A stretch of DNA of 64,000 nt from Betaproteobacteria bacterium. Lineage in GTDB: Bacteria > Pseudomonadota > Gammaproteobacteria > Burkholderiales > Rhodocyclaceae. The translations under genes and the position numbers were made by a program. Of this stretch, positions 1-64,000 are shown in pieces; positions within the stretch are counted from its first letter, which is position 1, and each line of letters opens with the position of its first letter. The notes beneath the pieces were generated by a model. That model worked only from the letters and a program-made list of their open reading frames with translations. It was not told the DNA's origin and ran no database searches. The DNA lies in assembly GCA_016234745.1 (NCBI GenBank), contig JACRAR010000066.1, positions 1-64,000 on the forward strand. Reading direction: 5' to 3'.

Positions 1-181
1 GCACATGAACAACTACGGCTGTTCGCTGGTGTGGGGCCATCCGCAGGCGCCGATGGGGACGCGCTCGATCATTGAGCTGATCGAGGAACTGGTGATCCGC
101 GGCGGCGGCTTCGGCCTGTTCACCGGCTGTGCCGCCGGCGATTCCGCCATGGCCGTGGTGATCGAAGTCGCGGACGCCTAG
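1..181 (+). CDS. Thiolase-family acyltransferase, C-terminal end (partial)
   Basis: The window opens inside this gene; reading from base 2 gives 59 residues and a TAG stop at 179-181. The peptide carries the thiolase C-terminal signature: an N-N-x-G-x-x-x-x-x-GHP loop (NNYGCSLVWGHPQAPMGTR, where the GHP histidine is catalytic in the family) and a distal GCAAGDSA segment where thiolases have the second active-site Cys-Gly loop. Thiolases cleave 3-oxoacyl-CoA with CoA or condense acyl-CoAs. The GHPQAPMGTR variant differs from the usual GHPxGxxGaR, so the substrate may be unusual. A TetR-type gene starts 12 bp downstream and is probably co-transcribed. Family is clear; substrate unknown. Confidence 0.75.
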   Translation, partial: HMNNYGCSLVWGHPQAPMGTRSIIELIEELVIRGGGFGLFTGCAAGDSAMAVVIEVADA

Positions 182-193
182 GCACGGGACACC

Positions 194-1060
194 ATGGATC
201 TCGAAGCTGCTGTCCTGGACTATGCGCGCAAGGCGCCGCAGATGGGGCAGCAGCGCGTCGCCGATGAATTGACGCGACGTGGCTTGGCAGTTTCCGCTTC
301 CGGAGTGCGCTATCTCTGGAAGAAACACAACCTCGAAACAGCGTACAAGCGCCTGAAGGCGCTCCAGGCTGCGAGCGATGGCGTCGCACACGGATTGACG
401 CCATTGCAGCAAGCCATGCTGCAACGCGGCGATGCGCGGCGTTCGCTGGAACGCAAGATTGGCCGCAGTCTGGGTCACAGTCCAGGTCACAATAGCGAAG
501 CACAAGACCGCCGCCAGCATATCCTGCTCGGTGCCGCCCAACTCTTTGTGGAACACGGCTATGGCGGAACCTCGGTACGCGACATCGCCGAGCGCGTCGG
601 CCTGATGCCCGGCTCGCTGCACCATTACTTCCCATCAAAGGAAGATCTTTTCGTCGCAGTGCATCAGGAGGGTTTCCGCCAACTGATTGCACGCGTCACC
701 GATTTGCGGCGGCAGTCCAAGGAACCCTGGCGCAAGCTCGAACTCGCCTGCACCGAGCATATCCACAGCATGGTCGTCGGTGATGCCATTGCGCGGATCG
801 CGGCTACCGGGTTGTTCTCGATCCACGAAGCCAAGCTGCAACGGCGATTGAAGAGTGACCGCCGCGCCTACGACCGGATTTTTGCCGATCTGATCGCCGA
901 GTTACCCCTGGCGCGCGGCATTGACCGCTCGCTGTTCCGCCTCAACCTGTTTGGTGCGCTCAACTGGACCTTGGTCTGGTACAAGCCGGGGAAATTAACC
1001 CCGGCGCAGATCGCGCATCAGCTGGTGATGATGCTGCGTGGCAAGAACACCCCAGCTTAA
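194..1060 (+). CDS. TetR/AcrR-family regulator with extra N-terminal transposase-like HTH
   Basis: The 288-residue protein has two parts. Residues about 109-155 form a standard TetR DNA-binding domain (ILLGAAQLFVEHGYGGTSVR then IAERVGLMPGSLHHYFPSKE), followed by an all-helical ligand domain to the C terminus. Residues about 1-57 are not found in ordinary TetR proteins (about 190-220 aa): GQQRVADELTRRGLAVSASG followed by VRYLWKKHNLET resembles the N-terminal helix-turn-helix of IS481-type transposases. Residues 60-105 look like a linker. The stop codon overlaps that of the convergent oxidoreductase gene in a shared TTAA. Translation may be coupled to the upstream thiolase because the Shine-Dalgarno is weak. 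It is probably a local repressor for thiolase or 2-oxoacid metabolism, sensing an acyl-CoA or aromatic ligand; that role is inferred from context. Confidence 0.8.
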   Translation: MDLEAAVLDYARKAPQMGQQRVADELTRRGLAVSASGVRYLWKKHNLETAYKRLKALQAASDGVAHGLTPLQQAMLQRGDARRSLERKIGRSLGHSPGHNSEAQDRRQHILLGAAQLFVEHGYGGTSVRDIAERVGLMPGSLHHYFPSKEDLFVAVHQEGFRQLIARVTDLRRQSKEPWRKLELACTEHIHSMVVGDAIARIAATGLFSIHEAKLQRRLKSDRRAYDRIFADLIAELPLARGIDRSLFRLNLFGALNWTLVWYKPGKLTPAQIAHQLVMMLRGKNTPA

Positions 1061-2691
1061 ATATCCTCGGCCACCACCGCGATCGCCCCGCACGGACATT
1101 CGGTGGCGCACATGCCGCAGCCCTTGCAGTAATCGTAGTTGAACTGGAAGCGCTGGCCGGGGCCGAGTTTGATCACGGCGTTGTCGGGGCAGACGCCGTA
1201 GCAGTTGTCGCACTCGAAGCAATTGCCGCAGGACAGGCAGCGGCGCGCCTCGAACAGCGCATTGCCCTCGTCGAGGCCGCCGAGCACTTCCTCGAACGTG
1301 GATTGGCGGCGGATGATATCGAGCACCGGCCGCACGGTCTTCGGGGCATCCGAGTAATACCAGGTGTTGAGGCGCTCGAAAGTGGCCAGCTCGTGCTTGG
1401 GATCCGGTTCGTGTTGCTCGTTGCGCAGCCAGGCGTCGATCGCCCTGGCGGCCTTCTTGCCATGCCCCACCGCGACCGTCACGGTGCGATCGTTGCCGGC
1501 CATGTCGCCGCCGGCGAAGACGCCGGGATACCCGGTCATCATCGAGGCATCGACCTGCACGATGCCGTTCGCGGTGACCAGCCCGGGAACGTTGTCGAGC
1601 AGCGACAGGTCGGTATCCTGCCCGAGGGCCAGCACCAGCGAGTCGGCCTCGATGCGCTCGTATTCGCCGGTCGGCTGCGGAAAACCGTTGGCATCGAGCG
1701 CCATCTTCTCGACCATGATGTCCCCACCCGTCTCACTAAGACCTGCTTCGGTGATGGTCGACAACCACTTGATCGAGACGCCTTCCTTGAGCGCGTCCTC
1801 CACTTCGAAATCGTGGGCGGGCATTTTCTCGCGCGTGCGGCGATAGACGATGATCGACTCCTCGGCGCCGAGGCGCTTGGCGGTGCGCGCCACGTCGATG
1901 GCGGTGTTGCCGCCGCCGTACACCACGACACGACGGCCGAGCAGCGGCGCCGATTCGCCCTCCATGCCGCGCAGCACCGAGACGGCGTCGAGTACCTTGT
2001 CGGCGTCGCCGGCGGGGATGTAGGCACGCTTGGCGATGTGGGCGCCGACACCAAGGAAGGCGGCATCGAAGCCCTCCTTCATCGCTTCAGCCAGGTTGGC
2101 CACCTTGGTGTTGAGGCGCAATTCGACACCGAGATCGAGGATGCGCTGCACTTCGGCATCGATGATGTCGCGCGGCAGGCGATACTTGGGGATACCGTAG
2201 CGCATCATGCCGCCGGCATGTTCGGCGGCCTCGTAGATCACTGCCTGATGACCCAGGCGCTGCAGATGATAGGCGGCAGTCAGTCCCGCCGGGCCGGCGC
2301 CGATGACCAGCACGCGCTTGCCGCTGGCCTTGGCCGGCGCATCGAATTTCCAGCCGTGCTTGATGGCCTCGTCGCCAAGGAAGCGCTCGACCGAGTTAAT
2401 GCCGACCGCTTCGTCGAGGCGGGTGCGGTTGCAGGCGCCTTCGCAGGGGTGATAGCAGGCACGCCCCATGATCGCCGGCAGCGGGTTGTTCTGCACCAGC
2501 GAGCGCCAGGCTTTTTCGTAATCGCCGCTTTCGGCATGGAGCAGCCAGCCCTGGATGTTCTCGCCGGCCGGGCAGGTCGCGTTGCAGGGCGGCAGGCGGT
2601 CGACATACACGGGACGCATGGTGCGCCACGAACCGGTGTGGTTGGCCAGCGAGGAACCGGGTTTGAGGGTGATGGCAAAGGGCTTGTCCAT
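1057..2691 (-). CDS. 2-oxoacid oxidoreductase FAD/NAD(P)H subunit fused to 2[4Fe-4S] ferredoxin domain
   Basis: 544 residues from the ATG at 2691; the frame extends further upstream, but that stretch overlaps the end of the beta subunit. Residues about 36-95 hold cysteine motifs of the GltD type (CNATCPAGENI, CYHPCEGAC). A Rossmann FAD site follows near residue 128 (VIGAGPAGLTAAYHL), then an NAD(P)H site near 268 (VVYGGGNTAIDVARTAKRLG) and a second FAD segment (FAGGDMAG). The last 65 or so residues are a two-cluster ferredoxin (CLSCGNCFECDNCYGVCP, CKGCGMCATECPCGA). The protein therefore combines the NAD(P)-reductase subunit (PadH-like) and the delta ferredoxin subunit (PorD/PadF-like) of a multi-subunit 2-oxoacid dehydrogenase. 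It starts 1 bp past the beta-subunit stop, so it is the last gene of the operon. Confidence 0.82.
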   Translation of the reverse strand: MDKPFAITLKPGSSLANHTGSWRTMRPVYVDRLPPCNATCPAGENIQGWLLHAESGDYEKAWRSLVQNNPLPAIMGRACYHPCEGACNRTRLDEAVGINSVERFLGDEAIKHGWKFDAPAKASGKRVLVIGAGPAGLTAAYHLQRLGHQAVIYEAAEHAGGMMRYGIPKYRLPRDIIDAEVQRILDLGVELRLNTKVANLAEAMKEGFDAAFLGVGAHIAKRAYIPAGDADKVLDAVSVLRGMEGESAPLLGRRVVVYGGGNTAIDVARTAKRLGAEESIIVYRRTREKMPAHDFEVEDALKEGVSIKWLSTITEAGLSETGGDIMVEKMALDANGFPQPTGEYERIEADSLVLALGQDTDLSLLDNVPGLVTANGIVQVDASMMTGYPGVFAGGDMAGNDRTVTVAVGHGKKAARAIDAWLRNEQHEPDPKHELATFERLNTWYYSDAPKTVRPVLDIIRRQSTFEEVLGGLDEGNALFEARRCLSCGNCFECDNCYGVCPDNAVIKLGPGQRFQFNYDYCKGCGMCATECPCGAIAVVAEDI

Positions 2692-2692
2692 C

Positions 2693-3691
2693 TCAGATTC
2701 CTTCTTCGAGCAATTTATACTTGCGGATGTTCTTGTCGGCCAGCGCCTGAATGCTGGCGATGGTGTCGACGCGCGGCTGCTTGCCGAACAAGTGCGCATA
2801 ACGCTTCTGCGGCTTGAGATACTCTTCCACAGGCAGCCGTTTGCGTATTTTCAGGACTGCGGTGACTTCACCGTTCTCGGCTTCGAACACCGGGAACACG
2901 CCCGTCTCCTTGGCCAGCCGGGCCATGCGTATCGTGTCTGACGACGGCGTGCCCCAGCCCAGCGGGCAGGGCACGAGAATCTGGATGTAGCGCGCCCCAT
3001 GCATGCCCATCGCTTTCGTGACCTTGTATTCGAGATCGCGCAGATCGGCAACGGTGGCCGTCGCCACGTAGGGGATTTCGTGCGCCATGGCGATGGCCGG
3101 GACGAACTTGCCCTGGCCGAAAACGTTGCCGGGTGCGTCGCCGACCGCCATGGTGGTGGCGGTGCGCGCCGCCGGCGGAGTCGCCGAGGAACGCTGCACG
3201 CCGGTGTTCATGTAGCCGCCGTTGTCGTAGCAGATGTAGAGCACGTCATCGTTGCGCTCGAACATCCCGGACAGGCAGCCAAAGCCGATGTCGGTGGTGC
3301 CGCCGTCGCCGCCCTGGGCCACCACGCGCACTTCGCTGCGGCCCTTGACCTTGAGTGCCGCCGCCATGCCGGTGGCGACCGCGGCGGTGTTGCCGAACAG
3401 GGAGTGAATCCACGGGATCTGCCAGGAGGTTTCCGGGTAGGGCGTGGAGAACACTTCCAGGCAGCCCGTGGCGTTGGCGGCGATCAGCTGGCGGTTGGTG
3501 GCGTTCATTGCCGCATCGATGGCATAGCGGGCGCCGAGGGCTTCGCCGCAGCCCTGGCAGGCGCGGTGTCCGGAATTGAGCGAGTTGGTGCGTTGCATGT
3601 TGGCCTGCACGCTGCGCTCTTCGGGCGCGAGCAGACGGTTGCCGACGGTGAAGGTGCCGGTCTGGTAGAACTTGATCGGTTGCAATGACAT
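2693..3691 (-). CDS. 2-oxoacid:acceptor oxidoreductase beta subunit (thiamine diphosphate-binding, PorB/PadI-like)
   Basis: 332 residues. It binds thiamine diphosphate: the GDGGTTDIGFGCLSGMFERN segment followed by a downstream NGGYMNTG is the family's GDG...N cofactor motif. ACQGCGEALGARYAID near residue 45 supplies cysteines for a [4Fe-4S] cluster, as in PorB. Length matches pyruvate-type beta subunits; the beta subunit of phenylglyoxylate dehydrogenase was reported at about 48 kDa, so a pyruvate-type enzyme may be the better fit. The ATG at 3691 lies 14 bp after the alpha stop and has a GGAGAGC Shine-Dalgarno. The substrate (pyruvate, phenylglyoxylate or another 2-oxoacid) cannot be read from the sequence alone. 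Confidence 0.85.
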   Translation of the reverse strand: MSLQPIKFYQTGTFTVGNRLLAPEERSVQANMQRTNSLNSGHRACQGCGEALGARYAIDAAMNATNRQLIAANATGCLEVFSTPYPETSWQIPWIHSLFGNTAAVATGMAAALKVKGRSEVRVVAQGGDGGTTDIGFGCLSGMFERNDDVLYICYDNGGYMNTGVQRSSATPPAARTATTMAVGDAPGNVFGQGKFVPAIAMAHEIPYVATATVADLRDLEYKVTKAMGMHGARYIQILVPCPLGWGTPSSDTIRMARLAKETGVFPVFEAENGEVTAVLKIRKRLPVEEYLKPQKRYAHLFGKQPRVDTIASIQALADKNIRKYKLLEEGI

Positions 3692-3705
3692 GGCTGCGCT
3701 CTCCT

Positions 3706-4959
3706 TCAGGCGATTTTCGCGGCGACCATGCCGAGGTCGCGCAACATGGCTTCCGCGGCAGGACCGGAGCGGCGCTTCTGCCGCTCGCGATCGAGTTGCC
3801 GGTTGATGACGCGCCAGTCGACATCGAGGAAGGTGAGCGGCTCGAGTTCGCTGCGTTCGGCCTTGACGAACAGGGCATGCAGCGACTTCTTGGTGATGGC
3901 GCGGCCGCCCAGCCCGGCGATCACGGTGTAGCCCTTGAGGCCCATGCCGGTGACCGCCATGCGCACGTTGGTCGCGACGATGCCGCCGATGCCCACGGCG
4001 AGGCTCTTTTCCAGCACCACGAAACGCTTGCAGTTGCGCAGGGCATCGGCCACGTCGGCGAGCGGGAAGGGTCGGAACGAAGTGATGCCGAGCACGCCGA
4101 TCTTGTGGCCCTGCTCGCGCATTTCGTCGACCACGTCCTTGATGGTGCCGAGCACCGAGCCCATGGCAATCACCATGGTCTCCGCATCGTCGGCCATGTA
4201 GGTGCGCGTGAGTCCGCCGATGACGCGGCCGAACACCGACTCGAATTCCTTGGCCATGCGCGGAATCAGTTCCAGCGCCTGCATCTGCTTGGCGTGGGCG
4301 AGATAGCGCACCTCCATGAAGGCCTCCGGACCGACCATGGCGCCGATCGATACCGGTTCGGCAGGATCAAGCACCTGGCGCGGCTCATAGGGCGGCAGGA
4401 AGGCGTCGACCTGCGCCTGGGTCGGCATGTCGACGCGTTCGTAGGCATGGGTGAGAATGAAGCCGTCCATGCACACCATCACGGGCAGCGACAACTCCTC
4501 CGCCAGTTTGAAGGCTTCGATGTGCAGGTCGAGCGCCTCCTGGTTGGTCTCGGCAAACAGTTGAATCCAGCCGCAGTCGCGTTGCGAGAGCGAGTCTGAG
4601 TGATCGTTCCAGATGTTGATCGGTGCCCCGATCGAACGATTCGCCACGGTCATGACGATCGGCAGGCCCAGGCCGGAGGCGTTGTAGACCGCCTCGACCA
4701 TGAACAGCAGGCCTTGCGAAGCCGTCGCGGTGTAGGTGCGCGCACCGGCTGCGGAGGAACCGATGGCCACCGACATTGCAGCGAACTCGGACTCCACGTT
4801 GATAAATTCGCAATTCTTCAACTGGCCATCCTTGACCATTTCACCGATGCCCTCGACGATGTGGGTTTGCGGCGAGATCGGATAGGCGCAGATCACTTCG
4901 GGCCGGCACAAGGCCACTGCTTCGGCAACGGCATGGGAACCTTCGATCTGCTTAAGCAT
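3706..4959 (-). CDS. 2-oxoacid:acceptor oxidoreductase alpha subunit (PorA/PadG-like)
   Basis: 417 residues from the ATG at 4959, chosen because it opens with the conserved MLKQIEGSHAVAEAVALCRP and overlaps the gamma-subunit stop by 8 bp, a normal coupled junction. The frame runs 24 codons further upstream but only within gamma. The CAYPISPQT motif is the family's Y-P-I-T/S-P substrate and cofactor loop, and the domain continues through the pyrimidine-binding and transketolase C-terminal folds to about residue 390. With beta it forms the catalytic core that decarboxylates a 2-oxoacid and makes acyl-CoA while passing electrons to Fe-S clusters. Confidence 0.87.
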   Translation of the reverse strand: MLKQIEGSHAVAEAVALCRPEVICAYPISPQTHIVEGIGEMVKDGQLKNCEFINVESEFAAMSVAIGSSAAGARTYTATASQGLLFMVEAVYNASGLGLPIVMTVANRSIGAPINIWNDHSDSLSQRDCGWIQLFAETNQEALDLHIEAFKLAEELSLPVMVCMDGFILTHAYERVDMPTQAQVDAFLPPYEPRQVLDPAEPVSIGAMVGPEAFMEVRYLAHAKQMQALELIPRMAKEFESVFGRVIGGLTRTYMADDAETMVIAMGSVLGTIKDVVDEMREQGHKIGVLGITSFRPFPLADVADALRNCKRFVVLEKSLAVGIGGIVATNVRMAVTGMGLKGYTVIAGLGGRAITKKSLHALFVKAERSELEPLTFLDVDWRVINRQLDRERQKRRSGPAAEAMLRDLGMVAAKIA

Positions 4960-5548
4960 GAGCGCTCTCCTCATGGCGCGCGGCTTCCATCTCGGCGCGC
5001 ACGATGTCGTAGGCTTCGGTGGCGCCGGCAATGTTGCCCGCGGCGACCTTGCCGGAAAACTTGTCGTTGATAGCCATGATCACCGACTCGAGTCGAATGA
5101 TTCCCGAGACTGCGGCGAAGCCGCCAAGCAGGGGCACGTTGGGCATGGGCCGGCCGACATGCTTGCGGCTGAGCTCGGTCGCCGCGACGGTGCATAAGCG
5201 CTCGTGCGGCCAGTCGCGCACAAAATCGCCGAGTCCAAGATCTTCGAAGCTCTTGTTGGTGTTGATCAGGATGTAGCCGTCCTTCTTCAGGCCGGAGAAT
5301 ACGTCGACCTGATGCAGCAAGGTCGGATCCTGAATGATCAGCGCATCCGGCTCCATGATGGGCTCACGCAGGCGGATTTCCTTGTCGGCGATGCGGCAGA
5401 ACGCGACGACCGGTGCCCCGGTGCGCTCCGAGCCGAAGCTCGGAAAAGCCTGCGCATAGCGTCCCTCTTCGAAGGCGGCGATGGAGAGCATTTCTGCGGC
5501 GGTGACGACGCCCTGACCGCCGCGCCCGTGGATGCGAACCTGGAACAT
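4952..5548 (-). CDS. 2-oxoacid:acceptor oxidoreductase gamma subunit (PorG/PadE-like)
   Basis: 198 residues, typical for the gamma subunit. It opens with FQVRIHGRGGQGVVTAAEML, the G-R-G-G-Q-G motif of the POR gamma domain, and continues with FPSFGSERTGAPVVAF, also diagnostic. It has a strong AAGGAGGAG ribosome site 6 bases before the ATG and is the first gene of the leftward operon gamma-alpha-beta-FAD/ferredoxin. The order differs from padEFGHI of Azoarcus/Aromatoleum, where a separate delta gene follows gamma. An FNR-like palindrome lies just upstream. Confidence 0.87.
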   Translation of the reverse strand: MFQVRIHGRGGQGVVTAAEMLSIAAFEEGRYAQAFPSFGSERTGAPVVAFCRIADKEIRLREPIMEPDALIIQDPTLLHQVDVFSGLKKDGYILINTNKSFEDLGLGDFVRDWPHERLCTVAATELSRKHVGRPMPNVPLLGGFAAVSGIIRLESVIMAINDKFSGKVAAGNIAGATEAYDIVRAEMEAARHEESAHA

Positions 5549-5595
5549 AAGCTCCTCCTTTTTTGCGAGCCTAGTACATATCCCTGAACACGATC

Positions 5596-5609
5596 ATGAT
5601 AAGGATCAA
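5596..5609 (-). promoter_or_regulatory. FNR/ANR/DNR-type operator upstream of the oxidoreductase operon
   Basis: On the minus strand this reads TTGATCCTTATCAT, one base from the FNR consensus TTGAT-N4-ATCAA. Its centre is about 54 bp before the gamma-subunit ATG. If it acts at -41.5, transcription would start near 5561, just before the Shine-Dalgarno. Such spacing would make it an activator site used when oxygen is low. It is the only FNR-like match I saw in this 254-bp divergent intergenic region. Confidence 0.5.
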
Positions 5610-5802
5610 TTCAAGCGGGAATCAACTGTGGAAAGCCGCAGCGCCGGAAATCATCCGCCGTGCGAAAATCTGCAAGACAAGAATTTCCCATGTCCTGCAA
5701 GGGGGCATGCAATCTGCCTCGAATCGGTCCTTGCCGGTATAGTCGACTGAACCAAAGGCAAGACAAAACTGCCCAATACCTTAAACGCCTCGGAGGAGGG
5801 TC

Positions 5803-6606
5803 ATGGAGACGAGCTGCCACAGCCCCCGGCAATACCCGCCCAAGCCCGGCAACGCCTACCTGTTTGCGACTTGCCTCGTCGACCAGTTCGCACCGGAAGC
5901 CGGACTTGATACGGTACGCCTGCTGGAACGCGAGGGCATCGTCGTGCACTTTCCACCGGACCAGACCTGCTGCGGCCAGCCGGCCTATACCAGCGGCTAT
6001 CCCGATGAAGCGCGAGCGGTCGCGCGACGCCAGCTCGATCTGTTTCCCGAACCCTGGCCGGTCGTCGTGCCCTCGGGTTCCTGCGCCGCCATGATGCGCC
6101 ACCATTACCCCAAACTTTTTGCCGATGATGCAGCGCTGCTGGCAAAAGCCAGAGAACTTTCGCAACGTGTTTTCGAACTCACCGAATTCCTCGTCCATGT
6201 CGCGGGCTTCAAGCACAGCGACAGCGGCCAGCCTTGCACCATCGCGCTGCACACCTCCTGCCATGCGCGCCGCGAAATGGGATCGCATGAAACCAGCGCA
6301 ACGTTGCTTGCCGGCCTGGCCAAGGTGAGAGTGGAACAGCAGGCACGCAGCGAGGAGTGCTGCGGATTTGGCGGCACCTTCTCGATTCGCGAGCCCGACA
6401 TTTCCGCCGCCATCGTCAGCGACAAGGTCGACAGCCTGTGCGCAACGGGTGCCGAGCGCGTCGTCAGCGCCGACTGCGGCTGTCTGTTCAACATCCTCGG
6501 CCGTGCCGCCAAGCTCGACCAGATCGCCGGCCGCAAAACGCCGACCCTGCCCGGCGAGCACATCGCCAGTTTCCTCTGGCGCCGTACTTCCGGAAAGCAG
6601 GCATGA
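5803..6606 (+). CDS. lutA: LutA/YkgE-type (Fe-S)-binding lactate oxidation subunit
   Basis: 267 residues with two CCG domains (cysteine-rich motif CX(n)CCGX(n)CXXC): TCCGQPAYTSG near residue 56 and ECCGFGGTFS near 186. In the LutABC family (YkgEFG, LldEFG) this is the smallest iron-sulfur subunit of the L-lactate-oxidising complex. It has a good ribosome site (GGAGGAGGG) and is the first gene of a four-gene rightward operon with 4-bp overlaps at each junction. Substrate assignment follows the family; related complexes can serve other 2-hydroxyacids. Confidence 0.85.
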   Translation: METSCHSPRQYPPKPGNAYLFATCLVDQFAPEAGLDTVRLLEREGIVVHFPPDQTCCGQPAYTSGYPDEARAVARRQLDLFPEPWPVVVPSGSCAAMMRHHYPKLFADDAALLAKARELSQRVFELTEFLVHVAGFKHSDSGQPCTIALHTSCHARREMGSHETSATLLAGLAKVRVEQQARSEECCGFGGTFSIREPDISAAIVSDKVDSLCATGAERVVSADCGCLFNILGRAAKLDQIAGRKTPTLPGEHIASFLWRRTSGKQA

Positions 6607-7274
6607 GCGCGCGCGAACGCATCCTTGAGCGCTTGCGCGCCGCGCCATCGTTGCCGGAGGTGCTACCGGATGTGGCTGGCTGGTTTGCCGCGCACCGCCG
6701 CAACGAGGATCTCGCACAGCGCGTTGCACGCCTGCGCAGCGGACTCGAGGGCTATCACGCCGAAGTGCATGACACAACCGATGCCGACTGGCCCGATTTG
6801 CTGCTGCGAATTGCCGCAACCAAGCACCTGCGCAACCTGCTGATCGGCACGGACACACTGCATGGCGCGACACTCGAAGCGCGAGCACTAGACACCCCGC
6901 AACTGGTGCCTTACGACCGATCCATCGAATCCTGGCGAGACCGGTTGTTCGACGCCATCGATGCCTCGCTGACACTGGCCAGGAGCGCCATCGCCGATAC
7001 CGGCAGCCTGATCCTCTGGCCCGATGCCCGCGAACCGCGCCTGATGTCGCTGGTGCCGCCGGTACATTTTGTCTTGCTCGATGCTGCCACCATCCATGCG
7101 GATTTCCACTCGGCCATGGTCGCCGAAAACTGGCAGGCCGGCCTGCCGACCAACGCCCTGCTGATCTCCGGCCCGTCCAAGACCGCTGACATCCAGCAGA
7201 CGCTGGCCTATGGCGCCCACGGCCCGCGCGAGCTGATTGTGCTGCTCCGGCATGGGCCAGGAGACATGGCATGA
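6603..7274 (+). CDS. lutC: LutC-type LUD-domain protein
   Basis: 223 residues from the ATG at 6603, which overlaps the lutA stop as ATGA; the open frame upstream of it lies inside lutA. The protein matches the single LUD (DUF162) domain of LutC: ARERILERLRAAPSLPE at the start, ARSAIADTGSLILWPDARE in the middle and ALLISGPSKTADIQQTLAYG near the end. LutC is the non-Fe-S partner of the lactate utilisation complex. The order lutA-lutC-lutB differs from lutABC of Bacillus. Confidence 0.82.
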   Translation: MSARERILERLRAAPSLPEVLPDVAGWFAAHRRNEDLAQRVARLRSGLEGYHAEVHDTTDADWPDLLLRIAATKHLRNLLIGTDTLHGATLEARALDTPQLVPYDRSIESWRDRLFDAIDASLTLARSAIADTGSLILWPDAREPRLMSLVPPVHFVLLDAATIHADFHSAMVAENWQAGLPTNALLISGPSKTADIQQTLAYGAHGPRELIVLLRHGPGDMA

Positions 7275-8704
7275 GCCAGATGGCCATGCCCGATCCCGCC
7301 AGCGCCTTTCGCCAGCGCAGCCGCAGCGCGGTTGACGACAGCGCGCAGCGCCAGAATTTCCGCAGCGCCATGGATTACCTGCAGGCCAAGCGCCGCACCC
7401 AGTTTCCCGACGAACAGGAACTCGTCGGACTGCGCGACCTGGGTGAAGCCATCCGCCGCTACAGCCTGGCCAACCTGCCGCGCCTGCTCGAACAACTCGA
7501 GCAGAACCTCACCGCCAACGGCATCCGGGTGCATTGGGCGGAAAACGCCGAGGAAGCCAATGCGATTGCCCTGGCCATCGCCCGCCGGGTCGAGGCGCGC
7601 CGCATCGTCAAGGGCAAGTCGATGGTCAGCGAGGAAATCGGCTTCAATCATGCGATGCAGGCCGCCGGCATCGAGGCGCTCGAATCCGACATGGGCGAGT
7701 ACATCGTCCAGTTGGCCGGCGAGACGCCTTCCCACATCATCATGCCGGCGATCCACAAGACCAAGCAGGCGATTGCCGCGCTGTTTGTCGAGAAGATTCC
7801 CGGCGTCGAATACACCGAGGACGTCGACGCGCTGATCCAGATCGGCCGCCGGGTGCTGCGGCGCAAGTTTGCCGAGGCCGACATCGGTCTCTCCGGCGTC
7901 AATTTCGCCGTGGCCGAAACCGGCACGCTGTGCCTGGTCGAGAACGAGGGCAACGGCCGCATGTGCACCACGGTGCCCAGGGTGCATATCGCCGTCACCG
8001 GCATCGAGAAGGTGGTCGAGAAGCTCGAACACGTGCCGCCGCTATTTAGCCTGCTGACGCGCTCGGCCACCGGCCAGGCGGTCACCACCTACCTCAATCT
8101 GATCAGCCATCCGCGCCAGCCCGGCGAGAAAGACGGGCCCGAGGAAGTTCATCTGATCCTGATCGACAACGGTCGCAGCCAGGCCTACGCCGACGCACAA
8201 CTGCGCACCACCCTGCAGTGCATCCGCTGCGGCGCCTGCATGAACCATTGCCCGGTGTATGCGCGCATCGGCGGCCATGCCTACGGCACCACCTATCCCG
8301 GACCGATCGGCGCGATCGTCTCGCCGCACATGCTGGGACTGGCCGCGACCTATCCGCTGGCCTTCGCCTCGACGCTGTGCCATGCCTGCGTCGAAGTCTG
8401 CCCGGTGCGCATCCCGATTACCGATCTGCTGATCCGCCTGCGCAACGAGGCACAGGCACAGCCCGGCACGGTGAACGCTTCATTGCGTGGCAGCGGTGCG
8501 GCACGCACGGCCTTGGTCAGCGCCATCTGGAACGCTTGGGCGCTAATCTATAGCCGCCTCGGGCTGTACTGCCTGACGTCGTGGTTCATGAGCCGCGGCC
8601 GGGCACTCTCGCCCATCGAGCAAGGCGCCTGGACCCGAAGCCGCACACCGCTCACGCCGGCGCCCAGGCGCCTGCGCGACCTGCTCAAGGACAGGCGGCC
8701 GTGA
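7271..8704 (+). CDS. lutB: LutB-type LUD plus iron-sulfur lactate oxidation subunit
   Basis: 477 residues. The N-terminal two thirds is a LUD domain (for example VKGKSMVSEEIGFNHAM and AVAETGTLCLVENEGNGRM). The C-terminal third binds two [4Fe-4S] clusters: CIRCGACMNHCPVY near residue 316 and CHACVEVCPVRIP near 370. This is the LutB/YkgF architecture. It overlaps lutC and the following dehydrogenase gene by 4 bp each, so equal expression is likely. LutABC transfers electrons from L-lactate toward the respiratory chain. Confidence 0.87.
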   Translation: MSQMAMPDPASAFRQRSRSAVDDSAQRQNFRSAMDYLQAKRRTQFPDEQELVGLRDLGEAIRRYSLANLPRLLEQLEQNLTANGIRVHWAENAEEANAIALAIARRVEARRIVKGKSMVSEEIGFNHAMQAAGIEALESDMGEYIVQLAGETPSHIIMPAIHKTKQAIAALFVEKIPGVEYTEDVDALIQIGRRVLRRKFAEADIGLSGVNFAVAETGTLCLVENEGNGRMCTTVPRVHIAVTGIEKVVEKLEHVPPLFSLLTRSATGQAVTTYLNLISHPRQPGEKDGPEEVHLILIDNGRSQAYADAQLRTTLQCIRCGACMNHCPVYARIGGHAYGTTYPGPIGAIVSPHMLGLAATYPLAFASTLCHACVEVCPVRIPITDLLIRLRNEAQAQPGTVNASLRGSGAARTALVSAIWNAWALIYSRLGLYCLTSWFMSRGRALSPIEQGAWTRSRTPLTPAPRRLRDLLKDRRP

Positions 8705-11481
8705 GCCCGTTGCTCCAATCCCTGGCGCGCATCCTGCCCGAGCGCCAGGTGATCACCGACAGCCTGCGCCGCCTCGCCTACGGCACCGATGCCAGTTTCT
8801 ACCGCCTGATTCCCGAGGTCGTCGCCGTCGTCGAATCCGAGGAAGAAGTGCAGACCCTGCTGCAGGCTGCGCGCACTCACGGCCGTCCGGTGACTTTCCG
8901 CGCCGCCGGCACCAGCCTCTCCGGCCAGGCCATCACCGACGGCGTACTGGCCCTGATCGGCGAGGGCTTCGCCACCTGCGAGATCGCCGCTGGCGGGGCC
9001 AGGGTGCGCGTCGGCCCCGCCATCATCGGCGGCGAAGTGAATTACCGCCTCGCCCCGCTCGGCCGCAAGATCGGTCCCGACCCGGCCTCGATCAACGCCT
9101 GCAAGATCGGCGGCATCGCCGCCAACAATGCCTCCGGCATGTGCTGCGGCACGGCGCAGAACAGCTACCGCACGCTGGCCGGCCTGCGCCTGGTGCTGGC
9201 GGACGGCACGCTGCTGGATACCGAAGACGCCTCCAGCATTGCCGCCTTTCGCCAAAGCCATGCCGCCCTGGTCGATGAACTGAATCGCATCGGTGCGCAA
9301 ACGCGTGCCGATGCCGCACTCGCCACGCGCATCCGCCACAAGTTCAGGATCAAGAACACCACCGGCTACAGCCTCAACGCCCTGGTCGATTACGAAGACC
9401 CGATCGACATCCTCGCCCACCTCATGATCGGCTCGGAAGGCACGCTGGGCTTCATCTCACGCATCACCTACAACACGGTGGTCGAAGATCCCTGCAAAGC
9501 CAGCGCCCTGGTGTTTTTCCCGAACATGGAATCCGCCTGCCAGGCGGTCATGCGCCTCAAACCCGAACCGGTCTCCGCAGTCGAGTTGCTCGACCGGCCG
9601 GCGCTGCGCTCGGTCGAGAACAAGCCGGGATTGCCGCCGTTGATCCGCACGCTCGGCAAGGATGCCGCCGCCCTGCTGATCGAAGTGCGCGCGGAGAATG
9701 CCGCCCGCCTCGATCAGCGCATCGCGGCGGCGCTCGGCGCGTTGAGCGGCATTGCAACCATAGAGCCGCCGAGCTTTTCCACCGACACCGCGACCTGCGA
9801 GATGTACTGGAAGGTACGCAAGGGCACCTTCCCTTCGGTCGGCGCCATGCGCCGCACCGGCACCACCGTGATCATCGAGGACGTGGCCTTCCCGATCGAG
9901 TCGCTGGCCGCGGCCACGCTCGACCTGCAGGCGCTGCTGCGGCAGCACGGCTACAGCGAAGGGATCATCTTCGGTCATGCGCTCGAAGGCAATTTGCATT
10001 TCGTGTTCACCCAGGATTTCTCGGATGCCGCGGAAGTGGCGCGCTACGCCCGCTTCATGGACGACATCTGCAAGCTGGTCGTCGAAAAATACGACGGCTC
10101 GCTCAAGGCCGAGCACGGCACCGGCCGCAACATGGCGCCCTTCGTCGAGATGGAGTGGGGCCGCCAGGCGACCGAGCTGATGCGCCGCATCAAGCAGTTG
10201 TTCGACCCGGAAAACCTGCTCAATCCCGGTGTCATCATCAACGACGACCCGCAGTCGCACTTGAAGCACCTCAAGCCAATGCCCGCGGCGGAAGACATTG
10301 TCGACCGCTGCATCGAGTGCGGCTTCTGCGAACCGCTCTGCCCTTCGCACCGGCTCACGCTCTCGCCGCGCCAGCGCATCGTCAGCTGGCGCGAACTGTC
10401 ACGGCGCAGCGCTGCCGGAGAAAGCGCCGCCGATGTCGAAGCGGATTTCGCCTACTATGGCATCGACACCTGCGCGGGTTGCGGCCTGTGTTCCACCGCC
10501 TGCCCGGTCGGCATCGACACCGGCGAACTGACGCGCCTGCTGCGCGGCCGTGGACTGGGCAGCGCCGCACGCCAGGTCGGCGAATGGGCCGCCGGCAATT
10601 TCGGCAAGGTCGCGGCGCTCTCGCGCGCCGGCCTCACGCTCGGGCATGCCGTCTCGAGCGTGGTTGGCGACGGGCTGGTGGCGCAGCTTTCCAAGGGCGC
10701 CTGGAAACGCGGCATGCCCCAGGCCGGCAGACTGCCAGTGCCGCATCTGGGCAAGGGCGACCCGGTGGTGTATTTCCCCGCCTGCGGCGGCCGCATCTTC
10801 GGCGCCAACAGCGCCGAGGAACCCGCGCTGCCGGAAGTCGTGATGGAACTGCTGGTGCGTGCCGGCTATGCACCGCGCCTGCCGGAGGGTTTCGACAAAC
10901 TCTGCTGCGGACAGATGCTCGCCAGCAAGGGCCTGGCCGAGGAAGCGGCTGAGATGGCCGATACCGTCACAGCCGCCTTGATCAAGGCGGCCGATGACGG
11001 CCAGGGCGGCTACCATCCCATCCTTATGGATGCCAGCACCTGCTCCGTGCGCATGCAGAAACATCTGGACGGCCGCCTGCCGCTCTATGATTTCCATGAG
11101 TTCGCCCACGATGCGCTGCTGCCGCGCCTGCGCATCGCGCGCAAGGCGGGGCCGGTCGCCCTGCACATCAACTGCAGCGTGCGGCGCGCCGCTACGGACG
11201 GCAAGCTGCGCCGCCTGATCGAAACCTGCGTCGATGCGATCGTCGAACCCGCCGGCGTAACCTGCTGCGGCTTCGCCGGCGACCGCGGCTTCGTCGTCCC
11301 GGAACTCAACGTGCATGCGCTGCGCAAGATTCATGAAGCACTGCCGGCAAACTGTTGCGAAGGGATATCCACCAACCGCACCTGCGAAATCGGCCTGACC
11401 GCCGAAACCGGCCGGCCCTATCGCTCCATCGCCTACCTGCTCGAAGAATGCAGCAGGGAAAGCGCCGCGCTGAGCTGCTGA
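8701..11481 (+). CDS. FAD-binding and Fe-S-binding D-lactate dehydrogenase-type oxidoreductase
   Basis: 926 residues from a GTG at 8701 that overlaps the lutB stop; an upstream ATG in the same frame at 8581 would lie wholly in lutB. Domains in order: FAD-binding type 4 (VTFRAAGTSLSGQAITDG, then a G-G-I-A-A-N-N-A-S-G-M segment), FAD-oxidase C-terminal domain (HALEGNLHFVFTQDF, KAEHGTGRNMAPFVE), two ferredoxin motifs (CIECGFCEPLCP near 537; CAGCGLCSTACPVG near 590) and two CCG motifs (CCGQMLASKG near 735; CCGFAGDRGF near 854). This is the membrane-associated D-lactate (or glycolate/2-hydroxyglutarate) dehydrogenase type of many proteobacteria. Linked to lutACB, D-lactate is the likely substrate, so the operon could oxidise both lactate isomers. 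Confidence 0.82.
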   Translation: MSPLLQSLARILPERQVITDSLRRLAYGTDASFYRLIPEVVAVVESEEEVQTLLQAARTHGRPVTFRAAGTSLSGQAITDGVLALIGEGFATCEIAAGGARVRVGPAIIGGEVNYRLAPLGRKIGPDPASINACKIGGIAANNASGMCCGTAQNSYRTLAGLRLVLADGTLLDTEDASSIAAFRQSHAALVDELNRIGAQTRADAALATRIRHKFRIKNTTGYSLNALVDYEDPIDILAHLMIGSEGTLGFISRITYNTVVEDPCKASALVFFPNMESACQAVMRLKPEPVSAVELLDRPALRSVENKPGLPPLIRTLGKDAAALLIEVRAENAARLDQRIAAALGALSGIATIEPPSFSTDTATCEMYWKVRKGTFPSVGAMRRTGTTVIIEDVAFPIESLAAATLDLQALLRQHGYSEGIIFGHALEGNLHFVFTQDFSDAAEVARYARFMDDICKLVVEKYDGSLKAEHGTGRNMAPFVEMEWGRQATELMRRIKQLFDPENLLNPGVIINDDPQSHLKHLKPMPAAEDIVDRCIECGFCEPLCPSHRLTLSPRQRIVSWRELSRRSAAGESAADVEADFAYYGIDTCAGCGLCSTACPVGIDTGELTRLLRGRGLGSAARQVGEWAAGNFGKVAALSRAGLTLGHAVSSVVGDGLVAQLSKGAWKRGMPQAGRLPVPHLGKGDPVVYFPACGGRIFGANSAEEPALPEVVMELLVRAGYAPRLPEGFDKLCCGQMLASKGLAEEAAEMADTVTAALIKAADDGQGGYHPILMDASTCSVRMQKHLDGRLPLYDFHEFAHDALLPRLRIARKAGPVALHINCSVRRAATDGKLRRLIETCVDAIVEPAGVTCCGFAGDRGFVVPELNVHALRKIHEALPANCCEGISTNRTCEIGLTAETGRPYRSIAYLLEECSRESAALSC

Positions 11482-11527
11482 CCACTATTTTTGTTACAGG
11501 CTTCGCTCTCAACCAGGAGGAGACAAC

Positions 11528-14218
11528 ATGACTACCCCTAACGCTGCCACACCGGCTGTCACGGACATCGATGCACAGGAAACCGGCGAGTGGCTTGACG
11601 CGCTGGAAGCCGTGGTCGCGCAGGAGGGTTCGCAACGCGCCCATTACCTCATCGAGCAGCAGATCACGGCCGCCCGCCGTCTGGGCATCAATCTGCCCTA
11701 TAGCGCGAGCACCGAATACATCAACACCATCCCGCGCGAGTTGCAAATCACTGCGCCGGGCGATTACGCCATCGAGAACCAGATCCGCGCCTATGTACGC
11801 TGGAATGCGCTGGCGATGGTGCTGCGCGCCAATCAGGATGACTCTCACCTGGGCGGCCACATCGCCAGTTTTGCTTCTGCCGCGACGCTGTTCGACGTCG
11901 GCTTCCAGCATTTCTGGCACGCCCCGAGCGAGCGGCATGGCGGCGATCTGGTGTTCATCCAGGGTCATTCCGCACCCGGCGTGTATGCGCGTGCCTTCAT
12001 GCTCGGGCGCCTGACGGAAGCGCAGCTCGACAATTTCCGCCGCGAGGTCGACGGCAAAGGACTGTCTTCCTACCCGCACCCCTGGCTGATGCCCGATTTC
12101 TGGCAATTCCCGACCGTGTCGATGGGATTGGGTCCTTTGCAGGCGATCTACCAGGCGCGCTTCATGAAATACATCCATGACCGCGGTTTGACCAACACCG
12201 AAGGCAGAAAAGTGTGGGCCTTCATGGGCGACGGCGAGATGGACGAACCGGAGTCGATGGGTGCGATCGGCATGGCCGGTCGAGAAAAACTCGACAACCT
12301 GATCTTCGTCATCAACTGCAACCTGCAAAGGCTGGACGGCCCGGTGCGCGGCAACGGCAAGATCATCCAGGAACTCGAGTCGGATTTCCGCGGTTCCGGC
12401 TGGAACGTCATCAAGCTGATCTGGGGCGGCTACTGGGATCCGTTGCTCGCGGCGGACAAGGGCGGACTGCTGCACCGGCGCATGACGGAATGCGTCGACG
12501 GCGATTACCAGACTTTCAAGGCCAAGGACGGCGCCTATGTGCGCGAGCATTTTTTCAATACGCCCGAATTGAAGGCGATGGTCGCCAACTGGTCAGACGA
12601 GGAGATCTGGCGCCTCAATCGCGGCGGTCACGATCCGCACAAAATCTACAACGCCTATCACGCCGCCGTACATCATACGGGCCAACCCACCGTCATCCTC
12701 GCCAAGACCATCAAGGGCTACGGCATGGGCGAGTCGGGCGAGGCGCAGAACATCACCCATCAGCAGAAAAAGATGGGCACGACTTCGATCAAGGCTTTCC
12801 GCGACCGCTTCAAGCTGCCGATCAAGGACGAAGATCTGGAAAAGCTGCCTTACCTCAAGTTTCCCGAAGGTTCGGCCGAGCTTGAGTATATGCACCTGCA
12901 CCGCCTGGCGCTGGGCGGCTACCTGCCGGCGCGGCGGCGCAGCGTCGAACCGCTGCCGGTGCCACCGCTGTCGGCCTTCGACACGCAACTCAAGGCTGGC
13001 GGCGAAGGCCGCGAGTTTTCCACCACCATGGCCTTCGTGCGCATCCTCAACGTGCTGCTCAAGGACAAGACCATCGGCCAGCGCGTGGTGCCCATCGTGG
13101 TGGACGAGTCGCGCACCTTCGGCATGGAGGGCCTGTTCCGCCAGATCGGCATCTGGAACCAGGAAGGCCAGAAATACGTGCCGCAGGATGCCGACCAGTT
13201 GATGTTCTACAAGGAATCGAAGAACGGCCAGATCCTCCAGGAGGGCATCAACGAAGCCGGCGCCATGGCTGACTGGATCGCCGCAGCAACGTCCTACTCG
13301 ACCCATGGCGTGCAGATGATTCCCTTCTACGTGTTCTATTCCATGTTCGGCCTGCAGCGCACCGGCGACCTCTGCTGGGCCGCCGGCGATTCGCGCGCGC
13401 GCGGCTTCCTGATCGGCGGCACGGCGGGGCGCACCACGCTCAACGGCGAAGGCCTGCAACACGAGGACGGGCATTCGCAAATCCTCGCCGGGACGATCCC
13501 GAACTGCATCTCCTACGATCCGACCTGGGCTTACGAGGTGGCGGTGATCGTGCAGGATGGCCTGCGCCGCATGGTGGCGGAGCAGCAGGACGTGTATTAC
13601 TACCTCACGGTGCTGAACGAAAACTACGAACATCCGGCCATGCCCTCATTTGATAACTACAGTGCTGCGGAGAACATCCTCAAAGGCATGCACCAGTTCA
13701 GGAAAGGCGCCAACTCGAACGGCCCGCGCGTGCAGCTGCTCGGCTCCGGTTCGATTTTCCGCGAGGCGGTGGCCGCCGCGGAGCTCCTGCGCAATGACTG
13801 GGGCGTCGAGTCCGACCTCTGGTCCTGCCCCTCGTTCAACGAACTGGCGCGCGACGGGCAGGATTGCACGCGCTGGAACTTGCTGCACCCGGGCGAGCCG
13901 CAGCGCGAACCGCATGTCAGCGCCTGCCTCAAGGACACACGCGGGCCGGTCATTGCCGCCACCGACTACATCAAGCTGTTCGCCGAGCAGATCCGTGCCT
14001 TCGTGCCGCGTCGCTATGTGGCGCTTGGCACGGACGGCTTCGGCCGCTCCGACACGCGCGAGAAGCTGCGCCATTTCTTCGAGGTCGATCGCTACTGGAT
14101 CACGCTCGCCGCCTTGCGCGCACTGGCCGACGACGGTCAGTTCGAGCATCAGAAAATCGCCGAGGCCATCGCCAAGTATGGCCTCGATCCGAACAAACCC
14201 AACCCGCTAAAGGTCTGA
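11528..14218 (+). CDS. aceE: Pyruvate dehydrogenase E1 component (homodimeric type)
   Basis: 896 residues, the usual length of homodimeric E1. The thiamine diphosphate motif appears as FMGDGEMDEPESMGAIGMAG, and the substrate and transketolase domains follow in normal order (QEGINEAGAMADWIAAATSY; DGFGRSDTREKLRHFFEVD). It decarboxylates pyruvate and reductively acetylates the E2 lipoyl group. The AGGAGGAG ribosome site lies 6 bases before the ATG, only 46 bp after the lactate operon, so both may be read together as a lactate-pyruvate-acetyl-CoA unit. Confidence 0.96.
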   Translation: MTTPNAATPAVTDIDAQETGEWLDALEAVVAQEGSQRAHYLIEQQITAARRLGINLPYSASTEYINTIPRELQITAPGDYAIENQIRAYVRWNALAMVLRANQDDSHLGGHIASFASAATLFDVGFQHFWHAPSERHGGDLVFIQGHSAPGVYARAFMLGRLTEAQLDNFRREVDGKGLSSYPHPWLMPDFWQFPTVSMGLGPLQAIYQARFMKYIHDRGLTNTEGRKVWAFMGDGEMDEPESMGAIGMAGREKLDNLIFVINCNLQRLDGPVRGNGKIIQELESDFRGSGWNVIKLIWGGYWDPLLAADKGGLLHRRMTECVDGDYQTFKAKDGAYVREHFFNTPELKAMVANWSDEEIWRLNRGGHDPHKIYNAYHAAVHHTGQPTVILAKTIKGYGMGESGEAQNITHQQKKMGTTSIKAFRDRFKLPIKDEDLEKLPYLKFPEGSAELEYMHLHRLALGGYLPARRRSVEPLPVPPLSAFDTQLKAGGEGREFSTTMAFVRILNVLLKDKTIGQRVVPIVVDESRTFGMEGLFRQIGIWNQEGQKYVPQDADQLMFYKESKNGQILQEGINEAGAMADWIAAATSYSTHGVQMIPFYVFYSMFGLQRTGDLCWAAGDSRARGFLIGGTAGRTTLNGEGLQHEDGHSQILAGTIPNCISYDPTWAYEVAVIVQDGLRRMVAEQQDVYYYLTVLNENYEHPAMPSFDNYSAAENILKGMHQFRKGANSNGPRVQLLGSGSIFREAVAAAELLRNDWGVESDLWSCPSFNELARDGQDCTRWNLLHPGEPQREPHVSACLKDTRGPVIAATDYIKLFAEQIRAFVPRRYVALGTDGFGRSDTREKLRHFFEVDRYWITLAALRALADDGQFEHQKIAEAIAKYGLDPNKPNPLKV

Positions 14219-14220
14219 TC

Positions 14221-15567
14221 ATGGCAGCCATTATCGAAGTCAAGGTTCCCGACATCGGCGACTTCAAGGACGTGCCGGTGATCGAAATTCATATCAAGCC
14301 CGGCGACGCGGTGCAGGCCGAGGACGCCCTGGTCACGCTCGAATCCGACAAGGCCACCATGGATATTCCCGCGCCTTGCGCCGGCACGGTGAAGGAGGTC
14401 AAGCTCAAGGTCGGCGACAAGGTGGCCGAAGGCGTGCTGGTCCTGCTGCTGGAAACCGGAGCAGAGGCAGCGGCTTCCGCTCCGGCGCCTGCTGCACCAG
14501 CTTCAGCCGCTCCCGCTGCAGTGCCTGCCCCCGCCAAGCTTGAAGTACCCAGCCCCGCTGTCGCGACAGCGCCGGCCTCTCCTCCTGTACCTCCTGCACC
14601 TCCTGTCCTGGCAGTTTCTGCCGCCGGCTCGCCAGCACCGGCGCACGCCAGTCCAAGCGTGCGCCGCTACGCCCGCGAACTGGGCGTCAATGTGGCACTG
14701 GTAGCAGGCACGGGGCCGAAGGGCCGCGTCCTGCACCAGGACGTGCAGGCTTACGTCAAGAATGCGCTGGCGGGAGTCGCGGCTGCCGCTGCAGCCGCGC
14801 CAGGTGCTGGCCTCGACCTGCTGCCCTGGCCGAAAGTCGATTTCGCCAAGTTCGGCCCGGTCGAATCGCGTCCCCTGTCGCGCATCAAGAAGATCTCCGG
14901 CGCCAACCTCTTGCGCAACTGGGTGATGATCCCGCATGTCACCCAGTTCGACGAAGCCGATATCACCGATCTCGAAGCCTTCCGCGTGGCGATGAACAAG
15001 GAACATGAAAAGAGCGCTCATTTGGGTGGATTGAAGCTCACCATGCTGGCCTTCCTCATCAAGGCCAGCGTCGCCGCGCTGAAGAAGTTTCCCGATTTCA
15101 ACGCCTCACTCGACGGCCAGGGTGAGGAAATGCGTCTGGTGCTGAAACAGTATTTCCACATCGGCTTCGCCGCCGACACGCCCAACGGCCTGGTCGTACC
15201 GGTGCTGCGCGATGCCGACAAAAAAGGCGTGTTTGACATCGCCAAAGAAATGGGCGAACTGGCGAAGAAAGCGCGCGACGGCAAGCTCGGCCCGGCCGAG
15301 ATGCAGGGCGGCTGCTTCTCCATCTCGAGCCTGGGCGGCATCGGCGGCACCGCCTTCACGCCCATCATCAATGCCCCCGAAGTCGCCATACTCGGTGTTT
15401 CCAAGACGCAGACCAAACCCATGTGGAACGGCAAAGAATTTGTCCCGCGCGCCATGCTGCCGCTGTCGCTGTCCTATGACCACCGCGTCATCGATGGTGC
15501 TTCCGCAGCGCGCTTCACGAGTTACTTGAGCCAGTTGCTGTGCGACATGCGGAGGACACTGTTATGA
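14221..15567 (+). CDS. aceF: Pyruvate dehydrogenase E2, dihydrolipoyllysine acetyltransferase
   Basis: 448 residues from the ATG at 14221, 2 bp after the aceE stop. A single lipoyl domain covers residues 1-80 (lipoylated Lys in [13 protein letters not shown]), followed by an Ala/Pro-rich swinging linker (about 85-145), the peripheral subunit-binding domain (ASPSVRRYARELGVNV) and the acyltransferase domain ending with the catalytic SYDHRVIDGASAARF. E. coli AceF has three lipoyl domains; one is common outside enterics. It overlaps lpdA by 4 bp. Confidence 0.96.
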   Translation: MAAIIEVKVPDIGDFKDVPVIEIHIKPGDAVQAEDALVTLESDKATMDIPAPCAGTVKEVKLKVGDKVAEGVLVLLLETGAEAAASAPAPAAPASAAPAAVPAPAKLEVPSPAVATAPASPPVPPAPPVLAVSAAGSPAPAHASPSVRRYARELGVNVALVAGTGPKGRVLHQDVQAYVKNALAGVAAAAAAAPGAGLDLLPWPKVDFAKFGPVESRPLSRIKKISGANLLRNWVMIPHVTQFDEADITDLEAFRVAMNKEHEKSAHLGGLKLTMLAFLIKASVAALKKFPDFNASLDGQGEEMRLVLKQYFHIGFAADTPNGLVVPVLRDADKKGVFDIAKEMGELAKKARDGKLGPAEMQGGCFSISSLGGIGGTAFTPIINAPEVAILGVSKTQTKPMWNGKEFVPRAMLPLSLSYDHRVIDGASAARFTSYLSQLLCDMRRTLL

Positions 15568-17351
15568 GCGGCTTCAGCGAAATCAAAGTTCCCGACATCG
15601 GCGACTTCAAGGATGTCCCGGTGATCGAGGTCCATGTCAAGCCGGGCGATGTCCTCAAGGCCGAGGACACGCTGATCACGCTCGAATCGGACAAGGCCAC
15701 CATGGACGTGCCGACGCCGCTTGCCGGCACGGTCAAGGAAGTCAGGGTCAAACTCGGCGACAAGCTTGCCGAAGGCAGCGTGATCGTATTGCTGGACGCT
15801 GCGGCTGAAGCCAGTGCTGCAGCCACCCCGCCGGCGCCGCCACCCGCCCCGGCAACTGCCCGTCCCGAGCCGGCACCCGCCGCAGGCAGCTATGCCGGCA
15901 AGGCCGGCCTCGAATGCGAAATGCTGGTGCTCGGCGCCGGACCGGGCGGCTACTCGGCCGCCTTCCGCGCCGCCGACCTGGGCATGAAGACCGTCCTGGT
16001 AGAACGCTATGCCACGCTCGGCGGGGTTTGCCTCAATGTCGGCTGCATCCCTTCGAAGGCTCTGCTGCATGTCGCCGCCGTCATGGAAGAAGCGCAGCAC
16101 ATGAACGACCTCGGCGTGTCCTTCGCTGCCCCGCAGGTCGATATCGACAAGCTGCGCGCCCACAAAGCCAAGGTGGTCGGCAAGCTCACCGGCGGCCTCG
16201 CCGGCATGGCCAAGGCGCGCAAGGTCGAGACGGTGCGCGGCTACGGCTATTTCCTCGATGCCCATCACCTGGAGGTGGAGAACACCACCGGCGCCGCGCA
16301 GGAGAAGACCGGCGCCAAGCAGGTGATCCGCTTCGAGAAGTGCATCATCGCCACCGGCAGCGCGGCCCTGCACCTGCCTTTCATTCCGCGCGACCCGCGC
16401 ATCGTCGATTCGACCGGGGCGCTGGAACTGCCGAGTTTTGGTGGGAGGGTGCCGAAACGCATGCTGGTGATCGGCGGCGGCATCATCGGCCTGGAAATGG
16501 CCACGGTGTATTCAACCCTGGGCAGCCGTGTCGAAGTGGTCGAAATGCTCGACAGTCTGATGCAGGGACCCGACCGCGACCTGGTCAAAGTTTGGGAAAA
16601 GCAGAATGCCAGGCGCTTCGACAAGATCATGCTGAGGACCAGGACGGTCGCCGTCGAAGCCAAGCCGGACGGACTCTGGGTCAAGTTCGAGGGTGAGCAG
16701 GCGCCGGCCGAGGCGCAGTGCTACGACATGATCCTGCAATCGGCCGGCCGCACGCCCAATGGCAGAAAGATCAAGGCCGAGCAGGCCGGAATCACGGTCG
16801 ATGAGCGCGGCTTCATTCCGGTCGACAGCCAGATGCGCACCAATGTGCCGCACATTTTCGCCATCGGCGACATCGTCGGCCAGCCGATGCTGGCGCACAA
16901 GGCGGTACATGAGGGGCATGTGGCAGCCGAGGCCGCCGCGGGACAGAAGAGCCATTTCGATGCTTCGGTGATTCCCGGCGTCGCCTATACCCATCCCGAA
17001 GTGGCCTGGGTCGGACTCGGCGAGGATCAGGCCAAGAAGGTGGGGCGCCCGGTGGGTGTGGCCAAGTTTCCCTGGGCGGCCTCCGGCCGCGCCATCGCCA
17101 ATGGCGCCGAATACGGCTTCACCAAGCTGGTGTTCGACGCGGAAACCCATCGCATCGTCGGCGGCAGCATGGTCGGTCCCAATGCCGGGGACATGATCGG
17201 CGAAGTGGCGCTGGCCATTGAAATGGGCTGTGACGCCACCGACATCGGCAAGACCATCCACCCCCACCCCACCCTGGGCGAATCGATCGGCATGGCCGCC
17301 GAAGTTCAGGAGGGCGTGTGTACCGACTTGCCTCCGCTGCGAAAAAAATAG
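15564..17351 (+). CDS. lpdA: Pyruvate dehydrogenase E3, dihydrolipoyl dehydrogenase with N-terminal lipoyl domain
   Basis: 595 residues against about 475 for plain E3. The extra N-terminal 120 residues are a full lipoyl domain ([13 protein letters not shown]) very like that of the adjacent aceF, then an Ala/Pro linker. The E3 part starts near residue 118 with the FAD site [19 protein letters not shown], has the redox disulfide [13 protein letters not shown], an NAD site ([20 protein letters not shown]) and the catalytic His-Glu pair ([11 protein letters not shown]). Lipoyl-E3 fusions are known in Neisseria and other betaproteobacteria. It completes the aceE-aceF-lpdA operon. Confidence 0.95.
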
Positions 17352-17382
17352 ACCATGTCGAACTTTCAAATCAAATAAAACC

Positions 17383-18195
17383 ATGTCCTACATTTCCAAC
17401 GACAAGCCGGTGACGCTGCATGAACTGATGCGCATGCACGCCGCCAAAGAAAAAATCGCCACCCTGACGGCCTACGATGCGAGCTTCGCCAGTCTGCTCG
17501 ACCGCTGCGGGGTCGACATCGTCCTGATCGGTGACTCGCTCGGCAATGTCGTGCAAGGGCACAGCACAACCCTGCCGGTCACCATGGAGCAGATGGTGTA
17601 TCACACCGAGTGCGTCAGCCGCGGCGCCAAGCGCAGCTTTGTCGCCGCCGACATGCCCTGGGGTTCCTATCAGGAAAGCCCGGCGCAGGCGTTGCGCAAC
17701 GCCAGCCGCCTGATGGCGGCCGGCGCCCAGATGGTCAAGCTCGAGGGCGGCGCCGTGATGGTGGATACCGTGCGCTTCCTCAGCGAGCGTGGCGTGCCGG
17801 TCTGGGCGCATATCGGGCTCACGCCCCAGTCCGTGCATGCCCTGGGCGGCTACCGCATCCAGGGCAAGGACGCTGATGCGGCACAGCGCCTCAAGGACGA
17901 TGCCCTGTCTCTGCAGCAGGCTGGTGCGGCAATGCTGCTGATCGAACTGATCCCCGCCCAACTGGGGGAGGAACTCACTGCCATGCTGAGAATACCAACC
18001 ATCGGTATTGGCGCGGGCGTGAGTTGCTCTGGCCAGGTCCTGGTGATCTACGACATGCTGGGCATTTTCCCTGGCAAGACGCCGCGCTTCGTGCGCAATT
18101 TCCTGTCGGGTGCGGACAGTATCGAGGCCGCAGTCAAAACTTATGTTGCCGAGGTCAAAGCCGGCAAATTCCCTGCAGCGGAGCACATCTACTGA
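17383..18195 (+). CDS. panB: 3-methyl-2-oxobutanoate hydroxymethyltransferase
   Basis: 270 residues, the family's normal length. It transfers a hydroxymethyl group from methylene-tetrahydrofolate to 2-oxoisovalerate to give ketopantoate in pantothenate and CoA synthesis. Motifs seen: [35 protein letters not shown] (metal-binding Asp), VKLEGG and [20 protein letters not shown]. The ATG at 17383 was chosen because it begins the conserved N terminus; the frame before it lies in lpdA. panC is not adjacent. Confidence 0.95.
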
Positions 18196-18396
18196 GGCCG
18201 AGAAGTTTGAAATCGCAGTTGGACATGTGTTAGGCTGCACAGCAGCAACGTACTGTCGGCATTTTCGGCAGTGCGCAGTCGGGGCCCAAAAAACTGCCCC
18301 GCCGGTTGGTCGAGTTTAGAGAAGGCTGGAGAAGATTGGTCACCAATCGCTCACCGCCTTGATTCCCTGAGCCATTAACGACTTGAGGCGGATGCA
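18196..18396. promoter_or_regulatory. Intergenic region with a palindrome upstream of the diguanylate cyclase gene
   Basis: No gene was found in these 201 bases. Bases 18334-18348 form a perfect inverted repeat, GATTGGT-C-ACCAATC, ending 48 bp before the GTG start of the next gene; it could be an operator. Upstream, a CGGGGC...GCCCCG hairpin with an A-rich 10-base loop (around 18277-18303) could end panB transcription, although no T-run follows it. Confidence 0.35.
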
Positions 18397-20706
18397 GTGA
18401 CAACGCAAGCGAAGAGCGGCATTACAGCCCCTTTGGCCTCCCGGCTGAATCGGCGGTTGCTCTATGCCGGTGTCGCTGGAACCTTTTTGATCGTCCTCGT
18501 CACGGCATTGCTCTCGCTGGCGTATTTGCATCGCGAAGCCTTGTCGCGCGCCGAGATCGACACGCAAAATCTGGCCAGTTCGCTTGAACAAACCCTGGAC
18601 GGGATCATCGACGGCATAGACATGGCGCTCCTGGCTTCAGTCGATGAAATCGGCCAGCAAATTGCCGGCGGCCGCCCCAGCAGGGATGCGATTACCGAGT
18701 TCCTCATGCGGCAACAGGATCGCGTGCGCCATCTCGATCTTCTGCGGGCAACCAACGCACAAGGCGAAGCCATCTATGGGTTGGACGTGCCCACGCCGCC
18801 GCTCAGCAGCGGAGACCGCGATTATTTCTCCCGGTTGCGCGACGATCCCAAGGCGGGTCTGGTGATTGCCAAGCCGATCATCGACAAAATCTCGCAGAAG
18901 TGGATCTGGCTCATGGCGCGCCGCTACAACAATCCCGACGGCAGCTTCGGCGGCGTGGTCTATGCCTCGATTTTCATCGAAAAACTCGATAAGCTCCTGG
19001 AACAATTCAAGCTGCCCCCTGGCAGCGCGATTGCGTTGCGCGATGCCGAACTTGGCCTGATCACGCGCAGTACCTTCGCCGCCAAGAATCCAGTTCCGAT
19101 CGGTGACAAGCGCTTGTCCAATTCTTTTCAGGACGCACTGAAGATCAATCGTGAAGCAGGAACCTACATCAGCGACGGTACCAATGCGGATGGCATCAGC
19201 CGGATCTATTCCTACCGACGCTGCCAGAAATATGGCTTCACTGTCCTGGTGGGGATCAACGTCGATGCGGCGCTTTCGGAATGGCGCCAGCAAACCTGGG
19301 GGGTCATTTCGTTTGCGGGCATTTTCATTCTCGCCGCAATAGCGTTCAGCTTCCTGATCAACCACGCCTGGCGCCGCCAGGATGAAGCCATGGCCGCTCT
19401 TGAAATAAGCAGGGAATCCCTGCAGGAAGCGCAACGCGTCGCCCATTTGGGCCACTTTGTCTATGACCTGCGTACCGACCAATGGACCAGTTCCGAAGCT
19501 CTCGACGAGATTTTCGGCATCTCCATCGATTACCCGCGCGATGTCGAACACTGGCTGAAACTGGTCGCCGACGATTGCCGCGAAGACATGCGCACCTATT
19601 TGATCAATGCGGTCAAGCAGCACTTCGACCTGGATCGCGAGTTCCGCATCGTACGTCCTGCAGACGGGCAGGAACGCTGGCTGTACTGCAAGGGGCAGGT
19701 GCAACTCGATAGCCACGGAAATCCGGTGGCCTTGTTCGGGATTTTTCAGGACATCACGGAACGCAAGGAAATGGAAACGGCTTTGCGACAAAGCGAGTCG
19801 CGTTTCCGCCTGATGTTTGAGCACAACGATGCCGTGATGCTGCTGCTCGCCCCGGAGTCCGGGAAGATTTTCGACGCCAACACGGCCGCGGCGAAATTCT
19901 ACGGCTATCCCGTAGAGCGCCTCAAGGAAATGCAGATAGACCAGATCAGCATGTTGTCGCCCGAGGAAGTCGCCCTGAATCTGCTGCGCGTCCGTCGTCA
20001 TGAGCGCAATTTCTTCATCACGCCGCATCGCCTCTCGAATGGAGAGGCGCGCATAGTCGAAACCTACTCTTCGCCGATCGAGGTCGGCGGACGCCAGCTA
20101 TTGTTTTCCATCGTTCACGATGTCACGGAACGCCAGCACAGGGAAAATCAGGTCCTGCATCAGGCCTTGTACGACGAACTCACCAACCTGCCCAACCGGC
20201 GCCTGCTCAGCGATCGCCTGAGCCAGACCATGGCGGCCAATCGGCGCAACGGCTTTTATGGGGCGCTGATGTTTCTCGACCTCGACAATTTCAAGCCGCT
20301 CAATGACAAGCATGGCCATGAGGTCGGGGATATGTTGCTGGTCGAGGCGGCGGAGCGATTGCGGAATTGCGTGCGCGAGATGGACACGGTGGCGCGCTTC
20401 GGTGGCGATGAATTCGTCGTGATGGTCAGCGAGCTGTATCCGGACAAGGAAGAATCGGCAGCGCAAGCCAGGCTCATCGCGGAAAAGATTCGCAGCAGAA
20501 TTTCAGAAACCTACCGGCTCAGTGTCGTGCGCGAAGGAGATACGCCGGCCATGATCGAGCATCACTGCACGACGAGCATCGGTGTAGTACTGTTCATCAA
20601 TCATGAAGCCAGCCAGGATGAGATCATCAACCGCGCTGACAAGGCCATGTATCAAGCCAAGCAGGCGGGACGCAACTCGATCCGGTTCTACAACGCCAGC
20701 GCCTGA
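18397..20706 (+). CDS. Membrane-bound Cache-PAS-PAS-GGDEF diguanylate cyclase
   Basis: 769 residues from a GTG start. A membrane helix (about 27-50) and a second (about 303-325) flank a periplasmic Cache-type sensor domain. Two PAS domains follow in the cytoplasm (about 350-460, ending in GIFQDITERKEME, and 465-590, ending in SIVHDVTERQHRE), then a GGDEF domain starting NLPNRRLLSDRL. The active site is intact (ARFGGDEFVVMV near residue 667), and the inhibitory I-site RxxD (REMD) sits five residues before it. It should make cyclic di-GMP from GTP in response to an external small molecule and a PAS signal. There is no EAL domain. Confidence 0.9.
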   Translation: MTTQAKSGITAPLASRLNRRLLYAGVAGTFLIVLVTALLSLAYLHREALSRAEIDTQNLASSLEQTLDGIIDGIDMALLASVDEIGQQIAGGRPSRDAITEFLMRQQDRVRHLDLLRATNAQGEAIYGLDVPTPPLSSGDRDYFSRLRDDPKAGLVIAKPIIDKISQKWIWLMARRYNNPDGSFGGVVYASIFIEKLDKLLEQFKLPPGSAIALRDAELGLITRSTFAAKNPVPIGDKRLSNSFQDALKINREAGTYISDGTNADGISRIYSYRRCQKYGFTVLVGINVDAALSEWRQQTWGVISFAGIFILAAIAFSFLINHAWRRQDEAMAALEISRESLQEAQRVAHLGHFVYDLRTDQWTSSEALDEIFGISIDYPRDVEHWLKLVADDCREDMRTYLINAVKQHFDLDREFRIVRPADGQERWLYCKGQVQLDSHGNPVALFGIFQDITERKEMETALRQSESRFRLMFEHNDAVMLLLAPESGKIFDANTAAAKFYGYPVERLKEMQIDQISMLSPEEVALNLLRVRRHERNFFITPHRLSNGEARIVETYSSPIEVGGRQLLFSIVHDVTERQHRENQVLHQALYDELTNLPNRRLLSDRLSQTMAANRRNGFYGALMFLDLDNFKPLNDKHGHEVGDMLLVEAAERLRNCVREMDTVARFGGDEFVVMVSELYPDKEESAAQARLIAEKIRSRISETYRLSVVREGDTPAMIEHHCTTSIGVVLFINHEASQDEIINRADKAMYQAKQAGRNSIRFYNASA

Positions 20707-20734
20707 TCCATTACCAATGATCCCCGGAGGTTCC

Positions 20735-21409
20735 ATGTTCACCAAAGCCACTTTCGATTTTCTCGACGAACTTGCTGCCAACAATGACAGAACCTGGTTC
20801 GGGACGAACAAGCCGCGCTACGAATCCCTGGTGTGCGAACCTGCGCTGGAATTCATCGCGGCAATGGGGCCGGTATTGGAAAAATTCGCGCCCAATTTTC
20901 GCGCCGACCCGCGCAAGATGGGGGGGTCGCTGATGCGGGTGTTCCGCGACACGCGCTTCTCGCGCGACAAGACGCCGTACAAGACCAACATCGGCATCCA
21001 GTTCCGCCATTCGCTGGGCAAGGATGTGCATGCACCGGGGTTCTATGTCCATGTCGCGACGGACGAATGCTTTTTCGGTGCGGGTTGCTGGCACCCCGAA
21101 GCGATTGCGCTGGACCGCATTCGCGCGCTGATCGCGGCCAAGCCGGAACGCTGGCTGGCCGCTCGCGATGACAAGAAGTTTGCCGCACATTGGCAGCTCG
21201 CAGGCACGAGCCTGACTCGCCCGCCGCGCGGCTACGCCACCAACCACGAGGCGCTCGAGGATCTCAAGCGCAAGGATTTTATCGGCCTGGCGCCGCTATC
21301 CAGCGCCGAGATCATCGGGCCGGGACTGACCAAGCTTGCCGGAACCCGTTTTGCCGCCGCCGCGCCCCTGATGAAGTTCCTCTGCGAGGCAATCAAGGTT
21401 CCTTACTGA
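20735..21409 (+). CDS. DUF2461 / TIGR02453 family protein
   Basis: 224 residues; the ATG at 20735 follows a CCGGAGG ribosome site. Recognisable family features: TFDFLDELAANNDRTWFGTN at the start, MRVFRDTRFSRDKTPYKTNI in the middle and PGFYVHVATDECFFGAGCWH after it. The molecular function of the family is not established. It lies 28 bp after the diguanylate cyclase gene and may be co-transcribed with it. Confidence 0.8.
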   Translation: MFTKATFDFLDELAANNDRTWFGTNKPRYESLVCEPALEFIAAMGPVLEKFAPNFRADPRKMGGSLMRVFRDTRFSRDKTPYKTNIGIQFRHSLGKDVHAPGFYVHVATDECFFGAGCWHPEAIALDRIRALIAAKPERWLAARDDKKFAAHWQLAGTSLTRPPRGYATNHEALEDLKRKDFIGLAPLSSAEIIGPGLTKLAGTRFAAAAPLMKFLCEAIKVPY

Positions 21410-21533
21410 TTTGAATACCGCCAATCATGACAATTGAGCCGGAATACCCCCTCATTTCCACGTTTAATCTCTTTCAAGCCCACCGCTATCATGTCGTAAA
21501 CCGAGTCAAGGCTCTGCGACGGAGGAAATTTTC

Positions 21534-21749
21534 ATGATCATCAAGTTCGTCGAATTGGTTGCCATGCCGGATGCGCCGGCGTACCAGGAAAAGCTTTATC
21601 GGGCCCAACTCGATACCGGCGAAGTCCTCGACCTCTTCCAGCAGCATTGGGATGTCCCCCTGCCCCCCGAATCGCTCGTCGGCCTGACCGTGGAGCAGGC
21701 ACTGCACAAACGCACCGAGAAAATGCTGGCTGCGGCCGGCTGCTACTAG
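21534..21749 (+). CDS. Small hypothetical protein (71 aa)
   Basis: A 71-residue soluble protein with no signal peptide or membrane segment. It has a good GGAGG ribosome site 7 bases before the ATG, which supports real translation. The sequence is mixed helix/strand, with acidic patches and a C-terminal Cys (AAAGCY). I do not recognise the family. It precedes another small gene with the same orientation and a similar ribosome site. Confidence 0.6.
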   Translation: MIIKFVELVAMPDAPAYQEKLYRAQLDTGEVLDLFQQHWDVPLPPESLVGLTVEQALHKRTEKMLAAAGCY

Positions 21750-21764
21750 TGCCCGCACTTGCTT

Positions 21765-21801
21765 CTAGGGTGCTAGCCCGCCCTCGCCTCTAGAGTGTTA
21801 G
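21765..21801. repeat. Two imperfect 13-bp direct repeats
   Basis: TCTAGGGTGCTAG at 21765-21777 and TCTAGAGTGTTAG at 21789-21801 differ at two positions and are offset by 24 bp, in the gap between two small genes. They may be tandem regulator sites on one face of the helix or a remnant repeat; nothing else supports a function. Confidence 0.35.
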
Positions 21802-21843
21802 GGACCGAAACCGCGATTACCAACCTGTCTCACGGAGGATTCC

Positions 21844-22134
21844 ATGAACAGTTTTGCGCGTTTGCTTGCCAATGCCCAGGAAGCCGTTGCCGGCATCGAT
21901 ACCCGGGATGTCAGTTCGCTGGCCTATGTCAGCAGCCTGGTTGCGCTGGAAACCCTGATTCCGAGCGGCAGTGCCGCGGAAATGGAATTCACGATCTCGG
22001 TACATTCCGATGGCAGCCTGAGCATTGAGCTGGAGGAAATCGAACTGGACGAAGCGACCCGTGCCGCCATCAACATGGTCGCCTCACACTACTTCCAGGC
22101 GCAGCACCACAACATCCCGGTCAGCGTGCACTGA
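21844..22134 (+). CDS. Small hypothetical protein (96 aa)
   Basis: 96 residues with a CACGGAGGA ribosome site before the ATG. The predicted fold is mixed: an N-terminal helix (FARLLANAQEAVAGID), a strand pair in the middle (AEMEFTISVHSDGSLSIELE) and a C-terminal helix (ATRAAINMVASHYFQAQ) followed by a His-rich tail. No known domain recognised, no export signal. It may form a unit with the 71-aa gene just upstream. Confidence 0.6.
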   Translation: MNSFARLLANAQEAVAGIDTRDVSSLAYVSSLVALETLIPSGSAAEMEFTISVHSDGSLSIELEEIELDEATRAAINMVASHYFQAQHHNIPVSVH

Positions 22135-22160
22135 GCATCAGCAGCGCAGGGCAAAGCGCC

Positions 22161-22649
22161 TTAGCTGACGGTATAAGTAGCCACCGCGGCCGCGATAAGT
22201 TCCTCGCTGTCATTGCGCAGTTCGGAACGCACGACCGCAACCCGGTTGCCGGAACGCAGGATTTCGGCCTTGGCTACGAACCATTGCCCGAGTCCGGGCC
22301 GCAAGAAGTCGACGCGCAAATCGATAGTGCTCAACCGACTGAAGCGGGCTACATGCGCTTCCAGGGGTTCGCCCTGGGCAATGTGCTTCTCGATCAGGCT
22401 CAACATTGCACCAATGCCGCAGGATACGTCGAGCACCGCGGAAATCACGCCGCCATGAAGCATGCTGCGCATGTAGTTGCCGACCAGGTCGGGGCGCATG
22501 TCGAAACGCACCATCGGTCCCCTGGGGTCGAGGGAGATGACCTTCATGCCCAGGGTCTTGTTGAACACCACCCGCTCCTCGAAGATGTCGCGCAACACCG
22601 CAACCAGTCGTGGATCGTCTATCTGCAGGCGCTGCTTGGAAGAAGGCAT
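22161..22649 (-). CDS. Hotdog-fold thioesterase (PaaI/YigI-like)
   Basis: 162 residues, typical of the family. The hotdog signature is clear: RSMLHGGVISAVLDVSCGIG (central helix with the HGG motif) and a later strand pair (LSTIDLRVDFLRPGLGQWF, AKAEILRSGNRVAVVRSEL). These enzymes hydrolyse acyl-CoA thioesters. The catalytic acidic residue is likely the Asp in AVLDVS. It is a single leftward gene facing away from yjbQ. Confidence 0.8.
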   Translation of the reverse strand: MPSSKQRLQIDDPRLVAVLRDIFEERVVFNKTLGMKVISLDPRGPMVRFDMRPDLVGNYMRSMLHGGVISAVLDVSCGIGAMLSLIEKHIAQGEPLEAHVARFSRLSTIDLRVDFLRPGLGQWFVAKAEILRSGNRVAVVRSELRNDSEELIAAAVATYTVS

Positions 22650-22778
22650 GATCGAGTAGGACGTGGAAGTTGTGGGTATATTTTACGATGTTTCCCGAAC
22701 CGCCACCTCCCTTGAACTCCGTCCGTCGCTAATGCATGATGCGCAGCGTCACCATGAAAACCTGATCAGGCAGGCACT

Positions 22779-23198
22779 ATGAAGAGCTATCGAAAAGAAC
22801 TCTGGTTCGACATTCCATCGCGCGTCGGCTTCGTCAACATCACCCGGCAGGTGCGCGAATGCCTCGCCGAGAGCGGGATACGCGAAGGGCTGGTGCTGGT
22901 CAATGCCATGCACATCACCGCCAGCGTTTTCATCAACGATGACGAACAGGGTCTGCACCGGGACTACACGCAATGGCTCGAGAAGCTTGCCCCGCACGAA
23001 CCGGTGGCTTCCTACCGGCACAATGATAGCGGCGAGGACAATGCCGATGCGCACATGAAGCGGCAGATCATGGGACGCGAAGTGGTGATTGCAGTCACCC
23101 ACGGACAGCTCGACTTCGGGCCGTGGGAACAGGTGTTCTACGGCGAGTTCGACGGCCGCCGCAAGAAGCGCGCCCTGGTCAAGATCATCGGCGATTGA
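22779..23198 (+). CDS. YjbQ family (UPF0047) protein
   Basis: 139 residues, the normal length of the YjbQ/UPF0047 family. Family motifs include [20 protein letters not shown] and the C-terminal [20 protein letters not shown]. Members were described as secondary thiamine-phosphate synthases by complementation; the physiological role is uncertain. It is a single gene transcribed away from the thioesterase. Confidence 0.85.
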
Positions 23199-23329
23199 AA
23201 TAAGCCCCTTTTCCCGCAGTTGATAGCCTATCCCCGCGTTGCGCGCGGCTGAGGGCTCCGGTAGTATTCCCCGCCAGTGATATTCCTTTCGGCTCGCCCG
23301 GCAAAACCCGCCGGCCCAGGCAAACAAGC

Positions 23330-24169
23330 ATGAAGATACGCTTCACCAAGATGCAGGGTCTCGGCAATGACTTCGTGGTCATTGATGCTGTGCGCCAGAA
23401 GCTGGCCCTGCAGCCCGGGCAGGCGCGCTTCCTTGCCGACCGGCATTTCGGCGTCGGTTGCGACCAGATCCTGGTGGTGGAAAAATCCACCGAGCCCGGG
23501 GTCGATTTCGGCTACCGGATTTTCAATGCCGACGGCGGCGAGGTCGAGCAATGCGGCAATGGCGCGCGCTGCTTCGTGCGCTTCGTGCATGAACAACGAC
23601 TCAGCGACAAACGCGAAATCCGCGTGGCGACCCGCTGCGGCATCATCGCGCCGCGCCTTGAAGAAAACGGTGATGTCAGTGTCGACATGGGCGCGCCGCG
23701 TTTTGCTCCGGCCGAAATTCCCTTCATCAGCGACACCGACGCAGTGGTGCAGGCGCTGCAGGTGGGCGAGCAGAGTGTTGCGATCAGCACGGTATCCATG
23801 GGCAACCCGCATGCCGTCCAAGTGGTTGAAGACGTTGACGCGGCCCCGGTGGAGGTCGCCGGGCCGCTGATCGAAACCCATCCGCGCTTTCCCCGCCGCG
23901 TCAATGCCGGTTTCATGCAGGTTGTCGGCCGCCATGCGATCCGCTTGCGCGTCTTCGAACGCGGTACCGGCGAAACGCTGGCTTGCGGCACCGGCGCCTG
24001 TGCTGCGGTAGTTGCGGGAATCCGGCGCGGCTTGCTCGACAGCCCGGTGCGCGTGACGATGCGCGGCGGTGAGCTGCGCATCGCCTGGGCAGGCGAACAG
24101 GCCCCGGTCATCATGACGGGACCGGCAGTGACCGTATTCTCCGGCGAAATCGATTTACCCGATGCATAA
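23330..24169 (+). CDS. dapF: Diaminopimelate epimerase
   Basis: 279 residues. It interconverts LL- and meso-diaminopimelate for lysine and peptidoglycan synthesis. Both catalytic cysteines are present: [13 protein letters not shown] near residue 73 and [14 protein letters not shown] near 221. The N terminus [17 protein letters not shown] is conserved. It starts the dapF-DUF484-xerC order common in proteobacteria, with gaps of only 8 and 27 bp. Confidence 0.97.
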
Positions 24170-24177
24170 GGAACGAC

Positions 24178-24840
24178 ATGAAAGCTGTTTTGGATGCCAA
24201 TGAGGTTGCCGCTTATCTCAAAAGCCACCCTGAATTTTTCGACCAGTACGCCGATCTGCTTGCGCAAGTGCATATTCCCGACCCGCACGGCGGCCGTGCC
24301 ATCTCGATCACCGAGCGGCAACTGGGCGCCTTGCGCGAGCGCAACAAGCAGCTCGAGGCCAAGCTCGCCGAGTTGATCCGCTTCGGCGAGGAAAACGACG
24401 CGATTTCCGAAAAAATCCACCGCATGACGGTGGCGTTGATCGCCGCCAGCGATTTTGGCGCAGTGATGCGCGAGCTGTATTCGCACCTCGGCGGCGCTTT
24501 CGAAGTGCCGCACGTGGCGCTGCGCTTGTGGGGTATCGCGCAGACCGAAGAACGGGCGGCGCAAGCGGAATTCTCGCCGGCGGACGACACCACCAAGGCG
24601 CTTGCCAGCAGCCTCAAGCATCCCTATTGCGGCCCGAGCAGCGGACTCGAAGCGCTTTCCTGGCTCAGCAGCGGCGTACGCTCGCTGGCGCTGGTGCCAT
24701 TACACCGGGAGAACGAAACCATCGGACTGCTCGCGCTCGGCAGTGAAGAGCAGCACCGCTTCTATCCGGAGATGGGCACCTTGTTCCTTTCGCGCCTGGG
24801 TAGCATCGTCGCAGCAGCGCTGCGACGAACCCTGACCTGA
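24178..24840 (+). CDS. DUF484 family protein
   Basis: 220 residues. An N-terminal helical part (VAAYLKSHPEFFDQYADLL) is followed by a coiled coil (ITERQLGALRERNKQLEAK) and a GAF-like C-terminal domain (IGLLALGSEEQHRFYPEMG). The family is always soluble and usually sits between dapF and xerC, as here; its function is unknown. Confidence 0.88.
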   Translation: MKAVLDANEVAAYLKSHPEFFDQYADLLAQVHIPDPHGGRAISITERQLGALRERNKQLEAKLAELIRFGEENDAISEKIHRMTVALIAASDFGAVMRELYSHLGGAFEVPHVALRLWGIAQTEERAAQAEFSPADDTTKALASSLKHPYCGPSSGLEALSWLSSGVRSLALVPLHRENETIGLLALGSEEQHRFYPEMGTLFLSRLGSIVAAALRRTLT

Positions 24841-24867
24841 CGGGCGGTTCCGCAAGAGCCTGGTCAC

Positions 24868-25788
24868 ATGGAAGATAGCGCGATCCAAGCAAGCATCGAC
24901 GCCTTCCTGGCCGCGCAGGCGCATGAGCGGCGTGCCAGTCCGCATACTCTGGCCGCCTATCGGCGCGACCTGGCGATGCTGCGGCAGCTCAGTTCAGCCA
25001 GCCCGGGTACATCACTGGACACCCTGTCTTCCCAGGATATCCGCCGCTACGCCATGCAGTTGCATAGCCGCGGCCGTGCGCCGCGTTCGATCGCACGCAC
25101 CTTGTCGGCCTGGCGCAGCTATTACCGCTGGCTCGGCCGCGCTGGACAACTGCAGGTTAACCCCTGCCGCGGCGTACGCCCCCCCAAACGCCGCCGCGAC
25201 TTGCCCAAGTCGCTCTCGGTCGATCAGGCCGGGGCACTGCTGGACGGGATGGGTCGCGTTGACAAACCGGATGATCTGCTTGCCTGTCGCGATCTGGCGA
25301 TGTTCGAGCTTTTTTATTCATCCGGGTTGCGCCTGGCCGAGCTTGTTTCACTCGACATCGGCGCCGGGCTCGATCTCTCTGCCGGAGAAGTCACGGTCAC
25401 CGGCAAGCGCAACAAGACCCGCTGCGTACCGGTCGGTGGCAAGGCGTTGTCTGCGCTGCAAACCTGGCTGACATGCCGCGACGCCATGGCGGCGGCGACG
25501 GAAACCGCCTTGTTCGTGAGTCGCCGCGGCACGCGCATATCGCCGCGCATGGTGGAACTGCGCCTGACGCAGCTGGCCCAGCAGCAGTCCATGGGACTCA
25601 AGTTGAATCCGCATATGCTGCGCCACTCCTTCGCCACGCATATGCTGCAATCCTCCGGCGACCTGCGCGCGGTCCAGGAAATGCTCGGGCATGCCAGCAT
25701 CGCCACCACTCAGATCTATACTCATCTGGATTTCCAGCACCTTGCCAAGGTGTACGATGCGGCGCATCCGCGCGCGCACAAGAAGTAA
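24868..25788 (+). CDS. xerC: Tyrosine recombinase XerC
   Basis: 306 residues. It resolves chromosome dimers at dif together with XerD. The SAM-like N-terminal domain (about 5-95) is followed by the catalytic domain with all tyrosine-recombinase residues: Arg in [13 protein letters not shown], HxxR in [12 protein letters not shown], His in LGHASIATT and the nucleophile Tyr in QIYTHLD. Context after dapF-DUF484 favours XerC over a phage integrase or XerD. Confidence 0.94.
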
Positions 25789-25823
25789 TTCGCCAGGCCG
25801 GGTCTCAGCGGAGAACAGCATTC

Positions 25824-26534
25824 ATGCAAAAAAAAGTGGAGTTTGTCGATCTCGAACTGTTGTCCCGCTGCGGGCTGCTGAACGGCTTGTCGCGCGAAGC
25901 GCTGGCAGGCATCCTGAGTTCCGGAAGCCGCAAGCGCGTGGAGGCAAAGGAAGTCGTCTTCAATCGCGGCGACCCCGGCAGCGATATTTATTTCCTGCTT
26001 TCCGGAGGCGTCAAGATCAGCACTTTGTCGCGCGAGGGCAAGGAAATAATTTTCGACGTCCTGGTTGAGGGAGATTTCTTCGGGGATATGTCGCTGTTCG
26101 ACGACAAGCCGCGCACGGGTACGGTTACGGCCCTCGTGCCGAGCGCCTTCCTGGTACTTGGCAAAGCCCGGTTTCTCGAACTGCTCGAAAAATATCCCGG
26201 GGTATCGATACGCCTGATCAAGACGCTTACCGCACGCCTGCGCCTGATGGATACCTTTCTCGAAGATGTCCTGTTCCTCGACGCCGAGGCGCGCCTCGCC
26301 AAGCGCGTGGTGGCGCTGTCGCGCATCTTCGGCCAGGAAGGCAAGAACGGCGAAGTCAGAATCGACCTCAAGATGTCGCAGCAGGAAATGGCCAACCTCG
26401 TCGGCATCGCCCGCGAAAGCGTCAACAAGCATTTCAAGGGCTGGGAAAAGTCCGGCGTGATCGGCCTCGACAAGGGCTGCCTCATTTTGCAGCAACCGCA
26501 ATTGCTGGAGTCGATGGTCGCGCGCTTGTCTTAG
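25824..26534 (+). CDS. Crp/Fnr-family transcriptional regulator
   Basis: 236 residues from the ATG at 25824; the longer open frame runs into xerC. A cyclic-nucleotide-type beta barrel (about 15-125; GDPGSDIYFLLSGGVKI, LVEGDFFGDMSLFDDKPRTG) is followed by the dimer helix and a Crp-type winged helix (MSQQEMANLVGIARESVNKH). It lacks the N-terminal cysteine cluster of FNR (only Cys16 near the start), so it is not an oxygen-sensing FNR; an effector such as cAMP or another ligand is possible. It may be co-transcribed with xerC (35-bp gap). Confidence 0.88.
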   Translation: MQKKVEFVDLELLSRCGLLNGLSREALAGILSSGSRKRVEAKEVVFNRGDPGSDIYFLLSGGVKISTLSREGKEIIFDVLVEGDFFGDMSLFDDKPRTGTVTALVPSAFLVLGKARFLELLEKYPGVSIRLIKTLTARLRLMDTFLEDVLFLDAEARLAKRVVALSRIFGQEGKNGEVRIDLKMSQQEMANLVGIARESVNKHFKGWEKSGVIGLDKGCLILQQPQLLESMVARLS

Positions 26535-26557
26535 CGCGGATCACGCGGCTCTTTGAT

Positions 26558-26635
26558 TCAGAGCTTGCAGCAACCCATACTGCCCAGCCACAACAGTCCG
26601 GACACCACCACATTGGTATCAGTGACCAGCCGCAC
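26558..26635 (-). pseudogene. Truncated PIN-domain toxin remnant
   Basis: From a GTG at 26635 the minus strand reads VRLVTDTNVVVSGLLW, the start of a PIN-family toxin (the first catalytic Asp lies in the TDTN motif). The match is then lost and a stop comes after 25 codons, where a full PIN toxin has about 130-140. It overlaps the end of the antitoxin-like frame by 17 bp, as in intact type II pairs, so this looks like the decayed end of a toxin-antitoxin locus. Confidence 0.6.
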
Positions 26636-26810
26636 CCGTCGCCTTTCGTGCCGCGCGCACGGCGGCTACTTCGTCGGCGATTTCCTCTTCGGTGAGCGGC
26701 GGCACATTCGCCGTGCGCAGCCGCTGCATCGCATCGAGCAAACGCTTGCCGGCTTCGCGCCGCACTGCCTCCTCGATCAGGCGTCGAGAGGCAGCCAGTT
26801 CAGAGGTTTC
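26619..26810 (-). pseudogene. Antitoxin-like remnant upstream of the PIN fragment
   Basis: 63 codons ending at 26619-26621 read ETSELAASRRLIEEAVRREA and later VPPLTEEEIADEVAAVRAAR, a charged helical tail typical of small antitoxins paired with PIN toxins. No credible start codon or DNA-binding N terminus was found; upstream the frame runs inside the acetoacetate-decarboxylase-like gene in a different phase. The 5' end was probably replaced by that gene. The exact limit of the remnant is uncertain. Confidence 0.5.
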
Positions 26811-27562
26811 GGCATCACAAAGCAGCTTTGCGGACAGAATTGCACAAGCCGCGGCGAGAAGCGAAGCGTGTGCATCATCGTCCCGAACTGGGTATCGGCA
26901 GAAAATGCGAGAACGTCGGCAGCGTCAACGTCGCGAAAACGTGGCGCCAGTTCGCAATGCAGGGCATTGACGGTCTGGTTACCGGCGACCGGTGTGACGA
27001 ACTTGATGTCGACGGCGATATAGGCGCTTTCGCCCTGCGGCAAACCGATGTTGCCCTCCGCCGCCGCATTGCCATCGACTTCCACCCAGAAGCTGCAGCG
27101 CGCCTGGGCGATCTCCGAGGAGAAGCGGACAGGCTGCAGCGCCTTGGGGATACCATGCACTTCGCGGCCGTATTCGATGGGAACCCGACTATTGAGATAG
27201 AGTTGCTGCACGAATGTCACGGCTTCGGGATGGGCAAATGCGGCGACAAGATCGAGCGGCGCGGCAAATGGAACTGTAAGCATTGTCCGTGACGCAACAA
27301 ATGACAGGATCAGTTCCCGATAGGGGCCGCAGGTGGTATCCCGGTAGTTGACTACCCACAATGTGGCAATCCCCGCTCCGTTGGATGTCCTGACCGGCAG
27401 GTAATTCTGTCCGGTCAGGACGTTGCCCAGGGCCGGATAATCGACCAGCCCATGCAGCAACAGGATGTCACTGTCGCGGCAGTGGTAAGGAACCTGGCAG
27501 ATCGTACCGGATGACAATCGGTAACGCTCTTGCGGCGGATATGACGAAAAAAGTGCACTCAA
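26777..27562 (-). CDS. Acetoacetate decarboxylase-like (ADC superfamily) protein
   Basis: 261 residues. The REVHGIPKALQPVRF segment matches the ADC-superfamily core, including the lysine position that forms the Schiff base in acetoacetate decarboxylase. Other matches: PVRTSNGAGIATLWVVNYRD and VEVDGNAAAEGNIGLP. Superfamily members decarboxylate or otherwise transform small 3-oxoacids or act as aldolases or dehydratases, so the substrate is open. Its last codons overlap a decayed antitoxin frame, and its start faces a DJ-1/PfpI gene across a 246-bp divergent region containing a long inverted repeat. Confidence 0.7.
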   Translation of the reverse strand: MSALFSSYPPQERYRLSSGTICQVPYHCRDSDILLLHGLVDYPALGNVLTGQNYLPVRTSNGAGIATLWVVNYRDTTCGPYRELILSFVASRTMLTVPFAAPLDLVAAFAHPEAVTFVQQLYLNSRVPIEYGREVHGIPKALQPVRFSSEIAQARCSFWVEVDGNAAAEGNIGLPQGESAYIAVDIKFVTPVAGNQTVNALHCELAPRFRDVDAADVLAFSADTQFGTMMHTLRFSPRLVQFCPQSCFVMPKPLNWLPLDA

Positions 27563-27808
27563 GACTCTTCAACTCCCTCTATTGCAGTCGGGGAAAGGGG
27601 CAAGACCCACAACTTCCCTGCGCTTTTTCCTGCTCAGGACTTCTCAGTCATTGCGCGATTGGCGGCAAACACTAGCCGCGCGCCACAGTTGCAGTAAGGC
27701 AAGTATACGCCACACACCATAATCAACCCGGTAATGACGACCGGTCTTATGGACTCTCATTCGACAGGACAGCAGTATACTTGCCATTTTCATTGAGGAA
27801 GGCGCGCT
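27563..27808. promoter_or_regulatory. Divergent intergenic region with an 11-bp inverted repeat
   Basis: No gene was seen in these 246 bases. GGCAAGTATAC at 27698-27708 is exactly complementary to GTATACTTGCC at 27775-27785, 66 bp apart. The second copy lies 24 bp before the PfpI-type gene start. A pair of operators for a dimeric regulator controlling both divergent genes, or the ends of a short mobile remnant, would explain it. Confidence 0.45.
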
Positions 27809-28453
27809 ATGAAAGTGCTGGCTATGGTGTATCCAGGCATGACCCTGCTAGACATGGTCGGTCCTATGCAGGCGTGGAGCTTTGTACCCGGTTACGAAGT
27901 TCAATATGCCTGGCATCGTCCCGGTGCAGTGACCACAGACTGCGGCCTTAGCGTAGAAGCGACAAACAGCTTCGAAAATGCCTGGACCGATCCGGACGTC
28001 ATCTTTGTCGGCGGCGGTGCGAAACCCACCTTGGACCTGCTGGGAGATACTGCCGCATTGGCCTTTCTCGCCGATCGCGGCTCACGCGCCCGTTGGGTGT
28101 GCAGTGTCTGCACAGGTTCTCTGTTGCTGGGGGCTGCCGGACTGCTGCGAGGCTACCGTGCGGCAACGCATTGGAGTGCTCGCGAAGCCCTGAGCCAATT
28201 CGGCGCCGAACCCAGCGACGAGCGTATCTGTGTCGACCGCAATCGGATGACCGGTGGCGGTATCACAGCGGGTATCGATTTCGGTATCACGGTGGCGGGG
28301 CTGTGGGCTGGGGACAGCATGGGGCGAGTCATCGAACTGCTCATGGAGTATGCGCCGATGCCGCCGTATGGGACGGGCCGTCCCGAACTGGCAGACGCAC
28401 AGACTCTCGAAACTGCTAACGCGGTGGTGCAGCAGGCAATGGCGGGGGCATGA
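27809..28453 (+). CDS. DJ-1/PfpI family protein, isonitrile hydratase-like
   Basis: 214 residues. The glutamine-amidotransferase-like fold has the nucleophile elbow VCSVCTGSLLLGAAGLLRGY (Cys in C-T-G), followed by AATHWSARE and RMTGGGITAGIDFGI. This pattern fits the branch containing cyclohexyl-isocyanide hydratase and related hydrolases rather than PfpI protease. The ribosome site is GAGGA. The substrate is unknown. Confidence 0.78.
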   Translation: MKVLAMVYPGMTLLDMVGPMQAWSFVPGYEVQYAWHRPGAVTTDCGLSVEATNSFENAWTDPDVIFVGGGAKPTLDLLGDTAALAFLADRGSRARWVCSVCTGSLLLGAAGLLRGYRAATHWSAREALSQFGAEPSDERICVDRNRMTGGGITAGIDFGITVAGLWAGDSMGRVIELLMEYAPMPPYGTGRPELADAQTLETANAVVQQAMAGA

Positions 28454-28498
28454 AATTCGGCGCGCTGCGCGCGCGACGGATGACGGATAGGCTGATGT

Positions 28499-28981
28499 TT
28501 AGTCGAGCTTACGCTGCCAGAACAGCGCCTTGCCCATGGCAGGATCCAGTTCATAACCGGCATAGCCGCACTGCACGTAAAGTGCCTGTGCAACGCGGTT
28601 GCCTTCCAGCACTTCCAGGGTAAGCTTGCAGCAACCCATGCCTCGGGCAACGGTTTCGATCCCCGCCAGCATTTGTTTGGCATAACCGCGCCGCCGGTAT
28701 TTTGATGCCACCACCAGATCGTGAATGTTGAGGAGCGGCTTGCAGGCGAAGGTCGAGAAGCCTTCGATGCAAATCGCCAAGGCCACCGGCTCCGCAGCTT
28801 GCCAGCCGAGGAAGGCCGTGATCCAGGGGCGCCGTTGCAACTCCCGGATCAGGTTGCCCCGGACGAACTCCGACAACTCCTCGCCGCCGCCCATGAGGTC
28901 CTGCGCATACTGGTCAAGCAAGGACAATATGGCTTCGGCATGTGCGGGCAGGGACAGATCAGCTTCGATGATTTCGATCAC
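28499..28981 (-). CDS. GNAT-family N-acetyltransferase
   Basis: 160 residues with the acetyl-CoA loop VVASKYRRRGYAKQMLAGIE (R/Q-x-x-G-x-A/G type) followed by LTLEVLEGNRVAQALYVQCG, the usual motif B of GNAT enzymes. The start overlaps the ispE stop by 4 bp, so it is translated with the ispE operon. Substrate unknown. Confidence 0.85.
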   Translation of the reverse strand: MIEIIEADLSLPAHAEAILSLLDQYAQDLMGGGEELSEFVRGNLIRELQRRPWITAFLGWQAAEPVALAICIEGFSTFACKPLLNIHDLVVASKYRRRGYAKQMLAGIETVARGMGCCKLTLEVLEGNRVAQALYVQCGYAGYELDPAMGKALFWQRKLD

Positions 28982-29817
28982 AATTCCTCCAGCGCCGGAT
29001 TCCGGTCCAGGCCACGCGCGACAAAGCCGCGCATGTCATTGGGCAAGGCGGCGAATGCGGCATGCGCCGCTTCGGCTGTTTCGAACTCGACAAAGACGCA
29101 AGCCCCCGAACCGCTCATGCGGGCCTGGCCGAATTGCCCGAGCCAGGCCAGATGTGCTGCGACAGCCGGATAGAGACCGCTGGCCACCGGCTCCAGATCG
29201 TTTCCGCCCATCCCGGGCTGCCATTCCTTCGCCCTGATCAACGGTGTGTCGCGACGCAGCTCAGGCGCGGCAAAGATTTGCGCGGTGGGCACCGCCACCG
29301 GCGGGATCAGCACCAGATACCAGGTCTGCGGCAAACTCACATCGAAGAAATGCTCGCCCACGCCCTCGGCGAAAGCCGCATGGCCATGGATGAATATCGG
29401 CACATCCGCGCCCAGGGTCAGCCCCAGTTTTTGCAGTTCAATCGAGGGCAGGCGGACATCCCAAAGCCGGTTGAGCGCCAGCAACACCGTGGCGGCATCC
29501 GAACTGCCGCCGCCCAGGCCGCCACCGAGAGGCAGGCGCTTGTCGAGCCGGATCCCGACACCGCGGCGCACTCCGCTCGCTTGCTGCAGGCAGCGCGCCG
29601 CACGCACGGTGAGGTTCTGCGCCTCAGGCACATCGGGCAAGGGGGTGGCCAGCACAATGCGCCCGTCATCGCGCGGCGTGAAACTCAGGCTGTCGCCGTA
29701 GTCAAGAAAGCGAAACACAGTCTGCAGCAGGTGATAGCCATCGGCGCGCCGTCCGACCACATGCAGGAACAGATTCAGCTTGGCAGGTGCAGGCCATTCC
29801 CGAAGCCACAGATTCAT
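28978..29817 (-). CDS. ispE: 4-diphosphocytidyl-2-C-methyl-D-erythritol kinase
   Basis: 279 residues. It phosphorylates CDP-methylerythritol in the MEP isoprenoid pathway. GHMP-kinase signatures: WPAPAKLNLFLHVVGRRADG and the phosphate loop LPLGGGLGGGSSDAATVLLA. It overlaps lolB by 4 bp upstream. In many betaproteobacteria tRNA-Gln and prs follow ispE; here a GNAT gene follows instead and no tRNA was seen. Confidence 0.95.
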   Translation of the reverse strand: MNLWLREWPAPAKLNLFLHVVGRRADGYHLLQTVFRFLDYGDSLSFTPRDDGRIVLATPLPDVPEAQNLTVRAARCLQQASGVRRGVGIRLDKRLPLGGGLGGGSSDAATVLLALNRLWDVRLPSIELQKLGLTLGADVPIFIHGHAAFAEGVGEHFFDVSLPQTWYLVLIPPVAVPTAQIFAAPELRRDTPLIRAKEWQPGMGGNDLEPVASGLYPAVAAHLAWLGQFGQARMSGSGACVFVEFETAEAAHAAFAALPNDMRGFVARGLDRNPALEEL

Positions 29818-30398
29818 TGGGATATCTTCCAGTCATCGACCTTGAGCTTCACCTGGATATCCTCGCGGCTGAATACGATCAAGGTAGGCAAGGCATCTGC
29901 GGCAGCGTTTTCATAGGCGGAGTAGACCACGAACCAGCCGTCGATCCACTGACGCTGCGGTCTGCCGCGCTCATCATGGTGAACGCCGAGCGCCCCGGCC
30001 GGAACAGTACCCACCAGCCAGCGCGGCAGGTCGGCAAGCGGCAGGTCGATGCCGAATAACTGATGGGTTAACGCCGACCAATCAGGGGCGTTGTACTCGC
30101 GTTTTTCCGCGGTGACCAGTCGCATACCATTGGCATTGCGGGTCAGTTCGGCAACGCCCTGCCCAAGCGGGGTGGAGAGCATGATCGCGTCGGTTTGCGG
30201 AGCATGCTGCCAGGCAATGTTCACCGAATAATTCGTCTGTTGATGCTGGATGACAATGCGGCCATCCAGCGAAAACTCGGCGATCGTCGCGCGTGCCGGA
30301 CGCTTCGGCAAACCGGAACCCGCATCGCTGCCCGGCATCTGCGCACACCCTGCCAGCGCCAGCAGCAAAGCCAGTATGTGCAGCACACGAAGCGACAT
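29814..30398 (-). CDS. lolB: Outer-membrane lipoprotein localisation protein LolB
   Basis: 194 residues. The N terminus is a lipoprotein signal ending in LALAGC, with the acylated Cys18. The body shows the LolB pattern (ATIAEFSLDGRIVIQHQQTN, LSTPLGQGVAELTRNANGMR). LolB receives lipoproteins from LolA at the outer membrane. It sits between the TPR gene (5-bp gap) and ispE, the order typical for betaproteobacteria. Confidence 0.9.
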   Translation of the reverse strand: MSLRVLHILALLLALAGCAQMPGSDAGSGLPKRPARATIAEFSLDGRIVIQHQQTNYSVNIAWQHAPQTDAIMLSTPLGQGVAELTRNANGMRLVTAEKREYNAPDWSALTHQLFGIDLPLADLPRWLVGTVPAGALGVHHDERGRPQRQWIDGWFVVYSAYENAAADALPTLIVFSREDIQVKLKVDDWKISQ

Positions 30399-30403
30399 GA
30401 AGT

Positions 30404-32164
30404 CTAAGGCGCGAATTTCTTGATGGTCGCTGCCAGGACTTCGTTGGAAGGATTGGCTTTGGCGGCATCGTTCCAGGTTTTCAGCGCCTCCTCACGCCGC
30501 CCCATGACCCACAGCACCTCGCCAAGGTGGGCGGCGATCTCCGGATCGGGGCGCAGAGACAAGGCGCGATTGAGGAAGGTGTATGAGCCGTTGCGGTCGC
30601 CGCGCCGATAGAGCAGCCAGCCCTTGCTGTCGAGGATGAACGGATCTTCCGGCGCCAGTTCGAGCGCCTTCTCGATGAGGCGCTGGGCTTCGTCAAGGCG
30701 CTCGCCACGATCAGCCAGGGAATAGCCCAACGCATTGTAGGCGTGGGCATAATCGGGCTTGAGCTTGATCAGTCTGCGCAAATTGTTTTCCAGCACCTCG
30801 TTCTTGCCAAGCTTCTCGGCTAGCAGCGCAACTTCGTACAGCAAGTCGGGCTGTTCCGGATGCTCGGCCAAGCCCTGGCTGAGCAGTTCAAACGCATCCG
30901 CGAAGCGCGCCGCATCGCGCAGCAACTGGGCCTCGGCAATCAACAGGGCAATCCGCTCGTTCTCGGACAGGCTGGGGTTGGAAGCTGCGGCCTGGCGCAA
31001 CGAACGGCGAGCGTCGTCAAGCCGCCCCTGTTGCACCAGCAAGGTTGCCATACGCGATCGGGCCGGCATAAATTGCTCGCCGGGCGTCACCAAAACGTAC
31101 CACTGCATGGCGTCTTCGGGACGCTTGGCGTTTTCGGCAATCTGGCCCAGGTAGTAGCGCAGCGGATTCGGATCGGAAGTACCCAGGTCGAGCAGGCGTT
31201 TGAGATGCTTCTCGGCCGGCGCGAGGTCGTTGAGCTGCAGCGAGAGCAAGCCGACGGCATACAAGACTTCCGGGTCGTCGGGTTTTTCCTCCATGAGCTT
31301 GGCGAACTCGCGCCGCGACGCCTCGTAGTTCTTGTCGCTCAACAGCGCGCGGGCGTAGGCAGAGCGCACTTCGCGCGCCTTGGGATGCTCCGCGCTGAAA
31401 CGTCTCAGGGTTTCCACCGCCAGTGCGGTGCTGCTGCGCTGCTGCACCTGGGCCTTGAACAGCACGGCCTGCTCCCATTCCGGCTGCAGCGCGAGGGCGC
31501 GGTCGATCGCTTCCAGCGCACGCGCATCCTCGTTGGCACTGGCCGCGGCCTGGGCGCGCGCCCAATGGGCCTCGGCCATGCCAACATAGGGAACGGTCAG
31601 TTGCTCCGTGAGCTTCAGGATCACCGCCTTGTCGGAAAAGCGCCCCAGCAGACGATTGAGATGCTTCAACGCCTCGGCGAGGTTCGCCTGGTCGAGGTCA
31701 AGCAATTTGGCCAGATGGATGGCCGCTTCGTCCGCACGCTGCGCATTGAGCAGCAGGCCGGCCAGCATTTGCCGGGCCTGGGCAGACTCGCTGTCGGTCT
31801 CGGCCCAGATGCGCGCCGCATCGAGCGCCTGTTCGGGTTGTCGGGCATACAGTGCGAATTCCGTGGCACGCTTGGCAATGCGCGGATCGCGCGTGCTTCT
31901 GGCCAGGTCCAGATAGGTCCGGGCAGCCAGGGGCTGATTGGCACGCGCACCGGCAATTTCAGCCAGCAACATCTGATACAGCAGTTGCGGCGTCAGCCCG
32001 AGCTTGGGCAGATTGGGGGAACTGGCAGGCGCCTCCGCATCGTGGTGCGGGACCATGATCGATGGATGCGGGTTGACGCCCTGCGTCCAGGCAGCGGAAC
32101 TGCCCAGCATACCCAGCAGGCAGCCCAGCAATCGAAGTGTTTTATTGGTCGATAACGAATTCAT
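30404..32164 (-). CDS. Exported tetratricopeptide-repeat protein
   Basis: 586 residues. A signal peptide is predicted (LRLLGCLLGMLGSSAAWTQG). The rest consists of about ten or more TPR-type helix pairs, including ARTYLDLARSTRDPRIAKRA and AYNALGYSLADRGERLDEAQ. It is the usual TPR protein upstream of lolB in betaproteobacteria, likely a periplasmic protein-interaction scaffold for the envelope. No enzymatic motif was seen. Confidence 0.85.
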   Translation of the reverse strand: MNSLSTNKTLRLLGCLLGMLGSSAAWTQGVNPHPSIMVPHHDAEAPASSPNLPKLGLTPQLLYQMLLAEIAGARANQPLAARTYLDLARSTRDPRIAKRATEFALYARQPEQALDAARIWAETDSESAQARQMLAGLLLNAQRADEAAIHLAKLLDLDQANLAEALKHLNRLLGRFSDKAVILKLTEQLTVPYVGMAEAHWARAQAAASANEDARALEAIDRALALQPEWEQAVLFKAQVQQRSSTALAVETLRRFSAEHPKAREVRSAYARALLSDKNYEASRREFAKLMEEKPDDPEVLYAVGLLSLQLNDLAPAEKHLKRLLDLGTSDPNPLRYYLGQIAENAKRPEDAMQWYVLVTPGEQFMPARSRMATLLVQQGRLDDARRSLRQAAASNPSLSENERIALLIAEAQLLRDAARFADAFELLSQGLAEHPEQPDLLYEVALLAEKLGKNEVLENNLRRLIKLKPDYAHAYNALGYSLADRGERLDEAQRLIEKALELAPEDPFILDSKGWLLYRRGDRNGSYTFLNRALSLRPDPEIAAHLGEVLWVMGRREEALKTWNDAAKANPSNEVLAATIKKFAP

Positions 32165-32259
32165 GGATTTGCCGAATACAATTCAGCCACCATGTTATCA
32201 GCTTCCCGCTACGCGGTAATGTCGACCATTCAGCCAAACTCGCAGCCCACCCCGCAGCC

Positions 32260-33081
32260 ATGCCCGAACTCCCCGAAGTCGAAGTGACCCGGCGCGGCAT
32301 CGCGCCGCAACTGGTCGGCCGCAAGGTCAGCGGTGGCGCGATCCGCGCTGCGCGGCTGCGCTACCCGCTGTGCCAGGAACTGCCCCGGAAGCTCAAGGGC
32401 AAGACCCTGCTCGAAATCGGACGACGCGGCAAATACCTGCTGATGATTTTCGGCCGAGGTGCAGTACTGATCCATCTCGGTATGTCGGGCAGCCTGCGCC
32501 TGCTAGCGCGCGGCACCCGGCCCGAGAAACACGACCACGTCGACCTGGAGTTTGGCGAGCGCCTGTTGCGCCTGCGCGATCCGCGCCGCTTTGGCGCAGT
32601 GCTGTGGTTCCCCGAGCAAGACGAGATGGCCAGGCACCCCCTGCTCGCCACGCTGGGCATCGAGCCGCTCGAAGCGGAGTTCACGCCGGCTTGGCTGTTT
32701 GCGGCCACGCGCGGCAGGCAGGCGCCGATCAAGCAGCTGCTGATGGACAGTCACCTGGTCGTTGGCATCGGCAATATCTACGCTTCGGAAAGCCTGTTTC
32801 GCGCCGGCATCGACCCGCGCACAGCGGCCGGCAAGATCGGCCTGAAACGATTCGAGCGGCTGGTTCCGGCGATCCGCGCAACCCTCGCGCAGGCCATCGA
32901 CGCGGGCGGCAGCAGCCTGCGCGACTTCATTCATTCCGATGGCAGCGCGGGCTATTTCCAGCAGCAGTACTACGTCTATGGCCGCACCGGCGAGTCTTGC
33001 CGGGTCTGCCGCAAGACCATTCGCAGCTTGCGCCAGGGGCAGCGCGCGACCTTTTTCTGCCCGCACTGCCAGCGCGCCTGA
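32260..33081 (+). CDS. mutM: Formamidopyrimidine-DNA glycosylase
   Basis: 273 residues, the normal length. It removes 8-oxoguanine and formamidopyrimidines. The ATG at 32260 was chosen because the catalytic Pro must be residue 2 (M-PELPEVEVTRRG). Also visible are VVGIGNIYASESLFRAGIDP (DNA-binding H2TH region) and a C-terminal zinc finger with CRVC and CPHC. It is divergent from the TPR gene. Confidence 0.96.
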   Translation: MPELPEVEVTRRGIAPQLVGRKVSGGAIRAARLRYPLCQELPRKLKGKTLLEIGRRGKYLLMIFGRGAVLIHLGMSGSLRLLARGTRPEKHDHVDLEFGERLLRLRDPRRFGAVLWFPEQDEMARHPLLATLGIEPLEAEFTPAWLFAATRGRQAPIKQLLMDSHLVVGIGNIYASESLFRAGIDPRTAAGKIGLKRFERLVPAIRATLAQAIDAGGSSLRDFIHSDGSAGYFQQQYYVYGRTGESCRVCRKTIRSLRQGQRATFFCPHCQRA

Positions 33082-33121
33082 AGACGCACGAGGCAGTCGC
33101 AGGCTCGAACTGGCCGAGGAC

Positions 33122-33871
<750 letters not shown>

Positions 33872-33875
<4 letters not shown>

Positions 33876-34408
33876 GCTTGCTCCATTAAGTGATAAAACA
33901 CTTGCCCTGCCTGATTACGCTTGCTGCTGCGCCATTCGCCCAAGGTTTCGATGACCCGTTCGGCCTCGATATAAATACGCGCCCCGGGCAGTGCCAAACG
34001 CGACAAGCAGGGTTCGATGCGCTCTATCCATCCCTGCCGGTAGGGCGGGTCAAGAAAAATCAGATCGTAGCGCTGCGCCGTCGAGGCGACGAATTTTAGC
34101 GCATCTGAGCGCACCAACTGCAGTTGCTCGCCACCCAAGGCCTCGGCATTCTGCCGCAATACTGCGAACGCGTCTCGATCCTCCTCGACCAGCGTCACCA
34201 GCGCCGCACCACGCGAAGCCGCTTCAAATCCCAGAACGCCACTGCCCGCAAACAAGTCAAGGCAAGCCAGGCCGCTCAGATCCTGGCCCAGCCAGTTGAA
34301 CAGCGTCACCCGCACGCGGTCCGGGGTTGGCCGCAAGCTCTTGACCTTGTCGCTGACCTTGACAAGGCGGCTGCGCCACTCGCCGCCAGTAATGCGGATG
34401 CGCGACAT
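33872..34408 (-). CDS. rsmD: 16S rRNA (guanine966-N2)-methyltransferase
   Basis: 178 residues. Methyltransferase motifs: [20 protein letters not shown] (SAM site) and [12 protein letters not shown] (catalytic DPPY). The N terminus [14 protein letters not shown] and [15 protein letters not shown] are typical of RsmD. It is 8 bp after the M16 peptidase gene in the same orientation. Confidence 0.94.
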
Positions 34409-34416
34409 GAGTCGAA

Positions 34417-35718
34417 CTAATCGGCGGCAACGACGACCGTCACCAGATGCTCGGGCCGCACATGCCGGGCGAAGGCATCGCGCACCTGCCGTGCGGTGAC
34501 GGCCTCGATGCGCCGCGGGTATTCGTCCAGGTAATTCAGCGGCAGGTCATAGAAACCGATCAGGGAAAGAAAGCCGAGAATCTTGGCGTTGCTGTCGAGG
34601 CGCAGCGCCTGGCCGTCGATGAGGTTCTGCTTGGCCGCCTGGAGTTCCTTGGCGCTCGGCCCATCCCGGAGAAAATCGCGCAACAGCGTTTCGACCAGCT
34701 TGATCGCGTCGCCGCTTTGCGAACGCTTGGTTTGCAGGCTGATCTCGAACGGGCCCGGCAGCAGGCGCGGGGCGATGGTGCTGCGTACGCTGTAGGCATA
34801 GCCGCGCTTTTCCCGGACTTCCTGCATCAGGCGCGAAACGAAGCCGCCCCCGCCCAGCACGTAATTGCCCACCAGCAAGGGAAAGAAATCCGGATCGTTG
34901 CGCTGTACCGAGGGCATGCCGATAAATATATGGCTCTGGGTTGCCGGATGCGGCATACGGAGCGCCTGGCGCTGGGGCAGCGTCACGGCTTTCAGCGCGG
35001 GCGCGGCATGCGTCGCCTGCGGCAAGGCTTCGGTGAGCTGGTCCGCAATCGCTTCCGCCTCTGCTCGGGTCACCGCACCGATGATCGATACCACAGCATG
35101 CCGAGCGAGGTAATGCGTGCGCCAGAACGCCTCGAGGTCGGCGCGAACGATGCGCGCGATGCTGTCTGCGGTGGCATTCACGCCATAGGGATGATCGGGA
35201 TACATAGCCCGGGCGAAGCGCTTGCTGCCAATGCCGTCGGGCTGGGTATCGGCTTCCTGGATCGCGGCAATATGACGCGCTTTTTCGCGCGTCAGCGCAT
35301 CCTCCGGAAAACTCGGCGCTGCGAGCACGGCGCGAAAAAATTCGAGCGACGCAGCACGCTCCGCTGCGCTGGACAGGGTGCGCAGCCGCACGCTGGCGCG
35401 ATCGTGGTCCACCGAACTGGTCAGGCGCGCACCGACATCCGCAAAACGCTCCGCAATCTGCTCCTCATCCAGCATGGTTGCACCGATGCGGGCGCCGGAA
35501 TCCAGCAGGCCGACGGTCAGTCCCGCCAGTCCGGCTTTCTCGTCCGGGACAAAAAGCGAGCCTGCGGCGAAATCAACCTGAACATCAAGCATCGGCAGCA
35601 CCGGGCTGGCCACAAACAACACGCGTGCCCCGGAAGGCGTGGTCCACCGCTGGATATCCACGCCGGCATGGGATGCGCTGCCGAACAGGCAGGCCAGAAT
35701 CAACAGAATAATTCTCAT
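34417..35718 (-). CDS. M16-family peptidase-like protein lacking the zinc motif
   Basis: 433 residues from the ATG at 35718, which begins a signal peptide (RIILLILACLFGSASHAGVD). The fold is M16 (TTPSGARVLFVASPVLPMLD; VGNYVLGGGGFVSRLMQEVR; REKRGYAYSV), but the place of the zinc-binding HxxEH motif is occupied by LTVGLLDSGARIG, so it cannot bind zinc there. It is the non-catalytic partner of the intact peptidase gene 16 bp upstream, as in paired PqqF/PqqL-like or mitochondrial-processing-type dimers. Periplasmic location predicted. Confidence 0.85.
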   Translation of the reverse strand: MRIILLILACLFGSASHAGVDIQRWTTPSGARVLFVASPVLPMLDVQVDFAAGSLFVPDEKAGLAGLTVGLLDSGARIGATMLDEEQIAERFADVGARLTSSVDHDRASVRLRTLSSAAERAASLEFFRAVLAAPSFPEDALTREKARHIAAIQEADTQPDGIGSKRFARAMYPDHPYGVNATADSIARIVRADLEAFWRTHYLARHAVVSIIGAVTRAEAEAIADQLTEALPQATHAAPALKAVTLPQRQALRMPHPATQSHIFIGMPSVQRNDPDFFPLLVGNYVLGGGGFVSRLMQEVREKRGYAYSVRSTIAPRLLPGPFEISLQTKRSQSGDAIKLVETLLRDFLRDGPSAKELQAAKQNLIDGQALRLDSNAKILGFLSLIGFYDLPLNYLDEYPRRIEAVTARQVRDAFARHVRPEHLVTVVVAAD

Positions 35719-35734
35719 GGTTGCGCCTGCCTGT

Positions 35735-37096
35735 TCAATGGTGCGAGTGTGCCGGCTTGGCCGCAGCCTCGGCCAGGGGCTGCGGGTCGAGCACGGCAAC
35801 GGTCAGCCGCTCGTCCTGGAAATATTTGCGGGCGACTTCCTGGACCTCCTGGGTCGTGACATTGCGGATCCGGTCGAGAATCTTGTCGATGTCGCGCCAA
35901 CTGATGCCGATGACTTCGGCACTGCCGATTTCCATGGCCTGAGCCATCATCGAATCGCGCTTGTAGATCTGGCTGGCGATGCTGCGGGTCTTGACCCGCG
36001 CCAGTTCTTCGGCGCTCACGCCTTCTTCCTGGATGCGCCGAATCTCGTTGCGCAACGCCGTTTCGAGTTCCGCCACCGTGCGGCCTTCCGCCGGTTGGCC
36101 GTCCAGGGTGAATTGCGCCTCGCCGCGCAGCAGGGATTGGTAGCCGGCACCCGCCGTCTGCGCAACTTTTTGTCCCCGTACCAGATTCCTGGAAAGCCTG
36201 GATGCGTCGTGACCGTCGAGCAACGAGGCAAGCATTTCCAAGGCATAGGGCTCGCGATCGCGCTCGACATCCTTGAGACGCGGCACTTTCCAGGCCAGCA
36301 TCAACTGCGGCAGCTTGGCCGGAGCCTTGACGCTGAGGCGCTTAATACCGAGTTGCGGCGGTTCGACCAGCGGACGGCGCTGCGGCAGGGTCCGCCGCGC
36401 AATGGCGCCATAAGTTTGTTCGGCCAGGCGAAAAACCACCGCATGCTCGACATCCCCGACCACGACCAGCGTGGCATTGTTGGGCGCATACCAGCGCCGA
36501 TACCAATCCTGGGCATCGCGCCAGGTCATGTTCTCGAGGTCGTTCATCCAGCCGATGACCGGCCGGCGGTAGGGGTGGGACTGGAAAGCCACGGCGTTCA
36601 TGCTCTCTTGGAGCAGCGACTGCGGATCGTCCTCGGTGCGCAGGCGCCGTTCCTCCATGACGACCTTGATTTCCTGGGCGAACTCCTTTTCATCGAGCTT
36701 GAGGTTCGCCATGCGGTCGGCCTCGAGCGCCATAACCTGCGCCAGGGCACGCTTCGGCACCAGCTGGAAATAGGCGGTGTAGTCGAGACTGGTGAAGGCG
36801 TTGTCGCGACCGCCCAGCGCCGCCACGCGCTTGGAAAACTCGCCCGGTCCGAGCTTGCGCGTGCCCTTGAACATCATGTGTTCAAGCACATGGGCCAGTC
36901 CCGAGGCGCCGTCGACCTCGTCGATGGCGCCGACACCATACCAGACCATATGCACGGCGGTAGGCGCACGATGGTCTTCCTTGACGATCACGCGCAGTCC
37001 GTTGCCCAGGGTCTTTTCATAGGGATTGGCGCAGACCGAAGCCGCGCACAGCAACCCCGCCAGACCAAGCACGCCAAGGAGAAAGTTTCTGATCAT
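35735..37096 (-). CDS. M16-family zinc metallopeptidase
   Basis: 453 residues with a signal peptide (FLLGVLGLAGLLCAASVCAN). The inverted zinc motif is present as GLAHVLEHMMFKGTRKLG (HxxEH), and the downstream acidic ligand region is conserved (FTSLDYTAYFQLV, LKLDEKEFAQEIKVVMEERR). It probably degrades peptides in the periplasm together with the adjacent inactive homologue. The gene ends in an HSHH tail. It is divergent from ftsY with a 74-bp gap. Confidence 0.88.
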   Translation of the reverse strand: MIRNFLLGVLGLAGLLCAASVCANPYEKTLGNGLRVIVKEDHRAPTAVHMVWYGVGAIDEVDGASGLAHVLEHMMFKGTRKLGPGEFSKRVAALGGRDNAFTSLDYTAYFQLVPKRALAQVMALEADRMANLKLDEKEFAQEIKVVMEERRLRTEDDPQSLLQESMNAVAFQSHPYRRPVIGWMNDLENMTWRDAQDWYRRWYAPNNATLVVVGDVEHAVVFRLAEQTYGAIARRTLPQRRPLVEPPQLGIKRLSVKAPAKLPQLMLAWKVPRLKDVERDREPYALEMLASLLDGHDASRLSRNLVRGQKVAQTAGAGYQSLLRGEAQFTLDGQPAEGRTVAELETALRNEIRRIQEEGVSAEELARVKTRSIASQIYKRDSMMAQAMEIGSAEVIGISWRDIDKILDRIRNVTTQEVQEVARKYFQDERLTVAVLDPQPLAEAAAKPAHSHH

Positions 37097-37170
37097 GTCG
37101 GGAGTGTTAATATTGAAGAAGCGGCATCATAAAGGCTTGCCGCGCCACTGTCAGCTAGACAACTTTTTCC

Positions 37171-38142
37171 ATGTTTGGTTTCCTCAAGAAAAACGCTACG
37201 GCCGCTACGGCGGCAGAACTCCCTGCATCCCGGCCCAGTTGGACCGAGCGACTCAAAGCCGGGCTGACCCGCACGCGCAGCCAATTGACCGGCTTGTTTC
37301 GCCGCGGCAAGATCGACGACGAGCTGCTCGAAGAACTCGAAGCGACGCTGTTGATGGCCGATGTCGGACTCGAGGCGAGCCGTTTCCTGCTCGACGATCT
37401 CAGACGCCGCGTCAAGAACGGCAAGCTCGAAACGCCCGCCGAACTCCAGGCCGCCCTGGCGGATGCGTTGGAGCAGTTGCTGCGGCCGCTCGAAATTCCG
37501 CTCGATACCACGACACACAAACCGTTCGTGATCATGCTTGCCGGCGTCAACGGCGCCGGCAAGACCACCTCGATCGGCAAGCTGGCAAAACATTTCCAGG
37601 CACAGGGCAAGTCGGTGCTGCTGGCCGCCGGCGACACTTTCCGCGCTGCGGCGCGCGAACAGCTCATCGCCTGGGGGGACCGCAACCAGGTGGCGGTGAT
37701 CGCGCAAGCATCGGGTGATCCGGCGGCGGTGGTTTTCGACGCCATCAACGCCGCCAAGGCGCGCAACATCGACATCGTGCTGGCCGACACTGCCGGCCGC
37801 CTGCCGACCCAGTTGCACCTGATGGAAGAGATCGCCAAGGTCAAGCGGGTAATCCAGAAGGTCGACCCGACCGCGCCGCATGAAGTGTTGCTGGTGCTCG
37901 ACGCCAATATCGGCCAGAACGCCCTGACCCAGGTCACGGCCTTCGACAAGGCCATCGGCGTCACCGGTCTGGTCGTCACCAAACTCGACGGCACCGCCAA
38001 GGGCGGCGTCATCGCCGCCATCGCCCGCCAGCGCCACGGACAACCGCCGCTGGCCCTGCGCTTCATCGGCGTGGGCGAAGGCATCGACGATCTGCAGCCT
38101 TTCGTGGCACGGGAATTCGTGGCCGCGCTGTTCGATTCATGA
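37171..38142 (+). CDS. ftsY: Signal recognition particle receptor FtsY
   Basis: 323 residues. It targets ribosome-SRP complexes to the membrane. The NG GTPase is complete: MLAGVNGAGKTTSIGKLAKH (P-loop), DIVLADTAGRLPTQ and TKLDGTAKGGVIAAI. The acidic A domain before it is almost absent, as in many betaproteobacteria. It starts the ftsY-ftsE-ftsX operon with 4-bp overlaps. Confidence 0.96.
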   Translation: MFGFLKKNATAATAAELPASRPSWTERLKAGLTRTRSQLTGLFRRGKIDDELLEELEATLLMADVGLEASRFLLDDLRRRVKNGKLETPAELQAALADALEQLLRPLEIPLDTTTHKPFVIMLAGVNGAGKTTSIGKLAKHFQAQGKSVLLAAGDTFRAAAREQLIAWGDRNQVAVIAQASGDPAAVVFDAINAAKARNIDIVLADTAGRLPTQLHLMEEIAKVKRVIQKVDPTAPHEVLLVLDANIGQNALTQVTAFDKAIGVTGLVVTKLDGTAKGGVIAAIARQRHGQPPLALRFIGVGEGIDDLQPFVAREFVAALFDS

Positions 38143-38792
38143 TCCGCTTCGAGCACGTTTCGCGCCGTTATCCTCCCGGCATAGACGCGCTGCAGGATGT
38201 CAGCTTTGAAATCACGCAAGGCGAACTGGTCCTGATCGACGGTCACTCGGGGGCCGGCAAGACCACGCTGCTCAAGCTGATCACCGCGATCGAGCGGCCC
38301 ACTGCAGGCGTGGTGCTGGTCCGCGGACAAAATGTCGGAGCCTTGAAAGCGGCGGCGCTGCCTTTCCTGCGTCGCAACCTGGGCATGGTCTTCCAGGACC
38401 AGAAACTGCTGTTCGACCGCAATGCTTTCGAGAACGTCATGCTGCCCCTGTCGATTGCCGGATTTTCCCCGCGCGAAGCGGGCAAGCGCGTGCGCGCAGC
38501 GCTCGACAAGGTCGGCCTGCTGGCACGCGAAAAGGCGCTGCCGATCGCTCTGTCCGGAGGCGAGCAGCAGCGCCTGGCGATCGCCCGGGCGGTGGTCAAT
38601 CGTCCCAGCATCCTGCTGACCGACGAGCCGACCGCCCACCTCGATCCGGAAACCGCGCGCGACGTCGCCAACATCCTGCGCGACTTCCATCAGGTCGGCG
38701 TGACCCTGCTGATCGCCAGCTATGACAACGTTCTGTTTGCACCCTTCGCCTCGCAGCGGCTGACCCTCAATCACGGCAAGCTGCTTCAATGA
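38139..38792 (+). CDS. ftsE: Cell division ATP-binding protein FtsE
   Basis: 217 residues. ABC ATPase motifs: DGHSGAGKTTLLKLITAIER (Walker A), LSGGEQQRLAIARA (signature), ILLTDEPTAHLD (Walker B). With FtsX it links ATP hydrolysis to peptidoglycan hydrolase activation at the septum. Overlaps both neighbours by 4 bp. Confidence 0.96.
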   Translation: MIRFEHVSRRYPPGIDALQDVSFEITQGELVLIDGHSGAGKTTLLKLITAIERPTAGVVLVRGQNVGALKAAALPFLRRNLGMVFQDQKLLFDRNAFENVMLPLSIAGFSPREAGKRVRAALDKVGLLAREKALPIALSGGEQQRLAIARAVVNRPSILLTDEPTAHLDPETARDVANILRDFHQVGVTLLIASYDNVLFAPFASQRLTLNHGKLLQ

Positions 38793-39700
38793 ACGCCTGG
38801 TTGCTACAGCACGGCAAGGCTTTCAAATGGGCGCTGCAGCGCCTGGCGGCCAGTCCGACCAATACCTTGCTGTCTTTGATCGCGATCGGCATCGCGCTGG
38901 CACTGCCGGCTGGCGGCCAGATGCTGCTGAGCAATGCCTTGCAGTTCGCCCGCGGTTCCGGCGAGAGCAATGCGACCCCGCAAATCTCGCTGTTTTTGGC
39001 GCTGGACGCCGACAAGAAAGCCGTAGATCACGTTGCAGCCAAGCTCAAGAACCATGCCGCGGCCAAGCAGGTTCGCTTCATCTCGCGCGAGGAAACCTTC
39101 AAGCGCATGCAAAGTGGCGAGAACCTCGCCGAGGTGCTCGCCGCTTTGCCCAGAAACCCTTTCCCCGACGCCTTTGTCGTTACCCCGCACAACGACAGTC
39201 CGGCCGCGATGGAGCAAATGCGCAATGAATTCCGCAGCTGGCCCAAAGTCGAGCACGTGCAGCTGGATTCGGCCTGGGTGCGGCGCCTCGACGCCATGCT
39301 GCGTCTCGGACGCACGGCCGTGATATTGCTGACCGCCCTGCTTGGACTGGGACTGGTGGCGATCACCTTCACCACCATCCGCCTGCAGATTCTGACCCAG
39401 CGCGCCGAAATTGAAGTCAGCCGTCTGCTCGGCGCGACCGACAGTTTCGTGCGACGACCTTTCTATTACTTCGGTGCGGTGCAGGGACTGGCCGGCGGCG
39501 GCGTGGCATGGCTGATCGTGCTCGGCGTTTCGACCTTGCTCAGCGGACCGGTCGCGGATCTGGCGCAACTCTACAACACCAGCGTGGCGCTGCAGGCGCT
39601 CACCGCGAATGAGTCCATGGCATTGCTGGCCTTGGCCGGCGGCTTGGGTTGGCTCGGTGCTGCGCTATCGCTAAGGCAGCACCTGCAGCATCCCAACTAA
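38789..39700 (+). CDS. ftsX: Cell division membrane protein FtsX
   Basis: 303 residues with four predicted membrane segments (about 27-47, 172-195, 225-245 and 270-290) and a periplasmic domain between the first two. The segment EVSRLLGATDSFVRRPFYYF is the conserved FtsX stretch between TM2 and TM3. It ends 10 bp before the convergent DHH gene. Confidence 0.94.
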   Translation: MNAWLLQHGKAFKWALQRLAASPTNTLLSLIAIGIALALPAGGQMLLSNALQFARGSGESNATPQISLFLALDADKKAVDHVAAKLKNHAAAKQVRFISREETFKRMQSGENLAEVLAALPRNPFPDAFVVTPHNDSPAAMEQMRNEFRSWPKVEHVQLDSAWVRRLDAMLRLGRTAVILLTALLGLGLVAITFTTIRLQILTQRAEIEVSRLLGATDSFVRRPFYYFGAVQGLAGGGVAWLIVLGVSTLLSGPVADLAQLYNTSVALQALTANESMALLALAGGLGWLGAALSLRQHLQHPN

Positions 39701-39710
39701 CGCTGGAGGA

Positions 39711-40646
39711 TCACCCCGCCGCGTTGATCTTCTTGATCAGTTCCTGCAGCACCGATTCCGCCTTGTCGTTGCTGACCTGGCAGGTGCCGGCATTCTCGTG
39801 TCCACCGCCGCCATATTGCAGCATCAGGTCGCCGATGTTGGTCTTCGAGCTGCGATTGATGATCGATTTGCCCGTGGCCAAAACGGTGTTCTGCTTCTTG
39901 ACGCCCCACATCACGTGGATGGAAATATTGGTTTCCGGGTAAAGCGCATAAATCATGAAACGATTGCCTGCGTAAATGGTTTCCTCGTTGCGCAGGTCGA
40001 GCACCACGAGATTGCCATGGACTTTGCTGCAGCGCTGGAGTTGCTGCTTGAACTTGTCCGCCTGCTCGAAATACATGTCGGAGCGTTCCTTGACATCCGG
40101 CAGCTGCAGGATCTGATCGATGTTGTGGTTGCGGCAGTAGTCGATCAGGTCCATCATCAAGTCGTAGTTGGAAATGCGGAAGTCGCGGAAACGGCCCAGC
40201 CCGGTGCGCGCATCCATGAGGTAATTGAGCAGTACCCAGCCGGAGGGCTGGAGGATTTCCTCACGCGAGAACTGCGCCGCATCGCCCTTGTCGACCGCCG
40301 CCATCATGGTGTCCCAGGCGGCCGGAAACACCTTATGTCCGCCATAGTAGTCGAAGACCACACGTGCGGCAGAGGGTGCCGCCGGATCGATAATGTGGTT
40401 CGGACGGTCGCCCGTGTTGCGCACGGTCTCAGAAAGGTGATGATCGAATACCATGTGCGCTCCGGCGACATAGGGCAGATTGGTAGTGATGTCGCGCGGA
40501 CCGATGGCGATTTTGCCGTCCTGCATGTCCTTGGGATGAACGAAGTTGATTTCGTCGACCAGATCGAGGTGCTTCAGCAATACCGCGCACACCAGACCGT
40601 CGAAATCGCTGCGTGTCACCAATCGAAACTTGCTGTTGCCCATCAT
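39711..40646 (-). CDS. DHH-family phosphoesterase
   Basis: 311 residues from the first of two tandem ATGs at 40646 (Shine-Dalgarno GGGGAG). Metal-binding motifs: VTRSDFDGLVCAVLL (Asp14, Asp16), MVFDHHLSE (the DHH motif near residue 68), and a C-terminal YGGGGHENAGTCQV (DHHA1). These proteins cleave phosphodiesters or short oligonucleotides (NrnA/pAp phosphatase type) or polyphosphate; the exact substrate is not clear. Confidence 0.85.
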   Translation of the reverse strand: MMGNSKFRLVTRSDFDGLVCAVLLKHLDLVDEINFVHPKDMQDGKIAIGPRDITTNLPYVAGAHMVFDHHLSETVRNTGDRPNHIIDPAAPSAARVVFDYYGGHKVFPAAWDTMMAAVDKGDAAQFSREEILQPSGWVLLNYLMDARTGLGRFRDFRISNYDLMMDLIDYCRNHNIDQILQLPDVKERSDMYFEQADKFKQQLQRCSKVHGNLVVLDLRNEETIYAGNRFMIYALYPETNISIHVMWGVKKQNTVLATGKSIINRSSKTNIGDLMLQYGGGGHENAGTCQVSNDKAESVLQELIKKINAAG

Positions 40647-40834
40647 GCACTCCCCAATATGAAAGATCGAACCAATCCGGCAATTCTGCGGGCCGAATTC
40701 GCCGTTGTCTCGGCTACCCTTGAATTCGCTCATTATGCCGCTAGCGCAGCGTTGCGGCAAGCCTCCATCCGGCCTCCACCAAGGCTCCATCCAGGTTCTT
40801 GCCAACTTCCGCCTCGCTGTCATGGCTCAGCCGC

Positions 40835-40864
40835 GAATGACGTCAGGCCTGAATGACGTCAGGC
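40835..40864. repeat. Tandem 14-bp repeat containing the palindrome TGACGTCA
   Basis: GAATGACGTCAGGC occurs at 40835-40848 and again at 40851-40864, period 16 bp. Each copy centres on the perfect palindrome TGACGTCA. It lies in the 293-bp divergent gap between the DHH gene and a 71-aa gene, 76 bp before the latter's start, so it may be a double operator. Confidence 0.45.
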
Positions 40865-40939
40865 TTGCCGTCTGAGCACGCGTGGACTATTCTTTGCAGT
40901 GAATTACCTACGGGCTGAGCTTCCCAAGAAAGGGTGATC

Positions 40940-41155
40940 ATGGCGACCAACAGCATTAGTTCCTCTGCCAGCACGGCGCAAGCCGCACTGCAGATCCGTC
41001 CGAAAAATCCGGCCGAGCAACAAACCAGATCGGCCGAGGAAGCCGCAGCCTTCACCCGGACGCAGCAGCAACAGGTGAATCAGTCCCAGCAAGCTGCCCC
41101 GGTGACCAATGACCGGGGCCAGACGACGGGACGAATTGTCAACGTCACTGCCTGA
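40940..41155 (+). CDS. Small Gln/Ala/Ser-rich hypothetical protein (71 aa)
   Basis: 71 residues from the ATG at 40940 with an AAGAAAGGG ribosome site; a GTG two codons earlier has poorer spacing. The composition is low complexity (SSSASTAQAALQ, RTQQQQVNQSQQA) and probably disordered, ending RGQTTGRIVNVTA. No export signal. Family not recognised; a GTGRxVDVxA-like C terminus is seen in other small proteobacterial proteins. Confidence 0.6.
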   Translation: MATNSISSSASTAQAALQIRPKNPAEQQTRSAEEAAAFTRTQQQQVNQSQQAAPVTNDRGQTTGRIVNVTA

Positions 41156-41178
41156 CAAGTTAAGCCGGTTGGCCCACG

Positions 41179-42024
41179 CTATGCGCTGACAGGCATCGCC
41201 GCAATCTCGGCGACGTTGGCGTCGATCAGCCGGCGGGCAATGCTGATGCGGTGCGGCAGGCGCGGCAACCGGTCGATGCCGAACCACTCTGCGGCCTCTA
41301 TTTCACCGGGCTGGGGAACAATGTCCCCGCTCAGGTAGTCCGCAACGAAAGCGATCATCAGGGAATGCGGGAAAGGCCAGGATTGGCTGCCGAAGTAGCG
41401 CAGGTTGGCAATCTCCACGCCGACTTCCTCACGCACTTCGCGGTGCAGGGTTTCTTCCAGGCTCTCTCCCGGCTCGACAAAGCCGGCCAGAGCGCTGAAC
41501 ATTCCTTCGGGAAAATGCGGCGAGCGGGCCAGCAGCAAGGAACGCTCTCTTCTGACCAAAGCCATGATGGCCGGCGCCAGGCGCGGATAGCTGACCAGGC
41601 CGCAACTCGGACAGGTGCGGGAACGTTCGCTGCTGCCGAGCTCGGTGACATCGCCACAGCGACCGCAATGCTGGTGCGTCAGGTCCCATTGCACGACCTG
41701 GGTTGCGCGTCCCGCCAGACCGAACAGCAGGTCATCGAGGCGGCCGAACAGGCTGCGTAAACCGCGCCAAGCCCAAGGCGCCGGAAGGTCCGTCTTCCCT
41801 GGGACGGCGCCGGCATAGCAGCCTTCATAGCAACCTTGTTGGTCAAGCTGCCCGAGGTAATGGGAGCATGACGGCGTCAAGCCCAGGCTTTCCGCTTCGG
41901 ATCGACGGGGAATGCGCGCCCACTCTTCTTCTTCACAGATGAGCAAATCGGTGCCCTGAAACAGGAAGCACCAATCGCTGCTCGCGCACCGCTCGGGCGC
42001 CAGAACCGCGGGCGAAAACATCAT
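41179..42024 (-). CDS. nudC: NADH pyrophosphatase / NAD-capped RNA hydrolase NudC
   Basis: 281 residues. The zinc ribbon (HCGRCGDVTEL, RTCPSCGLVSYPRLAPAI) precedes a complete Nudix box (GFVEPGESLEETLHREVREE). The SQSWPFPHSLM segment after it is the NudC-specific SQPWPFPxS motif. It cleaves NAD(H) and removes NAD caps from RNA. It is 16 bp after the enoyl-CoA hydratase-like gene. Confidence 0.94.
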   Translation of the reverse strand: MMFSPAVLAPERCASSDWCFLFQGTDLLICEEEEWARIPRRSEAESLGLTPSCSHYLGQLDQQGCYEGCYAGAVPGKTDLPAPWAWRGLRSLFGRLDDLLFGLAGRATQVVQWDLTHQHCGRCGDVTELGSSERSRTCPSCGLVSYPRLAPAIMALVRRERSLLLARSPHFPEGMFSALAGFVEPGESLEETLHREVREEVGVEIANLRYFGSQSWPFPHSLMIAFVADYLSGDIVPQPGEIEAAEWFGIDRLPRLPHRISIARRLIDANVAEIAAMPVSA

Positions 42025-42040
42025 CGGGCAAAATATCCGG

Positions 42041-42859
42041 TCAGTCGCCTGCGAAGCGCGGTTTCTGCTTGTCGACGAAGGCCAGATAAGCTCGCTCGAA
42101 ATCCTTGGTCTGCATGCAGATTGCCTGGGCTTCGGCTTCGACCTCCAGAGCCTGATCGATGCTCATGTTCCATTCCTGATGCAGGCATTTCTTGGTGATC
42201 GAGTGTGCGAAGGCCGGACCTTCTGCCAGGGAACGAGCCATTGCCTGGGCTTTGGCAAGCACTTCTCCGGATGGCACGATTTCGTTGAAATAGCCCCAGG
42301 CCAGGCCCTCCTCGGCGCTCATGGTGCGTCCCGTGTAAAGCAATTCCGAAGCACGACCCTGGCCGATGATGCGCGGCAGGATGGTGCAGGCGCCCATGTC
42401 GCAGCCGGCCAGGCCGACGCGCACGAACAGGAAGCCGGTCTTCGCGGCAGGAGTGCCATAACGCAGATCGCAGGCCATCGGGATGATCGCTCCGGCGCCG
42501 ACGCTGATGCCGTCTACGGCCGCAATCAAGGGTTGCGGACAGGTGCGCATTTCCTTGATCAAATTGCCGGTCATGCGGGTAAATGCCAGCAGGCCGGCCA
42601 TGTTCATTTTGGTGAGCGGCCCGATGATTTCATGCACGTCGCCGCCCGAGCAGAAATTGCCGCCCGCCCCGGTGATCACCACGGCGCGCACATCCTCGGC
42701 ATATTGCAGCTTGTGGAAAGTATCGCGCAGTTCCGCGTAGCTCTCGAAAGTCAGGGGATTCTTGCGATCGGGACGGTCCAGCGTGACCGTCGCGACACGG
42801 TCGACAACCTCCCATTTGAAATGCTGCGGACGCCAATCGGCCGCCTTGAGCTGGTACAT
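42041..42859 (-). CDS. Enoyl-CoA hydratase/isomerase (crotonase) family protein
   Basis: 272 residues. Crotonase features: [20 protein letters not shown], the oxyanion-hole segment [15 protein letters not shown] and [20 protein letters not shown]. The catalytic loop reads [20 protein letters not shown], without the first glutamate of the hydratase P-E motif; the second glutamate position (RASELLYTG) is kept. Hydratase activity is therefore uncertain, and another crotonase reaction (isomerase, hydrolase, ring cleavage) is possible. It follows the acyl-CoA dehydrogenase gene. Confidence 0.8.
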
Positions 42860-42913
42860 GGAACTCCTCCTGTACTGGGTTTGAGAACGGGATTTTCGAA
42901 CTACAAAACTACG

Positions 42914-44077
42914 CTACTCGGACGAAAAATCCTTGATCGTCTGACGGCCGATGATCAACTTCTGCACCTCGGTCGCGCCTTCGTAAATCCGCAGGGCGCG
43001 GATTTCACGATAGAGCAACTCTACTGCCATGCCGGATTTGACACCAAGCCCGCCAAAAATCTGCACGGCTTTGTCGATCACCTGCTGTGCCGTTTCTGTG
43101 GCAACCATTTTAGCCATGGCGACTTCAGACGTGGCCGGAACATTGAGACAGTCGCGGCTCCAGGCGGCACGGTAAATCAGCAGGGCGCTGCTGTCGATGC
43201 CGGTGGCCATTTCGGCCAAAGCGGCCTGGGTCAATTGGAAATCGGCGAGGGTCTGGCCGAACATGCGGCGCGAAGTGGCCCGCGCCAAGGCCTCATGCAT
43301 GGCATGGCGGGCAAAGCCCAGCGCGGCGGCGGCAACGCTGGTGCGAAAGATGTCCAGGGTCTGCATTGCCAGCTTGAAGCCGGATCCCGTCTTGCCCAGC
43401 AGATTGGTCGCAGGGATGCGGCAGTTGTTGAATTGCAGGGTGGCCAGCGGGTGCGGCGCGATCACATCAATCCTTTCGGCGATGCTCAGTCCGGGCGTAT
43501 CCGCATCCACCACAAAGGCAGAGATGCCGCGACTCCCGGGCGCTTCGCCGGTACGGGCGAAGACGCAGTAGAAATCGGCGATACCGCCATTGGAAATCCA
43601 GGTCTTGGTGCCGTCCAGCACATATTCGGATCCTTCCAGGCGAGCGGTGGTAGCCAGCGCTCCCACATCCGATCCGGCATCCGGCTCGGACAAGGCGAAG
43701 GCGGCAATGAGCTTGCCTTGGCAGACCTGCGGCAGGTATTTCTGCTTGATTGCAGCCGAGCCACCGAGCGAGATTGCGCCGCTGCCCAGCCCCTGCATGG
43801 CAAATGCAAAATCGGCCAGGCCCGAATGCTGGGCGAGGTTTTCGCGCATCAGACACAGCGAGCGGACGTCGATCGTCTCATGCGCACCGCCGTATTCTTT
43901 GGCCACACAGTATTTAAGCCAGCCGCCGGCGCCGAGTTTCGCCACCAAGCTGCGGCAGATCGCATCAGCGTCCTGTTCCGGCCCGGTTTGAATATGAGCA
44001 TTGGCCCAGGCATTCAGTTCTCGCGCCAGATTGCGGTGGTCTTCTTCAAAAAACGGCCAGGCTAGATAATTGTTCAT
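42914..44077 (-). CDS. Acyl-CoA dehydrogenase
   Basis: 387 residues from the ATG at 44077; the open frame extends 43 codons upstream but lacks similarity there. Family motifs: [37 protein letters not shown], and the C-terminal [18 protein letters not shown] with the catalytic base Glu. FAD-dependent, electrons to ETF. Together with the crotonase gene it can form an alpha,beta-unsaturated CoA and act on it. Chain length or aromatic substrate cannot be decided. Confidence 0.9.
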
Positions 44078-44181
44078 TTCAAGTCCATTTTGTTCATATC
44101 GTTGCTTGCCAAGCGCAACCTGGAACAACCATTTCAGCAATTGAAAGCGGCTTGGCGGAGCAGGGGTAGCGCAGACGCGGT

Positions 44182-44239
44182 GTGTCGCCCTGCGCGACAC
44201 TGCCACCGATGTCGAGGCAACACTGATGGTGTTGCCTCG
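44182..44239. repeat. Two consecutive perfect hairpins
   Basis: GTGTCGC-N5-GCGACAC occupies 44182-44200 and CGAGGCAACAC-N5-GTGTTGCCTCG occupies 44213-44239, with 7- and 11-bp perfect arms. They lie in the 237-bp gap between the end of the ferritin-like gene and the start of the acyl-CoA dehydrogenase gene, both leftward. No T-run follows either strand. Likely roles: Rho-independent-like terminator without U-tract, attenuator or REP-like element. Confidence 0.55.
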
Positions 44240-44314
44240 GGCTGGCGCCCCAGAACGGACACCAGTTTTGCCGTATCCGGATATTAAACTTGCCAGAGCA
44301 CCGGCAGGATTTAT

Positions 44315-44836
44315 TTACATCGCAGGGGTATCGACGTCATCCGGGTCTACATCCGGGCTCATCGTATCCGGATATTTCTTCATCTGCTCTTTCAAGAGGT
44401 TCTGATGCTCGACTTCCTCGTCCCTGAGTTCCTCGAAAAGCTTGCGCACTGAGCTATCCTTGATGCCGGGCAAGGCCTTGTCGAAAAACTCGTAGGCTTT
44501 GATTTCAGACTCCATCGCGACTTCCATGGCGTGACGCGGCGACATGTTGGGCCTCGGCTTTCCGCTGTCCGGGGCTTCGACATCCTCGATCATGTCCGCC
44601 GTGACCCGCGCAGGGGCGTCGCCAAACAGTGCGCGCCTGCGTGCTGCAAGTTCCTCCCCGTGGCGCTGTTCGTTCCTGGCCATCATGCCAAAGAAATCCG
44701 CCGCGTCGCCGCTGTAGCGCTCTCCCAGAAGGTCCACAAACCAATGGTAACGCTCTTCCGCTTCCTTTTCGATCAGAACGGCCAAATCGAGTGCATCCTG
44801 CAGATTCAGTTTTGAAAAATCCAGTTGAGTCATCAT
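44315..44836 (-). CDS. Ferritin-like (rubrerythrin-type) diiron protein
   Basis: 173 residues. Four-helix-bundle iron ligands are visible: EKEAEERYHWF, ARNEQRHGEEL (ExxH), ESEIKAYEFF and RDEEVEHQNLL (ExxH). There is no rubredoxin domain. Such proteins detoxify peroxide or store iron and are common in anaerobes. The acidic tail (DVDPDDVDTPAM) is unusual. It is divergent from korA, sharing the 284-bp region with the FNR palindrome. Confidence 0.85.
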   Translation of the reverse strand: MMTQLDFSKLNLQDALDLAVLIEKEAEERYHWFVDLLGERYSGDAADFFGMMARNEQRHGEELAARRRALFGDAPARVTADMIEDVEAPDSGKPRPNMSPRHAMEVAMESEIKAYEFFDKALPGIKDSSVRKLFEELRDEEVEHQNLLKEQMKKYPDTMSPDVDPDDVDTPAM

Positions 44837-44878
44837 CTTTTCCTAGAGGACAGGGTTTAACTAAAGGTAGGGATTTCG

Positions 44879-44896
44879 ATCTTACAAATCTTACAA
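44879..44896. repeat. Tandem 9-bp direct repeat
   Basis: ATCTTACAA occurs twice head to tail, 43 bp before the ferritin-like gene start (minus strand), in the shared kor/ferritin intergenic region. It may be a regulator half-site pair; no other support. Confidence 0.3.
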
Positions 44897-44980
44897 AAGA
44901 GGCTAACTCGAAACATTATATAGCCGCAGACAATATGCTAAGCCGAGATGCCAGCGCCTAAAGGACATTATTGGCTGTAT

Positions 44981-44994
44981 TTGATCCTGATCAA
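44981..44994. promoter_or_regulatory. Perfect FNR-type palindrome upstream of korA
   Basis: TTGATCCTGATCAA matches the FNR/ANR consensus TTGAT-N4-ATCAA exactly. The symmetry extends outward: GGCTGT at 44973-44978 and ACAGCC at 44994-44999. The centre lies 133 bp before the korA ATG; at the usual -41.5 position transcription would start near 45029, with a -10-like GATCAT near 45017. It could activate the kor-rnf operon at low oxygen, and it also lies 150 bp from the divergent ferritin-like gene. Confidence 0.7.
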
Positions 44995-45120
44995 CAGCCA
45001 TATTGCCTTAAACGGCGATCATTGCGCTTATCCCAAGCAGCGTGTTTGCTGAATGCGTTCATCTTTGACCGTATTCTTGGGAATGATTACGGCAACTAAC
45101 CAATAGCGAAAGCGAAAAAC

Positions 45121-46962
45121 ATGTCCAATGCACCCGTAACAGCGCGTCCGATTGAGGAGCTTGAAAGCGTCGTCATCCGCTTCGTCGGAGACTCCGGCGA
45201 TGGCATGCAACTCACCGGCACCGAGTTTTCCAAGGCAGTCGCCAAAGCCGGCCACGGTTTCGTCACTCATCCCGATTATCCGTCGGAAATCCGGGCCCCA
45301 ACCGGCACGCTGTATGGCGTCTCCGGCTATCAGATTCAATATTCCGCCGGCCAGGTTTTCACCTCCGGCGATGCGCCGGATGTCCTGGTTGCAATGAATC
45401 CCGCCGCACTCAAGACCAACCTGCCTGACGTCAAGCGCGGTGGCATCCTGATCGTCAATAACAGCGCATTTACTCCGGGCAATCTGGAAAAAGCCAAGTA
45501 CGAAAGCAACCCGCTCACCGATGGCAGCCTGCAAGGCTATCGTCTCTATCCGATCGACATCTCCGCGCTGACTGCGAGTGCCCTGCAAGACTCGGGGCTG
45601 GGCAAGAAAGAAGTAGGCATGTGCAAGAACTACTTCTCGCTGGGACTGATGATGTGCCTATACAACCGCCCGGTTGATAAGGAAATCGGCGACATCGAGA
45701 AGAAGTTCGCCAAGAAACCGCAAATCGCCGCAGCCAACATCACCGCCCTGCGTGCGGGCTATGCCTATGCCGAAGCCACCGAGATGTTCGCCGTCTCCTA
45801 CCAGATGCGCGAATCAGCGGTCAAGCCAGGCAAGTACCGCAGCATCTCCGGCAACACGGCGACTGCGCTTGGCTTTGTCGCGGCTTCGGAACTTTCCGGG
45901 GTGCCGCTGTTCATCGGCTCCTATCCGATCACGCCGGCGACCGAGATCCTGCAGGAGCTCTCCGGCCTCAAGCATTTCAATGTGACCTCGTTCCAGGCGG
46001 AAGACGAAATCGCCGGCATCTGCTCCACCATCGGCGCCGCTTATGGCGGCGCGCTGGGACTGACGACGACTTCCGGTCCGGGCATGGCGCTCAAGACCGA
46101 GGCGATGGGACTCGCGACCATCCTGGAAATCCCGATGGTGATCGTCGACGTCCAGCGCGCCGGCCCCTGCACGGGCATCCCGACCAAGACCGAGCAATCC
46201 GATCTGCTGCAGGCAGTGTATGGCCGCAATGGCGAATGCCCGATTCCGGTGATCGCCGCCAACTCGCCGGCCGATTGCTTTGATGCTGCGCTGGAAGCAA
46301 GCCGGATTGCCGTCAAATACATGACGCCAGTAATCCTGCTGACCGAAGGCGGCATTGGCCAGGCCACAGAGCCCTGGCTGATTCCCGATGTGGCCAGCTT
46401 GCCGAAAATGGAAGTCAAGTACCGCACCGACCCAAAAGATTTCAAGCCTTACGCTCGCGACGAAAATCTGGCACGCGCCTGGGTTCGTCCCGGTACGCCC
46501 GGCATGGAGCATCGCATCGGCGGTCTGGAGAAGGACTTTCTGACCGGAAACATCTCGTCAGAACCTCTCAATCATCAACGCATGTGCGAAACGCGTGCTG
46601 CAAAAGTGGCCGGCATCGCCAAGGACTTTCCGCCTTTGAAAGTCGAGGGTCCCGCGCAAGGCGAACTGCTGATGATCGGCTGGGGCAGCACCTACGGCTC
46701 GATCGCCAAGGCGTGGCAAGAAGCCAATGCAGCGGGCAAGTCGGTCGCCTTCGTCCATCTGCGCCACCTCAATCCGATGCCTGCCGATCTCGGCGACATC
46801 ATTGGCCGTTACAAGAAGATCTTGGTTCCCGAAACCAATCTGGGACAGCTCTCGAAGCTGCTGCGCGAACGCTACCTGCGCGACGTGATCCAGTTGAACA
46901 AAGTGCAGGGTAAGCCTCTCAGGGTTACCGAAATTTACGACCGCATCCTGGAATTGTGCTGA
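45121..46962 (+). CDS. korA: 2-oxoglutarate:ferredoxin oxidoreductase, fused gamma-alpha subunit
   Basis: 613 residues. Residues about 20-200 are the gamma domain (VVIRFVGDSGDGMQLTGTEF); from about 240 the alpha domain follows with the YPITPATEI motif (near 268) and TTTSGPGMALKTEAMG. This two-subunit KorAB architecture is that of 2-oxoglutarate:ferredoxin oxidoreductase, known in Thauera aromatica to supply reduced ferredoxin for benzoyl-CoA reduction. The substrate call follows the architecture, and related enzymes use other 2-oxoacids. It is the first gene of a ten-gene rightward cluster and is preceded by an FNR palindrome. Confidence 0.88.
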   Translation: MSNAPVTARPIEELESVVIRFVGDSGDGMQLTGTEFSKAVAKAGHGFVTHPDYPSEIRAPTGTLYGVSGYQIQYSAGQVFTSGDAPDVLVAMNPAALKTNLPDVKRGGILIVNNSAFTPGNLEKAKYESNPLTDGSLQGYRLYPIDISALTASALQDSGLGKKEVGMCKNYFSLGLMMCLYNRPVDKEIGDIEKKFAKKPQIAAANITALRAGYAYAEATEMFAVSYQMRESAVKPGKYRSISGNTATALGFVAASELSGVPLFIGSYPITPATEILQELSGLKHFNVTSFQAEDEIAGICSTIGAAYGGALGLTTTSGPGMALKTEAMGLATILEIPMVIVDVQRAGPCTGIPTKTEQSDLLQAVYGRNGECPIPVIAANSPADCFDAALEASRIAVKYMTPVILLTEGGIGQATEPWLIPDVASLPKMEVKYRTDPKDFKPYARDENLARAWVRPGTPGMEHRIGGLEKDFLTGNISSEPLNHQRMCETRAAKVAGIAKDFPPLKVEGPAQGELLMIGWGSTYGSIAKAWQEANAAGKSVAFVHLRHLNPMPADLGDIIGRYKKILVPETNLGQLSKLLRERYLRDVIQLNKVQGKPLRVTEIYDRILELC

Positions 46963-46969
46963 GGAATCG

Positions 46970-48282
<1,313 letters not shown>

Positions 48283-48395
48283 CAGACGCAGAGGGCTGAG
48301 GAACACTCGGCCTGGTTGGGTCGATTTATTGTTTCGTTAAACGGTGTCACGCTTTCGCTGGTCCGCCCAGGGAAAATTTAGTTGAGGTTGCCATC

Positions 48396-49394
48396 ATGCC
48401 CATTGCTGTCTCTCGCCGCCGCTTCATCACCTTCGTCGCCGCCGCTGCCGGTTTGCCGCTCCTGCTGAAAGCCGGTGGTGCCCAGGCCAGACTTGTCCGC
48501 TGGGATGGCACCGCCCTCGGCGGGCCGGCCTCGATCCAGCTTTACCACCACAATGAAAGCGTCGCGCAACAAGCCATCGCCGCAGCACTGGTCGAATTGC
48601 GGCGCCTCGAGGGTATCTTCAGCGTGTATCGTGCCGACAGTGCTATATCCCGGCTCAATCGCCAGGGCAAGCTCGATCAGGCACCCGCCGATCTGCTGAC
48701 CATGCTTCAGCGTGCGCTGTTTCTGGCGAAAATCAGCGATGGCGTTTACGATCCGACCGTCCAGCCGCTCTGGAATTTGTATTACTCGCATTTCAATGCA
48801 GCCAATCCCGATCCGGCCGGCCCTTCTGCGCAGGCACGTGACGCAGCCTTGGCGCTCGTTGATTGGCGCTCGGTCGAGGTGGATCACGCTTCCCAACGCA
48901 TTGCCTTCGCCCGTCCGGGCATGGGCCTGACCCTGAACGCCGGCGCCCAGGGCTACATCACCGACCGCGTCGCCGATCAGTTGCGCGCCCACGGCTTCGA
49001 TCGCATGCTGGTGGACATGGGTGAACCGCGTGTCTTGTCGACCAAGCCCGATGGTTCGGCCTGGCGCATCGGCATCGCCAATCCGGCCGATCGGAACGAA
49101 ACAGTCACCAGCCTCGACGTGGTCGACAAGTGCATCGCCACTTCCGGGGGCTATGGCACCATTCTCGACGAAGCGGGACGCTTCACCCACATCTTCGACA
49201 CGCGCACCGGCGCGACGGCTCCAGCCATGTCCAGCGTCTCGGTGGTAGCCGATACCGGCATGGCTGCCGACGGATTGTCCGCCACCATGCTGATGGCGCC
49301 GGTTGATAAGCGTCAGGCGATTCTCCAGGCCGGCGGCGGCGAGCAGGCGATATTCGTCACACCGCAAGGTGTCGTTGCCACGGTGAAGGCTTGA
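48396..49394 (+). CDS. apbE: FAD:protein FMN transferase (ApbE), Tat-exported
   Basis: 332 residues. The N terminus is a twin-arginine signal (SRRRFITFVAAAAGLPLLLK ending at AQA), so the enzyme works in the periplasm. The body matches ApbE: LRRLEGIFSVYRADSAISRL, LNAGAQGYITDRVADQLRAHG and CIATSGGYGTI, then HIFDTRTG near the end. ApbE attaches FMN to threonine of RnfG and RnfD. Its place 16 bp before rnfC supports a dedicated role in Rnf maturation. Confidence 0.93.
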   Translation: MPIAVSRRRFITFVAAAAGLPLLLKAGGAQARLVRWDGTALGGPASIQLYHHNESVAQQAIAAALVELRRLEGIFSVYRADSAISRLNRQGKLDQAPADLLTMLQRALFLAKISDGVYDPTVQPLWNLYYSHFNAANPDPAGPSAQARDAALALVDWRSVEVDHASQRIAFARPGMGLTLNAGAQGYITDRVADQLRAHGFDRMLVDMGEPRVLSTKPDGSAWRIGIANPADRNETVTSLDVVDKCIATSGGYGTILDEAGRFTHIFDTRTGATAPAMSSVSVVADTGMAADGLSATMLMAPVDKRQAILQAGGGEQAIFVTPQGVVATVKA

Positions 49395-49410
49395 TGAGGG
49401 GTACTGAAGG

Positions 49411-50778
49411 ATGAGTTTGTTTAGCTGGCACAAATCAGCACTTCCTACCTTCTCGCGTGGGGGCGTCCATCCCGAGGAACATAAGGGACTCACCGAGAAC
49501 CTGCCGATAGAGACTTTTATCCCGACGACCGTGTCGATACCGGTGAGTCAGAGCCTGGGTGCCCCGGCCGAACCACTGGTTGCGAAGGCGGCGATGGTGA
49601 AACGTGGCGACGTCATCGCCACAGTCCCTGGCGGCGGATTGTCTCTGCATGCGCCGATCAGCGGCATCGTCAAATCGGTGCAAACCGGCCCGCACCCGAC
49701 GCTGGTGCATGACACGACCATCACGATTCTCGCCAAGTCGGCCGAAGGCGACCCTGAATTTGCCGAGCAACCCGGCTGGCAGACGCTGGCCATCCCGCAG
49801 ATGCTCGATCGCATCAAGGAAGCCGGTGTCGTCGGTCTGGGCGGAGCGGCCTTCCCCACCTATCGCAAGCTCATGCTGCCGAAGGATGCCAAGGTAGATA
49901 CGCTGGTCATCAACGGTTCGGAATGCGAACCCTACCTGACTTGCGATTACCGGGTGATGCTGGAAGAAAGCGAGCGGGTGGTTCTCGGCTCCTGGGTGAT
50001 CGCAAAGATTATCGGCGTGAAGAACTGCGTCATCGGCATCGAATCGAACAAACAGCCGGCGGCCGAACAAATGCGCAAGACCATTGCCGCACTCGGCATG
50101 GAAGCGATGGACCCGGCGGTAAAGATGAGCGTGGTCGTGACGGAAACCAAATATCCGCAGGGTTCGGAAAAGCAGCTTGTGCAATCGCTGACGGGTCGCC
50201 TGGTGCCCAAGGGCGGACTGCCGCTGCATGTCGGCGTGGTGGTGCAAAACGTCGCCACTGCCGTGGCCTGCCTCGACGCAGTGCGCAATCGCAAGCCGGT
50301 CATCGAGCGCGTGCTGACCGTGTCCGGTGCCGGCATCAAGAACCCGAAGAACCTGCGGGTGCCGATCGGCACCTCGGTCGAGGACATCATCCTCCACTGC
50401 GGTGGCTACAACGGCGACGTGGTCAAGATCCTGTTTGGCGGCCCGATGATGGGGCGCACGATTGCCGATCTGGACGTTTCCGTGACTAAAGGCACCAGCG
50501 GTCTGCTCTTCCTGACTGAGGCCGAGACCAATCTCAACAGTTATCAGCCCTGCATTTCCTGTGGCGAATGCCTGGATGCCTGCCCGATGGGACTGGAGCC
50601 GAATCGCGTTTCACAATACATCGAGGTCAACCGTCCCCTGGAGACCGAACAATTCGGCGTCAAGGAATGTTTCGAGTGCGGCTGCTGTTCCTACAGTTGC
50701 CCGTCCCATCGCCCCCTCGTGCAATTCATGCAGGTGGCCAAGGCGGCCTATCGTCGTCAGGAGAGGAAAGCAAAATGA
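49411..50778 (+). CDS. rnfC: Ion-translocating oxidoreductase subunit RnfC
   Basis: 455 residues. RnfC is the NADH/FMN-binding peripheral subunit. GLGGAAFPTYRKLMLPKDAK and INGSECEPYLTCDYRVMLEE are the NuoF-like nucleotide sites; two [4Fe-4S] motifs lie near 380 and 419 (CISCGECLDACPMGLEPN, CFECGCCSYSCPSHRPL). It lacks the long Ala/Lys-rich tail of E. coli RsxC (about 740 aa), which is the clostridial form. It is the first rnf gene, in the order C-D-G-E-A-B. Confidence 0.95.
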   Translation: MSLFSWHKSALPTFSRGGVHPEEHKGLTENLPIETFIPTTVSIPVSQSLGAPAEPLVAKAAMVKRGDVIATVPGGGLSLHAPISGIVKSVQTGPHPTLVHDTTITILAKSAEGDPEFAEQPGWQTLAIPQMLDRIKEAGVVGLGGAAFPTYRKLMLPKDAKVDTLVINGSECEPYLTCDYRVMLEESERVVLGSWVIAKIIGVKNCVIGIESNKQPAAEQMRKTIAALGMEAMDPAVKMSVVVTETKYPQGSEKQLVQSLTGRLVPKGGLPLHVGVVVQNVATAVACLDAVRNRKPVIERVLTVSGAGIKNPKNLRVPIGTSVEDIILHCGGYNGDVVKILFGGPMMGRTIADLDVSVTKGTSGLLFLTEAETNLNSYQPCISCGECLDACPMGLEPNRVSQYIEVNRPLETEQFGVKECFECGCCSYSCPSHRPLVQFMQVAKAAYRRQERKAK

Positions 50779-51776
50779 GCGACGAATCTGACAAGCCCGC
50801 CAACCCGCTCCATCTGCATCTTTCCAGCGGTCCGCACATTTTCTCGGGCCGCTCGACCGCCCAGATCATGTGGATGGTCAACCTCTCGCTGCTGCCGGCG
50901 CTGCTCTGGGCCTGGGCAGTGTTCGGCTGGGCGGTGCTCGCCATCACCCTGTCCTCGATACTCGGTTGCGTCATCGCCGAGTACGCCGTTTGCCGCATCG
51001 CCAAGACCGCCTCGACCATCGCAGACGGTTCGGCAGTCTGCTCCGGCCTGCTGCTCGCGTACACCCTGCCACCTGGCATGCCGATCTGGATGCCTTTCAT
51101 CGGCGGCATGCTGGCGCTGATTTTCACCAAGGGGATATTCGGCGGGCTCGGCTACAACATCTTCAACGTGGCGCTGGTGGGTCGCGCCATGATGATGGCC
51201 ACGTTCCCGGTGGAGATGACCACGCGTTGGCTGACCCCTGCCCTCGGCAAGGCGGACGCCGTCTCCGCAGCCACGTTTCTGGGGCAGATCAAGCTCGGCG
51301 GCCAGGAGGCTCTGACAAAGATGCTGGCGGCGCTTCCCGACGGCGGCCAACTCTGGTTTGAGTTCTTCCTCGGCATGCGCGCCGGCTCGATCGGCGAAGT
51401 GTCGGTGCTGATGATCCTGCTGGGTGCGGCCTTCTTGCTCTGGAAGGGCATCATCAAACTCTACATTCCGCTCTCCATCCTGGTCGGCGTCGCGTTGATG
51501 GCGCCCTTCTCGCCGGCTCCGGCGATCTACATGCTGTCCGGGGGATTGTGGCTGGGCGCCTTCTTCATGGCGACCGATTATGTGACCAGCCCGACGCAGC
51601 CCCGCGGCCAGATCATCTTCGGCTTGGGGATAGGGCTCTTGACCGGCATCATCCGCAACTGGGGCGGCTACCCTGAAGGCATCTGCTACGCGATCATGCT
51701 CATGAACATTCTTACCCCGGCGCTCAACGACTGGTTCCGACCCAAGCGCCTCACTGCTGGTGGAGCACCGTCATGA
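50775..51776 (+). CDS. rnfD: Ion-translocating oxidoreductase subunit RnfD
   Basis: 333 residues from the ATG at 50775, overlapping rnfC by 4 bp. It is an integral membrane protein with about nine hydrophobic helices; the loop with ADAVSAATFLGQIK corresponds to the region carrying the covalently bound FMN threonine (S-A/G-A-T). Matching family segments include FGGLGYNIFNVALVGRAMMM and FFMATDYVTSPTQPRGQIIF. The SAAT sequence departs from the usual SGAT. Confidence 0.94.
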   Translation: MSDESDKPANPLHLHLSSGPHIFSGRSTAQIMWMVNLSLLPALLWAWAVFGWAVLAITLSSILGCVIAEYAVCRIAKTASTIADGSAVCSGLLLAYTLPPGMPIWMPFIGGMLALIFTKGIFGGLGYNIFNVALVGRAMMMATFPVEMTTRWLTPALGKADAVSAATFLGQIKLGGQEALTKMLAALPDGGQLWFEFFLGMRAGSIGEVSVLMILLGAAFLLWKGIIKLYIPLSILVGVALMAPFSPAPAIYMLSGGLWLGAFFMATDYVTSPTQPRGQIIFGLGIGLLTGIIRNWGGYPEGICYAIMLMNILTPALNDWFRPKRLTAGGAPS

Positions 51777-52666
51777 CCTGCATACCCGGCAAACCGGTCG
51801 TAGACCAGGCGCCGCCCAGCGCGCGCGAAATGATGATTATCGCCATCGGCCTCACCGCGGTGTGTCTGGTCGCGGCGATGATCCTCGGCGGACTGTATTT
51901 CTTCACCCAGCCGGCCAAGGAACACAACCTGCACATGCGCGAGGAGGCCATGATCCGCGGCCTGCTCGGCTTGACGCCCCAAGCCAGGATCCAGGAAGTC
52001 AGACGCTACCTGAAGCGCGAGGGCAAGGACGTGCAGGTCATCTACCTGACCGGCAAGAAGCTCGCGCAACTGGAACTGGACGGCAAGGAAGTTGCCGCCC
52101 TGGACGTGCCGAACGATGTCGCCATCGCGGGCGCTGCCGAGATCAAGGACGAATGGGTGAAGACCCAGGTCAAGGTTTCCAACCCCGAGCACCTCAAGTA
52201 CGCCGGCCGCTTCTTCGTCGGCATTGAAGGAACGCAGCCGGTTGGCTACGTCGTCGAGGGCGTCACTCTGGGCTTCAAGACCTGGATACGTTTCTTCATG
52301 GCCATCGACTCGGCCTTCACCATACAGGGCGTGGAGATCATCGAGCACGAGGAAGACCCCGGCCTGGGCGCCGAGATCGTGCAACGCTACTTCAAGAACC
52401 AGTTCGCCGGCAGGAGCTTCGAGGACATCGAAAAGATCTCGGTCACCAAGGACCCGCTGCCCAAGGAATGGCAGCTTGCGCTGGAGCAACTCGGCGACAT
52501 GCCGTTCCGTCCCTGGCTGGAGAAACATCGCGAGATGCTGCCGAAGAATCCGAACATCTACGCGATCACCGGATCGACCATCAGCAGCACGGCGGTCACC
52601 GTCGGCATCAAGACTGCCCTCGGCAACTTCCGCAAACGCATGAACATCGTGGGGAATTATCTATGA
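51773..52666 (+). CDS. rnfG: Ion-translocating oxidoreductase subunit RnfG
   Basis: 297 residues, longer than E. coli RsxG (about 206). One N-terminal membrane helix (about 21-45) is followed by a periplasmic FMN-binding domain ending near ITGSTISSTAVTVGIKTAL, where the threonine of the family's SGAT motif (here TGST) would carry FMN. VEGVTLGFKTWIRFFMAI and GAEIVQRYFKNQFAG fit the domain. It overlaps rnfD by 4 bp. The stop is followed by a short inserted element before rnfE. Confidence 0.9.
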   Translation: MTCIPGKPVVDQAPPSAREMMIIAIGLTAVCLVAAMILGGLYFFTQPAKEHNLHMREEAMIRGLLGLTPQARIQEVRRYLKREGKDVQVIYLTGKKLAQLELDGKEVAALDVPNDVAIAGAAEIKDEWVKTQVKVSNPEHLKYAGRFFVGIEGTQPVGYVVEGVTLGFKTWIRFFMAIDSAFTIQGVEIIEHEEDPGLGAEIVQRYFKNQFAGRSFEDIEKISVTKDPLPKEWQLALEQLGDMPFRPWLEKHREMLPKNPNIYAITGSTISSTAVTVGIKTALGNFRKRMNIVGNYL

Positions 52667-52667
52667 G

Positions 52668-52788
52668 CGCCGCCCGATTCGCTGCCAAACTCGCCGCCCG
52701 AAGGGCGGCGCAGCCAGCACACGGAGTCCCGCAGGGACGAACCACCGTCACCCCCTGCCGTGGGCAGGGGGCTGGGGGGAGGGCAGTG
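52668..52788. mobile_element. 121-bp hairpin-rich insertion with 7-bp target duplication between rnfG and rnfE
   Basis: CTATGAG occurs at 52661-52667 (spanning the rnfG stop) and at 52789-52795 (spanning the rnfE start), like a target-site duplication. The DNA between contains three perfect hairpins: 52692-52710 (8-bp arms, CGCCGCCC), 52726-52738 (5-bp arms, GTCCC) and 52751-52771 (9-bp arms, CCCCCTGCC). It ends in GGGGGGAGGG, which provides the ribosome site for rnfE. It encodes no credible protein. A REP/MITE-like element is likely. Confidence 0.6.
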
Positions 52789-52790
52789 CT

Positions 52791-53435
52791 ATGAGTGAGC
52801 ATCGCACGCCGCCACCCGTATCGACCATGCTCATGCGTGGCCTGTTCGAGGAAAACCCGATTTTCCGGTTGGCCCTGAGTCTATGCCCGGCTGTGGCAGT
52901 GACCACAGCCGTGAAAAACGGACTGATGCTCGGCGTCGCCGTGCTGGTGGTGCAGGTGCTGTCGAGCATGTCCGGTTCCCTGGTCAAGCACATCATCAAC
53001 CCGAAGATCCGCATTCCGGTGTTCACCCTGCTTATCGCCATCTGGGTGAGCGCCATGGACATGATCCTGGCCGCCTATTTCGCTGACGTGTACCAGCAGG
53101 TTGGACTGTACGTGAAACTGATCGTTGCCTTCGCCATCATCATCTCGCGCATGGAACTCTTCTCCATGAAGCACAGCGTCGTGCCCTGCTTCTGGGATGG
53201 TCTGGGGATGGGTCTGGGCTTCCTGGTCGGCCTGGTGCTGGCCGGTGCCTTCCGCGAATTGCTGGGCAGCGGCAGCATCTTTGGCATCGCCGTGCTGCCG
53301 TTCAAACCTCTGCTGCTGGTTGTGTTGCCGGCCGGCGGCTTTTTCACGATTGGCCTGATCATGGCCTTGTTCAATTGGGTCGACATCAAGCGGGGCCACA
53401 AGCTGCCCGCGGGCGGAGGAGGAGCACATGGCTGA
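52791..53435 (+). CDS. rnfE: Ion-translocating oxidoreductase subunit RnfE
   Basis: 214 residues with about six membrane helices. The family core starts RGLFEENPIFRLALSLCPAV and includes KIRIPVFTLLIAIWVSAMDM and the FRELLGSGSIFG segment; the paired cysteine (LCPAV) is the membrane [2Fe-2S]-type ligand in Rnf/Nqr. The Shine-Dalgarno lies in the inserted element. It overlaps rnfA by 8 bp. Confidence 0.94.
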   Translation: MSEHRTPPPVSTMLMRGLFEENPIFRLALSLCPAVAVTTAVKNGLMLGVAVLVVQVLSSMSGSLVKHIINPKIRIPVFTLLIAIWVSAMDMILAAYFADVYQQVGLYVKLIVAFAIIISRMELFSMKHSVVPCFWDGLGMGLGFLVGLVLAGAFRELLGSGSIFGIAVLPFKPLLLVVLPAGGFFTIGLIMALFNWVDIKRGHKLPAGGGGAHG

Positions 53436-54255
53436 TGCAAAAGTAGTCTCACCCCACGAGATCCTGGTCGAGGGCGCGCTGCCCGCCGATGCGACGGCGA
53501 TACGCCTGGTGCGCAGTTCGGACGCGGACATTCCGCTGGCTGTGGTTTCCGTCAAGCCGGCGGCACAACCCAACAGTTTCACACTGACCACCGCCGAAAC
53601 ACTTAACAAGCAGGACCACTACCAGTTGACGGCCAAGGGCGTCGACCAGCCTTGGGAAATCGCACCGTCGCCGCTGGCCATGGTGATCTCGGTGATTATC
53701 GGCTCGGCGCTGATCAACAATTTCGTGTTCACCCGCTACCTCGGCTTGTGCGTATTCTTCGGAGTCAGCAAGAACAAGGACACCGCGATCGGCATGGGCG
53801 TCACCTTCACCATCGTCGGCCTGCTCTCCGGAATGATCTCCTGGACGCTCAACACCTTTGCCCTCGAGCCGCTGCGGCTGGAGTTCATGCAGATCATCGC
53901 CTTCATCGGCATCGTCGCCTGCCTGGTGCAGGCCACCGACCTGATCCTGAAGAAGGTGAACCCTGTCCTGCACAAGAAGTTCGGCATCTACCTGGTGCTG
54001 ATCACCACCAACTGCATCATCCTGGCAGTACCCTTGCTCAATGCGACCAGCGGCGCGACGTTTTTGCAGGCCCTTGGGCTGTCGCTGGGCGCCGGTCTCG
54101 GCTTCGCCCTGGCCCTGTTCCTGATGAGCTGCGCCATCGAGAAAGTGAACATGGCGCCGGTGCCGCTGGTGTTCAAGGGACTGCCCGTCGCCTTCATCAT
54201 CGCCGGCCTGTTCGCCTTGAGCTTTCTCGGTTTCTCCGGCCTGAAGGTAGCATAA
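53428..54255 (+). CDS. rnfA: RnfA with an additional N-terminal soluble domain
   Basis: 275 residues, against about 193 for normal RnfA. The canonical membrane part begins near residue 85 (MVISVIIGSALINNFVFTRY, LGLCVFFGVSKNKDTAIGMG) and has six helices with the paired Cys. The first 80 residues are hydrophilic and beta-rich (KVVSPHEILVEGALPADATA, NSFTLTTAETLNKQDHYQLT), resembling an immunoglobulin-like or early-set domain. The start at 53428 has an excellent GGAGGAGGAG ribosome site, while the internal ATG at 53680 has none, so the extension is probably translated. Its role is unknown. Confidence 0.9.
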   Translation: MADAKVVSPHEILVEGALPADATAIRLVRSSDADIPLAVVSVKPAAQPNSFTLTTAETLNKQDHYQLTAKGVDQPWEIAPSPLAMVISVIIGSALINNFVFTRYLGLCVFFGVSKNKDTAIGMGVTFTIVGLLSGMISWTLNTFALEPLRLEFMQIIAFIGIVACLVQATDLILKKVNPVLHKKFGIYLVLITTNCIILAVPLLNATSGATFLQALGLSLGAGLGFALALFLMSCAIEKVNMAPVPLVFKGLPVAFIIAGLFALSFLGFSGLKVA

Positions 54256-54259
54256 CGCC

Positions 54260-55165
54260 ATGGACCTCCTACACGTTGCAATCTGGGGCGTCCTTGTCTT
54301 CACGACGCTTGGCCTGTTTTTCGGCATCGCACTGGCCAGCGCGGCACGCAAATTCCATGTGCCGGTCAATCCGCTGGTCGAGGAAGTGCGCGAGAACCTG
54401 CCGTCCGCCAACTGCGGCGCCTGCGGCTTCGCCGGCTGCCAGACCTACGCGGAGAAGGTCGTTGAAGACGAGGGTGTCTCGCCGTCCCTGTGCACTCCGG
54501 GGGGCAAGGTGGTCGCCATCGACATTTCCCGGCTCACCAACAAGACCATGGGGGAAATCAAGGAAGTGGTGGCCATGCTGCGCTGCTCGGGTGCCGATTC
54601 GGTGGCCAGACAACAAGCCGAGTACGACGGCATCCACACCTGCCTTGGCGCCAGCCTGGCGTTTGGCGGCTCCAAGGCCTGCAAATACGGCTGCCTGGGT
54701 TTGGGCGACTGCGTGCGCGTCTGCAATTTCGACGCCATGAAGATCAGCGACCAGGGCATCGTCGAGATCGACTACAACAAGTGCACCGGCTGCGGCGTCT
54801 GCCTCGATGTCTGTCCGAAAGACTGCCTCATCAGCTACCCGCGCGCCTACCGCGTCGCGCTGACCTGCCAGTCGAAAGGCAAGGGCAAGGCGGTCAAGGA
54901 CACCTGCACCGTCGGCTGCGTCCAGTGCCAGGCCTGCATCAAGGAATGTCCAGCCAAGGCGATCAGCATGGCCGATGGGATTTTGAACATCGACCACGTT
55001 GCCTGTCTGGCCTATGGCCCGAGCTGCAACGAAATCTGCGTCACGGTCTGCCCCACCGACATCATTCACCACCCTGGCCAAGAGCCCGACGCCAACAAGC
55101 CCAAGCCGAAGAAAGTCGCGAAAGCCAAGGCGGAGGAAAGCACCACCGCTGACGCCAGCGCCTGA
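54260..55165 (+). CDS. rnfB: Multi-cluster RnfB subunit
   Basis: 301 residues. One N-terminal membrane helix (about 5-27) is followed by the 4Fe-S domain motif NCGACGFAGCQTYAEKVVED and further cysteine groups: CKYGCLGLGDCVRVC, CTGCGVCLDVCPKDC, CVQCQACIKECPAK and CLAYGPSCNEICVTVCP. That suggests about five [4Fe-4S] clusters, like the long RnfB of Clostridium/Acetobacterium, not the ~190-aa form of E. coli. It ends with a Lys/Ala tail. It accepts electrons from or gives them to ferredoxin. Confidence 0.93.
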   Translation: MDLLHVAIWGVLVFTTLGLFFGIALASAARKFHVPVNPLVEEVRENLPSANCGACGFAGCQTYAEKVVEDEGVSPSLCTPGGKVVAIDISRLTNKTMGEIKEVVAMLRCSGADSVARQQAEYDGIHTCLGASLAFGGSKACKYGCLGLGDCVRVCNFDAMKISDQGIVEIDYNKCTGCGVCLDVCPKDCLISYPRAYRVALTCQSKGKGKAVKDTCTVGCVQCQACIKECPAKAISMADGILNIDHVACLAYGPSCNEICVTVCPTDIIHHPGQEPDANKPKPKKVAKAKAEESTTADASA

Positions 55166-55172
55166 TCGTTTC

Positions 55173-55208
55173 GAACCGCCAGGATCCGGCACATCAGGGC
55201 GCCGGTTC
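55173..55208 (+). terminator. Possible terminator after the rnf operon
   Basis: GAACCG (55173-55178) pairs with CGGTTC (55203-55208), followed by TTTCTT. The 24-base loop is long, and the right arm lies in the last codons of the convergent ankyrin gene. Weak evidence; it could end both transcripts. Confidence 0.25.
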
Positions 55209-56315
55209 TTTCTTGAATCGATCGACCGCCTCAAGCAAGGCCTTACGCAAATCCCCGGTCGGCTTCCCGGCTGCGCGGGCGCGGGCGATCCGCTCCAGAA
55301 TTTCCGTGACACCCCCGGTCGCGGGCGTGGCTTCCTCACTGACCTTGGGATAAACCAGTTCGGCACGCTCTTCCTGAGGTGACTTGCGGGTTTCCGCGCG
55401 CCGGGCGGTTATCACGAGCGCCTGCGGCTTGCCGCGCCGCAGCGGCTTGCCCGGATTTACTCTGCCGATCACCAGTTTCTGACTGTCTTTCTTAAAGCGC
55501 TCGACCGCAGCGAACAAGTCCTTGCGCAAAGCTTCCACAGGCTGCCCGGCGGCTTGTGTCAAGCGTATCCGGCGCATGATTTCCTCGATCTCCGAAGGCG
55601 CCGGCGCAGAGCGCACGCGGGCGCCAAAACTTTCCGGCGCAGCCTGGACAGCCTTGGCGAACTGGGCTGCCGTGGACACCATCTGGGCGATCTTGAAATG
55701 CTCATGACGCATCGCCCAGGTCAGTGCGGAATCGCCGCTGTCATTAGTCGCCCGGGGATCGGCACCCGCCGCAAGCAGCAGGCGCGCGAGTTCCTCGCGT
55801 CCTTCCCGCGCCGTCATCATCAGCGCCGTTGAGCCGTTCGGAGCGCGCGCATTGACCTGGGCGCCCCGCTCCAGCAGCAGTTCGACGATGTCCTTGCGAT
55901 CGGCGAATGCGGCATAGTGCAAGGCATTCCATTTTCCCGGTCGATCGACGCTCGCGCCATGCGCCAGCAGCCATTCGACCGCCTCGAGATGGCCTTTCCA
56001 GGCGGCCAGTTGCAATGCCTGCTCGTCATAGCGATTGTCCATATCGAGATGTGCGCCATGCTTGAGGAAAAGTTCCATCATGGCGACATTGCCCTCCCAG
56101 GCCGCGATCATCAGGCCGCTGCCGACGCGATCGCCCTGAAAATCCGGATCCAGGCCCTCCTCCAGCCACTGCTGAACCGTTTCGATGCGCCCAGCTTCGA
56201 CGGCTGTCGCGAAGAGCGCCGGGTCGGGTCGGGCCGCTAGCGCGGCGCTCGAAAACAAACCGACAATCGCCGCCAGAATCATGCTGCCCAGCCAGCCACT
56301 ACTTTCGATTCGCAC
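55194..56315 (-). CDS. Exported ankyrin-repeat protein
   Basis: 373 residues from a GTG at 56315, which has a GGGGGGA ribosome site; a TTG seven codons earlier is less likely. A signal peptide ends near ALAAR. Four to five ankyrin repeats span about residues 30-190, for example AWEGNVAMMELFLKHGAHLD, YAAFADRKDIVELLLERGAQ and MTAREGREELARLLLAAGAD. The C-terminal half carries two related charged repeats (GQPVEALRKDLFAAVERFKK and GKPTGDLRKALLEAVDRFKK). Probably a periplasmic interaction protein. It is convergent to rnfB. Confidence 0.85.
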   Translation of the reverse strand: MRIESSGWLGSMILAAIVGLFSSAALAARPDPALFATAVEAGRIETVQQWLEEGLDPDFQGDRVGSGLMIAAWEGNVAMMELFLKHGAHLDMDNRYDEQALQLAAWKGHLEAVEWLLAHGASVDRPGKWNALHYAAFADRKDIVELLLERGAQVNARAPNGSTALMMTAREGREELARLLLAAGADPRATNDSGDSALTWAMRHEHFKIAQMVSTAAQFAKAVQAAPESFGARVRSAPAPSEIEEIMRRIRLTQAAGQPVEALRKDLFAAVERFKKDSQKLVIGRVNPGKPLRRGKPQALVITARRAETRKSPQEERAELVYPKVSEEATPATGGVTEILERIARARAAGKPTGDLRKALLEAVDRFKKEPAP

Positions 56316-56430
56316 TGCAATTTCCCCCCGGCGCAATCAGGCAATCTCGATCACAATCCCGCTTGAAGCCAAGCTTAGCTTATTCTATCGTCAGCGTTCA
56401 TTCACTTTATCCGCTCCGGTTTTCTTTCCC

Positions 56431-56973
56431 ATGCCGGCATACTTTCAGCAGCGCCGTCTCTATCTCTCCCTGGCAGCCTCGCTGCTGTTTCATGCGGCAC
56501 TGCTTGGCAGCGGCGATCTGGCGCTCTTGTTTGCACCGCAGTGGGTCAAGGCGGTACCGGCTGTGTTGCAAGTCCCTGTGTTGCAGGCCTATTTACTGCC
56601 AATTCCGAACACGGCAGAACTGCTCAAGAACACCTTGAGCGAAGAAAAGGCGGAAGTCCTGGCATTGTCTCCTCGACCTGCCGCCCGGCCAGCCGGGACG
56701 ATGCCGCAGGCACCACGGGAGGAATCGGCCGAGCGCAAGCTGGCGGAACATCTCTTCTATCCGCCGGAAGCCATCGCCAGCGGACTGCAAGGCGAAGTGC
56801 GGCTATTGTTGCTGCTTGATGCGGAGGGTGGGGTGATTGACGCGCAGATCGCCAGCAGCAGCGGTCATGACCTGCTCGATCAGGCAGCGATCGCTGCAGC
56901 TCACGCCATGCGCCGCCTGCCGGACACGGGTGTGCGCGAACTGATCCTGCCCGTGGTCTTCAAGCTGCAGTAG
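56431..56973 (+). CDS. TonB-family energy transducer-like protein
   Basis: 180 residues from the ATG at 56431. A membrane anchor (RLYLSLAASLLFHAALLG) is followed by a Pro/Ala-rich span and a TonB C-terminal domain (AEHLFYPPEAIASGLQGEVR, LLLLDAEGGVIDAQIASSSG). The periplasmic spacer is short compared with E. coli TonB (239 aa), and no exbB/exbD is adjacent. It may serve a specific transporter or be an envelope protein with a TonB-like fold. Confidence 0.78.
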   Translation: MPAYFQQRRLYLSLAASLLFHAALLGSGDLALLFAPQWVKAVPAVLQVPVLQAYLLPIPNTAELLKNTLSEEKAEVLALSPRPAARPAGTMPQAPREESAERKLAEHLFYPPEAIASGLQGEVRLLLLLDAEGGVIDAQIASSSGHDLLDQAAIAAAHAMRRLPDTGVRELILPVVFKLQ

Positions 56974-57000
56974 CCCCGCGCATCGCAGTAAGATAGCGAC

Positions 57001-58479
57001 ATGGCAATCAGCTTCCTTTCAGCATGGCGAATTTTGTTGTCGCTGACGGCATGCATCACGCTCGCTCCAGCCCTGGCGCAGCCGGTTGAGCGCTTGCCCA
57101 GCACAGTTGCGCGGGCGCTGCAGACAGCCGGAATTCCCAAGCAAAATGTCGCCGTAATTGTGCAGGATGTAACCGACGGAGCGCCATCAAAACCGCACGT
57201 CCGGGTCAATCCCACGCAAGCGTTCAATCCTGCTTCGTTGATGAAATTATTGACGACTTATGCCGCACTGGAACTGCTCGGCCCGGGTTACACCTGGAAA
57301 ACCGAGGCCTGGATTCACGGCAAGGTGTCGGGAGGCGTCCTGCAAGGCGATCTGGTGCTCAAGGGCAGCGGCGATCCCAAGCTGACCTTCGAGCAATTCT
57401 GGCTGCTGCTGCGGCAATTGCGCGCCAGGGGGCTGCGTGAGATTCACGGTGACCTGGTGCTGGATCGCAGCCGCTTCGACAACGCATCGATCAACGCTTC
57501 AAGCGCGGAGATTTTCGATGACCAGCCGCTGCGCCCCTATAACGTCACGCCGGATGCCCTGCTGCTCAATTTCAAGACGCTGCGTCTGCAACTGATGCCG
57601 AATCCGGACAACCAGACCCTGGTCGTATTGGGCGAACCTCAACTCGTCAATCTGGACATCATCAACCTCATCAGACCAGGCACCCTCAATCAAGACTGCG
57701 GCAACTGGAAAGATGCCCTGCATGCTGAACTTTCATCGGGCAATCAACGCACGCAACTGCTCCTCAGCGGCGTTTATCCTCCGTCCTGCGGAGAAAAAAT
57801 CTGGCATCTCGGCGTCCTGTCGCATCCCCAATATGTGGAAGGTGTGTTCCGCCAATTGTGGCAGGATCTGGGCGGCACCTTGACCGGCAGCTTGCGCGAG
57901 GCAACCCTGCCGGCCGGTGCGCAGTTGCTTGCGAGCAGCGTATCGCCGCCGCTCTCCGAGGTACTGCGCGACATCAACAAATTCAGCAACAACGTGATGG
58001 CGCGGCAGCTGTTCCTGACCATCGGCGCCGAATATCCAGCCATTGCGGGTCGCAATGAAGGCGGCGCCAAGGTGATTCGCACCTGGTTGCAGGAAAAACA
58101 ATTGGACTTCCCCGAGATGGTGCTGGAGAACGGCTCGGGTCTGTCACGCCACGAACGACTCTCCGCCGACAGTTTGACGCGACTGCTGCTGGCGGCCTGG
58201 CAAAGCCCGCTGATGCCCGAATTTCTGGCATCGCTGCCGCTCAGCGCGATCGACGGCACCATGAAGCATCGCCTCAACCTGCAAGCCCTTGCCGGGCAGG
58301 CCCACGTCAAGACGGGTTCGCTGGAAGGGGTCAAGACCATTGCGGGCTATGTGCACGACCAAAGCGGCCGCTGGCATATCGTCGTGTTTCTGGTCAACCA
58401 CGCCAATGCCGCAGCAGCACAGCCTGCGCAGGACGCCTTGTTGCGTTGGGTATACAACCGGGGCGCTCGCGGCGGCTGA
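57001..58479 (+). CDS. dacB: D-alanyl-D-alanine carboxypeptidase/endopeptidase (PBP4)
   Basis: 492 residues. A signal peptide (WRILLSLTACITLAPALAQP) exports it to the periplasm. The three active-site motifs are present: FNPASLMKLLTTYAALELLG (SxxK near 79), NKFSNNVMARQ (SxN near 328) and VKTGSLEGVKTIAG (KTG near 436). It trims and cleaves peptidoglycan cross-links. It lies 27 bp after the TonB-like gene. Confidence 0.95.
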   Translation: MAISFLSAWRILLSLTACITLAPALAQPVERLPSTVARALQTAGIPKQNVAVIVQDVTDGAPSKPHVRVNPTQAFNPASLMKLLTTYAALELLGPGYTWKTEAWIHGKVSGGVLQGDLVLKGSGDPKLTFEQFWLLLRQLRARGLREIHGDLVLDRSRFDNASINASSAEIFDDQPLRPYNVTPDALLLNFKTLRLQLMPNPDNQTLVVLGEPQLVNLDIINLIRPGTLNQDCGNWKDALHAELSSGNQRTQLLLSGVYPPSCGEKIWHLGVLSHPQYVEGVFRQLWQDLGGTLTGSLREATLPAGAQLLASSVSPPLSEVLRDINKFSNNVMARQLFLTIGAEYPAIAGRNEGGAKVIRTWLQEKQLDFPEMVLENGSGLSRHERLSADSLTRLLLAAWQSPLMPEFLASLPLSAIDGTMKHRLNLQALAGQAHVKTGSLEGVKTIAGYVHDQSGRWHIVVFLVNHANAAAAQPAQDALLRWVYNRGARGG

Positions 58480-58662
58480 TTTGCTTTTCCGGGATCCGCC
58501 AATTCCGGGTAACTACTTGCCAATTAAAGCAGTGCAGCTATTCGAGCCCAGCAAAGATTGATAGTTCTAGGATAAATCTTGCATTAATAGGATAGCTGCG
58601 TAAAACCGCAGGTTGTAGTATTCGCACTGTAGCCTGTCGCGAACTTCAACCAAGGAGCGAAA
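58480..58662. promoter_or_regulatory. Intergenic region upstream of the molybdoenzyme operon
   Basis: 183 bases without a gene. An imperfect inverted repeat, GCAAAGATT at 58551-58559 and AAATCTTGC at 58574-58582, surrounds GATAGTTCTAGGATA and could bind a regulator of the downstream operon. The region is AT-richer than its surroundings, as promoters here tend to be. No clear FNR or sigma-54 site was seen. Confidence 0.3.
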
Positions 58663-61266
58663 ATGGATCTATCCACGCAACCTGTGCAGAATTCGATGAA
58701 ACCCGGCAAATGGGTGAATTCGACATGCAAGATGTGTCTTCATTCTTGTGTGACGCGCATCCACATCACCGATGACGGTGTCGTCAACAAAGTCGAAGGC
58801 CACCCCACCGCCCCGAGCAATAATGGTCGCCTGTGCCCGAAAGGCAACGCGGCAATCCTGAGGCATTACGATCCCACGCGTTTCAAGACGCCGCTGCGGC
58901 GCACCAACCCGGAGAAAGGGCCGGGGGTCGATCCGAAATGGGAGCCGATCAGCTGGAACGAGGCCCTGGACATTGTCGGCCGCGAACTCAAGCGCACCAT
59001 GGATGAAGACCGGCGCAAGCTGCTGCCGGCGATCAACGATTTCCAGAAGCTGTTTCTTTGGGCCTGGCCGGCCGCATATGGCAATGCCAATTATTTCTCC
59101 TCGGTCGGCAATTTCTGCGGCGGCGGCTATCACCCGATGAACGGCTTCGTGCATTCCGCCTTCGCCGCGGCCAACGACGTCAATTACTGCAACTACTGGA
59201 TCAACAACGGCGGCGGCGACGGCTTCTCGTCGCATCTGCACACTGCGGCCCAAGCCAACCACGTTGCGAAAGCCCGCGTCGAGCGCAACATGCGCGTGGT
59301 GGTAATCGAGCCGCGCCTGTCCATCGGCGGCGCCAAGGCCAACGAGTGGGTGCCGATCCGCCCCGCCACCGACCGGCAGTTCGCGCTCGGACTGTGCCAT
59401 GTGCTGGTGTATGAGAAGCTGTATGACGTCAAGTTTTTGAAGAAGGACACCAACGCGCCTTACCTGGTCGGTCCCGACGGCTATTTCGTGCGCAATGCCG
59501 AAGGCAAGATCTACGTCTGGGATGCCGGGGACGGCCAGGCGAAACTATGGGACGATCCGAGCATCAAGGATTTCGCGCTCGAAGGCACCTATCAGGTGGA
59601 AGGCAAGGAGTGCAAGCCGAGCTTCCAGAAGTTCAAGGACATTCTGCGCGATTGCACGCCAGAACAGATGTCCGAGATCACCACCGTGCCTGCCGAGAAC
59701 ATCCGGCGCATCGCCCGCGAATTCGCCAAGGCGGCGCAAATCGGCTCCTTCATCGAGATCGAGGGTCGCCTGCTGCCCTTGCGGCCGGCGGGCTACAACT
59801 TCTATCGCGGCGCCCAGGGACACAAGTACAGCGCCATGACCAACCAGTCCTTCAAACTGGTCAATTTCCTGATCGGCGCCATCGACACCCCCGGCGGCCA
59901 TGTCGGCGCCACGCTCGATGACCAGATGCAGGAAATTCGCGGCGGCTGCGGCATGATCAATGCCGGCGAGAACGGCATGATGAAAACCGCACCGCATCAG
60001 TTGCACCCCGAAGTGCCGTTTTCCTATCCGCCCAACGAGACTCACCTGATGGGCTATTTTCCGATCGGCGTAGACCCGGGGCACCTGACCCAGATGACGC
60101 TGGAGAATCCGGAAAAGTTCGGCCTCAACTACAAGCCCGACACGATGCTGATGTGCCATTCCAATCCGGTCTGGAACCTTTCCGGCAAGCGCGAGAAATG
60201 GTTCGAGATGATGCGCGGCATGCGTTTCATCGTTGCCATCGACATCCTGCCGAACGAATCCAACGAATGGGCCGACATCATCCTGCCCGCGCACGATCTG
60301 CTCGAATCCTGGAACTTGACCATGATCGAGCCGCCGCACCACGAAGGCATGTGCCTGCGCCAGCCGGCCACGGAGCCGCTCTACGACACCAAGAGCGAAG
60401 AAGAAATTTTCAATGAAATATCCGAACGTCTCGGCATCCTCGAAATCTGGAACACCATCCAGAACTTCGTCAATGGTTTCCATCAGAAGCCGGAACTGTT
60501 GCTCGATCCGAAGACCAAGTACGGCGACAAGGAAATCGCCGAGCGCAAGGGCAAGCTGTGGAACGGCCAGGACCTGAACTGGTACATCGAACACGGTCAC
60601 GCCGTGACGCCGCGCAAACCAGAGAAGTGGTACCGGCCCTGGGAAGGCATGCGCCTGCATTTCTACATCGAGGATATTCTGCGGGCACGCGACGATCTGA
60701 AAAAGAAGATGGAAGATGCCAATGTCGCCATCCGCCACGAATGGGAATGGTACGACTATCAGCCATTGCCGACACCGAAGCTCGACCCGGTGCATGAAGA
60801 ACCGCAAGAGTTCGACATGTATGCAATCACCTTCAAGGACATCCAGATCAACTTCGGCGAAAGCATCGGCAATCCCTGGATCAACGACATCGTTTTCAAG
60901 GATCCGGTGCACACCACGGTGCTGCTGAATACCGCGACGGCCAAAGCCAAGGGACTCGCCAACGGCGACATCGTCCGGATCGAATCGCCCTACGGCAGTA
61001 TCGTCGCCCGGGTCTCGGCTTCCCAGGGAGTCCATCCGGAAACGGTCTGCGTCTCCAACGCGCTGTCGCGCATCGCCACCCAGAACAGCGCAGTGCGTCT
61101 GGGCGGCGGCAATTTCAACGAGCTCCTGCCGGCCAACCTGAAGAACACCGATGCCTGCAGCGGCCAGCCAGAAACGGTGGCCAAAGTGAAATTGACCAAA
61201 CTCACGGTGATGCCGGCCGAATTCATGGCCAGCAACTCCGCTTACGCGCATGGAAGGGGACACTGA
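58663..61266 (+). CDS. padB: Molybdopterin oxidoreductase catalytic subunit, phenylacetyl-CoA:acceptor oxidoreductase-like (PadB)
   Basis: 867 residues. The N-terminal [4Fe-4S] motif is TCKMCLHSCV (Cys22, 25, 29) with the fourth Cys at 58 in RLCPKGNAAILRHYDP. Cys152 in GNFCGGGYHP is the probable Mo ligand. The C-terminal part is the molybdopterin-dinucleotide-binding domain (KGLANGDIVRIESPYGSIVA). No Tat signal precedes it, so the active site faces the cytoplasm, unlike polysulfide, thiosulfate or tetrathionate reductases. With the next two genes this fits PadBCD, which oxidises phenylacetyl-CoA to phenylglyoxylate. That name is inferred from topology, subunit sizes and the aromatic-acid context; another cytoplasmic acceptor reductase is possible. 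Confidence 0.6.
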   Translation: MDLSTQPVQNSMKPGKWVNSTCKMCLHSCVTRIHITDDGVVNKVEGHPTAPSNNGRLCPKGNAAILRHYDPTRFKTPLRRTNPEKGPGVDPKWEPISWNEALDIVGRELKRTMDEDRRKLLPAINDFQKLFLWAWPAAYGNANYFSSVGNFCGGGYHPMNGFVHSAFAAANDVNYCNYWINNGGGDGFSSHLHTAAQANHVAKARVERNMRVVVIEPRLSIGGAKANEWVPIRPATDRQFALGLCHVLVYEKLYDVKFLKKDTNAPYLVGPDGYFVRNAEGKIYVWDAGDGQAKLWDDPSIKDFALEGTYQVEGKECKPSFQKFKDILRDCTPEQMSEITTVPAENIRRIAREFAKAAQIGSFIEIEGRLLPLRPAGYNFYRGAQGHKYSAMTNQSFKLVNFLIGAIDTPGGHVGATLDDQMQEIRGGCGMINAGENGMMKTAPHQLHPEVPFSYPPNETHLMGYFPIGVDPGHLTQMTLENPEKFGLNYKPDTMLMCHSNPVWNLSGKREKWFEMMRGMRFIVAIDILPNESNEWADIILPAHDLLESWNLTMIEPPHHEGMCLRQPATEPLYDTKSEEEIFNEISERLGILEIWNTIQNFVNGFHQKPELLLDPKTKYGDKEIAERKGKLWNGQDLNWYIEHGHAVTPRKPEKWYRPWEGMRLHFYIEDILRARDDLKKKMEDANVAIRHEWEWYDYQPLPTPKLDPVHEEPQEFDMYAITFKDIQINFGESIGNPWINDIVFKDPVHTTVLLNTATAKAKGLANGDIVRIESPYGSIVARVSASQGVHPETVCVSNALSRIATQNSAVRLGGGNFNELLPANLKNTDACSGQPETVAKVKLTKLTVMPAEFMASNSAYAHGRGH

Positions 61267-61880
61267 TGGCTAAATGGGGCATGGTTTTCGATCTGCGCCG
61301 CTGCATAGGCTGCAATGCCTGCGCGGTCGCCTGCAAGCAGGAGAACACTTTGCCGAACGGCATGTTCTTCACCAAGACGCTCTCCGAGGAAGTCGGTGTC
61401 TTTCCCAATGTCACGCGCATCTACATTCCGACGATTTGCAATCATTGCGAGGATGCGCCCTGCGAACGGGTTTGCCCGACCGGCGCGACCTACACGCGGG
61501 CAGACGGCATCGTGCTGGTCGATCACGACCTGTGCATCGGTTGCGGCACCTGCGTGGTCGCCTGTCCGTACGATCAGCGCACCCGCATAGAATCGGAAAT
61601 GCTCGAGCAGGGACTGTTCAACAACGGCGAACTGACGCCTTTCGAAAAGCAGGGCAATGTGCGTTTCACGGCGGGTACGGTGCAGAAATGCACGTTCTGC
61701 CACGAGCGCGTGGATGCCGGCCTTGATCCCGCCTGCGTCGCCACCTGCCCAACCGAGGCGCGCATCTTTGGCGACCTGGACGATGCCAACAGCAAGGTGC
61801 GCAGACTGATCCAGGAGCATCGCGGCCGTCAGCCGTTGCCGGAGAAAAACACCAATCCGCGAGTGTTCTATATCGACTGA
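61266..61880 (+). CDS. padC: Four-cluster iron-sulfur subunit of the molybdoenzyme (PadC-like)
   Basis: 204 residues, starting inside the previous stop (TGATG). Sixteen cysteines form four ferredoxin motifs: CIGCNACAVACKQ, CNHCEDAPCERVCP, CIGCGTCVVACP and CTFCHERVDAGLDPACVATC. This is the DmsB/PsrB/NrfC-type electron-transfer subunit. It has no export signal, consistent with a cytoplasmic complex; it would pass electrons from the Mo subunit to the NrfD-type membrane subunit. Confidence 0.68.
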   Translation: MAKWGMVFDLRRCIGCNACAVACKQENTLPNGMFFTKTLSEEVGVFPNVTRIYIPTICNHCEDAPCERVCPTGATYTRADGIVLVDHDLCIGCGTCVVACPYDQRTRIESEMLEQGLFNNGELTPFEKQGNVRFTAGTVQKCTFCHERVDAGLDPACVATCPTEARIFGDLDDANSKVRRLIQEHRGRQPLPEKNTNPRVFYID

Positions 61881-61942
61881 TGCCTGCCGCCCCGCGTCAC
61901 TTGGGGCGGCATCTTTTCGCAGCGCGCAAGGAGGATACACAG

Positions 61943-62845
61943 ATGCATTCCAGGCACTTCATGAACGAAGAGGAAGATTTCAAGGTTGGCCCGCGCAGCC
62001 AGAAGGCGTGGGGCGTGCATATAGCCACCGCGTTCTTCTTTGGCGAGGCCGGAGCAGGCCTGTATTTTGTTTCGCAATTCTTCGATTTCACCATCGGCAT
62101 GAGCATCGCACTATTGATGGTGCTGATCGGCAAGGGCGGCGGCCACCTGGTCCATCTCGGTCAGCCCATGCGCGGTTGGCGCGCCCTGGCCAAGGTCGGC
62201 ACTTCCTGGATCAGCCGGGGACTGCTGGCCATCGCCGTATTTGTCTTCACCGGGGCACTGCATGTGCTGAATCTCAACACCGCGTTCATGCCACAGGCGC
62301 TGTCGGCTTTGGTGAGTCTTGTCGCAGTGGCTGCCTGCCTGGTCATCATGGTCTATCAGGGTTTCGCGATGTCCCATTCTTCCGCGATCACCTTGTGGAG
62401 CACCGGCCTGATGCCGGTCGCCAGTCTCACCTACGGCCTGCTGAACGGCGTGCTGCTAACCCTGGTGCTGGGTTTCAACACCCCGCTGCTCAATGATCAT
62501 CCGGAAATCTTCCAACTCCTGCAGGCCGCGGCAATCGCCCTCATGCTCTATGGCCTGGTCATGGTATTGAGCCTGTTGCACGGCGCCAAGTACGGCTCCG
62601 AAGGCGGGCAAAAATCCGTCGAACTACTCGTGCGCGGAGCTTTTGCCGGCTGGTTCGTCCCGGTCGTGATCCTGCTCGGCTTTGTCGTTTCGGCTTTGTT
62701 CATGAGCTTCGCGCCGCGCAACCTGTTCTCGATGATCGCCGTGGCCGGCACCGAACTGACCGGATACTATGCATTTCGGGTATTGATGTTCAAGGTCGGC
62801 ACTTACGACCCGGTGATGAGCTTCGCTCACCATTTCAGGCGTTAA
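61943..62845 (+). CDS. padD: NrfD/PsrC-type membrane anchor (PadD-like)
   Basis: 300 residues from the ATG at 61943, with a GGAGGA ribosome site. About eight or nine hydrophobic helices follow a short N-terminal tail; the first starts AWGVHIATAFFFGEAGAGLY. The GGHLVHLGQPMRGWRAL segment is typical of NrfD/PsrC quinone-binding subunits. It anchors the Mo and Fe-S subunits and passes electrons to quinone. Confidence 0.68.
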   Translation: MHSRHFMNEEEDFKVGPRSQKAWGVHIATAFFFGEAGAGLYFVSQFFDFTIGMSIALLMVLIGKGGGHLVHLGQPMRGWRALAKVGTSWISRGLLAIAVFVFTGALHVLNLNTAFMPQALSALVSLVAVAACLVIMVYQGFAMSHSSAITLWSTGLMPVASLTYGLLNGVLLTLVLGFNTPLLNDHPEIFQLLQAAAIALMLYGLVMVLSLLHGAKYGSEGGQKSVELLVRGAFAGWFVPVVILLGFVVSALFMSFAPRNLFSMIAVAGTELTGYYAFRVLMFKVGTYDPVMSFAHHFRR

Positions 62846-62862
62846 CAGTCCAAGAGCAGCCG

Positions 62863-63816
62863 GTGCACAAATTCTTGCGCGACTTTTCCGGGCAGAACGG
62901 CACAAAAGCCGTATCTGCCCGCCGCTTTTCAGCAGACCGCAGCAATCCCGATCTGGCGAATTGCTGGGTCGTGCAGGAGGATGCCCTGAACATCGAGGTC
63001 GCGGATGTCGGCGCTTACACGCTGATGTGGACGCCCACCGAAGATGCCGTGGCAAGCGGTTTCGTGGCGGGTGAAGGCGTACTCGGAACCGAGCATGTTC
63101 CAGAACGCCTGGCATTGGCCGCGGGTTTTGCTTTCAGCGAAGGCATCATCGGTGGTCTGCAGGACATCGCCAGCATGGAAGTCTGCCCCGAGCGACCTGA
63201 TATCGTGCGCATGCGCCTGGTCGATCCGACCAAAGCGAAAGTCCGGCGCAGCAACGTACTCATGACCAGTTCCTGCGGCGTTTGCGGGGGCCGCGACGTG
63301 CTGGAAGGGGAGATGGTCGGTTTTCCTGAAATTTCCACCACCCTGCGCATGTCGGTAGACGATTTTTTGCCGTTGATGGAAGCCATGCGGCAACGGCAGG
63401 CGGTTTTCAGCACAACCGGCGGCGCCCACGCCGCAATGATCTTTTCCGCGGATCGACAGATTCTGGCAATCGCCGAAGACCTCGGCCGGCACAATGCGCT
63501 CGACAAGGCCATCGGTTTATGCCTGCTGCGACAACAGCCGATCGCCGGATGCGGTGCAATGCTTTCCAGCCGGCTGAGTTTCGAGATGATCGCCAAGTCC
63601 GCACGTGCGGGCCTGGAAATGGTAGCCGCCGTGTCTGCGCCCTCCTCGCTTGCGATCGCCACGGCCGAGCGCCTGGGCATCACCCTGTGCGGCTTTGTGC
63701 GCGGAGAATGCGCCACGGTCTATACTCATCCTGAGCGAATTCGCGAACTGCAAAAAACCCCCGAATCGACGCAGCAGCCGGCCGCCGCAACGCGCGCCGG
63801 CGCCGGCTTGCCCTGA
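62863..63816 (+). CDS. fdhD: FdhD-like sulfurtransferase
   Basis: 317 residues from a GTG at 62863, 17 bp after the anchor gene; a later start is possible. FdhD transfers sulfur to the molybdenum cofactor. The essential CxxC is in TSSCGVCGGRDVLEG near residue 136, and the core matches (AFSEGIIGGLQDIASMEVCP; EDLGRHNALDKAIGLCLLRQ; ILSSRLSFEM-like end). The segment before the core (VADVGAYTLMWTPTEDAVAS) lacks the usual EEPL motif. It presumably serves the molybdoenzyme encoded just upstream. Confidence 0.85.
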   Translation: MHKFLRDFSGQNGTKAVSARRFSADRSNPDLANCWVVQEDALNIEVADVGAYTLMWTPTEDAVASGFVAGEGVLGTEHVPERLALAAGFAFSEGIIGGLQDIASMEVCPERPDIVRMRLVDPTKAKVRRSNVLMTSSCGVCGGRDVLEGEMVGFPEISTTLRMSVDDFLPLMEAMRQRQAVFSTTGGAHAAMIFSADRQILAIAEDLGRHNALDKAIGLCLLRQQPIAGCGAMLSSRLSFEMIAKSARAGLEMVAAVSAPSSLAIATAERLGITLCGFVRGECATVYTHPERIRELQKTPESTQQPAAATRAGAGLP

Positions 63817-63871
63817 GGCATGCCGCAAACACCGAATGACTACAACATTCTGAGCTAAGGAGAATACCGCG

Positions 63872-64000
63872 ATGGAAAATGTCTTGACCCAACTACTGCA
63901 AGGAATCAGCGGCGGCAAAGTGAAAGTTGTCGATCTGACGCAAACGCTCTCCCCCGATTTTCCGGCATTGCAATTGCCGCCGGAGTTCGGCCAGGTCTGG
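63872..64000 (+). CDS. Cyclase-family protein, N-terminal part (cut by window end)
   Basis: 43 residues seen, from an ATG after a TAAGGAG ribosome site. VKVVDLTQTLSPDFPALQLP is the start of the cyclase family (KynB-like, metal-dependent amide or lactone hydrolases). The family assignment is likely, the role is not known. Confidence 0.6.
   Translation, partial: MENVLTQLLQGISGGKVKVVDLTQTLSPDFPALQLPPEFGQVW

Follow-up and report, generated by a model that had tools for sequence, protein, structure and literature searches.

A putative type II phenylacetyl-CoA:acceptor oxidoreductase-like operon with its own FdhD subfamily

Gene layout at the locus

Near the end of the window (the whole 64,000-nucleotide stretch of Rhodocyclaceae DNA analyzed here), four plus-strand genes lie in close succession. 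The first (58663..61266, +) encodes a padB-like Mo subunit of 867 aa, assigned to type II (see below), with Molybdopterin, Molydop_binding, and Molybdop_Fe4S4 domains over their cut-offs. It is followed by a padC-like 4Fe-4S ferredoxin-type subunit with 4Fe-4S domains (61266..61880, +; 204 aa), a padD-like membrane anchor of the DmsC superfamily (61880..62845, +; 321 aa as called, with a start that may lie further in), and an fdhD of the type II padBCD-associated subfamily (62863..63816, +; 317 aa). One-base overlaps join the padB, padC, and padD reading frames and a 17-base gap precedes fdhD, all four running in the same direction. A further gene, absent from the first-pass annotation, starts at 63872 and encodes a homologue of isatin hydrolase (PF04199; "cyclase" below); the window edge cuts it (63872..64000, +), and it is complete at C43:63872-64651, on the same contig as padG and padI. 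Beyond its 3' end lie padE, a small padF, padG, padH, and padI, extending to ~C43:69448. The padG and padI genes (C43:65565-69361, directly past the window edge) share strand and contig with fdhD, from which they lie 1.7 to 5.5 kb downstream, and both products pass the NCBIfam equivalog models (PadG 772.7 bits, PadI 840.1 bits; cut-off 700), indicating a padBCD-fdhD-cyclase-padEFGHI operon. PadE and PadH were assigned by homology to type I. There was no Rfam match in 54000-64000 and no tRNA match in the whole window.

The Mo subunit carries the 4-Cys N-terminal motif, and in the alignment its conserved C152 falls where the Mo ligand is presumed to lie. A hydropathy scan (a method untrained for signals) found no RR pair and no hydrophobic stretch in residues 1-45 of this protein; in the Fe-S subunit, the sole RR adjoins the first Cys motif. 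These results agree with the first-pass description of a membrane-anchored complex whose Mo and Fe-S subunits lack evident export signals, and the subunit make-up is that of type I PadBCD (Mo, 4Fe-4S, and integral anchor, with no export signal seen by hydropathy). The anchor, with eight hydrophobic segments in the same scan, scores 46.2 bits against Pfam DmsC (cut-off 22.3) but 16.3 bits against NrfD (cut-off 25.8), making "DmsC-type" a closer description than the "NrfD-type" first given, while its role as a membrane anchor stands. An AlphaFold model of PadB had a mean pLDDT of 36.5, too low for use.

The first-pass annotation had also drawn a 2-oxoacid oxidoreductase near the opposite window end (positions 1057-5548) into a phenylacetate-to-benzoyl-CoA route. 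We rejected this enzyme as PadEFGHI (PadG 269.7 and PadI ~180 bits; cut-off 700). It scores 461.6 bits against PorA_Arch (cut-off 550) and adjoins LutB/LldF-type, GlcD-like, AceE, and dihydrolipoyl dehydrogenase genes, neighbors that make pyruvate the likelier substrate and a pyruvate-type enzyme the likelier assignment. What survives of the proposed route is the operon itself, which is of that type in having PadG and PadI downstream and the gene order of Aromatoleum.

A second lineage of PadBCD

As reference for the type I operon we used a genome (G100) that we take, from its gene order, to be EbN1. The window PadB is 33.7% identical to EbN1-type PadB over 826 positions and falls in a separate clade (PadC and PadD are 46.7% and 30.4% identical, respectively); it is not an orthologue of that protein, and an initial assumption of orthology to the characterized PadB was dropped. 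The earlier likening to PadBCD was thus right in kind, with padG and padI downstream, but not at the level of orthology, and a substrate cannot be transferred from the EbN1-type enzyme. In the PadB tree, type I and type II each form one clade with support of 100, and support for the two as sisters is 0. On sequence comparison, the window pad locus is a second lineage ("type II") common to named Aromatoleum species: gene order matches in Aromatoleum evansii, toluvorans, toluclasticum, toluolicum, and tolulyticum, PadC is 81-85% identical to PadC of type II loci in named Aromatoleum species, and PadB is 66-86% identical to Mo subunits adjoining padG/padI.

A scan of genome contigs was aimed at type II, keeping the best 80 of 140 relatives, among which there was no Thauera. 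Of 61 loci, 14 combine type II padB with padG/padI; these span more than one phylum and place padEGHI on either side of padBCD. Two loci weigh against the reading of the complex given below. A PadB paralogue at C52 (59.5% identical) sits behind an indolepyruvate-oxidoreductase-like pair, with FdhD absent from the piece, suggesting that close PadB relatives serve other contexts; a locus from A. buckelii (L041) has padBCD and the cyclase, without FdhD and without PadEFGHI in the piece. No close relative was found on plasmids by tblastn (309 records, all under 60%). Among the titles and abstracts listed in searches of open-access papers, none dealt with a second PadBCD lineage, or with FdhD or isatin hydrolase in a pad operon; should the purified A. 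evansii enzyme prove to be type II, the lineage would already be known in part.

Two genomes (G137 and G044) hold type I and type II operons side by side, each with its own PadEFGHI, and annotation by PadEFGHI alone therefore hides two different front-end enzymes. The NCBIfam PadG and PadI models score the two types alike, so that the lineage from which the models derive is not separable by score.

Substrate and proposed route

We consider it probable (roughly two chances in three) that the locus encodes a type II phenylacetyl-CoA:acceptor oxidoreductase-like complex, serving the anaerobic breakdown of a phenylacetate-type acid and acting through the steps proposed here. Phenylacetyl-CoA is the most likely putative substrate in the window genome, in which just one PadG exceeds the cut-off for phenylglyoxylate dehydrogenase; the main alternative is a substituted arylacetyl-CoA. 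Type II would then act on a compound such as 4-hydroxyphenylacetyl-CoA or an aminophenyl compound, leaving phenylacetyl-CoA to a type I, EbN1-type operon, a reading we regard as unlikely but worth weighing. Isatinate is 2-aminophenylglyoxylate. The homology of the cyclase to isatin hydrolase, for which the available text of one study gives isatinate as product (PMC6117287), would fit such a substrate, as would the retention of both complete operons in G137 and G044. Against this, only the one PadG passes in the window genome, the window PadG and PadI reach the scores of their type I counterparts, and no type I operon was found in that genome, just a lone type-I-like B at C53. The single passing PadG and its type-I-level scores imply that the window operon carries out the phenylacetate step if any operon there does.

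In the route with phenylacetyl-CoA as the favored substrate, a PadJ-type ligase (encoded at C45) would activate an arylacetate by forming the CoA ester. The cytoplasmic PadB-II, probably a bis-MGD Mo enzyme with C152 as Cys ligand, judging from the alignment, would oxidize the alpha carbon of the ester by four electrons, which would pass from the PadB clusters through the PadC clusters and the DmsC-type anchor to the quinone pool, as expected for these families. Hydrolysis of the arylglyoxylyl-CoA may fall to the operon's isatin-hydrolase-family enzyme, and PadEFGHI would carry arylglyoxylate to aroyl-CoA by oxidative decarboxylation with NAD, consistent with the family membership of PadG and PadI. 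Benzoyl-CoA could then be handled by a class II reductase of the BamB type and by the Had/Oah steps, for which the window genome has the genes: its PadJ-type (709.1 bits), Oah (603.6 bits), and Had (549.3 bits) proteins are all over cut-off, and a BamB homologue scores 1155.5 bits to 4z3w. A search of the same genome for class I benzoyl-CoA reductase returned 0 hits. The genome also contains boxB; passage of benzoyl-CoA into the aerobic box pathway only was considered, and dropped once Oah, Had, and the BamB-type class II reductase were found.

The hydrolysis step is mentioned, with no gene named, in the available text of two papers (PMC9765128, PMC13416013), and the isatin-hydrolase homologue is possibly the phenylglyoxylyl-CoA hydrolase, offering a gene candidate for this step. 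The cyclase is present in 10 of the 12 type II loci that have padG/I and extend at least 3 kb downstream of padB. The window protein is 73% identical to RsIHA of R. solanacearum (5nmp) and 57% to LaIHA (5nnb), and retains the H-x3-H-x-D metal motif, the Asp-His dyad, and Gln219. Its identity to cyclases of other pad-type loci is mostly 54-58%, less than to the R. solanacearum enzyme, a point against the proposed route, and Ala219 is found in 17 of 20 cyclases from pad-type loci (16 distinct places).

FdhD, cofactor chemistry, and known systems

Domain, fold, and loop cysteines place the operon's FdhD among the FdhD sulfurtransferases: it scores 218.9 bits against the FdhD-NarQ domain (PF02634) and 168.9 against TIGR00129 (cut-off 140.9), its top match in a fold search is 4pde, and C138 and C141 are kept. 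Its score against NF001943 is 207, under the cut-off of 269. The N-terminal divergence noted in the first pass was confirmed as a 21-residue insertion between TP (57-58) and the GF..SEG motif (GF 88-89), modeled as a confident beta-hairpin with strands at 66-68 and 72-74. An insertion of ~21 residues (the signature) occurs in 34 of 69 FdhD compared; these form one clade (support 100/99), and for 31 a type II padB is no more than 3 kb away. Seen from padB, 50 type II loci extend 3 kb or more downstream; FdhD lies within that distance in 24 of them (23 with the signature), and in 9 of the 12 where padG/I is also present. Its absence within 3 kb downstream in the other 26 of 50 counts against a role in sulfuration. 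The signature FdhD is also absent from three padG-linked loci (L057, L075, and L097), and it adjoins a type-I-like Mo subunit in two cases. No FdhD match was found for two type-I-like Mo subunits (L173 and L176), which also counts against it. In favor of the association, three 34-35% relatives (L163, L167, and L168) contrast with these operons in having no FdhD match in their 20-kb pieces. An ordinary FdhD lies just upstream in 7/7 type I loci read, most of which were chosen with the FdhD neighbor already visible.

That this FdhD acts for a formate dehydrogenase encoded elsewhere, its position in the operon being accidental, is rather improbable. The available text of one study treats FdhD as a factor for formate dehydrogenase and adds that it can replace TorD on TorA in vitro (PMC10609526), and three genomes (G106, G083, and G114) each have just one FdhD, located in a PadBCD-like cluster, along with a formate-dehydrogenase-like frame that contains an in-frame TGA. 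However, an additional, ordinary FdhD occurs in the window genome at C31, beside a formate-dehydrogenase-like frame with in-frame TGA, the signature insertion is confined to one clade that tracks type II padBCD (31/34), and in type I operons a separate FdhD lies on the opposite side.

The tracking of type II padB by an FdhD subfamily points to a possible sulfido-Mo PadB. The operon FdhD, given the gene association, would sulfurate the Mo cofactor prior to its insertion, and the active form of PadB-II would be a sulfido-Mo enzyme like the formate dehydrogenases. We tentatively extend this to a joint proposal, on balance doubtful as a whole: that anaerobic arylacetyl-CoA alpha-oxidation arose in two separate Mo lineages, each with a dedicated FdhD; that PadB, because two well separated lineages would both be FdhD-sulfurated, is a sulfido-Mo enzyme from whose substrate the alpha C-H hydride may be removed like the C-H hydride of formate; and that the isatin-hydrolase-family protein of type II is the arylglyoxylyl-CoA hydrolase. 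FdhD beside two distant PadBCD lineages, as a recognizable subfamily in one, yields a concrete prediction on the Mo ligand sphere in a class of C-H-oxidizing enzymes, and the second lineage's own cofactor-sulfur helper makes the enzyme's cofactor chemistry testable.

It is very improbable that the complex reduces an oxyanion or sulfur compound (arsenate, thiosulfate, or polysulfide) in the cytoplasm and lies next to padEFGHI by chance: the best curated models and solved chains for the Mo subunit are indeed such enzymes (PhsA/PsrA and ArrA), which the first-pass annotation had named as a sign of misassignment, but the scores fall far under curated cut-offs (PhsA 216 of 694 bits, ArrA 157 of 1600), no export signal was seen, there is no arsenate or sulfur gene among annotated neighbors, and linkage with padG/padI recurs (14 of 61 loci). 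The outcome of that first-pass criterion is thus mixed, since Mo subunits 66-86% identical to the window protein lie next to padG/padI.

PhsA/PsrA and ArrA, which are exported enzymes, share a Mo-enzyme superfamily with the window PadB, which is ~3-fold under the curated cut-off for PhsA and ~10-fold under that for ArrA. The FdhD resembles those of E. coli (4pde) and D. psychrophila (2pw9) in fold and GF..SEG motif, and has both E. coli loop cysteines; it differs in the 21-residue insertion and in a neighbor that is not formate dehydrogenase. The cyclase keeps the metal and catalytic residues of RsIHA and LaIHA, but lies inside an aromatic-acid operon and has only a putative substrate; isatin hydrolases and the window protein have Gln219/Tyr204 (LaIHA numbering), whereas Aromatoleum type II cyclases have Ala/Phe. 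With EbN1-type PadBCD the locus shares Mo, Fe-S, and anchor subunits, PadEFGHI in the operon, an adjacent FdhD, and a Cys at the presumed Mo-ligand position. Its FdhD, however, is downstream and of another subfamily (that of EbN1-type is upstream), its operon has the extra isatin-hydrolase-family gene, and the third Cys of the N-terminal motif is present in type II but absent from all six aligned sequences of type I or type-I-like proteins. The type II operons of A. evansii KB740 and the four other Aromatoleum species named above share the padBCD-fdhD-cyclase-padE-G-H-I order and have PadB 80-82% identical to that of the window; several Aromatoleum type II loci are preceded by all or part of a DUF1302-DUF1329-MMPL-Ycf48-like gene set, unlike the window locus.

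A pad operon across the window edge

Window 58663-63816 holds four closely spaced plus-strand genes encoding a molybdopterin oxidoreductase (the padB-like Mo subunit, 867 aa), a 4Fe-4S subunit (padC-like, 204 aa), a DmsC-type anchor (padD-like, 321 aa) and an FdhD (317 aa). The first-pass annotation had proposed that the Mo and Fe-S subunits lack export signals, and at the level of a hydropathy scan this is borne out, with no hydrophobic N-terminus or Tat-like motif seen in either; the anchor it predicted is encoded, though as a DmsC-type rather than an NrfD-type protein. Contig C43 (113172 bases; source genome 97.9% complete) extends beyond the window, which stops at base 64000. Downstream of fdhD, an isatin-hydrolase-family gene (hereafter cyclase; C43:63872-64651) runs past this edge and is followed by padE, a small padF, padG, padH and padI, up to about C43:69448. 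Since PadG (772.7 bits) and PadI (840.1 bits) both exceed their NCBIfam equivalog cut-offs of 700, the operon is padBCD-fdhD-cyclase-padEFGHI. The locus is a real, conserved operon belonging to a known kind of pathway; we infer its probable function from gene context. Behind padI (C43:69400-74671; L028:12400-17671), ORFs resembling by eye an AbrB/PIN toxin-antitoxin pair lie with a radical-SAM protein and a caspase-domain protein with low GC3, and the operon may border foreign DNA on its 3' side.

The suggested phenylacetate-to-benzoyl-CoA route gains from PadG and PadI beside padBCD but loses its supposed partner at the other end of the window. For the 2-oxoacid enzyme there (1057-5548), archaeal PorA gives 461.6 bits (cut-off 550) and PadG 269.7, and LutB/LldF-type, AceE and dihydrolipoyl dehydrogenase genes lie next to it; on these scores and neighbours we rejected a PadG-type identity, and it is most likely a pyruvate enzyme. 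The copy beside padBCD-fdhD is the sole PadG above cut-off in the genome. A Kor-type 2-oxoacid:acceptor oxidoreductase, an ApbE-like gene and an rnfCDGEAB-like set, several members of which fall under their cut-offs, occupy window 45121-55165.

Elsewhere in the source genome, contig C45 encodes a PadJ-type ligase, Oah and Had, and boxB is present. No class I benzoyl-CoA reductase was matched in this genome; a BamB-type class II enzyme (contig C31, piece 60001-80000, L040:626-7421, minus strand) scores 1155.5 bits to 4z3w, labelled benzoyl-CoA reductase, and neighbours Fe-S, CCG-domain and FAD/Fe-S proteins that are HdrD- and HdrA-like by domain content. This genome, from a family related to Aromatoleum, thus has a class II BamB set without a class I match.

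Relatives and gene order

We call the PadBCD lineage of the window type II and the EbN1-type lineage type I. Among 150 same-family genomes (source included), five others encode a Mo subunit 80-86% identical to the window protein, and six, including the source genome (contig C52), encode one at 60-63%, split in two pieces in one case. Among the best 80 of 140 loci in a scan of named genomes, Aromatoleum buckelii reached 86%, and A. toluvorans, toluclasticum, toluolicum, tolulyticum and evansii KB740 (two loci) 80-82%. The latter five species share the window's padBCD-fdhD-cyclase-padE-G-H-I order, whereas the A. buckelii piece shows padBCD-cyclase only. Sixty-one loci have a padB that, over 2 kb, is at least 55% identical to either the window protein or the paralogue on C52; padG or padI was present in 14 of them, and in seven of these 14 (L051, L052, L057, L061, L068, L075 and L097, of alphaproteobacterial, betaproteobacterial and deltaproteobacterial origin plus one untitled contig), padEGHI or its remains lay upstream of padB rather than downstream.

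Several type II loci carry additional genes. Ycf48-like, MMPL transporter, DUF1302 and DUF1329 genes run into padB at L047:3104-9813, the only locus given the full family test, with partial equivalents in other Aromatoleum type II loci; the set is absent upstream of the window padB. The C52 paralogues (C52:50001-70000; L030:8586-16888, minus strand; PadB 59.5% to the window's) directly follow an indolepyruvate-oxidoreductase-like alpha/beta pair, with no FdhD in that piece, and look like a second arylacid route. Other members of the 60% group (L033-L036) are accompanied by signature FdhD (see below), F420-type and xanthine-dehydrogenase-family genes: CofC, CofD, CofE-like, FAD and large subunits in L035, large and FAD subunits with CofC-like in L033 and L034, and CofC/D/E-like in L036. 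The large subunit of L033, the one tested, is a fusion to CoxG.

The FdhD subfamily and the cyclase

The adjacent fdhD, described beforehand as N-terminally divergent, is indeed so. In FdhD proteins of type II operons, an insertion, 21 residues long in the window protein, separates LMWTP or a close variant of it from the GF..SEG motif. This signature was present in 34 of 69 FdhD compared, which form one clade (support 100/99), and in none of 30 others fetched from the family survey, where FdhD occurs in 83 of 150 genomes. All 11 survey FdhD with a domain of at least 768 bases or the first 26 model positions unaligned were of the signature kind (short and contig-end fragments excluded). Thirty-one of the 34 have a type II padB of the window or 60% group no more than 3 kb away; for one (L063) the distance is 4.8 kb, and two stand beside a type-I-like Mo subunit (L160, L161). 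Conversely, of the 50 type II loci from the named scan (best 80 of 140 loci) with at least 3 kb downstream, 24 had FdhD within 3 kb of padB (23 with the signature), as did 9 of the 12 also holding padG/I. Signature FdhD was missing within 3 kb at the padG/I-linked L057, L075 and L097, with a signature-free FdhD 3.5 kb away in L075.

AlphaFold models the window FdhD well (mean pLDDT 86.8), with the insertion as a confident hairpin and 4pde and 2pw9 as best folds, and all 26 aligned FdhD keep loop cysteines C138 and C141. FdhD is described as the formate dehydrogenase sulfurtransferase that can replace TorD on TorA in vitro (accessible part of PMC10609526), and one FdhD is located in a Bam benzoyl-CoA reductase cluster (excerpt of PMC13101534). 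Judged from the gene association, PadB may contain a sulfido-Mo.

Among solved structures, R. solanacearum isatin hydrolase matches the window cyclase best (452.8 bits, 73%); a second match was not found in the source genome. Compared at residues named in the accessible text of PMC6117287 (LaIHA numbering), the window cyclase keeps the Mn ligands, the Asp-His dyad, Gln219 and Tyr204, as in isatin hydrolase. It is one of 20 cyclases compared from pad-type loci, 17 of which have Ala219 with Phe204 (16 distinct places, 54-58% identical to the window's; four on the strand opposite to padB, at a distance of about 9 kb). L075 has Thr219 with Phe204 (47%) and L050 Gln219 with Glu204 (68%). That the window operon has an isatin-hydrolase type where other pad operons have the Ala219 type would be consistent with a task common to both. 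Because isatin hydrolases yield an arylglyoxylate, phenylglyoxylyl-CoA hydrolysis is a natural candidate, though given the split into two types, this role by analogy stays a guess. That step is named in the available portion of PMC9765128 and implied in that of PMC13416013.

Comparison with EbN1-type PadBCD

Genome G100, which from its gene order we take to be A. aromaticum EbN1, carries fdhD-padBCD-padE-G-H-I and a ligase-like ORF (padJ by eye) at C1:3201760-3213183. Its proteins are 33.7% (PadB), 46.7% (PadC) and 30.4% (PadD) identical to the window's, against 63% (PadE), 68% (PadG), 51% (PadH) and 64% (PadI). EbN1 numbering in the accessible part of PMC5109826 (PadC/D, EbA5395/6; PadJ, EbA5402) fits a padBCD...padJ cluster. 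No full-length relative of the window PadB above 35% was found in G100; the 150-genome survey returned a short fragment 60% identical to it (C1:1236598-1236939; L164:9565-10011, minus strand; 48-60% by different searches, in a short frame), possibly a decayed remnant.

Both operon types, each with its own padE-G-H-I, occur in genomes G137 (with an additional type I fdhD-B-C set) and G044; G009 combines a complete type II operon with type I padBCD lying at the end of a contig, and G065 has type I. An ordinary FdhD lies immediately upstream in all seven type I loci read, most of them chosen with it already visible. Four type-I-like Mo subunits (59-67%) include two with signature FdhD and two without FdhD, and 34-35% relatives (L163, L167, L168) had no FdhD match. 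In the source genome, a lone type-I-like Mo subunit (C53:442001-462000; L173:8573-11266) shares 66% identity with EbN1-type PadB; its 20-kb piece yielded no C, D or FdhD. The type I PadB of L156 (G044 C1:3180001-3190000) scores far under the PhsA/ArrA cut-offs and reaches only 17.0 of the 22.7 bits required for Molybdop_Fe4S4; type I PadB-like proteins may therefore be easily misannotated.

In trees, type I and type II PadB each form a clade with support of 100, while their branching relative to each other gains no support. Both share the Cys at the presumed Mo-ligand position, whereas the N-terminal cluster motif of type II is CxxCxxxC and all six aligned type I or type-I-like rows lack the third Cys. 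The low identity, separate clades and motif difference argue that the window complex is not an orthologue of EbN1-type PadBCD, so the likeness suggested by the first-pass annotation holds for context and not for orthology. The complex resembles PadBCD in its context and probably in what it does, and represents a second lineage of PadBCD whose FdhD proteins form a recognisable subfamily.
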